From Lycium barbarum (taxonomy: Eukaryota; Streptophyta; Magnoliopsida; Solanales; Solanaceae), in the NCBI RefSeq assembly GCF_019175385.1, contig NC_083346.1, positions 55,271,821-55,335,820 on the forward strand: a stretch of DNA of 64,000 nt, read 5' to 3'. Position 1 is the first letter of the stretch; every line of letters begins with the position of its first letter. A program made the position numbers and the translations under genes. Positions 1 through 64,000 of the stretch are shown here, in pieces. The notes beneath the pieces were generated by a model. The model was not told the DNA's origin and did not search any database. It worked only from the letters and a program-made list of their open reading frames with translations.

Positions 1-277
1 TGGGTGACCCCCTGGGAAGTGTGCTAAATACTCTAAAGATTTAGCTGTCAGAGACAAATGAAAAGGATAGAGTAACCAAAAGGGAAATTAGCGTATGAGG
101 AATGGTTAGAGACCCTAAACGGCCAGATTGTCGTGACAATTGGTAATCTGGAAATTTTTTAAAGAAAGAAAGAACGCAGCGCCTGTGGATGAAGATAGAG
201 GGACCCTCCCGAAGTACTATAATACCCCATAAGGTCAGTTGAACATTCGAGGACGAATGTTCTAAAGGGGGGTAGGA
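1..277 (+). mobile_element. Internal-region fragment of the array, truncated by the window edge
   Basis: This is the 3' part of the array internal region, matching 4306-4582 and 8632-8909. Bases 1-20 are the end of the 5S-like domain (C-box region). The inverted repeat GAACATTCG/CGAATGTTC lies at 241-262 and the polypurine tract at 264-277. No coding capacity is recognised. Confidence 0.85.
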
Positions 278-1650
278 TGTTATATCCCGTATTTCGCACA
301 TTCAGAAAACATTTGAAATAATTGTGACTTGTAAGAGGTAAGGCCATATTATGATTTTAATTAACATATATGTTGTTCATGAAAGGTCTTGGTGTGGAAA
401 TATGGAGGAAGGCCAAGGGCAAAATTGGGAATTTCGGAAATTAGTTTCGGGAATTACAAATTATGATCCATCATTAATTGGGCTCAAAAACAAAAAGAAA
501 TTGAGGCCCAATATTGAGAAGGGTGGCCGGCCATAGTCCATTAAGATGAGCCCAAGCCCATGTTTTAATACAAGTCATATGGTAATTAAATAAATAAAGG
601 GGCCATGGTTTATTGTAGACGATTCATGAAAAAAAAATAAAGAGCAAGAACAAAAGGAGGGGGGTTTCGACCCCTTCAAGAAAAAGAGAAAAAAATTTCC
701 AAGTCCTTCAATTGTGATCCAAAAATCATGATTTTCTAGCAATATTACTAACTCAAGGATGCTCTTCAACATGATATAAGTTTTAAGGCAAGAAAGTGCT
801 TGTGTTGGCAAGTGGAAGTTTGAAGAAGATTGGAGAAAGAGGTAAGAATCAATTCCTTTTTATTATGTTATGAAGGTTTGTTTGTGTTGTAGTATGTAGA
901 AATGAATAAAAAGTGTGAAATTGATGTGTTATGGGTGTGTTTGTATGTGGCCGGATGTGGTGGGTGTTGGAGAGAAGATGAATTTATTTTACTTAGTGTA
1001 TTAATTGTGTTGTTGTGTTCTTATGGGGTAAATGAAGGAGAATAGTTCAAGTTGGTATGAAAATCCATTGTTAAGTTGTTGTAGGAAAATATGCAACTTT
1101 ATTATAGTTTATGTAATTATGAGAATGAAATTGTAAGATGCAAATTGTTGTTGTTGTAAATGAAATTGAGGATAAGAATATGTTGTGGATGTTTATATTG
1201 AAGATTGGAAGTTTAGGTGAATTATGGTTTTGGTGGAAGTTTGTATATTTTGTGAATATTTTGTAGAAACGATATGAAATGCTTCCGAATTGTATTGTGA
1301 TGATCTTGGTTGGGAATGAATATGAGAATGTTGGTATTGATTTGAAAATGGGAAGTTGGAATAAAAGATATTGCGTTATGTTGGAAAGAAGATTAGTTAT
1401 GCTATAATGTATTTTGTGATGATGGTTGATGTTGTTGGTATTGCTGGGTTGTTGTTGTCGATATTTTGGGCCGAGATGATTCTCGGGGCAGCGAAATTAT
1501 AGGGGAAATGCTGCCCAAATTTTTTTGTAGACAAGTGATGAACTAAAGATTTGAATGCTAAAAGTCTTACTATTGACAATTGGTAAATATGACCATTTGT
1601 AGATTTTGGGCGAAACGAGAATTGAGTTTGGACGAGCATAAGGTGCAATT

Positions 1651-1695
1651 GAGGTATGTAAAGCTATCCCTTTTCTTCTCTTGGCATGTCCTAGG
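1651..1695 (+). promoter_or_regulatory. Conserved LTR block with splice-donor-like AG|GTATGTAA
   Basis: GAGGTATGTAAAG is followed by a pyrimidine-rich stretch and GGCATGTCCTAG. The block recurs in LTRs whose remaining sequence is very different, so it is probably functional. The core fits a plant 5' splice site; that use is inferred. Confidence 0.45.
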
Positions 1696-2920
1696 TGTAC
1701 TAGATTCGGATTTGAGCCTCGTAGGTTATTCTGCTCATGGGAATGCGAGTCTGAATTTTTGGTACTATTCATCCAGCACAATTGAATTATAGCCCTTAAG
1801 TTTTGTTGGAAAACTGTTCAAACATCCATAACCCGTACAGACGTGATCGGCTCGCTTTGAAACCTTCATGGATGACTCCATAGAGTCCAATGTTTGTAAT
1901 TTATATCCGCCACCTCGACTTGACCCGAGGTGGGCCCACATGTTCCGAAACTTCCTACGTTTGTCTCACTTGAGCTATTTTTGTATGATATAAAAGTAAG
2001 ACTTTCGTCTATGAATCTAAGACTCCGTTTGATTCATTCCATAAGTCATTGGAAAGCTCCTTAATGTGAATATCCTGATGTGAACATGTAATTCGATATA
2101 AGGAGTCTGCTATGAGTAATCTGATATAGGTATGTTAACAGAAACATCCTGACACAGGTAATCTGATATAAGTATCCGAAATAAGTATTCGATTATGAAT
2201 AATCTGTTACGAATATCCTGGTAATACATTCGATTCCTTCATCGGGTTTTAATTTATGTGCACCTAGTTTCTTACTAATCCGCTCGTATATACGCTATGA
2301 TCCCTTTCACCGAGTTCCGGGCCGGTATGTATCGTGCGTATGGTTCGCCGAGTCCTTTGTCTAGGAGTCGGGTTCCATGTATGTAATTTCGAAGTATGAT
2401 GTGTCCGACTCCGGGGTACTGTGGTATATGTCCGTCCCCGGTTGCCGTGTATATGGAGTATGATGTGTTCGGTTCCGGATTACTGTGGTATATGTCCGTC
2501 TGCGGTTACCGTGTACGGTTCTGGGGTACTGTGGTATATGTCCGTCCCCAGTTACTGTGTATATGGATTATGATGTGACTGGTCCTCCGGTTCTCGTGGT
2601 ATATGTTTGGTTCCCGAGATACCGTATACATGTTATGAAATCTTCCAGAGCATGATGTGTTATGGCGCCAGAGACGGGAGTAGCGACCATGTTCCTGCGC
2701 CCTTTGTATGACTTTGGTATGCATCAGTTGTGGTTGAAAAGTAAGTATTCTGATATTCTGGATAAGCTACTTACCTTTGGCATTTTTCTGATATACGATT
2801 TTGGTATACATGAATCTATTCACCGAGTCCCTCACCGAGGGCCGGGGCACGTTGTATGTATGTGTGATGCATGATTCTGACATGTGTGATTTATGTTTGG
2901 AAAGTAATAAATTTTGTTAT

Positions 2921-3105
2921 TGACCGCTGGACCCCTGACCGCGGTATGCCGCATTTGTGATGTTGACCGCTGGACCCCTGACCGCGGTATGTGCGACATT
3001 GACCGCTGAACCCCTGACCGCGGTATGTCGGGTTTGGGATGCTAACCGCTGGACACTTGGTCGCGGTATGTGTGATAGTGACCGCTGGACTTTTGGTCGC
3101 GGTAA
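2921..3105 (+). repeat. Palindromic minisatellite, 5 units
   Basis: Five imperfect units of about 36-44 bp, each with ACCGC near the start and GCGGT near the end (ACCGCTGGACCCCTGACCGCGGT core). LTR2 and LTR3 have different unit numbers. Confidence 0.85.
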
Positions 3106-3311
3106 TTGTGTGTTTGATTTTCTGTGTGTATGAGACGGAAACGTTTTTCAAAGGAAAGCAAAGTATTTTGGCATTTTGATTGCCGTATTTGTCTTCCGGA
3201 ACCTGTTATGTATGATTTATACGTCAGATGCAACACTTTGGTATTCTGGATATTGTGCTCACCTTCTGTACATTTTACTTCGGTTATGGCTTCGTTTTTT
3301 TTGGTGTTTCA

Positions 3312-3375
3312 TGCCTTACATTCTCAGTACATATTCCGTACTGACCCCCTTTCTTCGGGGGCTGCGTTTCATGCC
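3312..3375 (+). promoter_or_regulatory. Conserved double hairpin of the LTR (R-region candidate)
   Basis: An AGTAC/GTACT inverted repeat is followed directly by a CCCCC/GGGGG hairpin and TGCGTTTCATGCC. The same structure occurs in the other LTRs of the window, at 7638, 12024, 14133, 18685, 21836, 25687, 43932, 49863, 51613, 58935 and 59586 on the plus strand, and at 32268, 39411 and 52378 on the minus strand. Role (transcript end, R border, packaging) is not known. Confidence 0.6.
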
Positions 3376-3784
3376 ACGCAGGTTCTCCCAGATGAGTTGA
3401 AGATATTATGGAAGATGTTCCAGCGAGGATGGCAGGCTCCATTTGCTCCCGGAGAACTGCCGAGTCAGAATATATGTGTTAAAGGTTCTGTTAATGTTAG
3501 AGACTTTGCAGACAGAGTCGTGGCTTTTGGTTGTCAGTCGGTAAGCGGCTCCGTCAGCTGATATGTCGGTTTGTGTTATGTACTGGATTTTGTATGATCA
3601 TAGATTTGTTCGGCTTGGAAGCTACGAGAAAGAATATTTCAAAAAACAATTTACTATGTATTTTATCTTATTTGATTTAAAAAGTTTGATGTGATTTTAT
3701 GCACAGCAAATTCTGAGGGTTCGCTCGGCCCTAAGTAAGGGTCGGGTGCCCATCACACCCTAGTAAGGTTGGGGTGTGACAAAG

Positions 3785-3824
3785 TCCTGTTTATGGTGTG
3801 TAGCGCGCCACATTATAAACAGGA
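3785..3824 (+). promoter_or_regulatory. Leader hairpin with GCGCGC loop (dimerisation-signal candidate)
   Basis: Sixteen bases from 3785 pair with the sixteen ending at 3824, with two G-T wobbles. The 8-nt loop TAGCGCGC contains the self-complementary GCGCGC. The equivalent hairpin in A1 and B has GTGCAC in the loop. Kissing-loop dimer signals of retroviruses use palindromic loops; the role here is inferred. Confidence 0.6.
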
Positions 3825-4230
3825 GGCTACGGGGCATTTAGGGATTGTTGACCTTTTTTCCGTAATAAGATCGTGCGATAGAGCCAAGACATAGGAAAAA
3901 TAAAACCCTTTCCGTAAGCCTTACATACGATGGAGAAGGGTAAGTGATGATATGGAAAGGTCACGAGGACAAGTCTGGATGTATTTGATCTGTTACCTGA
4001 GACAGAATGTTCTGGGTGGCTAGAATATGATATATAGCTGTATGCTCCGTAAGGTGTTGTTGGTATTTGCTGTGTACATATTTCGGATGATAAGAATTTG
4101 TAAAGGCGACTATTGAAGACCAAAAAGGGTAAAATGGTAATTGTAAAAGAAGGAACGTATTACGAACATGCCTCGGAATCTGTACGACCTCGATTCGCCC
4201 TGAATCATGTAATAAAGACCATAGGAGAAA

Positions 4231-4326
4231 GTGGACGTGATTATGTTGGTATTAAGGCACCGAATTCCGCCAACGTTTCGGGGTTAAGCGTGCTAAAGTG
4301 GATGGATGGGTGACCCCCTGGGAAGT
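4231..4326 (+). other. 5S rRNA-derived domain (array copy 1)
   Basis: About 96 bp are colinear with plant 5S rRNA from its 5' end through the C box. GTTAAGCGTGCT (A-box region) and GGATGGGTGACC plus CTGGGAAGT (C-box region) are kept; about seven bases of the intermediate element are lost, as are the last 15 or so bases of 5S. It is embedded in the element's internal region, so it is not a functional rRNA gene. Confidence 0.8.
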
Positions 4327-4582
4327 ATGCAAAATACTCTAAAGATTTAGCTGTCAGAGACAAATGAAAAGGATAGAGTAACCAAAAGGGAAATTAGCGT
4401 ATGAGGAATGGTTAGAGACCCTAAACGGCCAGATTGTCGTGACAATTGGTAATCTGGAAATTTTTTAAAGAAAGAAAGAACGCAGCGCCTGTGGATGAAG
4501 ATAGAGGGACCCTCCCGAAGTACTATAATACCCCATAAGGTCAGTTGAAAATTCGAGGACGAATGTTCTAAAGGGGGTAGGA

Positions 4583-7500
4583 TGTTATATCCCGTATTTC
4601 GCACATTCAGAAAAAATTTGAAATAATTGTGACTTGTAAGAGGTAAGGCCATATTATGATTTTAATTAACATATAGGTTGTTCATGAAAGGTCTTGGTGT
4701 GGAAATATGGAGGAAGGCCAAGGGCAAAATTGGGAATTTCGGAAATTAGTTTCGGGAATTACAAATTATGATCCATCATTAATTGGGCTCAAAAACAAAA
4801 AGAAATTGAGGCCCAATATTGAGAAGGGTGGCCGGCCATAGTCCATTAAGATGAGCCCAAGCCCATGTTTTAATTCAAGTCATGTGGTAATTAAATAAAT
4901 AAAGGGGCCATGGTTTATTGTAGACGATTCATGAAAAAAAAAATAAAGAGCAAGAACAAAAGGAGGGGGGTTTCGGCCCCTTCAAGAAAAAGAGAAAAAA
5001 ATTTCCAAGTCCTTCAATTGTGATCCAAAAATCATGATTTTCTAGAAATATTACTAACTCAAGGATGCTCTTCAACATGATATAAGTTTTAAGGCAAGAA
5101 AGTGCTTGTGTTGGCAAGTGGAAGTTTGAAGAAGGTTGGAGAAAGAGGTAAGAATCAATTCCTTTTTATTATGTTATGAAGGTTTGTTTGTGTTGTAGTA
5201 TGTAGAAATGAATAAAAAGTGTGAAATTGATGTGTTATGGGTGTGTTTGTATGTGGCCGGATGTGGTGGGTGTTGGAGAGAAGATGAATTTATTTTACTT
5301 AGTGTATTAATTGTGTTGTTGTGTTCTTATGGGGTAAATGAAGGAGAATAGTTCAAGTTGGTATGAAATCCATTGTTAAGTTGTTGTAGGAAAATATGTA
5401 ACTTTATTATAGTTTATGTAATTATGAGAATGAAATTGTAAGATGCAAATTGTTGTTGTTGTAAATGAAATTGAGGATAAGAATATGTTGTGGATGTTTA
5501 TATTGAAGATTGGAAGTTTAGGTGAATTATGGTTTTGGTGGAAGTTTGTATATTTTGTGAATATTTTGTAGAAACGATATGAAATGCTTCCGAATTGTAT
5601 TGTGATGATCTTGGTTGGGAATGAATATGAGAATGTTGGTATTGATTTGAAAATGGGAAGTTGGAATAAAAGATATTGCGTTATGTTGGAAAGAAGATTA
5701 GTTATGCTATAATGTATTTTGTGATGATGGTTGATGTTGTTGGTATTGCTGGGTTGTTGTTGTCGATATTTTGGGCCGAGATGATTCTCGGGGCAGCGAA
5801 ATTATAGGGGAAATGCTGCCCAAATTTTTTTGTAGACAAGTGATGAACTAAAGATTTGAATGCTAAAAGTCTTACTATTGACAATTGGTAAATATGACCA
5901 TTTGTAGATTTTGGGCGAAACGAGAATTGAGTTTGGACGAGCATAAGGTGCAAGTGAGGTATGTAAAGCTATCCCTTTTCTTCTCTTGGCATGTCCTAGG
6001 TGTACTAGATTCGGATTTGAGCCTCGTAGGTTATTCTGCTCATGGGAATGCGAGTCTGAATTTTTGGTACTATTCATCCAGCACAATTGAATTATAGCCC
6101 TTAAGTTTTGTTGGAAAACTGTTCAAACATCCATAACCCGTACAGACGTGATCGGCTCGCTTTGAAACCTTCATGGATGACTCCATAGAGTCCAATGTTT
6201 GTAATTTATATCCGCCACCTCGACTTGACCCGAGGTGGGCCCACATGTTCCGAAACTTCCTACGTTTGTCTCACTTGAGCTATTTTTGTGTGATATAAAA
6301 GTAAGACTTTCGTCTATGAATCTAAGACTCCGTTTGATTCATTCCATAAGTCATTGGAAAGCTCCTTAATGTGAATATCCTGATGTGAACATGTAATTCG
6401 ATATAAGGAGTCTGCTATGAGTAATTTGATATAGGTATGTTAACAGAAACATCCTGACACAGGTAATCTGATATAAGTATCCGAAATAAGTATTCGATTA
6501 TGAATAATCTGTTACGAATATCCTGGTAATACATTCGATTCCTTCATCGGGTTTTAATTTATGTGCACCTAGTTTCTTACTAATCCGCTCGTATATACGC
6601 TATGATCCCTTTCACCGAGTTCCGGGCCGGTATGTATCATGCGTATGGTTCGCCGAGTCCTTTGTCTAGGAGTCGGGTTCCATGTATGTAATTTCGAAGT
6701 ATGATGTGTCCGACTCCGGGGTACTGTGGTATATGTCCGTCCCCGGTTGCCGTGTATATGGAGTATGATGTGTTCGGTTCCGGATTACAGTGGTATATGT
6801 CCGTCTGCGGTTACCGTGTACGGTTCTGGGGTACTGTGGTATATGTCCGTCCCCAGTTACTGTGTATATGGATTATGATGTGACTGGTCCTCCGGTTCTC
6901 GTGGTATATGTTCGGTTCCCGAGATACCGTATACATGTTATGAAATCTTCCAGAGCATGATGTGTTATGGCGCCAGAGACGGGAGTAGCGACCATGTTCC
7001 TGCGCCCTTTGTATGACTTTGGTATGCATCAGTTGTGGTTGAAAAGTAAGTATTCTGATATTCTGGATAAGCTACTTACCTTTGGCATTTTTCTGATATA
7101 CGATTTTGGTATACATGAATCTATTCACCGAGTCCCTCACCGAGGGCCGGGGCACGTTGTATGTATGTGTGATGCATGATTCTGACATGTGTGATTTATG
7201 TTTGGAAAGTAATAAATTTTGCTATTGACCGCTGGACCCCTGACCGCGGTATGTGCGACATTGACCGCGGTATGCCGCATTTGTGATGTTGACCGCTGGA
7301 CCCCTGACCGCGGTATGTGCGACATTGACCGCTGAACCCCTGACCGCGGTATGTTGGGTTTGGGATGCTAACCGCTGGACACTTGGTCGCGGTATGTGTG
7401 ATAGTGACCGCTGGACTTTTGGTCGCGGTAATTGTGTGTTTGATTTTCTGTGTGTATGAGACGGAAACGTTTTTCAAAGGAAAGCAAAGTATTTTGGCAT

Positions 7501-8107
7501 TTTGATTGCCGTATTTGTCTTCCGGAACCTGTTATGTATGATTTATACGTCAGCTGCAACACTTTGGTATTCTGGATATTGTGCTCACCTTCTGTACATT
7601 TTACTTCGGTTATGGCTTCGTTTTTTTTGGTGTTTCATGCCTTACATTCTCAGTACATATTCCGTACTGACCCCCTTTCTTCGGGGGCTGCGTTTCATGC
7701 CACGCAGGTTCTCCCAGATGAGTTGAAGATATTATGGAAGATGTTCCAGCGAGGATGGCAGGCTCCATTTGCTCCCGGAGAACTGCCGAATCAGAATATA
7801 TGTGTTAAAGGTTCTGTTAATGTTAGAGACTTTGCAGACAGAGTCGTGGCTTTTGGTTGTCAGTCGGTAAGCGGCTCCGTCAGCTGATATGTCGGTTTGT
7901 GTTATGTACTGGATTTTGTATGATCATAGATTTGTTCGGCTTGGAAGCTACGAGAAAGAATATTTCAAAAAACAATTTACTATGTATTTTATCTTATTTG
8001 ATTTAAAAAGTTTGATGTGATTTTATGCACAGCAAATTCTGAGGGTTCGCTCGGCCCTAAGTAAGGGTCGGGTGCCCATCACACCCTAGTAAGGTTGGGG
8101 TGTGACA
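4583..8107 (+). repeat. LTR2 of the array
   Basis: The LTR is 3525 bp, TG...CA, and differs from LTR1 by scattered substitutions and a 21-bp gain in the minisatellite. The splice-donor-like block is at 5956-6000 and the double hairpin at 7638-7701. Confidence 0.9.
7226..7431 (+). repeat. Palindromic minisatellite in LTR2, 5 units plus one partial
   Basis: Same unit as at 2921-3105, with an added truncated unit near 7262-7288. Confidence 0.85.
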
Positions 8108-8110
8108 AAG

Positions 8111-8150
8111 TCCTGTTTATGGTGTGTAGCGCGCCACATTATAAACAGGA
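8111..8150 (+). promoter_or_regulatory. Leader hairpin with GCGCGC loop, second copy
   Basis: Identical to 3785-3824: 16-bp stem and loop TAGCGCGC, three bases after the LTR end because the PBS has been deleted. Confidence 0.6.
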
Positions 8151-8556
8151 GGCTACGGGGCATTTAGGGATTGTTGACCTTTTTTCCGTAATAAGATCGT
8201 GCGATAGAGCCAAGACATAGGAAAAATAAAACCCTTTCCGTAAGCCTTACATACGATGGAGAAGGGTAAGTGATGATATGGAAAGGTCACGAGGACAAGT
8301 CTGGATGTATTTGATCTGTTACCTGAGACAGAATGTTCTGGGTGGCTAGAATATGATATATAGCTGTATGCTCTGTAAGGTGTTGTTGGTATTTGCTGTG
8401 TACAGATTTCGGATGATAAGAATTTGTAAAGGCGACTATTGAAGACCAAAAAGGGTAAAATGGTAATTGTAAAAGAAGGAACGTATTACGAACATGCCTC
8501 GGAATCTGTAAGACCTCGATTCGCCCTGAATCATGTAATAAAGACCATAGGAGAAA

Positions 8557-8652
8557 GTGGACGTGATTATGTTGGTATTAAGGCACCGAATTCCGCCAAC
8601 GTTTCGGGGTTAAGCGTGCTAATGTGGATGGATGGGTGACCCCCTGGGAAGT
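8557..8652 (+). other. 5S rRNA-derived domain (array copy 2)
   Basis: Same as 4231-4326 with one base change near the A-box region (AATGTGG instead of AAAGTGG). Confidence 0.8.
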
Positions 8653-8909
8653 ATGCAAAATACTCTAAAGATTTAGCTGTCAGAGACAAATGAAAAGGAT
8701 AGAGTAACTAAAAGGGAAATTAGCGTATGAGGAATGGTTAGAGACCCTAAACGGCCAGATTGTCGTGACAATTGGTTATCTGGAAATTTTTTAAAGAAAG
8801 AAAGAATGCAGCGCCTGTGGATGAAGAAAGAGGGACCCTCCCGAAGTACTATAATACCCCATAAGGTCAGTTGAACATTCGAGGACGAATGTTCTAAAGG
8901 GGGGGAGGA

Positions 8910-11900
8910 TGTTATATCCCGTATTTCGCACATTCAGAAAAAATGTGAAATAATTGTGACTTGTAAGAGGTAAGGCCATATTATGATTTTAATTAACATA
9001 TAGGTTGTTCATGAAAGGTGTTGGTGTGGAAATATGGAGGAAGGCCAAGGGCAAAATTGGGAATTTCGGAAATTAGTTTCGGGAATTACAAATTATGATC
9101 CATCATTAATTGGGCTCAAAAAAAAGAAATTGAGGCCCAATATTGAGAAGGGTGGCCGGCCTTAGTCCATTAAGATAAGCCCAAGCCCATGTTTTAATTC
9201 AAGTCATGTGGTAATTAAATAAATAAAGGGGCCATGGTTCATTCTAGACGATTCATGAAAACAAAAAAATAAAGAGCAAGAACAAAAGGAGGGGGGTTTA
9301 GGCCCCTTCAAGAAAAAGAGAAAAAAATTTCCAAGGCCTTCAATTGTGATCCAAAAATCATGATTTTCTAGCAATATTACTAACTCAAGGATGCTCTTCA
9401 ACATGATATAAGTTTTAAGGCAAGAAAGTGCTTGTGTTGGCAAGTGGAAGTTTGAAGAAGATTGGAGAAAGAGGTAAGAATCAATTCCTTTTTATTATGT
9501 TATGAAGGTTTGTTTGTGTTGTAGTATGTAGAAATGAATAAAAAGTGTGAAATTGATGTGTTATGGGTGTGTTTGTATGTGGCCGGATGTGGTGGGTGTT
9601 GGAGAGAAGATGAATTTATTTTACTTAGTGTATTAATTGTGTTGTTGTGTTCTTATGGGGTAAATGAAGGAGAATAGTTCAAGTTGGTATGAAAATCCAT
9701 TGTTAAGTTGTTGTAGGAAAATATGCAACTTTATTATAGTTTATGTAATTATGAGAATGAAATTGTAAGATGCAAATTGTTGTTGTTGTAAATGAAATTG
9801 AGGATAAGAATATGTTGTGGATGTTTATGTTGAAGATTGGAAGTTTAGGTGAATTATGGTTTTGGTGGAAGTTTGTATATTTTGTGAATATTTTGTAGAA
9901 ACGATATGAAATGCTTCCGAATTGTATTGTGATGATCTTGGTTGGGAATGAATATGAGAATGTTGGTATTGATTTGAAAATGGGAAGTTGGAATAAAAGA
10001 TATTGCGTTATGTTGGAAAGAAGATTAGTTATGCTATAATGTATTTTGTGATGATGATTGATGTTGTTGGTATTGTTGGGTTGTTGTTGTCGATATTTTG
10101 GGCCGAGATGATTCTCGGGGCAGCGAAATTATAGGGGAAATGCTGCCCAAATTTTTTTGTAGACAAGTGATGAATTAAAGATTTGAATGCTAAAAGTCTT
10201 ACTATTGACAATTGGTAAATATGACCATTTGTAGATTTTGGGCGAAACGGGAATTGAGTTTGGACGAGCATAAGGCGCAAGTGAGTTATGTAAAGCTATT
10301 CCTTTTCTTCTCTTGGCATGTCCTAGGTGTACTAGATTTGGATTTGAGCCTCGTAGGTTATTCTGCTCATGGGAATGCGAGTCTGACTTTTTGGTACTAT
10401 TCATTCAGCACAATTGAATTATAGCCCTTAAGTTTTGTTGGAAAACTATTCAAACATCCATAACCCGTACAGACGTGATCGGCTCGCTTTGAAACCTTCA
10501 TGGATGACTCCATAGAGTCCAATGTTTGTAATTTATATCCGCCACCTCGACTTGACCCGAGGTGGGCCCACAAGTTCCGAAACTTCCTACGTTTGTCATA
10601 TAAAAGTAAGACTTTTGTCTATGAATCTAAGACTCCGTTTGATTCGTTCCATAAGTCATTGGAAAGCTCGTTAATGTGAATATCCTGATGTGAGTATGTA
10701 ATTCGATATAAGGAGTCTGCTATGAGTAATCTGATATAGGTATGTTGAGAGAAACATCCTGACATAGGTAATCTGATATAAGTATCCGAAATAAGTATTC
10801 GGTTATAAATAATCCGTTACGAATATCCTGGTAATACATTCGATTCCTTCATCGGGTTTTAATTTATGTGCACCTAGTTTCTTACTAATCCGCTCGTATA
10901 TACGCTATGATCCCTTTCACCGAGTTCCGGGCCGGTATGTATCGTGCGTATGGTTCGCCGAGTCCCTTGTCTAGGAGTCGGGTTCCATGTATGTAATTTT
11001 GAAGTATGATGTGTCCGGCTCCGGGGTACAGTGGTATATGTCCGTCCCTGGTTGCCGTGTATATGGAGTATGATGTGTTCGGTTCCGGAGTACTGTGGTA
11101 TATGTCCGTCTCCGGTTACCGTGTACGGTTCTGGGGTACTATGGTATATGTCAGTCCCCAGTTACTGTGTATATGGATTATGATGTGACTGGTCCTCGGG
11201 TTCTCGTGGTATATGTTCGGTTCCCGAGATACCGTATACATGTTATGAAATCTTCTGGAGCATGGTGTGTTATGGCACCAAAGACGGGAGTGGTGACCAT
11301 GTTCCTGCGCCCTTTGCATGACTTTGGTATGCATCAGTTGTGGTTGAAAAGTAAGTATTCTGATATTTTGGATAAGCTACTTACCTTTGGCATTTTTCTG
11401 ATATACGATTTTGGTATACATGAATCTATTCACCGAGTCCCTCACCGAGGGCCGGGGCACGTTGTATGTATGTGTGATGCATGATTCTGACATGTGTGAT
11501 TTATGTTTGGAAAGTAATAAATTTGGTTATTGACCGCTGCAGCCCTGACCGCGGTGTGTGCGACATTGACCACTAGACCCCTAACCGCGGTATGCCGCAC
11601 TATGTGATATTGACCGCTGGACCCCTGACCGCGGTATGTGCGACATTGACCGCGGTATGCCGCATTTGTGATGTTGACCGCTGGACCCCTGACCGCGGTA
11701 TCTGCGACATTGACCGCTGGACCCCTGATCGCGGTATGTCGGGTTTGGGATGCTAACCGCTAGACACTTGGTTGCGGTATGTGTGATAGTGACCGCTGGA
11801 CTTTTGGCCGCGGTAATTGTGTGTTTGATTTTCTGTGTGTATGAGAAGGAAACATTTTTGAAAGGGAAGCAAAGTATTTTGGCATTTTGATTGCCGTATT

Positions 11901-12494
11901 TGTCTTCCAGAACCTTTTATGTATTATTTGTACGTCAGATGCAACAGTTTGGTATTCTGGCTATTGTGCTCACCTTCTGTACATTTTACTTCGGTTATGG
12001 CTTCGTTTTTTTTTTGTGTTTCATGCCTTACATGCTCAGTACATATTCCGTACTGACCCCCTTTCTTCGGGGGCTGCGTTTCATGCCGCGCAGGTACTCC
12101 CAGATGAGTTGAAGATATTATGGAAGATGTTCCAGCGAGGATGGCAAGCTCCATTTGCTCCCGGAGAACTGTCGAGTCAGAATATATGTGTTAAAGGTTC
12201 TGTTAATGTTAGAAACTTTGCAGACAGAGTCGTGGGTTTTGGTTGTCAGTTTGTAAGCGGCTCCGTCAGCCGATATGTCGGTTTGTGTTATGTACTGGAT
12301 TTTGTATGATCATAGATTTGTTCGGCTTGGAAGCTACGAGAAAGAATATTTCAAAAAAAAAATTTACTATGTATTTTATCTTATTTGATTTAAAAAGTTT
12401 GATGTGATTTTATGCACAGCAAAGTCTGAGGGTTCGCTCGGCCCTAAGTAAGGGTCGGGTGCCCATCACACCCTAGTAAGGTTGGGGTGTGACA
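8910..12494 (+). repeat. LTR3 of the array
   Basis: The LTR is 3585 bp, TG...CA, visibly more diverged from LTR1 and LTR2 than they are from each other. The splice-donor-like block at about 10281-10327 has lost the GT (GAGTTATG). The minisatellite is longest here. Double hairpin 12024-12087. Greater divergence suggests it is an edge LTR of an older insertion, while LTR1 and LTR2 arose by recent duplication (inference). Confidence 0.88.
11531..11815 (+). repeat. Palindromic minisatellite in LTR3, 7 units plus one partial
   Basis: Longest version of the ACCGC...GCGGT array. It contains the unit orders seen in LTR1 and LTR2, as expected if those contracted. Confidence 0.85.
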
Positions 12495-13529
12495 TTTCGG
12501 GTGGCATAGCATATGGGTTGGAATATTGTGAGTATTGTATGGATTGTTTGAAGTATTCTTTAACATTGTTTAAATGGTTGTGGATTGGTATTTGAACATG
12601 TAAACCCTTATGAATTGAACGTAAGTGGAAAGTCGTCAGAGTTTGTATAAAGAAGTTGTTAATGTTGGAATGTGTTTTGAATTGATTGTTGATATTGTTG
12701 GAATAACCGTTGGCATTGTTGTAGCGAAGTTGGCCGAGTTAAATTCTCGGATTTGTTGTTGTCTGTTTGGCCGAGTTGAATCCTCGGGGATGTTGCATTT
12801 ACAGGGAAAATGCTGCCGAAATTTCTGTAGATTAACTGTTGGTTTAGAATTGAATTCTAAGTGTTTATGGCTAATGATTGGCATATATGAATATTGTTGT
12901 AGATCTTGCGAAGCGAAAGACTTAAGTTCGGATTAGCGTAGAAAGCGGGCAAGGTATGTAAGGGCTACCTTCTTTCTTTGGCATGATCTTTATGTAACGA
13001 GCAAAAGAACGTATATGTATGATTTCAAGAAATTCCTATTCTTAGAGCCACTAGGATGGCTAACGTTCTTGATTTCCATAAGCTACTTCACATGATTTTG
13101 ATACGTATTTATGATGTCCGAAAGGTCTATGTGATATTTTTCCGAATGATATTCGAAAGGTAACCGATATGACTAAAATCGTGATTTTTTTAAAATGCTA
13201 GCACACTCGACTATTCCACCGAGTCTTTGATATACTTTGATATGTACTTATGAACCCAAAAGTTATATTTGATTTGATCTATGCGATATCCGAAAGATAC
13301 TTAATATGATTATTGCTTCGATTTTCCAAAAACGGCTTTTGAAATGCTAATAGAAGGTTCTGTACTTCAAACGTCCATAACTTTCTCATACTAAGTCGGA
13401 TCGACCCGAAACTTGTTTCTGAGCCTTCAGGAGTCGGTAAGTATACTTGTCTATCGAGTCTTGATTTATGTGCATATAGTTTCGTATTATTCTGTTCGTG
13501 CAAGCCTCTGTTTGGATTTCACTGAGCCC

Positions 13530-13932
13530 GGGCCAGGACATGTTCTCGTGCGTACGCCACTGCATTATTCACCGAGTCCCTCTCACTTGCGGGCCGGGAC
13601 ACGTTATATGTATACGTATATGATAATATGATGATACGGGGATGGCAGCCAGGATGGCATATGATGACTCTATCCACCGAGACCCGCAATAGAGGGCCGG
13701 GACACGTTATGTATATATGGTATATGACTCTGCCATGCATGATTTTATAAACCGAGTCCCTTAATAAAGGGTCGGGACACGTTATGTGTCTACATAATGC
13801 ATGATGTTGACATACATGATTCCATCCACCGAGGTCCTTATTAAAGGGCTGAGACACGTTATATTTACATATGGTATATGATGTTAATATGCATGACCTT
13901 ATTCACCGAGTCCCTCGTTAAAGGGCCGGGAC

Positions 13933-13935
<3 letters not shown>
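13530..13935 (+). repeat. Dispersed hairpin modules ACCGAGTCCCT/AGGGCCGGGACACG
   Basis: Successive modules each carry CCCT...AGGG arms and CACCGAG...GGGACACGTTAT flanks. Related modules recur in B (32505-32760 and 39645-39940, minus strand) and D (43555-43740 and 49485-49675). Confidence 0.7.

Positions 13936-13940
<5 letters not shown>

Positions 13941-14000
<60 letters not shown>
13941..14000. repeat. AT dinucleotide microsatellite
   Basis: An uninterrupted run of about 60 bp of AT between the last hairpin module and GCATATGTGTATG. Confidence 0.95.
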
Positions 14001-14003
<3 letters not shown>

Positions 14004-14525
14004 TATGTGTATGATTCATGATTTGAAATATACTACTTTATTACATAAAGGAAACGTATTGATGATTTTACACAGTCATACTGGTTCTGGAGAGTTTCTA
14101 TTTTTGGCTATAATCCCTTGTTCTGTACTTCATGCCTTACATACTCGGTACATTTTCCGTACTGACCCCCTCTTCTTCGGGGGCTGCGTTTCATGCCCGC
14201 AGGTACAGACGTTCACTTGAGTGACCCGACAGCTTAGGTCATCTTTCTGCTGCTTTGGAGTGCTCCCTTGTTCTGGAGCTCACATTTGGTACAGACTCTT
14301 TCATTGTACATCTGTATGTATATATTCAGGGGTACGGCGGGGCCCTGTCCCGTCATATGATTATGTTATGTTTGTTAGAGGCCTGTAGACATATATGTGG
14401 GTCTGTATAAATTAATATATGTTGAATATGGATAAGATATGGATATGTCGGATTGGTAAGTAGGTATGTATGGGTGTCCAGCTCGGGCACTAGTCACGGC
14501 CCACGGGGCCGGGTCGTGACAAAAG

Positions 14526-14539
14526 TGGTATCAAAGCGG
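14526..14539 (+). promoter_or_regulatory. Primer-binding site of A1
   Basis: TGGTATCAAAGCGG lies four bases after the LTR end. It is complementary to the 3' end of initiator tRNA-Met apart from one base (normally TGGTATCAGAGC). Confidence 0.85.
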
Positions 14540-14577
14540 TTTGTCCTCGGAATGTCTACAGGCCGTGTCTAGTAGAG

Positions 14578-14619
14578 TCTTGTTTATCGGTGTGTTGTGC
14601 ACCACATCCATAAACAGGA
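14578..14619 (+). promoter_or_regulatory. Leader hairpin with GTGCAC loop
   Basis: A 17-bp stem with one mismatch and two wobbles closes the 8-nt loop TTGTGCAC. It starts 38 bases after the PBS. The same loop is found in element B. Confidence 0.6.
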
Positions 14620-14724
14620 GGCTACAGGACATTAAGGATGTTACCTTTCTTTCGATCTTAGATCGTGCGATAGAGCTGTATTGTTAGGATGACTCCTTTC
14701 TGACGAAATGTTATGTTTTCAGCG

Positions 14725-15800
14725 ATGCCTCCGAGAAAAATAACAGCTGCCCAGAAGGGAAAGTTAGCAGTAGTTGGGGAGACTAGCTAGGCCCAGAGAG
14801 TTACCAGGGCCCGTGCCCAGACCATGCCCGATATTACGCCCCAGTCAACGGGTTTTGCTACACCCCCACCATTAGAGGAGCCTGGAGCAGCAGCCGCTGC
14901 CACTATGGATCAAGAGGCGGTTCCACCATTAGCTCCAGAGGCCCCAGCGCCCGAGCCTCCAGCTCCCCAGCCAGTGGCGGAGGACAGGGCGATGAGAGAT
15001 GCGGTACAGTTATTGATGAGATTAGTAGCGGGGCAGGCTCGCAGATGCGGGCTAGGGGGTGATGATGTGGATAGACGTGACAGTTTGAGGGTTCGTGATT
15101 TCTTGACCTGTAATCCCCCAGAGTTCTATGGGTCTAAGCCCGAGGAGGATCCCCAGGATTTCATTCGATAGATGCAGCGTACGTTGAGACTAGTCAGGGC
15201 TTCTGAGACTGAGTCTGTCGAGTTGGCTTCACATAGACTGCGAGATGTAGCGATTAATTGGTACGAGTCCTGGGAGCTGTCCAAAGGCGAGAATGCTCCT
15301 CCAGCTGTGTGGGACGAGTTTACAGCCGCCTTTCTCGGCCATTTTCTGCCTCCCGAGATGCGGCGAGCGAGGGTTGACAGATTTTTACAGCTGAGACAGA
15401 GGGGCAGGAGTGTTCGAGAGTACAGCCTAGAGTGACTCCCTGGCCAGATATGCGCCCACTATCGTGGCTGATATGACTGACAGGATGCACCGATATGTGA
15501 TAGGGTTGGATGACTACCTAATTGATAGTTGTATGGCGGTGGCATCTCAGTCCGGTATGGATATTGCACGGTTGCAGGCATATGCACAGGGAATGGAGGA
15601 CCGACATAGAGGGCGTCAGCCCGATAGGGATCGTGATAGGAGGCAGCCCAAGAGGGCTAGATCAGCTGGATATTTTGGGGAGTCTCGAGGCTGCCAGCCT
15701 CGGTAACAGTATAGCAGACGTTCTTCTCAGCCATCACGGAGTGTACCCCTACAGTCTACTGGTATGAGATTTGATAATACAGGATATTCAGGAGCGGGCC
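14725..15800 (+). pseudogene. gag of A1, 5' part (capsid region), interrupted
   Basis: The reading frame starts at ATG 14725 with a short basic N-terminus (MPPRK). It is broken by TAG at 14788-14790 and TAG at 15169-15171, then by a 2-base loss near 15432, and continues in another frame from about 15437 to the solo LTR at 15801, with a further TAA near 15704. Residues between the breaks match the retrotransposon gag domain ([44 protein letters not shown]). A Pro/Ala-rich linker precedes the domain. The product would be the capsid/nucleocapsid protein. The TAG at 15169 is at the same codon as one in element B. Confidence 0.85.
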
Positions 15801-18800
15801 TGTTATATCCCGCATTTTTTGCAATCGGATAATTCAAGACAATCGCGGGAAAACAACAAGCAAGGCAATATTTTATTTTGTTTGGCACATGAGTTGCTTA
15901 TGAAAAGTCTAGAAGTGGAAATATGGAGAACGACGAAGGGCAAATTTGGAAGTTGGAAAAATTGTTTTCATGAATTACAAGAACTATCCCAAAAGCAAGT
16001 GGGCTTGAAATTTTTAAGCAAAAAGAGAGGCCCAACCGGCCATGCAAGTGGCTAGGCCCATTTGGAATTAAAAATTTTGGGGAATAAAATATGACTTTTC
16101 ATCCATATCTCATAAGTTTCAAGAAATTTCAAGAAAAGGAGAACAAGAGAAAGAGAGAGCAAAGTTCTAGGGCCTTTCGGCCAAGAGGAAAATTACCAAG
16201 AAAAATTGATAAAAATTTCTCCAAAAATCATTTCCTACCAACCTAAGGATCCCTAACAAAGTGGAGTGGTTGTTGAAGCAAGAAGAACACATAATCTTGC
16301 AAGTTGGAGGATTTAGTCAAGTGAAGAAACAAGGAAAGAGGTGAGGTTCAATCCCTTCTTTATATGTTTTTGATGTTTGTATATGATATAGTATGTGGAA
16401 GTGGATGAAATTCATGGAGAATATTGATGTTGTGTTGTAGCCGTGAGGAGTAGCATGTGTATATATGTGTAGGAATCATATTTCAATTATTTTGTCTAGT
16501 GTTTGGTTGTTATGATTGTGAATGATATGTGGAAAATGGAAGTTGAATGAATTTGGAGAGAATGTAGTTGTGTGTACATGATGAAGCCGTGAGTGTTGTG
16601 TGTGTGAGTGTGGCCGTGTATGCGTGTGGTGGTGTGGCCGTGTGGTTTTGGTGTAATATGGAAGAGAATGAGTCAATTTTATGTAGTGTTTTGGTTGTTG
16701 TTATGTTGAGGATTCTATGTTGCTAATGAATCTCTAATGACCTTAGTGAAGTTGTTGTAGTAGAGACTTGTTTAGAAATTATATGAATGGAATGTAATGT
16801 TTCTTTGCATGCATGAAAGACAATATGATTAGTATGATGCTGATGGAATATATATATTATAAGGTTGCTATTGTGCTCATTGAAGTCGGAAGGTTTTGAA
16901 GAAAGTAGTAAATTGAGATCATGCATCTATAATGGAGTATGTGAATTGCTAGTGTGATTGTTGAGTTATGTTAATAGTTTGGCCGGATTTGAATTCCCGG
17001 GTTGTTGTTGATTGAGAACTTGCTAGGTGAAGGTTGAGGATGGTATAATTACAGAGGAAGTGCTGCCGAAATTTCGGTAGCCAAGTATTACCTTAAGATT
17101 TCAACTCTAAGTATCCTAATAAGAGTTTTGGTAAATATGACCAATTTGCAGATTTTGACGAAATTGCACCGTGAATTTGGAATAGCAAAAGGAGCGGAAA
17201 GAGGTATGTAAGGCTTCACCCTTCTTTCTATGGCATGTCTTAGATGTAATAAGTCGGGTACGAGCCTCGGGGACAACCCTAGTCCCCGGAATCCGCACCT
17301 AAAGTTTTTCACTTTTTGTGCAATAGAATTGAACTAGAAAGTGTGCAAATGATGAAAAGACCTCTTAAACCCTTAGAACTTGCATAAGTGGGACCCGATT
17401 ACCCTAGAACCCTCTCAAGTAATGACATGACACGTAACATATGTAAATCATATACGCCACCCCATCCGGCCCGAGGTGGGCCCGTTACCCTCAGATTTTC
17501 CTTACAGTCTTGCTTGACTTACTTGAAGTGAATCCAAAGGGAACCTTTGATCCCGATTTCGTTACCAAATGATAAGTACTATGACTCCTCTAACGAGGGC
17601 ACTTCCATGACGATAATGATAACAATGATGTTAGATAAGAGGATATGCCTATGATACGTACTACCGGAACGACTCTATGACTAAGATGACTAAGCTAAGT
17701 ATCTTATGTAAACATGAAAATGATAAACTAATTTTTGAATCCTATTTATATTTCCTAGCTATGACTTTATTTTCTAAAGATTTCAAAGTCTATGAACTGT
17801 CATCTATGATGCCCACGATTTCATTCTACGTTTACTTTAATATTATTCTCCATTGATAGTCTCACCTTAAAATACTCGTTCCTTCAAGGTGAGACAAAGC
17901 GACCACGAGTATTCTATAATGTAATCGGAGGTTACCGACTTTATGTCACTCCGATAGACGTAACTTTCTTTGGACTCCCGTGCATGCTGGTTATATGATA
18001 TAGGGATATGTGTATGGACATGTATATGTATATAGGACAAGTATTTGTATATAAGACATGTATATGTATAATAAGAGAAGTAAATGTACACGTATATGTA
18101 TATGGGGAAAGGGGAAGGGCCACTATTATATCACCACCTGATTCAGCTGGATTTCATCCTGGACGCGGGATGCCCGGACGCGGGATATGGGAGAGCCGTA
18201 CGCAGCGTCTGTATATATATGATGTATGATATATATGATATGATGTGTTGGGACACCGTTGGGGAGGGGGGTTGGGAGAGCCGATGTATTCAGCGTCTGT
18301 AAATGTGAGTAAAAGATACCGTTTACTGAATTGTACTATTTTCTGTATACGAGAATAAGGGACACCGTGTTCTGAAAAAGGGGCAATGCTATTAAATGAT
18401 ACGCTATGCCAAGATATACTACGATATGAGATGCTACGACATGACGTGATACGACACGCTATGATAGAGCAGCACATAATATGATAAAATATGACACGAT
18501 ATAAATCCTATTTTCTGTGTCTACGAGAAAGAAATGTCTCAAAGAGAAAAGGACAAGCCTACATGATAGCCGGCCTGAAACAGAGGCCTTCCCACGTACA
18601 GGTTACTTTCCTGCCCCGTTATATGTCCTGTGACTCCATGATATTGTTAATCGTACTCTATGTTACTGTTTATATTATCTTTTATGCCTTACATACTCGG
18701 TACACTATTCGTACTGACGTCCCTTCTTGTGGGCGCTGCGTTTCATGCCGCGCAGGTCAGCAGACAGGTGGACGTGATCCTTAGAAGCTCTACCAGCCAC

Positions 18801-19175
18801 ACTTGACAGCGCTCCAGTTGTTTCGGAGCCTCACTCCAGCGGTACTATTTTGTGTATGTACATTCGGGCACGACAGTACTCGGCCCTTTCTATGTATAAG
18901 TGTACTATGTCTAGAGGCTCATACACAGATATGCACAGTCAGCTATGTACAGTTAGATGTGTTGTATTTTGAATTGTTCGCGTCCCGGTATAACGCGATA
19001 GCGGAAATCTTACTACTTTTGTTTACGGTGACGCTGCTAATGTTAATGTTCAGAAAGGAAAAAAACATATGGCTTTGTTTACACGGCTTGCCATGAGGTA
19101 AAGGTAATATGATAGATAAGGGGTGCTAGGTACAAGTATCGGGTACTCGTCACGGCCCCTAGTCGGGTCGTCACA
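15801..19175 (+). repeat. Solo LTR E1 inserted in the A1 gag
   Basis: This 3375-bp LTR (TGTTATATCCCGC...CGTCACA) has no internal region. It is flanked by GGGCC (15796-15800) and GGGTT (19176-19180), a target duplication with two C-to-T changes. The gag frame resumes at the right flank exactly as expected from the same region of element B. Splice-donor-like block 17201-17243, double hairpin 18685-18749. It is the same family as E2 (56004-59412). Solo LTRs arise by recombination between the two LTRs of a full insertion. Confidence 0.9.
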
Positions 19176-19680
19176 GGGTTAAAGTTCCAGGGCCTCGGAT
19201 TTGCAGCAGAGCCGTGGGTTCAGTCAGACGAGGCTATCTATGCCTCAGTGTCCTCGGTGCGGCAGGCGCCACCCGGGGGAATTTCGTATCGCCACCGGTG
19301 CCTGTTTTTCTTGTGGCCGCCAGGGCCATGTTATTAGGGAGTGTCCGTTTAGGGGTGGTCCAGGTGGTTCGGCCCAGCCCACCGGATCAGTTGCTGGTTC
19401 ATCTTCCCCTTTTGTTGCTATGCGGCCGACACCGACAGGTCGCGGTAGAGGTCGAGGCGGAGCTCCCGGTTCTAGCGGTCCTCTGAACCGCTTATATGCT
19501 TTGGCCAGCCGACAGGACCAGGAGGCATCACCAGACGTGGTTACAGGTATACCGTTTATCTTCTACTGAAATGTATATGCATTGATAGATTCAAACCCTA
19601 TTTTATTATATATTCCCCCCTGGTTGCTAGAATAACCGAAATTGATAGGACCGTTTGAGGCAGCTATTCATACAGATAGA
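19176..19680 (+). pseudogene. gag of A1, 3' part (zinc knuckle) and start of protease
   Basis: The open frame 19201-19569 carries a [11 protein letters not shown] motif followed by the knuckle CFSCGRQGHVIREC (CX2CX4HX4C), an RNA-binding nucleocapsid motif, then a Gly/Arg-rich linker and [19 protein letters not shown] as at the Gag-protease border of element B. A stop at 19567-19569 ends it. Traces of protease (VYALID, then a GPFEA-like segment) run on to about 19680 with more stops; the DPGS active site is not preserved. Confidence 0.85.
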
Positions 19681-19689
19681 AAGTGAATG

Positions 19690-21705
19690 TTGAGAATTTG
19701 AAAGGCTAACTCGGTAACTACATAATCAGAAAAATAAAAGACCCTCTCTAGATTGGAGTGGGACCCGCTACGAGAACTTTCCGGAAAATTTTAAGACCCC
19801 GACTTACCCTAGATTATGTGAAAGAGGTCGTGCGGGGAAGTGGGTGCAATTATACCAGCATTAACGTATCGAAATGCATTGAAGTTTCGAGGTTAAGCGT
19901 GCTAGGGCCAGAGCAATTTTGGGATGGGTGACCCCCTGGGAAGTGTATCAAAATTTCTACAAATCTAGTTATAAGAGACAAATGGGAATTTGGAGTAACC
20001 TAAAGGAAATTAGAGTATGTGGAGTTGTTAGAAACCTTATAGAGGTCGCGTAGGCCGAGACGGACTAGATTGGTGAAAAGGAAGAAAGAGCAACGCAGCT
20101 CAGGAATTAGAGTAAGTTTGAATAAGCGTTTGGAAATGTTTTGTAAGAGAAATGGCAGTAATGTATATGTATGCATAGGACATCCCATTTATGACTATAT
20201 TGATCGATAGGTGGACCCTAACAACCAGTGTTGTAATGTATGGAAGACATTAACTGGACGAAATGCAAGAGACAAGGCGAAAGGTATGGTACAGATGTTA
20301 TGAGGTAAACTGATACTGATTTCACTATAGGTTAAGATTAGAAAATTCTAATACAACGATATTTTGAAAGAAAAGAGAGTAAGTAAATGAAAGGTAAGGA
20401 GATCAAAATGTCGGAAAAATTGAAAGGTAAGAAACACGATTGAGAAAAACCTCTAGAAGCGCCGACGGGCGAAGTATGAAATTATTCGCGTAGAAATTTA
20501 AGGGACAGGTCTGAAAGGGGACTAGAATGTAATAGTATAGGACCAAAAGAGAAACAATCTTAAGGGAGGTCAACGGTGGAAATGGGACAAACATATGGAA
20601 GTACGGAGGATATTTTAAATAGGTTGGCGATAGCCGACTGACTACTTATCAAAGGAAGGATAATTCCATAGTTATGTGGGTATAGTTGATTTGAACATAG
20701 AGAAGCCTTTCTGGAAAGTGACTTAAGAATGGAACCGATTCGCACGAATAAAAGTAATATCTTACGACCTTCAGAACCGATGCTACAAACAATAATAGAA
20801 GAAACTACTCCCCAAGAAAAGGATTCAGGATACTGATGGCTTGATTGAGGGAAAAGAGAGTGGCTAGGAAGAAAGTAAGTGGAAACGGATATGCATCAAG
20901 AGGTTGATGACATTGTTAGATATAAAAGGAAGAGGTATGTCAGAATGGAAAGAAAAGTAAGTGTTGAGAATGGAAGCCCTTATGAGTATTCCGATTAAAT
21001 ACGAGAACATAGTTAACAAGGAGATAGAAAGGACAAACTCCATAATGAAGGGATTGCAATTGTAAGAGGATCGCGGAAAGCGATGGTTACGTAAAGGACA
21101 TAGACATATATAAACCCTCTTAATAAAGGGGGGGAGAACATACTAGAATTGAAACGAATTATGATGGTCTGAGTTCCAGAAGAAAGCAATAAAGAGAGTA
21201 AGAAAGGTATACAGACTAAATCCATAAGGTCAATGAAGAGCATAACAAATCCAAAAGACGTCTCGGATGACAACAATTATAATGAAGTAACAATAGTCGG
21301 TAGTTGATAACTTTCCGAAGGAAGGAAGCGCGCTGCTTACATAGACAAAAGATAAAAGAATCCACCGGGTATTGGAAGATAGTTCATGGACCATTAATCA
21401 TACTGAACATGGGGGGTATACGCTATGGAAATTGTAAGAATAATTAACATAAAGCTATGCCCAATTTTTAATGATAAGGAGCCCACGCCGACGAGCTAAC
21501 AAGGACTGACGATTGATGCAACGATCACCAATCTAAGGGAGTTACAGACGGGTGTACTGGCATCGAAGAAGGTGAGGAAAGGAAATGAGGAAAAGTTGCG
21601 ACAAGACCCCAAGGATGTTGCGAGTTAAGAAATTAACTGAACCCGAATCATAAGCTGTCATGAGTATAGTCAGACTGCTAAAGACGAGAAATGGAAAAGC
21701 AATAT
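19690..21705 (+). other. Non-coding tail of A1, homologous to the internal region of element D
   Basis: About 2 kb without a convincing protein. Blocks such as CACTATAGGTTAAGATTAG and GTCGCGTAGGCCGAGACG match D around 45740 and 45455, and the order is the same. It opens with the 5S-like domain and occupies the place where protease, RT and RNase H should be. At about 21705 it joins an LTR at the shared octamer ATGTGTAT. Confidence 0.7.
19842..19944 (+). other. 5S rRNA-derived domain in A1 (best preserved)
   Basis: 103 bp align without gaps to bases 1-103 of plant 5S rRNA (consensus recalled, hand alignment, about 78 matches). GTTAAGCGTG and GGATGGGTGA are identical, CC(C)CCTGGGAAGT nearly so, and GGGTGC..ATACCAGCA marks the 5' end. 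The final 15 or so bases are not recognisable. The A box and C box of the internal RNA polymerase III promoter lie in the two best-kept parts. Confidence 0.88.
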
Positions 21706-22414
21706 CATGTGTATGATTCATGATTTGAAATATACTACTTTATTACATAAAGGAAACATATTGGTGATTTTACACAGTCATACTGGTTCTGGAGAGTTTC
21801 TATTTTTGGCTATGATCCCCTGTTCTGTACTTCAAGCCTTACATACTCGGTACATTTTCCGTACTGACCCCCTTTTCTTCGGGGGCTGTGTTTCATGCCC
21901 GCAGGTACAGACGTTCACTTGAGTGACCCGATAGCTTAGGTCATCTTTCTGCTGCTTTGGAGTGCTCCCTTGTTCTGGAGCTCACATTTGGTACAGACTC
22001 TTTCATTGTACATGTGTATGTATATATTCAGGGGTACGGCGGGGCCCTATCCCGTCATATGATTCTGTTATGTTTCTTAGAGGCCTGTAGACATATATGT
22101 GGGTCATGGGTTGCTATTGTTCGGTTATGTGTGTGATTTGCGTCTAAGAGGTACTATCTGCTATGACAGCCTTAACGACTTGTATATATATATATATATA
22201 TATACTTATGTATATGCTTTGGGTGATATGTTCCACGACAACCTTAGCGGCTTCTGTATGATATGTATGCATATGCGATCGCTTCAGATTAATATCTGTA
22301 TAAATTAATATATGTTGAATATGGATAAGATATGGATATGTCGGATTGGTAAGTAAGTGTGTATGGGTGTCCAGCTCGGGCACTAGTCACGGCCCACGGG
22401 GTCGGGTCGTGACA
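21706..22414 (+). repeat. 3' LTR of A1, truncated to its last 0.7 kb
   Basis: Nearly identical to 14004-14521, but keeps about 190 bp (around 22106-22295, with an AT run near 22181) that the 5' LTR has lost. Ends GGGTCGTGACA at 22414, followed at once by integrase coding sequence. Its first two kilobases are missing. Confidence 0.85.
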
Positions 22415-22416
22415 CA

Positions 22417-23736
22417 GGGTTGCGATAACAAGTTATGGGAGAGGCACACTATGCCCATTATTCTGTTCATCTAGGGTCAACAAAGATGTATCATGACCTC
22501 AGATGCTTGTATTGGTGGGATGGCATGAAGAAAGATATAGCAGAGTTTTTTTCTCAGTGCCCGAATTGTCAACAGGTTAAGGTCGAGCATCAGAAGCCCG
22601 GTGGATTATTACAGGAGATAGAGATTCCAACCTGGAAATGGGAGGTAATTAATATGGACTTCGTCACAGGTTTACCTCGCACTCCGCGAAGATATGACTC
22701 TATTTGGGTTATCGTTGATATGTTGACAAAATCAACCCACTTTCTTCCAGTCAGGACTACTTATTCAACTGAGGACTATGCTAGGTTATACCTCAAGAAT
22801 ATAGTGAGACTTCACGGGGTTCCCACAACTATTATCTCCGATAGAGGAGCCCAGTTTACAGCTTACTTCTGGAGATCCTTCCAGGAGGGATTGGGGACAC
22901 AAGTGAGTCTTAGCACAGCATTCCATCCTCAGACTGACGGACAGGCTGAGGGTACTATTCAGACACTACAAGATATGTTACGGGCCTGCATTATTGATTT
23001 CAGGGGTAGCTGGGATGATCATTTGCCACTTATTGAGTTTTCCTATAATAACAGCTACTATTCGAGTATTCAGATGGCACCGTATGAGGCCTTGTATGGG
23101 AGAAAGTGCAGGTCACCTATTGGCTGGTTTGATGTTGGTGAGACTAAGTTAATAGGCCCAGATATGGTTCAGCAGGCTGTTGATAAAGTGAAGCTTATTC
23201 AGGAGAGGTTACTGGCAGCCCAGAGTCGACAGAAATCATATACAGATAATCGACGTCGACACTTAGAATTTCAGGTTGGTGATTGGGTGTTCTTGAAGGT
23301 GTCACCCATGAAGGGTGTCATGAGATTCGTCAAGAAAGGGAAGCTAAGCCCGAGGTGCATTGGGCCTTATCAGATTATCCGTAGGGTAGGCCGGGTTGCC
23401 TACGAGTTGGACCTACTGTCTAATTTGGAAGCAGTACATCCAGTCTTTCACGTGTCAATGCTTCGCAAATGTGTAGGCGATCCTTCCAGAGTATTTCCCG
23501 TAGATGATGTCCAGGTGACAGAGGAGTTATCCTACGAGGACCAGCCTATAGCCATACTTGATCGGCAGATTAGGAGATTGCAAACCAAAGATGTGGCTTC
23601 CGTCAAAGTATTATGGCGAAACAACAATAGAGAAGAGATGACCTGGGAAGCCGAGGAGGAGATGAAGAATAATTACCCTTACTTGTTCCCTACGCCTACA
23701 GGTAACCTAAACTTCTCACTCTATTATATTGATTGA
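22417..23736 (+). CDS. Integrase and chromodomain-like C-terminus of element A2 (pol fragment)
   Basis: Integrase joins element cDNA to chromosomal DNA. Homology begins at 22417, with TAA at 22426-22428 where a Gln is expected; the longest open part starts at ATG 22435 (433 residues). Counting from there: zinc-binding HHCC H12, H20, C42, C45; catalytic D75, D136 and E172 (D136 to E172 spacing 35); a conserved VGDWVFLKVSPMKG C-terminal region; and a chromodomain-like segment at about 373-413 ([27 protein letters not shown]), typical of chromoviruses and thought to read heterochromatin marks. The upstream pol is missing because A1 is inserted here. The frame itself is intact. Polypurine tract and 3' LTR follow. 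Confidence 0.92.
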
Positions 23737-23808
23737 CCGATGAAACTATATGTTATAACAATAAGGGAGACTTCCCTAAAATTCATATAAAACCTTACGG
23801 GACCAATT

Positions 23809-23845
23809 CAACATTTGAGGACGAATGTTCTAAAGGGGGGAAGGA
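23809..23845 (+). promoter_or_regulatory. Inverted repeat and polypurine tract of A2
   Basis: CAACATTTG/CGAATGTTC arms (23809-23830) precede AAAGGGGGGAAGGA (23832-23845), the plus-strand primer site, directly before the LTR. 23737-23808 is untranslated sequence with nothing recognised. Confidence 0.85.
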
Positions 23846-26232
23846 TGTTATATCCCCTATTTTTATACGTCGAGTTATTCGCAAGAGAATCGACTCAAGT
23901 TAAAGACGGGATCATTTTCGGATACGAAATAGGAACCTTTAATTTTCAATTTTAATTAGAACATAAATTGTTTACAAATTTTATTTAGTGTAGAAATATT
24001 ATTAGAGATTAAGGATTAATTAATTGTGATTAGATTAATAAGTAAGAATTAGTGATTAATTAAATTAATTAAGCCTAATTACTACAGTGGGCCCCACCCG
24101 AATTAAAAAAATATATAAATTCAAGAAGTGGATTAATGAGTCACAAGTGAGGGGGCACGTGTCCTCCTAGGAATAATCATATATATAGGAAGTAAGATGA
24201 ACAAATTCTCATTTTTCATTCATTTTCAAAGAAAATCAAAGAAAACAAATCATCAACTCCTCCTTTGCTGCTCTCGGCCAGCCATGGTGTTGAAGAGAAA
24301 TTGTGAATCTTGAATGTCTTGATCAAGTTTCAAGTGCAATACAAATTCAAGGAGGTGATAGCAACATTGGATATTAAGTTGGAGAAGAAGAAATTGTAAA
24401 ATTGGAGCAATTGAGTGTAGAAATTCCTCTGAGAAAAATTTGGTAAGATTTTCTTATTTTGTGGTATAATGGTGTTAATAGTGTTGTAAAGGAATTATTA
24501 AAATTGAATTGGACGAAATTGGAAGTAAGAAAAAGCATAAAATTGATGTTAGAATTGTTATGGGCTGAATTGTAAGAATTTTATATGTATATCTCTATTA
24601 TTGGTATTTCTGTGTTAACAGGAGGATAATTGGAAATTCGGGTTAGGAGAATATATAGGGGAAATGCTGCCCGATTTTCGTTAAGTCCTTAACTAATGAA
24701 AAACCCTAAACGAGAAAGTATAAGTTAAAGAATAAGTTTTATAAGCGATGGGCTACGGATTTACGAACTAGAAAGTATAGTTACTAATGATAACGTTACT
24801 TTTATATTAAATAGGCTAAAAGAGCGACAAAGCGAACGGGTTTACAAATAGTCGTTAACAGGTATGTAAAGTTGTCCCTTCTTTCTTTTGGCATGTCTTA
24901 GATTTAAGTGATGAATGATATGAGCTTTGGGGTAATTCTATTCATAAGTTTTGAGTGTGATTCATGATTCTAATTCACTTCTTGATGTTAGAACTCTTAA
25001 GTGATTGAGCTTCCCTCTTCAGTTTCCTATACGTTGGATAGTAGTCGATATATATAAGCTCCTATTGTTAGAAACTCTACGATAACTAATGTCCTTGACT
25101 TCTATAAGCTGTTTCATACTATATTGACATATGTCTATGATTCCTAAGGCTCTTTTGATATTATTTATGATGACATTCGAGGGATATTTGATATGATTGT
25201 CGCTATTGATACTCAGGTGTAAATCCCTTCTTCTTATTCTGTTTGAGTCTTGATAATGTTTTAAATTGCATATGGTTGCTCACTACTCTGCTCGTGCATG
25301 CCTCAATATGTCTTTCACCGAGTCCCGGGCCGGGTATATTATCGTGCACAGTTCCACTGCATTGTTCACCGTGTCCCTCACTAGAGGGCCGGAATATGAT
25401 ATATATATATATATATATGATGGTGTTATGCTGTATTATAGAGTTATGTTGTGTTATGGAGTTATGTTGTGTTTTGGCATTGTGATGTGTTTATGGTGTT
25501 ATGCGGTGTTATGGCGCCAAAGACGGGGTGGCGACCATGTTCACCGAGTCCCATAATGGGCTGGATATGATATATGATGATGACATGCATGATTTATGTT
25601 TCAAAGGCAAGTGTTTTGGTATTTTGGACATTGTACTTATTTTCTGTACTCCTTATTTCTGTTATGATCCTTTTTACTGTATTTCATGCTTTATATACTC
25701 AGTACATATTCCGTAATGACCCCCTTTCTTCGGGGCACTGCGTTTCATGCCCGCAGGTACAGACACTCGATTTGGTGGTCCCTCATCTTAGGAGTCCCTT
25801 TCAGCTGTCTTGGAGAGCTCAGTTGTTCCGGAGCCTAGATTTTGGTACAGACCTTCTGATGTGTATATATATATGTTTGTCTAGGGGTACGACGGGGCCC
25901 TGTCCCGTCATATTTGACTGTTGATACTCTTAGAGGTCTGTAGACATGTATGTGGGTTGCATACAGATTTGATCAGCTGTGTCTATATAGTTATTGTGGA
26001 TGTTCTGTCGTTGTAGCAGCCTTGTCGGCTTGCATAATATTCTGATATGTAGTGGCAGCCTTGTCGGTTTGCGTAGCATAATGATATATACAGTGGCAGC
26101 CTCATCGGCTTGCGTATGTTATTACGATATGATTGATTGAGGACCTATAGTATCAGTTCGATTATGTTTGACAGGTACATATGGGTGTCCAGCTCGGGCA
26201 CTAGTCATGGCCCACGGGGCTGGGTCGTGACA
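23846..26232 (+). repeat. 3' LTR of element A2
   Basis: 2387 bp, TGTTATATCCCC...GGGTCGTGACA. Related to the A1 LTR mainly in its last 600 bp. Splice-donor-like block 24859-24902, short AT run near 25400, double hairpin 25687-25751, and three repeats of TGGCAGCCTTGTCGG type at 26008-26115. It is followed by TCTCA (26233-26237), the expected right target-site copy; the left copy is outside the window. Confidence 0.88.
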
Positions 26233-26297
26233 TCTCATACCCTCTTCCAATCATTCTTAACAACCCGATTAGCTGCATCTTTTCTGGACGAAGGCAT
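26233..26297 (-). pseudogene. gag N-terminus of element G, cut by A2
   Basis: On the minus strand, ATG at 26295-26297 opens a 20-residue basic peptide (MPSSRKDAANR), similar in position and start to other Gag proteins here, which stops at the A2 insertion point. The leader at 26298-26453 has nothing else recognisable. Confidence 0.55.
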
Positions 26298-26453
26298 CTC
26301 TGTAAACCTACCTCAGCGTATACATTAGAATTGACTTCCTAAAACTCAGGTCTATCGCATGATCTTGGACAAGAAAGGAAGGTACCATATTAAATGTCTC
26401 TCTATAATCAAGACTCTACTAGACACGACTTATAGATTCCCTAGGACAGACCT

Positions 26454-26465
26454 GCTCTGATACCT
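26454..26465 (-). promoter_or_regulatory. Primer-binding site of element G (degenerate)
   Basis: The minus strand reads GGTATCAGAGC shortly after the LTR end GGTGTGA. This fixes G as a minus-strand element whose 5' LTR is at 26471-29072. Confidence 0.7.
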
Positions 26466-26470
26466 AGTTT

Positions 26471-29072
26471 TTCACACCCCAAACAAGAAGGGCACGACTG
26501 GCACCCGAATCTTACTTACCGAGCACCAACCTAATGCAAATTAATGACCATTCTAGTGTATATAAGTTGGCATGGAGGCTATCAAACGATAATCTAAAGA
26601 AGCATGAGAGACTATCCAACGATAAATGACCCAAAAGGACATACATAAGTGAATACATAGGACATATAGGCCGACGGGGCCATACAAACGTCTATAAACA
26701 GGACATTGGTCTACAAGCCTCTAGAGAGTACGTAAACATCATAAGGTCGGTATAGGGCCCCGCCATACCCATAAGCATATACACATAAGAATATCGACTC
26801 AAAGGCAACTCCAGAGGAAGTGAAGTGCACCAACACCTTCCGTTGAGCTGATAACCTACTGAGAAGGATCCTCAACCTGTCTATCAGGACATGCAGGCAT
26901 GAAATGGAGCGACCCCAAGCAAATGAGGACGTCAGTATGAATAAAGTACAGAGTATGTAAGACTGAAAAGCATAAGTAAAAGTAGTAATGTAAATAGAGA
27001 TAAGGAAGAGACAACCCGTAACTCTGAATGCCGCTGAGGGCTTATGACATGCATGCTTTCATTTAAAAAAATATACATTTACATAAGCCACTCTATGGGG
27101 CTGTAACATCATTATCGAACCACTCTTTGGGGATAACATCATCATAACATACCCAACTGCAGTGGTGTGCACAATAGGTATTGCACTCAACCGACAATAG
27201 TGCGGATCGGTGTCATAAAATAGATACATATATATAATGCATGATAGACTCGTGGAATAGCATTCTTAACCTTTTAGAGTGATGTAAGGTTGATAAACCT
27301 CTGAACACGTTATGTGAGCTAACTCATCAACATATGATGTCATAAGAAGCAGAAAATACCATCAACATACGATTCATTAGGAATCAAAAATCAATGTAAT
27401 CCGGATCAAAAATACATCACGAAAGACAATGAACATAAGCTTATAAACAACTAAGAGTAGAGTCGTTCATGAATATAATTCATTTATGTTTTGTTCGTTT
27501 GGAATCATGCCAAAAGAAAGTAAGAACGTGCCTTAACATACCTCACGTTGAGCCATAGCGTATTAAGCCGGAATAAGCCACCTTCACGCCTAAGTCTACA
27601 ACCAAAAATAAGGGTACCAATTTTAATTATGAGTATTTCAACAATCCCCAGTCAAGCGGCGGCAAGCTCATTCTATATAAAATTGGACAACATCTCCCCC
27701 ATTTTCCTTACTTTCCCAAGTCCATAAAAACAACTAGAACACATATAGCCTTTAACTATATACTTGCAGGACCACAACACGCCCAATAACCAGACAACAC
27801 AAATCAATCTAGACAACAATAAGTGCACAAACGTCAGCAACGAAACTACTATTTGTCACGACGAGCGGGAAGCTCAGATTAGAACCAAAACCCAACTCTT
27901 TTTCCCATCTCCCCCATACTTACAACACCATCAACAGGTCTAGCTTATAAACATATATATTGACAGGACATTCCACTCTTATATCTACCTTTAAAATGAC
28001 ATTAAACTGCAGAACAAGTGTTAACAACAACATAAACAACTTCTAGGTGTTATATGGCCACTTCTCCTTCTTATAACGCCATCTTCATAACCAACACAAA
28101 TAAAAGCATAAAAACAACAACCACATCATAACCAAACTATTTTCAATATTTTCTAGCCATAAGAAGTCATATATATCAGCCCAAAATTGTCCAATAAAAG
28201 GAAATGACATTTTATAATATTTCAAGTACTATCTTGTATATTCCTCACCCAAACAACTAAACCAACACCTAGTTAAGCTTAAGAACAAGAAATAGGGTGT
28301 TATCTTAACCTATAGTCATAAAAAACTGGAAGAAAAAATTTCCTTAACTTACAAGCACCCTCAAAGCCATCACAACACCGTGGAAACACCTTTCTTCAGT
28401 TAAAGTAGCTTCTGAGGTTGGGTTTAGGTAAAACCACCTTGTATTCACTTTGAAACCTTGGAGAAATGTTAGAGAGATGTTGAGAGAGTGTGGGAACTGA
28501 CCTTGGTTGGAAATGACCAAAAATGAGCCTTTCAACCACTTTAAAACGTTCCAAGGTCGGCCACCGCCTAACTGGGTCCAAAAAGGAGCTGCTTGCACAG
28601 TCTTGCGAAAACGCGAATATCTCTATACTCTGATGTTGCATTGATAAACGGTTTAATGTTTTGGATACTAGACACTTAGAACATTAATATTTTGGTGGAT
28701 CACCGCGTAACTCCAAGTATATTGGGAGAAAAGCTGAGCGACATTAGACTCTAATTTCGGTAAAATTATGAACGTCACTTGCGATAACTTTCGCCGACTT
28801 CTGTTTTACAACTGGATTGACTAAGAAACTTAACATATGAATATTATACGATTCAAGTACCTTGAAACACAACCTCCGTAGCTTATTAAGAACTCCCGAT
28901 TTAACCTCGAATGTACAGGTTATAATATCCTTGATTCGTTTAACCTCCAACCGTCACGATACTTCCTTAACACTTGTTTTAACCCATCATTATCTTTGTA
29001 AAGGTCCTTAAACTCTCTGGCTCATATTGATTCACTTAATATGAATTATAACATGAAGTACAGGGTGTAACA
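26471..29072 (-). repeat. 5' LTR of element G (old, minus strand)
   Basis: About 2.6 kb. On the minus strand it begins TGTTACACCCTG at 29072 and ends near 26471 in GGGGTGTGA, with the terminal CA mutated. The splice-donor-like block with GAGGTATGTTAAGGC and GGCATGATTC is kept at 27505-27548, and a degraded double hairpin lies near 26896-26963. Strong divergence marks it as one of the oldest elements here. No other gene seen in the interval. Confidence 0.75.
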
Positions 29073-29159
29073 TTCAGGTTTCATAAGTTACAGGGTGGTA
29101 TGCTCGGTCAAGTATGGTACTGGGTGTCGATGTCACCTCCCGGGATTTGGGGCGTGACA
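29073..29159 (+). repeat. Short LTR-end fragment
   Basis: 87 bp ending GGGGCGTGACA, like a plus-strand LTR terminus, set between LTR G and integrase remnant H. Its remainder is not in view. Confidence 0.5.
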
Positions 29160-29160
29160 A

Positions 29161-29858
29161 TATAATGCTAGTATCAGTATGGAACTATTTGAATCCTTGT
29201 ATAAGGGAAGGTGTAGATCACCTATTAGTTAGTTTGAAGTTGGCAATGAAGGAAATTATTTTGGGACAAGACTTGGTCCACCAGGCTATAGAGAAAGTTA
29301 AGTTGATTCAGGAGCATTTGGAAATGGCACAAAGTAGCCAGAAGTCCTATTTAGGTATGCGACATAGAGATTTAGAATTCTATTTTGATGATTGGGTGTT
29401 CTTGAAAGTTGTGCCTATGAAGGGCATTATGAGATTTGGGAAGAAGGGAAAGCTCAATCCCTGATATGTTGGACAATAAGGATCCTGTGAAGAGTTGGTC
29501 AAGCTTATGACCTAAGTTACCACCAGGGTTGGTTGCTGTACACCAAGTATTTGTTGTGACCTTGATGAAAAAAATTCATGGAGATCCATCTCTATTTGTT
29601 CCTACGTAACAAAACGCAATTAAATATAGCCTCTCTTGCGAAAATATTCTAGTGGCTATTCTTGATCGTCAAGCTCGCAAGTTGAGGACTAAGGAAGTCG
29701 CTTCAATGAAAGTGCTACAAAGGAACCAGAATATGGAAGAGGTTACATGGGAAGTCGAAAAGGACATGAAATTCAAATATGCTCACTCATTGAAGGACAA
29801 GCAGAAAATGTCTAAGATAGGTTCCCAATGTGAGTATTCAGATCGCATGTCAGTTTAG
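29161..29858 (+). pseudogene. Integrase C-terminus and chromodomain relic (element H)
   Basis: Recognisable in shifting frames: a segment equivalent to the [26 protein letters not shown] region of element B (29161-29227, TAG near 29232), then LGQDLVHQAIEKVKLIQEHLEMAQSSQKSY and FDDWVFLKVVPMKGIMRFGKKGKLNP up to a stop at 29462-29464, then AILDRQARKLRTKEVASMKVLQRNQNMEEVTWEVEKDM (29652-29780), the chromodomain-like tail. Far more decayed than the A2 or B copies. The catalytic domain is absent. Confidence 0.85.
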
Positions 29859-30063
29859 TGTTTAGATCCGATCGCCACTCAGCATTCAGATCTCCTATTG
29901 TAACATTCATGTTTCGGCATTCATATCTTATGTTATGATATTCATGTTTTCACTTATTCAGATCTCATGTCAGTTCAAAACTCATGTATCCATGTCAACC
30001 AGTATTCATGAATTTATGTCAATATAGTATTCATATTCCATTTCGTGCTCCTCGCATCCATGT
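29859..30063 (+). repeat. Imperfect ATTCAGATC/ATTCATGTT repeats
   Basis: Short AT-rich tandem-like motifs (CATTCAGATC, CATTCATGTTT) follow the chromodomain relic. No polypurine tract is visible before the LTR at 30064, so that LTR does not appear to be the 3' LTR of H. Confidence 0.4.
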
Positions 30064-31135
30064 TGTTACACCTCGAAATTTTTTTGTTCATGCACAGTGA
30101 ATAGACTGAAGATGAGTACGACTTATACGATGTTTTGATAAGTAAGAAATAGCATTTGACGATCCTAATCAAAATTTTAAAGACCTTGAAGGTGAGGGAA
30201 GAAAGTTGTCAAGAAAGGCAAGGCATACGTTGTGTATCAGAAAGAATTATGAGTAACGAGTCAATGATGATTTAATGATGCTTTGGAGAATAGTAATAAC
30301 GTCCCTTAGATTGGTATTGAAGTGTTAAACAAGTGTTAAGAAGGTTCCATAAGGATTGGAGATCAAACGAGTCGACGAGAACGAAATCGGATTAGCTATG
30401 CATTATACGGCCCAACATACTGGCCTTATAAATTATACTGGCCGTATGTTAGGCCGTATATTTAGCCAAGAGGGGCAAAGTTCGCTGGACCAAACATACG
30501 GCCGTACATACGGCCCGTATAAAAGATACGGACCGTATGTTGGTCCGTATATCCTTGTCGGGACAGATTTCATGATTTATATGAGAGGACCCAAGTTCAT
30601 TTTATTTCATTTCATTTTCACCTCTCACTTCAAGAACACTCTAGAAAACCCTCTCTACTCTTCATCCACAAGAAACCAAGGGAAATCCATGATCAACTTC
30701 ATCAAATCCACAAAATCAAGTGTATGAAACCTATCAAAGTTCATCTAAGTCAAGGAATCCCAAAGGAAGTGAGCTAGGGTTTTTTTGCAAGAAGAGAATT
30801 CCCACTCAAGGCTTATTCATCCATTATCTAAGGTGAGTTTTATGATCATTCTTGGTTGTTTAAGGTGGTGAAAGTTAAAAACACTTGGATTGTAGAATGA
30901 TATAGGAAATGGGTCATGAATGTGTGAATAGTGACCTTGTTGGGTAAAGGTTTGGATTGAGCCATAATTATCGATATGTTGTGATTGTATATATGTTATG
31001 AATGACGTTTGGAACGTGGGATAGGTATTATATGTGAGAAAATGCAATAATGAATTATGATCATGATTATGGAGAAATTGGAGTGAAATGGTGAAATGTG
31101 GGTAATGTAGATGAATGGTGGTTGTTGTTTGCGAT
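30064..31135 (+). repeat. LTR of element C (F family), first piece
   Basis: Starts TGTTACACCTCG, as does the solo LTR at 54161. Contains the CGTATGTTGG palindrome cluster 30400-30563. Stops at the target duplication GCGAT (31131-31135) of element D; the sequence resumes at 50345, as judged from the uninterrupted copy near 55215. Confidence 0.85.
30400..30563 (+). repeat. Cluster of CGTATG-type palindromes
   Basis: Many copies of ATACGG(A/C)CCGTATGTTGG(T/C)CCGTAT-like inverted repeats within 160 bp. The same cluster is at 54508-54662 (plus) and 53945-54100 (minus) in F-family LTRs. Could form hairpins or act as a dense protein-binding array. Confidence 0.75.
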
Positions 31136-31713
31136 TGTTATAGCCCGCATTTTGTACGTCCGGATATTTCGAGATCGACGTGGCAAATGAAGGGCAAGAC
31201 CATTTTCAAAAATTATTTTTGATGTATAAGTTGTTATGAATATTGTTTATGAATATTATTGTATGGAAATATTGAGAAAGGTTAAGGGTAAAAAGGGAAA
31301 TTCGCAAAATGGTTCATGGTAATATTGTGGAAGCCTGGGGGCAAAATGGTAATTTCACAAATATTCAAGAAAATTCTTGAAATTTCCAAGTTGCTCGTGT
31401 GGCATGGGAAACATGTGCTCACATTTTTATTAAATGGGGGGCTAATTATAAATAATAAAAATACATGGGCCAAAGCTTGCTTAAGAAGACACTTAGTCTT
31501 CTTTGACCATTTCAAGAAGTTTCAAGAAAATGGAGAAGGGAGACATGTGTCCATACTCCTACTCAAGGGACCTAAATATATATATATATAGCTAAATGGG
31601 GAAAAGAATAGACAAGATATATTTGTCTTCATCTTTTAAAAAGATGAAGAAACTTGGAGAAAATAGAAGAAAATTCCAAGGGGCCATTCGGCCATGGCTA
31701 TGGAGAATTGACT
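31136..31713 (+). repeat. 5' LTR of element D, first piece
   Basis: Starts TGTTATAGCCCGC. Closely matches 47488-48066 of the 3' LTR, which passes uninterrupted through the site where B is inserted here. Confidence 0.9.
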
Positions 31714-33655
31714 TGTCACGACCCAACTCCGTAGGCCGTGACTCGTGCCCGAATTGGACACTCATATTATATGTTAACTATAGTCATTTACAATTAGCAT
31801 GTCATGATCTCATTTGTATATAAAAAGATAGGGAGTTATTTTAAATTCGTCATGTTTTGTATGTCTTAGTCACCTGTCTCCCGAGGAGTTGCACTTTTCA
31901 AACAACAACATATATATATATATAATCCTAAGCAAGCCGACAAGGCTGCCACGATATACAAAATACCAAACATACACATATATGCAAGCCGACAAGGCTG
32001 CCATTATGAATGGGTACGCCCCAAACTTAAGTCAAAACATAAAACGCATCAACAACTGTAAACAGACCCACACAGATGTCCACAGACCTCTAAGAGTAAT
32101 GACCGTATTATGTGGCGGGACAGGGCCCCGCCGTACCCAAACAAACACATACGAGCACAACATAAGGAGATTATACCACAAGCTAGCTCCGGAACAAAGG
32201 AGCAGTCCAAAATAGTTGAATGATGACCTAAGTTGGCGGATCTCCGAAACGAGCGTCAGTACCTGCGGGCATGAACGCAGCCCCCCGAAGAAAGGGGGTC
32301 AGTACAGAATATGTACTGAATATGTAAAGCTTGAAACATAGTAATAGACTTATATTGAGACAAGGTGTATAGGATTCAATGCAACAACCAGACTTTCATA
32401 AATTTTGCCTTTGAATATATTTCATCTGTATCGTTCTCATATCAATGTCATTATATAGTTTCGTAATCAAAGCTGCATAGTCATTCTGTATATAACATAT
32501 ATAACGTGTCCCGGCCCTTTTTATGAGGGACTCGGTATTTATAATCATGGCATCATAAACATAAACATGTACGTGTCCCGGCCCTTTAATGAGGGACTCG
32601 GTAATAATGAATATATATATGCCCTCCTGGCCACCATCTCCACATCATCATATTATCATATCGTCATATCATCATCATATCATTATGTCATTATATCATC
32701 ATCATACCATCATATATATATATATATATAACGTGTCCCGGCCCTTTAATGAGGGACTCGGTGAATAATATAGTAAACATGCGCATGAAAACGTATCTTC
32801 AACACATGATTCATTTTAAATTCGAGCAAAAACAGTTCAATATCCAACATGCAACATCACAACCAAACTCCTACAATCTTTGTTCATTTACATATGTTGA
32901 TACATATTCAATTCACCAACAATACATGCACAATGAAATCAGTCATGAACTCACCTCACACACGGCTCACTCCCTACTTCAACTACAACCACAATCCAAC
33001 AACAACTTGCATGAACTATACATTCAAATCATCATGCAACACAAGAAACAACAAACATTCTTACCTTTCAATCTTGTGCTTCACTTGGCCGAAACTTCAA
33101 TCTATTTGGGTGCTTCACTTTCTTTTTTCTCTTCAACAACTAACACACCTTCTTATACACTAGATGAGGAGTAAATTTGATGGAGAAAAACTGGAATTTT
33201 TGGGCACAATTTCACCTCACTCTCTCGGCTAGCTCTTAGCCGAGAGCACCTCTCTCTACACTCTTCTTTCTCTAACTTTGGGTGTCGAAATGAATTGCTA
33301 AAGTGGAGTGAATCAGAATTTTGTGTCTATATGTCCCCCCTCCTTGACATGGACATGTGGATCACACTAAATTGAGTCAAGATTCCTTGACCACAACCTT
33401 GAAAGGCACGACCAAACATGGTCCAAAAGTGGACTGATTTTTGGTCTTTCCAATCCCACTTATTAATCCAATTATGGTTAGTTTAATCCCAATTTTCCAT
33501 TAATAGTTTAATGCCACACGAAAAATGTGGATAAATTGTGACTCGACACGAAACCGGAAGTTAAAATCTCTACTTCATATCTTAAGATAGTCTTGCCTTT
33601 AACTTGTCGCGCTTATTTTAAAACGTCCCGACGTATGAAAATACGGGACATAACA
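31714..33655 (-). repeat. 3' LTR of element B (internally deleted)
   Basis: 1942 bp. Begins TGTTATGTCCCG and ends GGGTCGTGACA on the minus strand. Compared with the 5' LTR it lacks the equivalent of 39978-41235. Contains the double hairpin (32268-32330), two CAAGCCGACAAGGCTGCCA repeats near 31935 and 31985, hairpin modules and an AT run near 32711. Confidence 0.92.
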
Positions 33656-33692
33656 TCCTCCCCCCCTTTAGAACATTCGTCCTCGAATGTTG
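33656..33692 (-). promoter_or_regulatory. Polypurine tract and adjacent inverted repeat of B
   Basis: The minus strand reads an inverted repeat (33671-33692; arms like AACATTCG/CGAATGTTC) and then AAAGGGGGGGAGGA (33656-33669) directly at the LTR border. 33693-33781 is untranslated. Confidence 0.88.
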
Positions 33693-33781
33693 ATTTTTTT
33701 TTTCCCGTTAGGTTCTATAAGGGTTTTGGGAAGGGTTTTCCTTATTGCTAACATATAAATTGAGCAGACAATTTAACACAA

Positions 33782-34891
33782 TCAAGTAAAGGAGTTTAAA
33801 TTACCTGTAGATGTGGAAAACAAGTGAGGATATTTCTTTTTCATCTCCTCTTCAGCCTCCCAAGTCATCTCCTCCCTATTATTGTTCTGCCACAACACTT
33901 TAACCGACGCTACATCTTTTGTTCGTAACCTCCTGATTTGTTGATCAAGTATGGCAATAGGTTGCTCTTCATATGAGAGCTCCTCTGTTACCTGAATATC
34001 ACCTGTAGGGAACACCCTGGAAGGATCGCCTATATACTTCCGAAGCATTGACACATGGAAGACCGGATGTACAGCTGCTAAGTCCGCTGGTAGGTCTAAC
34101 TCGTAAGCAACTTGGCCTACTTTACGGATGACCTGATAAGGTCCAATGTACCTTGGGCTCAACTTCCCTTTCTTGTCGAATCTCATAACACCCTTCATGG
34201 GTGACACTCTCAAGAACACCCAATCGCCAACCTGAAATTCCAAGTGTCGACGTCGATTATCCGCATACGCCTTCTGCCGACTCTGAGCTGCCAGTAATCT
34301 TTCCTGAATAAGTTTCACCTTATCGACAGCCTGCTGAACCATATCTGGGCCTATCAGCTTAGCCTCGCCAACATCAAACCAGCCTATAGGGGATCTGCAT
34401 TTCCTGCCATGCAGGGCTTCGTACGGCGCCATCTGAATGCTAGAGTGGTAACTATTATTGTAAGCAAACTCGATAAGCGGCAAGTGATCCTCCCAGCTGC
34501 CTTTGAAGTCAATAACACAGGCTCTCAACATATCTTGTAGCGTCTGGCTGGTGCGCTCAGCCTGCCCGTCAGTCTGAGGATGAAATGCGGTGCTGAGACT
34601 TACCTGTGTCCCTAATCCCTCCTGGAAAGATCTCCAGAAGTTAGCTGTAAACTGGGCCCCTCTATCTTCGATAATAGTTGTGGGAACTCTATGAAGTATC
34701 ACTATTTCCTTAAGATACAATCGGGCATAATCCTCAGCTGAGTACGAAGTCCTGACTGGAAGAAAGAGGGCTGATTTTGTCAGTCTATCAACAATAACCC
34801 AGACAGAGTCATTTTTCCGTGGAGTGCGAGGGAAACCTGTGACGAAGTCCATATTAATTACCTCCCATTTCCAGGTTGGGATTTCCATCTC
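33782..34891 (-). CDS. Integrase core and chromodomain-like segment of B
   Basis: 368 residues from ATG 34888. Catalytic D14, D75 and E111 (spacing 35) are present; D75 sits in IEDRGAQF where SDRG is common. [18 protein letters not shown] and [21 protein letters not shown] form the C-terminal region. [39 protein letters not shown] is the chromodomain-like tail. Closely related to the A2 product. Confidence 0.94.
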   Translation of the reverse strand, partial: [369 protein letters not shown]

Positions 34892-35722
34892 CTACAATAG
34901 CCCTCCAGGCTTCTGGTGCTCTATCTTAACCTGCTGACAATTTGGGCACTGGGCCACAAATTCGGCTATGTCCTTTTTCATACCATCCCACCAGTACAAA
35001 CACCTAAGATCATGATACATTTTTGTCGATCCCGGGTGAATAGAATAACGAGCACAGTGTGCTTCCCCCATTACCTGCTGCCGCAACCCTGCAACCTCAG
35101 GTACACATAATCTGTCTCTGTATCGTAGTACTCCATCGGCTAACATCTTAAATGGGGTCTCGTCCTTCTGAAGTGTTGTATCTCTATAATGTACCAGAAC
35201 AGGATCCTCATATTGCCGCCTCTTTACCTCTTCTACAATAGAGGACTCAGCAACACCTCGTACAATAATGCTACCATTATCAGAATCAGGCAAACGAACT
35301 CCAAGACTAGCTAGCTGATGAATCTCACGGACTATCTCTTTCTTTTCTGGTTGTACGCCTGCCAAACAAGCCATAGATTTACGGCTGAGTGCATCTGCTA
35401 CCACATTAGCCTTTCCTGGGTGATATAGAATATCGACATCATAATCTTTCAGCAACTCTAACCATCTCCTCTGTCGGAAATTCAGCTCCTTCTGCTTAAA
35501 GATATACTGGAGACTTTTATGATCTGTATAAATATCAACATGCACGCCATACAGATAATGTCTCCATATCTTCAAAGCATGTATCACTGCTGCCAACTCC
35601 AGGTCATGTGTAGGATAATTTCTCTCATGTTTCCGAAGTTGTCGGGAGGCATAGGCTATAACTCTGCCGTGCTGCATCAACACGCAACCCAACCCAACAC
35701 CGGAAGCATCACAATAGACAAC
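34892..35722 (-). CDS. RNase H and integrase zinc-domain segment of B
   Basis: RNase H degrades the RNA template strand: [10 protein letters not shown] (first catalytic Asp), [34 protein letters not shown] (catalytic Glu region) and [29 protein letters not shown] marks its end. The last 50 residues hold the integrase HHCC finger (HPGSTKMYH...CPNC). Ends at TAG where Gln is usual. It starts in frame directly after the previous stop, without an ATG. Confidence 0.93.
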
Positions 35723-38212
35723 CTAGCCCTCTGGCCCTTCAGGAAGAGTTAGAACAGGAGCTGTAGTCAACTTATCTTTCAATAATTGAAAACTCTGTTC
35801 ACAAGCATCGGTCCACTGGAATTTAGCTGCCTTCTGTGTTAGCCTTGTTAAAGGCGCTGAAATAGAGGCAAACTTTTCTACAAATCTCCTGTAATACCCT
35901 GCAAGCCCCAGAAAACTACGTACCTCAGTAGGCGTCGTAGGTCTAGGCCAGGTTTTGACCGCTTCGATTTTCTGCGAGTCTACTCGAATACCATCTACTC
36001 CAACAATATGCCCCAGAAATGCTACAGAAGTCAACCAGAATTCACATTTAGAGAACTTATCATATAACTTCTGGAGCTGGAGTACCCTGAGTACTGTCCT
36101 CAAGTGCTCTGCATGCTCTTCTTCCGATCGTGAATAGACCAGAATATCATCAATGAATACAATCACGAACAAGTCAAGGAATGGCTTAAACACCCTGTTC
36201 ATCAAGTCCATGAACACTGTTGGAGCATTGGTCAGCCCAAAAGACATCACTCTAAACTCGTAATCTCCATATCGCGTCCTAAATGCAGTCTTCGGAATGT
36301 CTGTCTCCCTTACCCGCACCTGGTGATAACCTGACCGCAGGTCTATCTTTGAGAAGCATTTAGCACCCTGCAACTGATCAAATAAATCATCAATCCTGGG
36401 GAGGGGATATCTGTTCTTTATTGTGACTTTGTTCAGCTGCCTATAGTCAATGCACATCCGCAGTGACCCATCTTTCTTTCGTACAAATAATACTGGTGCT
36501 CCCCAAGGTGATATACTGGGCCTGATAAAACCCTTTTCCAGCAAATCTCTCAATTGCTCCTTCAATTCTTTGAATTCTGCAGGTGCCATTCTGTAAGGAG
36601 GAATAGATATAGGTCGAGTGTCTGGCAATACATCTATAGTGAACTCTATCTCACGTTCAGGAGGAAGGCCTGGAAGTTCATCTGGGAATACACCTGGAAA
36701 TTCATTAACCACCGGGACAGATTGTAGAGTCGGTGTTTCTGCTTTCAAGTCATGCACACGAACCAGGTGATAAATATAGCCCTTTTTAACCATCTTCCTT
36801 GCCTTGAGGTATGAAATAAACTTACCCCTCGGCGATGCTGTATTCCCTCTCCACTCTATAATTGGTTCCCCTGGGAACTGAAACCGAACTACTTTGCCTT
36901 GGCAATCAACGTTAGCATAGCAGGAAACTAACCAATCCATCCCCATAATAACATCGAACTCAGTCATGGTTAACTCTATCAAATCTGCTTTGGTACAGCG
37001 ATTACATATGACTACCGAACAATCTTTATATACTAGCTCTGCTAAGACAAAGTCCCCTACTGGTGTAGCTACCTCAAATGGTTCTATAGATTCAGATTTT
37101 ATCCCAATTTTACTAGCAACAAAAGGGGAAATATATGATAATGTGGAGCCTGGGTCTATCAATGCATATACATCTCGGGAGAAAATCGATAATATACCTA
37201 TGACCACATTTGGCGACGCTTCCTGATCCTGTCTGCTGGCTAAAGCATATAAGCGGTTGGAAGGACCGGCAGAACCAAAAGCCCCTCCACGGCCTATGCC
37301 ACGGCCTGCTGGTGTCTGAATACCTTGCCCCATAGGGCGCCTAGCAACTGAAGAAGAAGAACCCACAACTGATCCCGTAGGCTGAGCTGGGCCACCTGCA
37401 CCACCCCCAAATCGACATTCTCTCATAGTATGGCCCTGACGGCCGCAAGTGAAACAAGCACCAGTCATGAAACGGCACTCCCCCGGATGGCGTCTGCCAC
37501 ATCGAGGACACGGGGGTATAGGTGGTCTCATCTGGCCTGAATTCCTGTGCATCTGGAATCCTGAAGTCATGGAGCTTTGACCAGCTCCCGAGTACCCCGT
37601 GCTATCAAACCTCCTACCAGTAAATCGTGGAGGTGCACTCCGTGCCGGCTGGGAAGGATATCGACTATACTGCTGTTGGGGCTGTCCGCCCCGAAAGTCA
37701 CCAGAATGATACCCAGCTGATCTAGCTCTCTTATGTTGACCCCTGTCCTGCTCCCTATCAAATCGACGCCCTCTCTGTCGACCCTCAACTCCCTGTGCAT
37801 ATGCCTGCACTCGAGCGATATTTATACCGGGCTGAGAAGCCATTGCCATGCAGCTATCAATCAAATAATTATCCAACCCCATTACATAACGATGCACCCT
37901 ATCTGCCATGTCAGCTACCATAGCGGGCGCGTACCTAGCCAGCGAATCAAACTCGATGCTATAGTCTCGAACACTTCTACCATTCTGCCTCAGGTGTATA
38001 AATCTGTCAACTCTGGCTCGCCTCATCTCTGGAGGCAGAAAATGACCCAGAAAAGCCTCTACGAACTCGTCCCATACTGCTGGTGGAGCATCTTCACCCC
38101 TGGACAACTCCCAGGACTCATACCAATTAACTGCCACATTCCGCAACCAATATGAAGCAAACTCGACCGACTCAGTCTCGGAGGATTTTGTCACCCGCAA
38201 TATACGCAGCAT
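35723..38212 (-). CDS. Gag-protease-reverse transcriptase segment of B
   Basis: 829 residues. Rest of the capsid domain (about 1-140); knuckle-like [12 protein letters not shown] (235-246) and true zinc knuckle C253..C256..H261..C266; aspartic protease with DPGS (D353); conserved [16 protein letters not shown] linker; RT with [25 protein letters not shown], motif [13 protein letters not shown] intact, and catalytic FIDD (D688, D689); RT thumb/connection [24 protein letters not shown]. It makes structural protein, processes the polyprotein and copies RNA to cDNA. Ends at TAG 35723-35725, inside RNase H, where a Tyr is usual. Confidence 0.95.
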
Positions 38213-38554
38213 CTATCGAATAAACTCCTGTGGATCCTCTGCGGGTTTTGACCCATAGAACTCTGGGGGGTTAAAAGTCAGAAAATCGCGGACCCTCAAA
38301 CTGTCGCGTCTATCCGCATAATCACCTCCTAACCCAGGTCTCCGAGCCTGTCCTGATACCAACTTAGTCAATAACTGTACTGCTTCACGCATAGACCTAT
38401 CCTCGGCCCCTGGCTGGGGAGCTGGAGGCTCGGGTGCTGGAGCCGCAGGAGCTGGTGGTAAATCTGTCTCCTGACTTGCAGCTGTTGCTGCCCTAGGCTC
38501 CTCTGATAGTGATGGTGTAGCGGAGCTCGCTGACTGAATCCTAGTCCCAGGCAC
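38213..38554 (-). CDS. Gag N-terminal segment of B
   Basis: 113 residues between two stops, no own ATG. A Ser/Pro/Ala-rich linker is followed by REAVQLLTKLVSGQARRPG and DSLRVRDFLTFNPPEFYGSKPAEDPQEFIR, the start of the retrotransposon gag (capsid) domain. It ends at the TAG shared with A1. Confidence 0.85.
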   Translation of the reverse strand: MPGTRIQSASSATPSLSEEPRAATAASQETDLPPAPAAPAPEPPAPQPGAEDRSMREAVQLLTKLVSGQARRPGLGGDYADRRDSLRVRDFLTFNPPEFYGSKPAEDPQEFIR

Positions 38555-38757
38555 ATATTGGGAATAAGCTCTAGTGACCCTCCGGGTCCCACTGGTCTCC
38601 CCAACTACCGCTTTTCCCTTCTAGGCAGCTGTTGCCCTCTTTGGAGGCATCGCTGTAAACATAACAATCTTTTAGGGAAAGATTTATCCTGATAATACAG
38701 CTCTATCGCACGATCTAGAATGAGAAGAAAAGATGACATCCTAAATGTCCTGTAGCT

Positions 38758-38799
38758 TCCTGTTTATAAACGTGGTGCACAACACATCGATAAACAAGA
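38758..38799 (-). promoter_or_regulatory. Leader hairpin of B with GTGCAC loop
   Basis: On the minus strand a 17-bp stem (one mismatch, several wobbles) closes the loop TTGTGCAC, 39 bases after the PBS. Stem bases differ from A1 and the array, while loop self-complementarity is kept. Confidence 0.6.
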
Positions 38800-38838
38800 T
38801 TCTACTAGACACAGTCTGTGGACACTCCGAGGATTTGA

Positions 38839-38852
38839 CCGCTCTGATACCA
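38839..38852 (-). promoter_or_regulatory. Primer-binding site of B
   Basis: The minus strand reads TGGTATCAGAGCGG four bases after the LTR end, complementary to initiator tRNA-Met. Confidence 0.92.
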
Positions 38853-38856
38853 CTTT

Positions 38857-41800
38857 TGTCACGACCCAACTCCGTAGGCCGTGACTCGTGCCCGAATTGG
38901 ACACTCATATTATATGTTATCTATAGTCATTTACAATTAGCATGTCATGATCTCATTTGTATATAAAACGATAGGGAGTTATTTTAAATTCGTCAAGTTT
39001 TGTATGTCTTAGTCACCTGTCTCCCGAGGAGTTGCACTTTTCAAACAACAACATATATATATATATAATCCTAAGCAAGCCGACAAGGCTGCCACGATAT
39101 ACAAAATACCAAACGTACACACATATGCAAGCCGACAAGGCAGCCATTACGAATGGGTACGCCCCAAACTTAAGTCAAAACATAAAACGCATCAACAACT
39201 GTAAACAGACCCACACAGATGTCCACAGACCTCTAAGAGTAATGACCGTATTATGTGGCGGGACAGGGCCCCGCCGTACCCAAACAAACACATACGAGCA
39301 CAACATAAGGAGATTATACCACAAACTAGCTCCGGAACAAAGGCGCAGTCCAAAATAGCTGAATGATGACCTAAGTTGGCGGATCTCCGAAACGAGCGTC
39401 TGTACCTGCGGGCATGAACGCAGCCCCCCGAAGAAAGGGGGTCAGTACGGAATATGTACTGAATATGTAAAGCTTGAAACATAGTAATAGACTTATATTG
39501 AGACAAGGTGTATAGGATTCAATGCAACAACCAGACTTTCATAAATTTTGCCTTTGAATATATTTCATCTGTATCGTTCTCATATCAATGTCATTATATA
39601 GTTTCGTAATCAAAGTTGCATAGTCATTCTGTATATAACATATATAACGTGTCCCGGCCCTTTTTATGAGGGACTCGATATTTATAATCATGGCATCATA
39701 AACATAAACATGTACGTGTCCCGACCCTTTAATGAGGGACTCGGTAATAATGAATATATATATGCCCTCCTGGCCACCATCTCCACATCATCATATTATC
39801 ATATCGTCATATCATCATCATATCATTATGTCATTATATCATCATCATACCATCATATCATTATGTCATTATATCATCATCATACCATCATATATATATA
39901 TATATATATAACGTGTCCAGGCCCTTTAATGAGGGACTCGGTGAATAATCTAGTAAACATGCGCATGAAAACGTATCCTGGCCCGGGACTCAGTGAAGGA
40001 TATAGCGGTAAGCACGAGCAGAATAATAGGCAACCACATATATGCAATTCATATTTTTTAAGACTCAATGGATAAGCAACTAACCAGCTCTAAAGTGTCA
40101 AAATAATATTCATATTCAGTTCATTTTAAGTCTCATAACAAACTATTCAAGAAACATTTCAGATTTCATGTACATGTATCACTTTACAAAGGTATAGCTT
40201 TTGAAAGTCAAGTATGTCTCTAGTTGTGCAATTCTTTAAGTATAGGAACTTTCATGCATTATTCATTATTCAATCATATTGTAGGCACAAGACAATAACC
40301 TTAATGAAATATAGAATCATAAGTCATACATGGAACTAGAGAATAGAATTTACCCCAAGGTTCATATCGTTTCATTCTTACGTCTAGGACATGCCAAAAG
40401 AAAGAAGGAATAGGCTTTACATTCCTTTTGCATTTAGTTGTATTCTAACTTGTACTTGCTGCCCAAAAACACTTATCCTATATCAAGATGTGAAGAACTA
40501 CAATTAGTCTACAAGGGCATTCAATACGTCTTGTGACATTCACACTTCCTTTCTAACAATTAAACGACGTTTCGTTCGCATTCGAACCAACTAGCGTTAC
40601 AAGCTACCATTGCTAATCGTTCTTTCATATATTGATCAAAACTTGTTTAAGCATGACTTAGGGAACTTGGGCAGTCCATACACCATCCAAAACAGTTTCA
40701 TACACACGGCTAATCAACACACATCGCATTTCCATTCTTACTGAGCAAATTTCCAGTTTTAACTTGCAACAACACAACACTTTTAATGACTTTACTTTCA
40801 TGAATCTTGGAACTGTTTTAGCATCATTTTCATTCTTACAACAGCCCACAATCATTTCAGTTTTAACTTGAATCATGGCATTTTACATTCGCTAAACGAT
40901 TTCAACAAGAATCAACATTCAACACACACAATTATTTACTTCTAACTTCCAAAAACTGTCCACGGTTTTGGACTGCCTTTACACCTCAATATAATTCATT
41001 TCTTTAACACCCCAATTCACATATTCAACATGCATACAATACACCACAATGTCCATAACAACAACAATCGAAATGTGACCCAAAACAGTCCCTAATTCTC
41101 CCTAAAACAGTCCCTACTACACGGCTACAACACCCTTCCACCATTTCATGATTTTCATCCGTTTATCCAACTACAATGCATTCAATCCATTTCCAATACA
41201 TGTTCAACAAGATTAAGAATGACTTCATTAGAATCTTCAACACATGATTCATTTTAAATTCGAGCAAAAATAGTCCAATATCCAACATGCAACATCACAA
41301 CCAAACTCCTACAATCTTTGTTCATTTACATATGTTGATACATATTCGATTCACCAACAATACATGCACAATGAAATCAGTCATTAACTCACCTCACACA
41401 CGGCTCACTCCCTACTTCAACTACAACCACAATCCAACAACAACTTGCATGAACTATACATTCAAATCATCATGCAACACAAGAAACAACAAACATTCTT
41501 ACCTTTCAATCTTGTGCTTCACTTGGCCGAAACTTCAATCTATTTGGGTGCTTCACTTTCTTGTTTCTCTTCAACAACTAACACACCTTCTTATACACTA
41601 GATGAGGAGTAAATTTGATGGAGAAAAACTGGAATTTTTGGGCACAATTTCACCTCACTCTCTCGGCTAGCTCTTAGCCGAGAGCACCTCTCTCTACACT
41701 TTTCTTTCTCTAACTTTGGGTGTTGAAATGAATTTCTAAAGTGGAGTGAATCAGAATTTTGTGTCTATATGTCCCCCCTCCTTGACTTGGACATGTGGAT

Positions 41801-42093
41801 CACACTAAATTGAGTCAAGATTCCTTGACCACAACCTTGAAAGGCACGGCCAAACATGGTCCAAACGTGGACTGATTTTTGGTCTTTCCAATCCCACTTA
41901 TTAATCCAATTATGGTTAGTTTAATCCCAATTTTCCATTAATATTTTAATGCCACACGAAAATTGTGGATAAATTGTGACTCGACACGAAACCGGAAGTT
42001 AAAATCTCTACTTCATATCTTAAGATAGTCTTGCCTTTAACTTGTCGCGCTTATTTTAAAACGTCCCGACGTATGAAAATACGGGACAAAACA
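38857..42093 (-). repeat. 5' LTR of element B (full length)
   Basis: 3237 bp. Carries the 1258 bp lost from the 3' LTR (39978-41235), including the splice-donor-like block on the minus strand at 40381-40430, and an extra copy of a roughly 36-bp CATCATACCATCATATC repeat near 39850-39890. Double hairpin 39411-39473. Confidence 0.93.
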
Positions 42094-42098
42094 TGACT

Positions 42099-44409
42099 CC
42101 ATGAAGTTGATCAAGAAAAATTTATTTCTTCTAGTATTCCAACTAAGTTGAAGGCCCTCATTAACATGGGAGAGTTGTTTGGAGTAATTAAATCACTCAT
42201 TTGAGCAATATATGCCCCTAGCCGAATGAAGAGATAAGTGGAAAAGGTATGTGTTTAACCTTCTCTCATATGTTTATGGATAATTTGTGAGTATCGTGGA
42301 AGGTCGAAATGAATGAAATTCATGGAAAAATGTGATGTTGAAGTGGTGGCCGTGTGTGTGTAGCATTGGCCGTGTACATATGGTGTTGTGTAGAAAAAAT
42401 AGATTAATTTTACTTAGTCTTTTGGTTGTTGTTATAATATCTAGAAATGAATAAAAATGCATGAAAACATGTATGATGTTATTGTGGCCGAATAGGGGTT
42501 GGTTTGGCAAGTTATGGTGAATTGATTCTATGTGATATTTTAGTTGTTGTTGTTGTGGAATCCATAAGAAAATGAAGGTTTAATGACTTGGAAATGAAGT
42601 TGTAATCGTTATAGAATTGTTGAAGAAAATTAATGCGAAACTAGCTTGGATTCTTACATTGTATGAATGATGTTGTTAATACATGATTGTTGATATGGTT
42701 TATGAATCTAGAATGAGAAAAATGTGCGGTTAATACTTTTGTTGAAGTTGCAGGATTCGGGTAGCATTGGATTATTATGAATATTGTAGTATTGTTAGAA
42801 TAATTGGTTGTATTGTTGTTGATGATGTGGTCGAGTTCCATTCTCGGGTTTGTTGTTGAAATTGGCTGAGTTGTATTCTCAGGGATGGTATATTTACAGG
42901 GGAGATGCTGCCGAAATTTCGGCAGAATATAAGTGAATCTATTTGAGAAGTTAAGACAAGTGAATGACAATGAATCTAATGGTTATGTCAATTCTCTTGA
43001 ATGTAGATTAGCAAGTTTGGGCTAATAAGTGTAGCTAGTTGGTCGTGGAACAGGTATGAAAGGCTTAAGCCCTTTCTTTCATTTGGCATGTCCTAGAGCC
43101 AAGTAAGTTATGATATGCACTTTGAGTTAACTTTACTCTTGATTCCGAGTCTGTTTATGATTCGTATGCACCTTCTGATATACGTATTTAGTAAATCCGC
43201 TATGAGTGTTCGGATATAAGTATTTTGTTACAAATATTTTGATATGAGTATTTTGATATTAGTATTCTGATATGAGTAATCTGATATGAGTATTCTGATA
43301 TGAGTATTCTCTGTAAGTCTTAATGTCCCCAACTTCTGTATACGATCTTGGATAGCTTGAAAATGCCCGTAGAGGTTTTTGTACTAAAACGCTCGTCACT
43401 TTCTGATATTGAGTCCGATCGACCCGAAACTTGTTTCTGAGCCTTCAGATGTCGGTAAGTGTGTGTGTGTCTCTATCGGGTCTTGATTTGTATGCATATG
43501 GTTTCTCACGACTCTGCTCGTGCATGTTTGAGTATGTGTTTTCACTACGTCCCGGGCCAGGTTCTGTTATCGTGCACTTCCTTTGCATTGTTCACCGCTC
43601 CCCTCGGTGGGAGAGCCGGGTTCTGTTATCTATATATGATGATATGGGGATGGCAGCCAGGATGGCATATGATTCTGTTCACCGCGTCTCTCCCTAGAGG
43701 GCCGGGTTCTGTTACCGCATCCCTCGCTAGAGGGCCGGGATCTGTTATCTGTTATATGTATATGCATATGATGACTTATGATTTTGGCATACATGATTTG
43801 TGTTCTGAAAGTAAGCATTTTTATTCCTCGAATAAGGTACTTACCTTCTGTACTTCTGATTCTGATTATGGTTTTCTCTGTTATACTTTTGTGCTCCTGA
43901 CTCCGATTATGATTCTGTTTACTGCACTTCTTGCCTTACATGCTCAGTACATATTCCGTACTGACCCCCTTTCTTCGGGGGCCGCGTTTCATGCTGCGCA
44001 AGTACACCCAGATGATGTGAAGTTATTATAGAGGATGTTCCAGCAGAGTTGGCAAGCTCCATTTGCTCCTGGAGTGCTGTCGAGTCCGAGTTTGTATGTT
44101 ATGTTTTTTTTTCTGGATTGAAGTTAGAGACTTTGCAGACAGGGTCGTGGGTATAGTATGTCGGTTGCGTAAGCGGCTTCATCAGCGGATATGTCATTCT
44201 GTATTACGTGATAAATCCTATATAATCACAGATTATGTTTAATTTGTAAAGCATCGAAAAAGAATATTTTGAAAGTTTATTATGTATTTTATTTTTATTT
44301 GATTTAAAAGTCTAATCAGATTATGTGTGCCCTAAAGGTCTGTGGGTTCGCTCGGCTCCGGATGTGGGGCCGGGTGCCCATCACACCCTAGTGGAATTAG
44401 GGTGTGACA
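42099..44409 (+). repeat. 5' LTR of element D, second piece
   Basis: Continues piece one after the right TGACT copy. GGGGAGATGCTGCC block near 42898, splice-donor-like block 43051-43095, repeated TTCTGATATGAGTA motifs 43210-43310, CCGGGTTCTGTTA modules 43555-43740, double hairpin 43932-43995. Ends GTGTGACA at 44409. Confidence 0.92.
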
Positions 44410-44412
44410 AAG

Positions 44413-44426
44413 TGGTATCAGAGCGG
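44413..44426 (+). promoter_or_regulatory. Primer-binding site of D
   Basis: TGGTATCAGAGCGG three bases after the LTR end: an intact initiator tRNA-Met type PBS in a non-coding element. Confidence 0.92.
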
Positions 44427-44467
44427 GTCTGTCCTCGGAGTTGTCTGCAAAGTCGTGTCCAGTAGAG

Positions 44468-44508
44468 TCCTGTTTATGGTGTGAAGCCGGACAGATTTAT
44501 AAACAGGA
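44468..44508 (+). promoter_or_regulatory. Leader hairpin of D (weaker, GCCGG loop)
   Basis: Lower stem TCCTGTTTAT/ATAAACAGGA is perfect. The upper stem has mismatches and the loop AAGCCGGA has only a CCGG palindrome. It starts 41 bases after the PBS. Confidence 0.5.
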
Positions 44509-45263
44509 GGCTACAGGGCATCTAGGGTTTGTTGACCTTCTTTCTGTCCTAGATCGTACGATACAGCCAAGCCATAGGAAATAAAATTTCTTATGTAAGC
44601 CTTACAAACGACGGAAAAAGGTAAGTGGCGACATGGAAAGTCACAGGGGTAAGTATTGACATAATTGTTCTGCTACCTGAAGTTGGAAGCTCTGGATGGC
44701 TGGGATATGTCATATATATATATATGTCCTGTGAGGCATTGTTGGTATTTACCGTGCGTCGGTTTTGAATGATAAGAGTGGTAAAGGAGATTCTGCTAGA
44801 ATTGTTGGGTATGCCTACCAGGAAGAAGCACGGAAAGGAAACGCTGTAAATAGGAATATGCGAGGCTAAAAAAAAATCAATAAGCAAGGCGAAAGGAATA
44901 GTGACGATGACGGGAGATGTGAAGCAAGGAAAAGAATAGTATAAGAGGAGCAAGGTCTGTTGGAGGATTCAGAGAAAGTTGACAAGCAGGTTGCTGTAAA
45001 TTATTATGTACGAATGGTGAGTGGAAATCCAAACAGGCTGGTAACTGTGTATGTATAAGTAATGGCGATGAAGGTATGTTTATTACCATTGGGACTCTGG
45101 GAACCCAGGACGGAAGGTAGTTATACATAAAAGTGAAAGGTGAAAATCGGGATGGAGAAGGGTAAAATAATAATTGTACAAAGAAGGATGTGTTACGAAC
45201 ATGCCCCGGAATCTATAAAATTTTGACTTGCTCCAGATTATGTAATAAAGGCCATACGAGGAA

Positions 45264-45360
45264 GTGGACGCGATTATATCAGCATTAAGGCACCGAATCC
45301 CACCAAAGTTTCATCGTTAAGCGTGCTAAGGTGGGAGGATGGGTGACCTCCCTGGGAAGT
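45264..45360 (+). other. 5S rRNA-derived domain in D
   Basis: GTTAAGCGTGCT and GGATGGGTGACCT...CTGGGAAGT are kept; AAGGCACCGAATCCCA matches the 5S region before the A box. About nine bases are lost between A and C boxes and one C is gained in the C box. Confidence 0.82.
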
Positions 45361-47224
45361 ATGAAGAAATTCCATAGATTTAAGTATAAGAGACAAACTA
45401 GAGGCTACAATGGCCTAAGGGAAACTAGAAGTATATGGGATGGCTGGAAATCTTAAGAGGTCGCGTAAGACGAGGTAGACTAGGCCGGTGAAGAGACAAA
45501 AAGTGCATCACAGCTTTGGAATTTGGATAGCGTTCGGAAGTACTTGTGGGCTAGTTGATAGTAAATATATATAAATGCGTAGGATATCCCACATATGATT
45601 GTATCGGTGGACATGTGAGTCCCAACAACCGGAGCTACGGTAAGGAAGGCATGGATCACGCAAGGGTACCGAAGTTCGAGGGACGGTAAGAATAAATGGT
45701 ACAAGAGTTATAAAGTAAGCTGCTATTATTTTTACTATAGGTTAAGATTGGAAATTCTAGTATAACGATATTTGAAAAAGGAAGGGAGTGAGTAGATAGA
45801 AACGAAGAAATCAAAGTACCAGAAGGAGGTGAAAGGTAAGAAACCTTAGTAAGGTAAGCTCCCGAGAGAAACTACCGGCTAAGCACGAGACTATTTGGGT
45901 AAGAACGCAAAGTAGGCATGTAAAAAGGGGTAGAGTGTGGTAAAAGGAAACATGAGGGGAGTGTGTGAGGTTCGAGGACCGATTTTAATAAGTGGAGCTA
46001 AAGGAATAGTGACTACGACAAGGGCATGTAAGGTAAGGAAAGGGGTGTTTAGGCTCTGTGACAGTATTGAGAGACTTCGGTTCTTGAAAGGAACATAAAG
46101 GAATAGATATGTGGCTATATTAATATAGTTAAAGGCTCGACGAACAAGGGTAAGGAGAGTGAAAATTGTAAGGATTCTGTGCTGAGAACAAAAGTAGCGG
46201 AACGCTTAAGAAATAGGGACGCATAGCTACGACACAAACACATAGTTAAGGAAGAATTACGAACAAGCGAACTAAGCAAGTGAAAGGACGAATAGTGGAT
46301 GGAAATGAAATGTAATGAATGTGCATGGAAGACCGCTCGGGTATGGTACCATAAGTATAGTTAAAAGCACGATGAGCAAGGATAGAAAGAGTATAGGTTG
46401 TAAGAATTCTGTACTGTGAACAAAAGTAATGAGGCGTTCGAAAATATGGACGCATAGCTACAACGCGAACGCATAATTAAGAAGAACTACGAGTAAGTAA
46501 GCCAAAATAGGTGAAAGGATTAGTAGCAGATGGAAAAGTATGGGGATGTTGACAAGAATGATAACGTAGACAGAAAATAAAAAGGGAAGCTTATGGTAAG
46601 AAGTTTCGATATGTTATACATAGAGTTGGAAAGAAAGATAAGAAGGGAGGTATGAACGAAGACTTCACAAAAGAATTGTTGGCATATAGGGAGCCCCTTA
46701 AAGGAGGGGAGACCATATGATATTAATCTTATGAGGAATTACGACATTTTCAAACTCCAAGAAAGGAAATTTATTAGCTCGGGACTGGAGTTCGAAATAT
46801 GTCGGCACATCAAAAAGATACATGGAAGAAGCGGAAACGAATTGACAATGAGTATACCGTAAGGCCGACACAAAGGGAAAGAATTAAAGATACCTTAAGA
46901 GAATGCTCCTCGCCAACATAAATTATGACGTGTTTATGTCATGATCTGAATCCCACCTATCGGGCAGACTGGCGTCATTCCTAAGTACGCAGTGATATGT
47001 TTTAAAAGGAGTAATATAAGAGCAAGAAAATAAAGAAAAGTTGTAGTACGAACTCAGGAATGTTGCGAACTAAGAAGTTAAGTAAACTCGGACCATAATC
47101 TACCATAAGGGTAACTGGACTACGAAGAATGATAGATGGTAAAGAAACATTATGTGTATACGTTTTTGGGTGAATATTCAGAATGAAAGATTAAAAGGGA
47201 TAGTGACAAAGACGTAAAGAAACA

Positions 47225-47244
47225 GGGGGGGGGGGGGGGGGGGG
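47225..47244 (+). repeat. Run of 20 G
   Basis: Uninterrupted G20 about 240 bp before the 3' LTR. G-quadruplex prone; its length may also be a sequencing or assembly artefact. Confidence 0.8.
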
Positions 47245-47450
47245 CGAAGAAAAGAGATAATCTGGGGAGTATGAGGATCATGAGTTGGTATAGAGAATTA
47301 GAAAGCCCATAACACGGAATGAGGACTCATGTAAAGACTAAGAAGTTCGATTATCAATGAAATAGGGTGAGAGATAAAGAATGGGCATGAAAGAAAGGAA
47401 AACTATAAGAGAACCCTCCCAAAGTATTATGACACCCCATGAGGTCAGTT

Positions 47451-47487
47451 GAACATTCGAGGACGAATGTTCTAAAGGGGGGGAGGA
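47451..47487 (+). promoter_or_regulatory. Inverted repeat and polypurine tract of D
   Basis: Perfect 9-bp arms GAACATTCG and CGAATGTTC around AGGA (47451-47472), then AAAGGGGGGGAGGA (47474-47487), directly before TGTTATAGCC. Same arrangement in A2, B and the array. Confidence 0.88.
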
Positions 47488-50339
47488 TGTTATAGCCCGC
47501 ATTTTGTACGTCCGGATATTTCGAGATCGACGTGGCAAGTGAAGGGCAAGACCATTTTCAAAAATTATTTTCGATGTATAAGTTGTTATGAATATTGTTT
47601 ATGAATATTATTGTATGGAAATATTGAGAAAGGTTAAGGGTAAAATGGGAAATTCGCAAAATGGTTCATGGTAATATTGTGGAAGCCTAGGGGCAAAATG
47701 GTAATTTCACAAATATTCAAGAAAATGCTTGAAATATCCAAGATGGCCGTGTGGCATGGGTAGCATGTGCTCACATTTTTATTAAATGGGGGGCTAATTA
47801 TAAATAATAAAAATACATGGGCCAAAGCTTGCTTAAGAAGAAACTTAGTCTTCTTTGACCATTTCAAGAAGTTTCAAGAACATGGAGAAGGGGGACATGT
47901 GTCGATACTCCTACTCAAGGGACCTAAATATATATATAGCTAAATGGTGGAAAGAATACACAAGATATATTTGTCTTCATCTTTTAAAAAGATGAAGAAA
48001 CTTGGAGAAAATAGAAGAAATTTCCAAGGGGCCATTCGGCCATGGCTATGGAGAATTGACTCCATGAAGTTGATCAAGAAAAATTTATTTCTTCTAGTAT
48101 TCCAACTAAGTTGAAGGCCCTCATTAACATGGGAGAGTTGTTGGAGCAATTAAATCACTCATTTGAGCAATATATGCCCCTAGCCGAATGAAGAGATAAG
48201 TGGAAAAGGTATGTGTTTAACCTTCTCTCATATGTTTATGGATAATTTGTGAGTATCGTGGAAGATCGAAATGAATGAAATTCATGGAAAAATGTGATGT
48301 TGAAGTGGTGGCCGTGTGTGTGTAGCATTGGTCGTGTACATATGGTGTTGTGTAGAAGAAATAGATTAATTTTACTTAGTCTTTTGGTTGTTGTTGTAAT
48401 ATGTAGAAATGAATTAAAATGCATGAAAACATGTATGATGTTATTGTGGCCGAATAGGGGTTGGTTTGGCAAGTTATGGTGAATTGATTCTATGTGATAT
48501 TTTAGTTGTTGTTGTTGTGGAATCCATAAGAAAATGAAGGTTTAATGACTTGTAAATGAAGTTGTAACCGTTATAGAATTGTTGAAGAAAATTAATGCGA
48601 AACTAGCATGGATTCTTACATTGTATGAATGATGTTGTTAATACATGATTGTTGATATGGTTTATGAATCTAGAATGAGAAAAATGTGTGGTTAATACTT
48701 TTGTTGAAGTTGGAGGATTCGGGTAGTATTGGATTATTATGAATATTGTAGTATTGTTAGAATATTTGTTGGTATTGTTGTTGATGATGTGGCCGAGTTC
48801 CATTCTCGGGTTTGTTGTTGAAATTGGCCGAGTTGTATTCTCGGGGATGGTATATTTACAGGGGAGATGCTGCGAAATTTCAGCAGAATATAAGTGAATC
48901 TATTTGAGAAGTTAAGACAAGTGAATGACAATGAATCTAATGGTTATGTCAATTCTCTTGAATGTAGATTAGGAAGTTTAGGCTAATAAGCGTAGCTAGT
49001 TAGCCTTTCTTTCTTTTGGCATGTCCTAGAGCCAAGTAAGTTATGATATGCACTTTGAGTTAACTTTACTCTTGATTCCGAGTCTGTTTATGATTCGTAT
49101 GCACCTTCTGATATACGTATTCAGTAAATCCGCTATGAGTGTTCGGATATAAGTATTTTGTTACAAATATTCTGATATAAGTATTTTGATATAAGTATTC
49201 TGATATGAGTAATCTGATATGAGTATTCTGATATGAGTATTCTCTGTAAGTCTTAATGTCCCCAACATCTATATACGATCTTGGATAGCTTGAAAATGCC
49301 CATAGAGGTTTTTGTACTAAAACGCTCGTAACTTTATGATACTGAGTCTGATCGACCCGAAACTTGTTTCTGAGCCTTCAGATGTCGGTAAGTGTGTGTG
49401 TCTCTATCGGGTCTTGATTTGTATGCATATGGTTTCTCACGACTCTGCTCGTGCATGTCTGAGTATGTCTTTTCACTGCGTCCCGGGCCAGGTTCTGTTA
49501 TCGTGCACTTCATCTGCATTGTTCACCGCGCCCCTCGGTGGGAGAGCCGGGTTCTGTTATCTGTATATGATGATATAGGGATGGCAGCCAGGATGGCATA
49601 TGATTCTGTTCACCGCGTCTCTCCCTAGAGGGCCGGGTTCTGTTACCGCATCCCTCGCTAGAGGGCCGAGATCTGTTATCTGTTATCTGTATATGCATAT
49701 GATGACTTATGATTTTGGCATACATGATTTGTGTTCTGAAAGTAAGAATTTTGATGCCTCGAATAAGGTACTTACCTTATGTACTTTTGATTCTGATTAT
49801 GGTTCTATCTGTTATACTTCTGTGCTCCTGACTCCGATTGTGATTCGGTTTACTGCACTTCTTGCCTTACATGCTCAGTACATATTCCGTACTGGCCCCC
49901 TTTCTTCGGGGGCTGCGTTTCATGCCGCGCAGGTACACCTAGATGATGTGAAGTCATTATAGAGGATGTTCCAGCAGAGTTGGCAAGCTCCATTTTCTCC
50001 TGGAGTGCTGCCGAGTCCGAGTTTGTATGTTATGTTTTTTTTCTGGATTGAAGTTAGAGACTTTGCAGACAGAGTCGTGGGTATAGTATGTCGGTTGCGT
50101 AAGCGGCTTCTTCAGCCGATATGTCATTCTGTATTACGTGATAAATCCTATATAATCACAGATTATGTTTAATTTGGAAAGCATCGAAAAAGAATATTTT
50201 GAAAGTTTATTATGTATTTTATTTTTATTTGATTTAAAAGTCTAATCAGATTATGTGTGCCCTAAAGGTCTGTGGGTTCGCTCGGCTCCGGATGTGGGGC
50301 CGGGTGCCTATCACACCCTAGTGGAATTAGGGTGTGACA
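47488..50339 (+). repeat. 3' LTR of element D
   Basis: 2852 bp, uninterrupted. GAATTGACTCCATGAAG at about 48054-48070 shows the empty site of element B. The GTATGT portion of the splice-donor-like block is deleted near 49000. Double hairpin 49863-49926. Followed by GCGAT. Confidence 0.93.
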
Positions 50340-50344
50340 GCGAT

Positions 50345-51958
50345 ATTGTGAATGTTGTTATGAATGTTTGGGAGTTGATATAGTATATGGGGAAAGTCGT
50401 ATAAACAAAGGAAATGCTGCCCAATTTTTCCCTAGAAATAGTAACACGTTCTTATAGTCGATTAACTAATGATTGATGCGAATCCTCTTGAAGGTACAAA
50501 CGCGAGCATCGGAGGGGAACGATCAAGCGATAAAACTGTTAAATGAAAGAGGTATGTAAGGCTAGTCCTTTCTTTCTAAGGCATGAATCTTATGGTTTGA
50601 ATCCTCCTATCTCCCCATGATTTTCCTACATATTGGGAACTATGAATCTAAGAGTATAAAGAACTTCATACGAGGTAAAGAAAAGAGATACGTTACGAAC
50701 ATGACAACACCGAGGATGAATCTAAGTCTAGAAGTCATAAAGTTCATGATATGATATTCCTACGAAGCTAAAGATCCCTATATGACTCTTATAATATTAT
50801 CGTCCTACCTCTCCATGACTTTCCTACCTTTCGGAAAACTAAGAGACTATATTCATGAATAGCCATATTGGATAAGATAAGAGATATGTTACGAATGCGA
50901 TAATGATGAGGATGAGTCTAAGTCTAAAGATTCTAAGGCCTATAATATCATGGTTTTACAAGGCTAAAAATCCATATTATGATCCATTGATGTTTTTTAG
51001 AGTATATACACTCACCTTATATACTATTTCCTTCAAGGTGAGGCATAATACTTATAAATACTCCATAAAGGAATCGGGGGTTCACGACCTTATGTCACAC
51101 TGACATAGCCATAGTTGCCTTCAAGTTCGAATGTATGTTTTTAATGATAAATGTATAGTGATGCTAGGTCATGGTATGTCTATGAGATATACAATAATGT
51201 AAGTTTACGATATACTTACGCAAGGTATGAAAATGTTAAGTTATGAATGGTTATGTGACGATACGATTCCACCGTGCCTGAATGGTCGGGCATGTCACTG
51301 CGAAGGCCGGCTGCATACGATTCCACCGTACCTAAATGGTCGAGCATGTCACCACTAAGACGGGCTGCTATGTATACACCGTGCTTAGAGGACCCGGCAT
51401 GATCACCACTAGTGGACGGAATATGATGGTTACCCGGACGCGGGTTAACGATAATGATGATGACGCGATGATATATATATGCTATGATGATACCTGTACT
51501 ATGATTATATAAGTATACGATATATGTATGAAATGTATTCACCTATAAAACTCATGCAGGTTATATCTTCCTCCTATGGTTTATGATTCTTCTATTATGC
51601 TTGTTTCCTTCATGTCTTACATACTCAGTACAATATTCGTACTGACGTCCGTTTTCTTTGGACGCTGTGTTCATGCCCACAGCTAGAGAGGGAGACAGTG
51701 CAGATCCATAGGAGCCACCAGTAGATTTACAGGAGCACTCCATTACTCTGGAGGTGCTATTCGGTTTATTCTTTTGTTTATATATATATATATATATATA
51801 TTTATTTTGGGCACGATGGCATCTTGTCCCGTCCATATGTCTAGTACTCTAGTAGAGGCTCGTAGATACGTATATGTGGGTAATATGGTCTCATGGATTC
51901 TTCTCGTATGTATATGTTATTTTGATAGCCGGAAGGCTTATGTATATAAGGTAATTAT
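50345..51958 (+). repeat. LTR of element C (F family), second piece
   Basis: Continues from 31135. Contains the AAATGCTGCC block near 50411, splice-donor-like block 50549-50586, short GCCGGCTGC/ACCGTGCCTGAATGGTCGG modules near 51265-51380, double hairpin 51613-51677 and an AT run near 51780. Ends at ATTAT (51954-51958), where F' is inserted. Confidence 0.85.
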
Positions 51959-54900
51959 TGTCACGACCCGGCTAAAGGCCGTGACGGGTACCCGGGGCTA
52001 ACCACCGAGCACCACTCATTCTACTACTCATCATACTCATTAAACGTTCTTTTATCAAATTCATACTCAAATTATAAGGAAAATCATCTCTCATCTAAAA
52101 ACATAAATACTTTTATATACATAAGACTTTCAGACATCAAAATAATATATATATATATACATAATAGAAACCTCGTGAGACCATATAACCCACACTGCGT
52201 ATCTACGAGCCTCTACTGGAGTACTAGGCATAAGGATGGGATAGGACCCCGTCGTGCCCAAAATACGTATATGTACACAAAAGAATAATCAAGGCACCTC
52301 CGGAACAATGGAGTGCTCTCAGATCAGCTACTAGCTCCTACGAGTCTGGATCAAGATCAACTCTCTGTCTACCTGTGGGCATGAACACAGCGTCCAAAGA
52401 AAACGGACGTCAGTACTAACATTGTACTGAGTATGAGAGGCATAAACAATAATGATACGTCAATGAGATAAAGAAAGCATCAGTAAGGAGCAACTGTATA
52501 TGACTGTCACTTGTAAAAGAAATAACACATGTTGTCTTACTCATAACCATCATCATATCATATATGCATAAATGTATAAGCTGCCCGTCCAAATCGGATT
52601 GGTGTGATAATCATTAGCTTGCGTCCAGGCCTCCCGCGTCCGGGGTACCATCTCATGCCGCCCACTAGTGGTGTCTTCTCGTGTCACCTAGACATGGTGT
52701 ATACATACAGCTGCCCGCCTTAGCGGTGTCTGCCCGGCCATATAAGCGCGGTGTGATAGAATCATATCCATGTCACAACCTTAGTATATTCTCATCATAT
52801 TATTATCGTAATGCATGACTGGAAACTTAAAACACTTATACTCTATCGTGGTGACATAAGGTCGTGAACCCCCAATTCCATTAAGGAGGATTTATACATA
52901 TTCTGCCTCACCTTGAAGGAAATAGTATATAAGGTGAGTGTATACAATAAATGACATCATTAGCGTTATAGGAACATCATATCATGAACATCTAGAATAT
53001 TTAGACTAAAGCTCACCATCATCATTATTGGGTTCGTAACATATCGCTTATCTCATATAACTATTCATGAACATAGACTTTTAGTCTTCCGGAATGTAGG
53101 AAATTCATGAAGAGGAAGGAAAAGTCATGCTATAGGATTCATGCCATTAGAAAGAAAAGTCTAGCCTCACATACCTTTTACGCTTAACTAATCTATTGCT
53201 TGCTTGTTGTCCTTCAATGCCCTCGTTTCTACCTTCAAGAGAATTCGCATCAGCATTAGTTAATCGGCTATAAGAACGTGTTACTATTTCTAGGGAATAT
53301 TTGGCAGCATTTCCTTTGTTTCTACTACTTTTCCCATATTCTATATCAACTCACAAACGCTCATAAAAATATTCACAGTATTGCAAACAATAATCATTAT
53401 TCATCTACATTTCTCACAACTCACCATTTCCCTTCAATTTCTCCACAATTATGGTTATAGCTCACTATCGCATTTTCTCATATATAATACTTATTCCATG
53501 GTCTATATGTCATTAATAACATATTTAAAATCACAACATATCGATAGTCATGACTCAATCCAAACCTTTACCCAATAATGTCACTATTCCCATATTTATG
53601 ACCCATTTTCTATATCTTTCTACAATCCATGTGTTTTTAACTTTCAACACCTTAAACAATCAAGAATGATCATAAAACTCACCTTGGATGATGGATGAAT
53701 AACACTTGAGTGAAGCTTCTCTTCTTGCACCAAAACCCTAACTCACTTCCCTTGAGTTTTCTTGGTGTAGATGAACTTTTATTAGGTTTCATACACTTGA
53801 TTTCATGAATTTGGTATAGTTGATCATGATTTTCCCTTGGTTTCTTATGGATGGACAATAGAGAAAGTTCTAGAGGTTTCTTGGTGTGTGGAGAAGTGAA
53901 AATGAAATGAGGGAATGGTCCTTATATGATTTTAATTTCTGTCCCGACCAAGATATACGGACCAACATACGGTCCGTACATTTTATATAGGCTGTATGTA
54001 TGGCCGTATGTTTGGTCCAGAGAATGATGTCCCTCTTGGCTAATTATACGGCCTAACATACAACCAGTATAATTTATAGGGCAGTATGTTGGGCCGTATA
54101 ATGCCTAGATGTTCCTATTTCATTTTCGTCGACTCGTTTGATCTCCAATCCTTATGGAACTGTTACACCTCGAAAAATCTTCCGTTGGTACGCAAGTGAA
54201 TGAACTAGTGAGGAATGTGATTATACGATGTTTTCATGGGCGAGCGATGACATTCGATGATTCTAGGTGAGAGTTCAAAGATGTTAGAGATGGGGGAAGA
54301 GGATTGCCAAGAGAAGGCAAAGTATTTTGATAAGCATCGGAAAGAAATTACGAGTAACGAGTTAGTAAGGGCTTAATGATGTCTTGGAGAAGAGTGATAA
54401 CGTCCCTTTGATTGGTATTGAAGTGTTGAACAAGTGTTAAGAAGGTCCCATAAGGATTGGAGATCAAACGAGACGACGAAACGAACTTCGGGATCACTAG
54501 GATTATACAGCCAAACATACTGGCCGTATAATTTATACGGTCCGTATGTTTGGGACCGTATAATCAACCCAGATTGGCCAAAATCTCTGGACCAATTGTA
54601 CGACCAAACATACGGCCCGTACAATTTATACGGACCGTATGTTGGTCCGTATGTTTGGTCGGGACTGATTTTGTCCAATAAATGTAAGGGACCAAGGCTA
54701 TTTCATTTCATTCCTTCTTGACACCCCTTCTCTCTAAAACATCTCTCTACATATATTCCACAAGTTTTCAAGGGTTTTTAGTGATCAACAACACAAAATA
54801 AGTGAATCAAGTGTAAGCAAACCCATTAAAGATCATTCAAGTCAAGAAATCCAAATGGAGAAAAACTAGGGTTTTTGCTCAAGTGGAGTATTTCGACTAA

Positions 54901-55902
54901 GGCTTGTTCCTACAACATCTAAGGTAAGACTTATGGTATTTATATGTTGTTTAAGGTATTTGGAAGTTGAAATGCTTGGATTTTAGAAAAGTATAGCAAA
55001 ATGGGTCATGAAAGATGAATAGTGACGTTTTGAGAAATAGTTTGAATTGAATCATGATTGTTGTTGTGTTGTGACATGAATGGGTTATAAATGACGTTAA
55101 GATCATGAAATAGGCATTGTATGTGAATGAACGAAATCGTGTGTTATGGTCTTGAATATGGAAAATTGGAAGTGAATTGAGAATATGGATAATGTAGATG
55201 ACTAAAGGCTATTGTTATGATATTGTAAATGTATTGTTGACGTTTGGGAGTTGCATTACGATATGGAGGAATGTTGTATAAATAAAGGAGATGCTGTCTG
55301 ATTTTCCCTAGCTTTAGCCATTTATGCTAGTTGTCAATTCGAACGATAGTATGACCTTGATGAAGGTATAAACGCAAGCGTGGAATGGAACGTGCAAGTG
55401 TTATATAGTCGAACGAAAAGGAATGTAAGGCTAACCCTTCTTTCATAAGGCATGGTTCTTTGGCCAAACGTCTAAATCTCCTATAAGACTATGATTCCCT
55501 TCAAACGATTTGATTCTCCGAGCTAGTAAGCTCCCGATGCTCGATATGCTACGATTGTACTAAGTTCCACGTATGACGAGTAAACCTATTGGGTAGATGT
55601 AACGATAATGACAATGATAGTAATGATGATGAGAATAAAATGATGCTAAAGATGCTTACGAGCTATGAGATGTATGTGTGCCTATGAAGGGCTATAATAA
55701 GACCCCGAGCTTATGACGCCGGGTAAGAATATATGTATATGAATAGGTATAGAGTACGTATATGATTATGAAACGTGCGCACACTTCTGCAGAAGGTACG
55801 GATAACCCTGATGCCTTGGTAGGGCCAGGTATGTATGACCTTGAGCCTTGGTTGGCCAAGTATGTATGAAACACCGAACCTTTATGGTCGGGCACGCTAT
55901 AG

Positions 55903-55903
<1 letters not shown>

Positions 55904-55966
<63 letters not shown>
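55904..55966. repeat. Compound (AT)n(GT)n microsatellite
   Basis: About 37 bp of AT followed directly by 26 bp of GT, 40 bp before the E2 insertion. Confidence 0.95.
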
Positions 55967-55971
<5 letters not shown>

Positions 55972-56003
55972 ACATCAATATGAGTACGAATATGTTATAA
56001 AAA

Positions 56004-59000
56004 TGTTATATCCCGTATTTTTGAACGTCAGATTATTTGCTGAGGTGGGACCCACACATGGAGATTTTTTTTTGGGACATCTAAAAAAATTCATATGAAT
56101 CACATATGAGAAGTTAAACACGACTCAAGAAGGACCCTTGGGCCAAATCAAAGTGGAAGTCCTCCAAACGAATATTTTTAAGAAAACATTTTCGGGTGAT
56201 CTGACTTCAAGGGGCAAACACGGTATTATAAGTTTGGAATTTGGAAAGGTACCCAGAAATAGAAGTTGTAGATAATTGAATTAGTTTTCCAACCATAGGT
56301 CGTGGGTCCCCAGGTGACGTCGGTACAAGGAGATATGAACGTTTTAAGGTCGAAAGGTCAGTGGGCTAGGCCCAACTCGGGACCAAACTGAGTTGGCCCA
56401 AAAAAATCAAAAAATAATAAGGCCCAAATTTGTGAGGCCCAACCGGCCATGGTTATGGCCCAAGCCAATATTAAATAAAATTTGGTCAATAAAAGGATGA
56501 CTAAGTCATCCATATCACAATAAGTTCTAGAGGTTTCAAGAAAAGAAGAACAAGAGAAAGAAGAGAGAAAAGCTTAAGGCCATTTCGGCCATAGAGAAAG
56601 TCCATGAGAAAAATTGATAAAAATTCTTCAAAAATCAATCCCTACCAAGTAAAGGGTGCTTAACAAGGTGGAGTTGTTGTTGGAGCAAGAAAGATTCAAA
56701 ATCATACAAGTTGCCAAGTTGTAGTCAAGTGAGAAGTTGAAGAAGAAAGGTGAGTTTTGATCTTTCTTTATGTGTTATGAATGGTTTATATGTGTTGTAG
56801 TATGTTAAAATGGATGAAATTCATGAAAGAGATAAAAATAGGGGTGTGGCCGTGAGGTATGGAACATGTATATGTGTGTAGAAATTGTGTTTTAATTAAT
56901 TTATCTAGTGTTTGGTTGTTGTTGTTGTGAATGATATGTGGAAAATGGAAGTTGAATAAATTTGGAGAGGTTGTAGTGTGTATGCTTGATGTTGGTCGTG
57001 TAGTTGTAGAGTAATATGGAAGAAAATGAGTCAATTCTAATTAATGTTTTGGTTGTAGTTGAATTGTGGATGCTAGATTGCTAATGAATGCATAATAATC
57101 TTGTGAAGTTGAAGTAGGTGGAGGTTTGTTTTAGAAGTTATGTGAATTGAATGTAATGTTCTTGCATGCATGGAAGGTAATGTGGTTAGTATGATGTTGT
57201 TGGAATATAGATCATGAGGTTGTGATTGTTTTCATTAAAGTTAGAAAGTTTTTGGAAGAAGTAGTAAGTTGATTGAATATGGAAGTTGTTAGTATTGTTA
57301 TTGTTGGAATTGTGGTTGATATTTTGGCCGGGTTTGAATTCCCGGGATTGTTGTTGATTGAAATTAGCCAAGTTGAACTTGGTGGGATGGAGTATTTATA
57401 GGGGAAGTGCTGCCGAAATTTCGGTAGCCAAATGTTTCCTAAAGAATTCAACTCTAAGTATCCTAATAAGAGTTTTGGTAAACATGACCAATTTGCAGAT
57501 TTTGACGAGATTGCAACGTGAATTCGGAATAGCAAAAGAAGCGGAAAGAGGTATGTAAGGTTTCACCCTTCTTTCTATGGCATGTCTTAGACGGAATAAG
57601 TTGGGTACGTGCCTCGGGGAAAACTCTCTTCCCCGGAATCCGCATCCAAAGTTTTCCACTTTTTGTTCAATAGAATTGAACTAGAAAGTGTGCAAATGAT
57701 AGAAAGACCTCTTAACCCCCTAGAACTTGCATAAGTGGGACCCGATTACCCTAGGACCCTCACAAGTAATGACATGACACGTAATATATGTAAATCACAT
57801 ACGTCACCCCATCCGGCCCGAGATGGGCCCACTACTCTCGGATTTTTCCTTACAGTCTTGCTTGACTTACTTGAAGTGAATCCAAAGGGAACCTTTGATC
57901 CCGATTTCGTTACCAAATGATAAATACTATGACTCCTCTAACGAGGGCACTTCCATGACGATAATGATAACAATGATGTTAGATAAGAGAATATGCCTAT
58001 GATACGTACTACCGGAACGACTCTATGACTAAGATGACTAAGCTAAGTATCTTATGTAAACATGAAAATGATAAACTAATTTTTGAATCTTATTTATATT
58101 TCCTAGCTATGACTTTATTTTCTAACAGATTTCAAAGTCTACGAACTGTCATCTATGATGCCCCGATTTCATTCTACGTTTACTTTAATATTATTCCCCG
58201 TTGATAGTCTCACCTTAAAATACTCGCTCCTTCAAGGTGAGACAAAGTGATCACGAGTATTCTATAATATAATTGGAGGTCACCGACCTTACGTCATTCC
58301 GATGACAACCTGATTCTTCTTTGGGCTTTCCTGCGTGCCTATGAGACATATGTATATAGGATACGTAAATGCATATAAGACATGTAAATGTATGTAAGAT
58401 ATGTGTATATATTTTTAAAACATGCACATGACGAAAGAGCTAGAGCGCTATAGACGCTGATACATGCACATGATACACGTATATGTATATGATAAAAGCA
58501 CCAGAGCGCTATAGACGCTGATGTACCTACACGACACACGTATATGTATATGATAAAAGAGCTAGAGCGCTATAGACGCTGATATATGTACATGATATAT
58601 GCATGTGTATACGGGGAAAATGGAGGTAAGGGCAGAGCGTTATGAACGCATATCCACCTGATCAGTTGGCATTACATGATATGATATCGTCCCGGACGCG
58701 GGATGTTTATATTTATGGTGAAATGGATCGGCTGCCGACGCCTCGGCAATATGAGATGTCCTATTTTATATGTATATGTATATGAACAAGGAAAGATTCT
58801 TAAAGGAAAGCTAAGTACGCATAGCACCTGCCAAGGGTATATATATATACAGGTTATGTTTCTACCTCAGGACATGTGCTATTATTCTCTTATGTCGTTA
58901 TTTCCGTTTTATACTTTCCGTATGCTACTATTCATGCCTTACATACTCGGTACACTATTCGTACTGACGTCCCTTCTTGTGGACGCTGCGTTTCATGCCG

Positions 59001-59412
59001 CGTAGGTCAGCAGACAGGCGGATTTGATCCTTAGAAGCTCTACCAGCAGTGTTGACAGTGCTCCAGTTATTCCGGAGCTGCACTTCCTTGGTACTATTTT
59101 GTGTATATATATTCGGGCACGGCAGTACTCAGCCCTTTCTATGTATAAACGTACTATGTCTAGAGGCTCGTAGACAGATATGTACAGTCAGTTAAGTATA
59201 GTTAGGTATATGGTGTTTTGGCATGCTAATGTTGATGTATAAGTGATAACGAAGTTTATTAGTCTATGTTCAGAATGACGCCGCTAATGTTAATGTTAAA
59301 AAAAAATGGCTCTGTTTACATGGCTTGCTAAGAGGTAAAGGTAAAACGATAGACAAGGGGTGCTCGGTACAAGTATCGGGTACTCGTCACGGCCCCTAGA
59401 CGGGTCGTGACA
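56004..59412 (+). repeat. Solo LTR E2 inside F''
   Basis: 3409 bp, TGTTATATCCCG...GGGTCGTGACA, between perfect AAAAA copies (55999-56003, 59413-59417). Same family as E1. GTGCTGCCGAAATTTCGG block near 57407, splice-donor-like block 57548-57592, double hairpin 58935-58999. Innermost member of a stack four LTRs deep. Confidence 0.92.
58442..58630 (+). repeat. 61-bp tandem repeat in E2
   Basis: AGAGCGCTATAGACGCTGAT starts at 58442, 58503 and 58564, period 61, with a degenerate fourth AGAGCGTTATGAACGC near 58633. Confidence 0.85.
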
Positions 59413-60393
59413 AAAAATGAATGTGAAGGTAAATAAATACGGATGTGGATGTATATACACGGATACGCAATAGAAATGGAATATCCATGTGGAAAGCAAG
59501 TAAGTGCTATGACGACGATATTATTATCTCCCATGTTATGCTATCTCATATGTTGACTCTTAAGCTTTCATATTGATATTGATCATGCTTTACATGCTCA
59601 GTACATTCTTCGTACTGACGTCCTTTTGTTTGTGGACGCTGCGTCATGCCCGCAGGTGCACATGGAGACAGGCTTGATCCATAGCTATATTTTCAGGGAC
59701 TACATAGCGGAGCTCCATTTCATTCGGAGCTATAGCTTTTGGGTACTTATTCTTTTGTGTACATAATTATGGGCATAGCGGGGTCCTGTCCCGCTCATGT
59801 GATATGTTATAACCTTCTTAGAGGCTCGTAGACATGTGTATGTGGTTAAATGTGTTTGGCCTTGTCGGCCTATATTTTTGTATGTCATTTTGTTGGCCTT
59901 GTCGGCCCATGTACATTGATGTGGCATAGATGCCTATGATGATATAAGAAATGTTGTCGTCCAATTGGGACTAGTATGATTGATAGTTAGAATGCATGAT
60001 TTGATTTATGGCTCACCTAGACGTTACGTGAAAGTATGTTAAAGGGGTGCCCGGGTGGGGTAGCGCCGGGTGCTCGTCGCGGCCCTAGTCGGGTCGTGAT
60101 AGGAACCTTTTTGACACTTGTTAAACACCTCAATACCAATATAAGGGATGTTATCACTCTTCTCTAAGACATCATTACGCCATCGTTAACTCGTCGCTCA
60201 TAATTCTTACCCGACACGCAACATATCCTTTTGCTTTCCTTATTAACCTTCTTCCTTTTCGTTAAATGTCTTGAATCTCAATTAGGATCATCAAAGGCTA
60301 TTTCTCACTTATCGAAACATCATATACGTCCTACTCTTCGCCAACCTATTCACTGCACGTTAACGGGGAATTTTTCCAAGGTGTAACCATTAT

Positions 60394-60498
60394 GTTTCCA
60401 AATGAAAAATGATTTTTCCAATGATTACGGGCATATGAATATTAAAGAAGTGTATTATGAGTATGATGAGCAATAGAATAAGTGGTGCTCGGTTGGTT
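60394..60498 (+). repeat. LTR of element C, last piece, fused to gag
   Basis: GAGTATGATGAG...GTGGTGCTCGG matches the end part of F' (minus strand, about 52000-52040). After about 60498 the sequence changes to gag. The terminal 45 or so LTR bases, the PBS, the leader and the Gag N-terminus are gone. Confidence 0.75.
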
Positions 60499-61080
60499 GT
60501 TGCTCAGACTCAGCGGCAAAGTACAGGGCAGGGTGACAGGGCTGTTAGTGCAAGGGCTCGTGACTTCATTACTTTAAACCCTCCGGAATTCTTTGGGTCA
60601 AAGCCAGGGAAGGACCCCCAAGACTTTATTGATGGTATGTTGAGGACGCTTCGATTGATACATGATTCAGACACCGAGTCGGTGGAGTTAGCGTCATATA
60701 GATTGAGAGATGTCTCGATCCAGTGGTATACAGTCTGCATGGTTTCACGGGGAGCCAATGCACCTCCCCCGGTATGGCAAGAGTTTGTTGATGCTGTTCT
60801 CCGTCATTATATGCCTCCAGAATTTCGGCGAGCTAGGGCCGATAGATTCTTAAATTTGAGGCAGGGTAGCATGAGTGCTCTAGAGTACAGTCTCCGCTTC
60901 AATTCCTTGGCCAGGTATGCTTCGGCCATGGTAACAGATATGGGTGACCGGGTACACCGATTTGTGAAGGGCTTAGGACCACACTTGATGGATAGATGCT
61001 TAACTGCGTCCCTTCTGGATGGTATGGATATTGCAGGCATTCAGGCACATGCTCAGAACTTAGAAGAAAGCCTAAAATAG
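60457..61080 (+). CDS. Gag (capsid part) of element C, N-terminus replaced by LTR sequence
   Basis: 207 residues. The first 14 or so (MSMMSNRISGARLV) come from LTR DNA; Gag homology begins near residue 15. ARDFITLNPPEFFGSKPGKDPQDF (34-57) and the gag domain (66-160: VELASYRLRDVSIQWY, MPPEFRRARADRFLNLRQ, FNSLARYA) are clear. TAG at 61078-61080 stops it where the frame continues with a basic RRSEREQDRGHSKRAR segment. Probably not expressed. Confidence 0.85.
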   Translation: MSMMSNRISGARLVVAQTQRQSTGQGDRAVSARARDFITLNPPEFFGSKPGKDPQDFIDGMLRTLRLIHDSDTESVELASYRLRDVSIQWYTVCMVSRGANAPPPVWQEFVDAVLRHYMPPEFRRARADRFLNLRQGSMSALEYSLRFNSLARYASAMVTDMGDRVHRFVKGLGPHLMDRCLTASLLDGMDIAGIQAHAQNLEESLK

Positions 61081-61583
61081 CGAAGAAGTGAACGCGAACA
61101 GGATAGGGGTCATAGCAAGAGGGCAAGACATTCAGGCCCGATGAGTGAGTCCAGAGGCGGACACAGGCAACAGTTTCCTAGCATTCAGGCTATTCTATGA
61201 CCAGTGTATCTCCACAGTTTTCAGGCCAGAGCCTTGATAGATATGCTCATTCAGGGCCGAGTCCGAGCGATTCAGGACCTCACTTCAAAGATGATTCAGG
61301 CCAGTCAAGGCCACCTGTACCACGATGTTCCCAGTGTGGGATGTTGCATTGGGGTCGATGCCGATTGGGCTCAGATGGTTGCTATTCATGTGGTCGACCG
61401 GGCCATATCATGCGTGATTGACCCTCAGTACATGGTAGAGGTAGGACCCAGCCATCAGGGTCGGCAGCCGGATCTTCAGCATCTGCACGCCCTACGGGGC
61501 CAGGTTCACTTGCGCCAGTCGGCCATGGTAGAGGCAGAGGGAGAGCTCCCACTTCTAGCGGTCCTCAGCACCGTATTTATGCT
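61081..61583 (+). pseudogene. gag 3' part of element C (zinc knuckle), frameshifted
   Basis: After the TAG, a frameshift near 61195 leads to an open segment 61197-61421 with CSQCGMLHWGRC and the knuckle CYSCGRPGHIMRD. The expected last Cys of the knuckle is a TGA stop (61419-61421). A Ser/Gly-rich linker follows in decayed form. Confidence 0.8.
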
Positions 61584-62264
61584 TTGGTTGGACGCCAAGA
61601 TCTTGAGTCTTCTCCTGACGTGGTCACAGGTATATTATCGGTATTCTCTCATGATGTATATGCTTTGATTGATCCGGGATCCACATTGTCCTATGTTACT
61701 CCATATATTGCGGGTCGATTTGAAGTCGAGCCGGAGTCGATCAAACCTTTCGAGGTGTCTACACCCGTGGGTGAATCGGTAATAGCTAGCCGAGTATATA
61801 GAAATTGTGTGATTGTGATTTGTGATCGTCGTACCATGATTGACTTGGATGAGCTAGAAATAGTAGATTTTGATGCCATTATGGGCATGGATTGGTTGGC
61901 TTCTTGCTATGCCAATGTTGATTGTAGAATGAAAATGGTTCGTTTCCAATTTCTGGGAGAACCAGTCGTAGAATGGAAAGGAAATACGGCGTTACCAAAG
62001 GGTAGGTTTATTTCCTACCTAAAAGCAAGGAAAATTATCACAAAAGGTTGTATTTATCATCTAGTGCGAGTTCAAGATATAGAAGCTGAATCGCCAACTC
62101 TTCAGTCGGTTCCTATAGTAAATGAATTTCCGGATGTATTCCCGGAAGAGCTTCCAGGCCTTCCTCCCAAGCGGGAGATTGACTTTGCTATTGATGTGTT
62201 GCCAGGCACTAAGCCTATATCTATTCCCCCATATAGAATGGCACCTGCAGAACTGAAAGATTGA
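61584..62264 (+). CDS. Protease and protease-RT linker of element C
   Basis: 226 residues. Retroviral-type aspartic protease with DPGS (D30) in [16 protein letters not shown] and a downstream [16 protein letters not shown] hydrophobic motif; then the linker NEFPDVFPEELPGLPPKREIDF and the RT entry [12 protein letters not shown]. Ends through a 1-base loss near 62260. The homologous B segment is uninterrupted. Confidence 0.9.
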   Translation: MVGRQDLESSPDVVTGILSVFSHDVYALIDPGSTLSYVTPYIAGRFEVEPESIKPFEVSTPVGESVIASRVYRNCVIVICDRRTMIDLDELEIVDFDAIMGMDWLASCYANVDCRMKMVRFQFLGEPVVEWKGNTALPKGRFISYLKARKIITKGCIYHLVRVQDIEAESPTLQSVPIVNEFPDVFPEELPGLPPKREIDFAIDVLPGTKPISIPPYRMAPAELKD

Positions 62265-62902
62265 AAGAGCAATTGAAAGACTTGCTTGAGAAAGGCTTTA
62301 TTAGGCCTAGTTCATCCTCGTAGGGAGCACTCGTATTGTTTGTCTGAAAGAAAGATGGCTCCTTGAGAATGTGCATTGATTATAGGAAATTGAATAAGGT
62401 GACGATTAAGAATAAATATCCTCTCTCAAGGGTTGATGATTTATTTGATCAATTGCAAGGTGTCAAATGGTTTTCAAAAATCAATTTGAGGTCCAGGTAT
62501 CATCAAGTTAGAGTTAGGGAGAAAGATATCCCTAAGACAACCTTCAGAACAAGATATGGTCATTTTGAATTCCGGGTAATGTCATTTGCGCTAAAGAACG
62601 CGCTGGCAGTATTTATGGATTTGATGAATAATGTGTTCAGGACCTTTCTGGATTTATTTGTGATCGTGTTTATCGACGACATCTTGGCGTATTCTAGATC
62701 CGAGGCAGAACATGCGAATCATTTGCGCACTGTCCTTGGAGTCCTTCGAACTCGAGAGTTGTTTGCAAAGTTTTCCAAATGTGAGTTTTGGTTGAATTCG
62801 GTGGAATTTTTAGGGCATATTGTTGCAGCCGATGATATTCAAGTGGATAGTCAAAAGATTGAGGTTGTGAAGACTTGGCCAAGGCCCATAACTCCTACGT
62901 AG
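62265..62902 (+). pseudogene. Reverse transcriptase of element C (broken)
   Basis: After the frameshift, TAG (about 62321, Trp expected) and TGA (about 62345, Lys expected) interrupt the fingers. The open part 62363-62902 (179 residues) has [18 protein letters not shown], motif A as [12 protein letters not shown] with the catalytic Asp replaced by Asn41, and FIDD (D105, D106). It ends at TAG 62900-62902 (Glu expected). The active site is incomplete. Confidence 0.9.
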
Positions 62903-64000
62903 GTACGTAGCTTTCTGGGCTTAGCAGGTTATTACAGGAGATTCGTTGAGGGTTTTTCTTCTATCTCTGCACCACTTACAAGATTGACCCTGAAATCGGC
63001 AAAGTTTCAGTGGACAGATGCTTGCGAACGTAGTTTCCAAGAGTTGAAAGATAGGTTGACTTATGCACCAGTCTTGACACTTCCAGAGGGATTGGAAGGA
63101 TATGTTGTTTATTGTGATGCTTCAGGTGTTGGGCTAGGCTGTGTATTGATGTAGCACAGTAAAGTGGTTGCATATGCTTCAAGGCAACTGCGGAAACATG
63201 AGCAGAATTATCCGACCCACGATCTACAATTGGCCGCAGTGGTTCATGCTTTAAAGATATGGAGACATTATTTATATGGTGTCCATGTGGATATTTATAC
63301 CGATCATAAGAGCCTTCAGTATATCTTTAAGCAGAAAGAGTTGAATCTGCGGCAACGACGATGGTTAGAATTGCTAAAAGACTATGGTGTTGATATTTTG
63401 TATCACCCCGGAAAGGCAAATGTTGTGGTTGATGCTCTTAACCGTAGATCGATGGGAAGTCTATGTGATGTACGACCAGAGAAGAGAGAAATGGCCCGTG
63501 AGCTCCAACAGTTAGCTAGCCTAGGAGTCCAAGTAGTGGACACAGGTAGAGGCGGAGCTACTATTCAGAATTCTGCAGTCTCGTCGCTAGTAGCAGAGGT
63601 GAAGGAGCGACAATATGGGGATCCCATGCTTATGCAGTAAAGAGATACACTCCCTCAGAAAGAGGAGTCACCATTGGATATTTCAGGAGACAGAGTTCTC
63701 CGATGCCGAGGCAGATTATGTGTCCCTGATGTGGCAAGTTTACACCACAAGATTTTGAGAGAAGCTCATTGTTCTCGTTATTCTGTCCACCCCGGAGTGA
63801 CGAAAATGTATCATGATCTCAAGTTTGTATATTAGTGGAGTGGGATGAAGAAAGATGTAGCGGAATTTGTGGCTCAATGTCCAAATTGCCAACAAGTGAA
63901 AATCGAGCACCAAAAGCCGGGTGGATTGTTGCAAGCTATAGAAATCCCAACTTGGAAGTGGGAAGTGATTAACATGGATTTCATGATAGGCTTACCCCGT
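62903..64000 (+). pseudogene. RNase H and integrase start of element C, truncated by window end
   Basis: In frame after the RT stop: [16 protein letters not shown], RNase [11 protein letters not shown], a TAG near 63151 (Gln expected), then an open segment 63164-63640 ([62 protein letters not shown]). TAA at 63638-63640. The integrase zinc region ([19 protein letters not shown]) follows with another TAG near 63833, then [11 protein letters not shown] with the first catalytic Asp just before the window edge. Confidence 0.88.

Follow-up and report, generated by a model that had tools for sequence, protein, structure and literature searches.

In the literature consulted, LTR retrotransposons with a 5S-derived promoter are miniature elements that carry it in the LTR, a position from which it can serve replication. 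In a 64,000-nucleotide stretch of Lycium barbarum DNA (hereafter the window), the same module is constrained at a site that is unable to make genomic RNA, inside the body of long-LTR elements of the Ty3/gypsy type. What would such an element gain from a Pol III promoter or a TFIIIA site at this place?

Results

The 5S match at 19842–19944

A domain on the plus strand at 19842–19944 aligns without gaps with bases 1–103 of 5S rRNA; both the coordinates and the length given in the original prediction are correct. The roughly 78 identities counted there by hand compare with 76/103 computed against Arabidopsis 5S (E = 8e-16 in 64 kb) and 79/103 against the host genome's own 5S gene, which was taken from an Rfam search of the whole genome. 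Box A (5S bases 51–62; 19892–19903) and box C (bases 81–92) do not differ from 5S at any base; box C together with its 3′ extension (bases 81–103; 19922–19944) is identical to host 5S, and the boxes are separated by the native 18 bases. The likeness to 5S stops at base 103: in 34 aligned copies, bases 104–120 match at only 0–5 of 17 positions.

With the Rfam 5S model (RF00001), the 19842 copy alone scores 31.8 bits, which is under the gathering score of 38 bits (E = 7.8e-5 over 401 bases and 0.013 over the whole window); a true 5S gene scores 115.3 bits. Of 14 relatives searched, from 30 then in hand, ten match at E 0.05 or better and five pass the gathering cut-off, the best at 61.2 bits. At the gathering score, the covariance search proposed as a check has no hit for the window copy and hits for five of the relatives. 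The prediction was to be given up if no 5S model match was found, or if the match proved to be a chance one without kept boxes; neither was the case, as relatives pass Rfam and the boxes are the best kept part in samples drawn independently of them.

Elements that carry the domain in the window

The window contains five 5S-derived domains including that at 19842, all on the plus strand and all in sense to their own element. The other four had been overlooked: 45266–45360 (76/104 identities, E = 1e-13), 4233–4326 (68/103; Rfam 24.4 bits), 8559–8652 (67/103; Rfam 21.1 bits) and, at 1–20, the terminal 20 bases of one more domain, which is truncated at the window edge (19/20 identities). In the full copies at 45266, 4233 and 8559, the spacer between the boxes is shorter by the same 9 bases, and the 45266 copy has in addition one base inserted after box C.

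The element around the 45266 domain, on the plus strand, has a 5′ LTR in two parts, 31136–31713 (96% to 47488–48061) and 42094–44409 (95.6% to 48057–50339), a PBS-like site at 44413–44423 (a motif match), a 3.08-kb internal region at 44410–47487 that holds no frame of 170 aa or more, a polypurine tract at 47477–47487, and a 3′ LTR at 47488–50339. The 5-bp target duplication GCGAT is found at 31131–31135 and 50340–50344. A long G run lies in the body at 47226–47245. Inside the 5′ LTR sits a minus-strand gag-pol Ty3/gypsy element (31714–42093), whose coding region is divided by stops into three consecutive frames and whose flanks read as a TGACT duplication. Around the nested elements are repeats of 0.8–1.1 kb (30064–31138, 53380–55226), mutually inverted and direct and 71–83% alike.

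The element around the 19842 domain, also on the plus strand, comprises the end of a 5′ LTR at 14005–14521 (97% to 21707–22414, in two pieces), a PBS-like site at 14526, a gag with a broken frame at 14725–15800 (77% against that of the minus-strand element), the continuation of this gag with its zinc knuckle at 19183–19569 (PF00098, E = 9e-5), a non-coding region with the 5S domain at 19801–21714, and a truncated 3′ LTR at 21707–22414. The gag is interrupted by an LTR-like insertion at about 15801–19175 and stops 272 bases before the 5S domain. The non-coding region is colinear with 45225–47159 of the other element in two stretches: 19801–20435 with 45225–45844 (69%), and 21579–21714 with 47024–47159 (70%).

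The LTRs are about 2.9 kb long in the 45266 element and 3.5 kb in a tandem array at 278–12494, which holds the domains at 4233 and 8559. The array repeats an LTR and a body of about 0.8 kb with a period of 4305–4327, and long stretches of it are 99–100% identical. As the array bodies have no PBS-like site, growth by recombination rather than by retrotransposition is likely.

Copies across the genome

We searched the 1.67-Gb host genome (164 contigs) for a perfect box A and a perfect box C 5–30 bases apart, and found 8358 places; the reversed pattern, searched in the same genome as a control, had no match. This null result and the Rfam scores of the relatives led us to reject a chance match: the match of 19842–19944 to 5S is real. 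The count of 8358 takes in true 5S genes (at least the 266 places with the exact core of such genes, plus variants) and, since the pattern demands perfect boxes, it cannot show conservation. None of the first 100 places listed has the core of a true 5S gene; a hand count of their box spacings gave 18 bases in 93, 9 in six and 16 in one. Annotation of 5S genes by promoter boxes can count thousands of retroelement copies.

Thirty loci cut out of the genome form, together with three window copies, 12 groups at about 75% identity. Classified by DNA matches to the classified window features, 29 of the 30 are, by the order of those features, the same kind of long-LTR Ty3/gypsy-type element with the domain inside the body, where it is non-coding or downstream of gag. 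An LTR end, leader or gag lies upstream in sense in 28 loci and an LTR start lies downstream in 12, with features on both sides in 11 and downstream only in one; one locus (L013) has no classified feature on either side, and antisense element matches occur in one locus only (L018). The original prediction had placed the domain in the internal region of long-LTR elements, outside the LTRs and away from the ends, and this placement holds for the window copies and for the 29 loci. No DNA match to the reverse transcriptase of the window features was obtained in the 30 loci; L038 has an RNase H–integrase match downstream, so that part of pol may persist in some copies.

A protein-level search of eight stretches of about 9 kb found gag upstream of the domain in three, in one of them 3.5 kb away, and no protease, reverse transcriptase, RNase H or integrase core in any of the eight. 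Remnants of an integrase C-terminal region or chromodomain lie downstream in sense in two stretches, and a small antisense one lies in a third. The remnants at L069:6452–6911 and L075:6298–6406 (coordinates in element sense) lie downstream of the 5S domain and upstream of the 3′ LTR; in these two copies the gag end and the chromodomain end are kept and the middle of pol is gone. Direct repeats flank the domain on both sides in five of the eight stretches. Those of L076 are 99.4% identical over 2567 bases, and L076 is young; its 478-aa gag frame, which matches capsid and zinc knuckle, stops 230 bases upstream of the domain, and no protease, reverse transcriptase, RNase H or integrase match was found in it. 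Its length is about 9 kb by the positions of repeat and polypurine tract, the 5′ end lying beyond the stretch read. The annotations of Lycium barbarum and Solanum dulcamara include gag relatives of about 490–500 aa. Elements without pol where checked, gag-only or non-coding, thus carry 5S bases 1–103 in sense inside their body. Scans of viral contigs (two by pattern, one by protein) and of prokaryote contigs (by pattern) had no match.

Box A and box C are kept while the rest of the domain diverges

To measure constraint, we drew two samples by flanking DNA that excludes the domain (flanks 45380–45850 and 19970–20430). These gave 5386 and 6177 candidates, of which the best 40 in each case were scored and 30 and 20 of those were read; samples drawn in this way lean towards copies like those of the window. 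The domain is kept in 29 of the 30 copies of the first sample, one of which is the window's own (it was not found in L044), and in all 20 read of the 39 others of the second, that is, in 49 of 50 copies over both. In the first sample, box A has 8 mismatches, box C 7 and bases 94–103 5, together 20 of 986 sites. Pairwise differences amount to 0.045 within box A and to 0.037 within box C; the corresponding values are 0.170 for the remainder of the domain, 0.208 for the 100 bases upstream, 0.175 for the 100 bases downstream and 0.125 beyond; the pairwise value of 0.177 for bases 94–103 is spoiled by the base inserted in the reference copy, and direct best-match counting, a method that leans low, gives 5/290. 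In the second sample, comparison with the window copy shows differences at 13 of 678 box sites and at 460 of 3225 sites elsewhere.

Overall, the boxes differ at about 2% of sites and their surroundings at 12–21%, so that change at box sites is about seven times less than at neighbouring sites in these flank-drawn samples; Fisher values for boxes against surroundings are nominal, as related copies are treated as independent. Box A (51–62) and box C with its 3′ extension (81–103) are almost unchanged across at least a dozen diverged groups. That the A-box and C-box regions are the best kept had been noticed in the first place from the window copy, and it holds in samples that were drawn by flanks and not by boxes. 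The retention of promoter signals while the rest mutated suggests that the elements use the domain.

Most of the domain has indeed diverged (the copies have 66–92/103 identities to host 5S, the closest relative 92/103), as would be expected if an old 5S insertion without function were passively carried along. The roughly sevenfold lower change at box sites speaks against such a relic, which we consider very improbable. Nor would gene conversion with true 5S genes rescue it: conversion would restore the whole domain and not the boxes alone, and we reject it, by inference, as the cause of the kept boxes.

RNA structure and coding capacity

The domain could be kept for its RNA, its DNA or a peptide. 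We tested the 5S fold on 26 sequences, two of which are true 5S; in these, helix I is paired in 46% of cells, helix II in 73%, helix III in 83%, helix IV in 100% and helix V in 36%. The fold as a whole has 66.6% of cells paired versus 64.7% in shuffles (reached by 1 of 500) and 32 cells changed on both sides versus 20.6 (reached by none of 500), and it beats all six slid versions in paired cells. There may be some inherited or kept structure in the domain. These values, together with the pairing of helices III and IV and with the sense orientation, would suit a function at the level of RNA, in which L5 or TFIIIA, bound to the domain within Pol II genomic RNA, would aid export, stability or packaging. 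However, related sequences can exceed such shuffles without structure; helix IV falls inside box C and so provides no independent evidence for structure; the strands opposite box A have changed more than box A itself; and helices I and V are paired in fewer than half of their cells. We consider a role of this kind improbable. Unlike a functional 5S gene, which has the full 120 nt and a closing helix I, the domain has lost bases 104–120.

In 65 of 79 copies, the frame through the domain can be read from box A over 18 codons without a stop, and the usual change in length is 9 bases, features that a peptide encoded there would explain. The same open frame is, however, present in true 5S; an early stop occurs in 14 of the 79 copies; a median of only 9 codons is open upstream of box A; and in 61 native-length copies the differences outside the boxes are 0.251, 0.290 and 0.252 for the three codon positions, with no third-position excess. 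On these codon-position differences we reject a coding peptide, which has a negligible probability. The short reading frame across the domain, used as a protein query, yielded no candidate. Given the loss of helices I and V and the lack of a coding signal, a DNA-level role, as Pol III promoter or TFIIIA site, is the likeliest function that we infer. Among the functions proposed originally, those acting on DNA are accordingly the ones favoured; binding of ribosomal protein L5 and RNA localisation have become less likely, helices I and V not being kept.

Signals for and against Pol III transcription

Box A and box C stand in the native order and at the native spacing of a type 1 Pol III promoter. 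The kept boxes, the native spacing, the sense orientation and, in 15 of 30 loci, a TTTT run no more than 24 bases past the end of the domain favour a Pol III site; the host 5S gene itself has TTTT after it. Against such a site are the 9 bases fewer between the boxes in the copies at 45266, 4233 and 8559 and in 6 of the 100 listed places. The first T run after the domain is at a median of 191, not farther than in shuffles (248). TTTT is also found inside the domain in 14 of the 30 loci, and in the 19842 copy as well; four loci have it both inside and after, and five in neither place.

The upstream signals of plant 5S genes are given in PMC9043955 as a TATA-like motif near −28/−30, GC near −12 and C or T at −1; in that study of Solanum 5S spacers, more than half of the species have T at this last position. 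In 33 copies, C at −1 and GC at −12/−11 were not found in any; GC is present somewhere in −14 to −9 in 26, and TATA in −35 to −20 in two. Some 30 to 10 bases ahead of the domains lies a block with an alikeness of 0.72, against 0.60–0.63 in its upstream neighbours (13 group representatives); plant 5S upstream signals are not at their usual places in it. The missing upstream signals speak against strong Pol III transcription, as do the inner TTTT runs, which should stop Pol III early.

Kept boxes without upstream signals, and with TTTT inside many copies, would also be expected if the boxes were bound by TFIIIA and TFIIIC without productive transcription, either as a chromatin element like extra-TFIIIC sites or as a sponge that would divert TFIIIA from 5S genes. 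The excess of box pairs (8358) over exact true-gene cores (266) in the assembly would suit this reading; this ratio is uncertain, as rDNA arrays may be collapsed in the assembly. The native spacing in most copies and the TTTT after the domain in half of the loci nevertheless resemble a transcription unit, and we regard binding without transcription as unlikely, while granting it an appreciable chance.

Discussion

Our analysis suggests that these elements maintain a 5S-type internal control region as DNA, with a short sense Pol III RNA as its likeliest output; judged on sequence, we give this reading an even chance of being correct. The 5S domain would have been acquired once, long ago, in a common ancestor. 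The module retained since then would be a 5S-type internal control region acting as DNA, i.e. a TFIIIA site and, with it, a site for TFIIIC, TFIIIB and Pol III. Transcription would start near base 1 of the domain and end at a nearby T run, so that an RNA of about 115 nt is predicted where TTTT directly follows the domain. For reverse transcription, the full-length RNA must continue to be made by Pol II from the LTR, since a promoter that lies downstream of the PBS is unable to yield a complete template. Copies that have the domain would be favoured by the short RNA or by the factors bound, for example if these keep the element open. A dual-polymerase design, in which Pol II makes genomic RNA from the LTR and a Pol III RNA or TFIIIA site aids persistence, possibly, given the copy number, in competition with 5S genes for TFIIIA, is conceivable, and we put it forward tentatively, as somewhat less than an even prospect.

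How do these elements relate to known ones? The gag-pol Ty3/gypsy element at 31714–42093 has the same PBS and polypurine-tract motifs and a related leader and gag; unlike the elements with the domain, it encodes reverse transcriptase, RNase H and a chromodomain-like integrase, and there is no 5S-like match in it. It is a possible kind of helper. LARDs consist of a long non-coding body, with PBS and polypurine tract, between long LTRs; TR-GAGs have LTRs, PBS, polypurine tract and a gag frame without pol, and are small in total size. By these definitions, the present elements resemble both in having a gag-only or non-coding body between long LTRs, with PBS and polypurine tract: the 45266 element has what defines a LARD (LTRs of 2.9 kb, a body of 3.08 kb, a PBS-like site, a polypurine tract and a target duplication), and L076 has the gag frame without pol of a TR-GAG. 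The 5S domain is part of neither definition, and we know of no such domain in either class. Both are named as non-autonomous LTR elements in PMC10552921.

The original prediction had pointed to Cassandra elements, with 5S sequence in their LTRs, and to SINE3 elements, with 5S sequence at their 5′ end, as the known cases and had set the present elements apart from both; the positions of LTRs and other features bear this out. 5S sequence in the LTRs is the hallmark of Cassandra (PMC10853983), which likewise is an LTR retrotransposon without pol that has taken up the 5S internal promoter region, with the boxes kept and the sequence between them variable (PMC10853983, PMC10886601). In Cassandra, however, the 5S part lies in the LTRs of an element under about 1 kb; here it lies in the body, the full window domains being located between LTR end and polypurine tract or between gag and LTR and 29 of 30 genome loci being alike, and the LTRs alone measure about 2.9 and 3.5 kb, with gag present in some elements. 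Ajax, a nemertean TRIM, likewise keeps only the promoter part of 5S and has lost the 5S rRNA fold, as described in PMC10886601, but carries it in the LTR of animal elements of 421–434 bp. The same source gives at most 1.3 kb and a promoter in the LTR for Ajax and the proposed TRIMp3 class, a class of miniature elements with a small-RNA promoter in the LTR from which the present elements differ by position and size. SINE3, a short non-LTR element, is likewise a mobile element with a 5S-derived Pol III promoter, which stands at its 5′ end (PMC10886601); here LTRs, a PBS-like site, a polypurine tract and a 5-bp target duplication are present. We therefore reject membership in Cassandra, SINE3 or TRIMp3 on domain position and element size.

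Nine unknown potato repeat families are mentioned in a Solanum repeat survey as matching non-coding RNAs including 5S rRNA (PMC4524691), and these could be the same thing as the present elements. Among the open-licence literature matches listed, there was no report of large Ty3/gypsy elements whose body contains a 5S domain. The promoter module is known from other elements, and its place and the kind of element that carries it look new.
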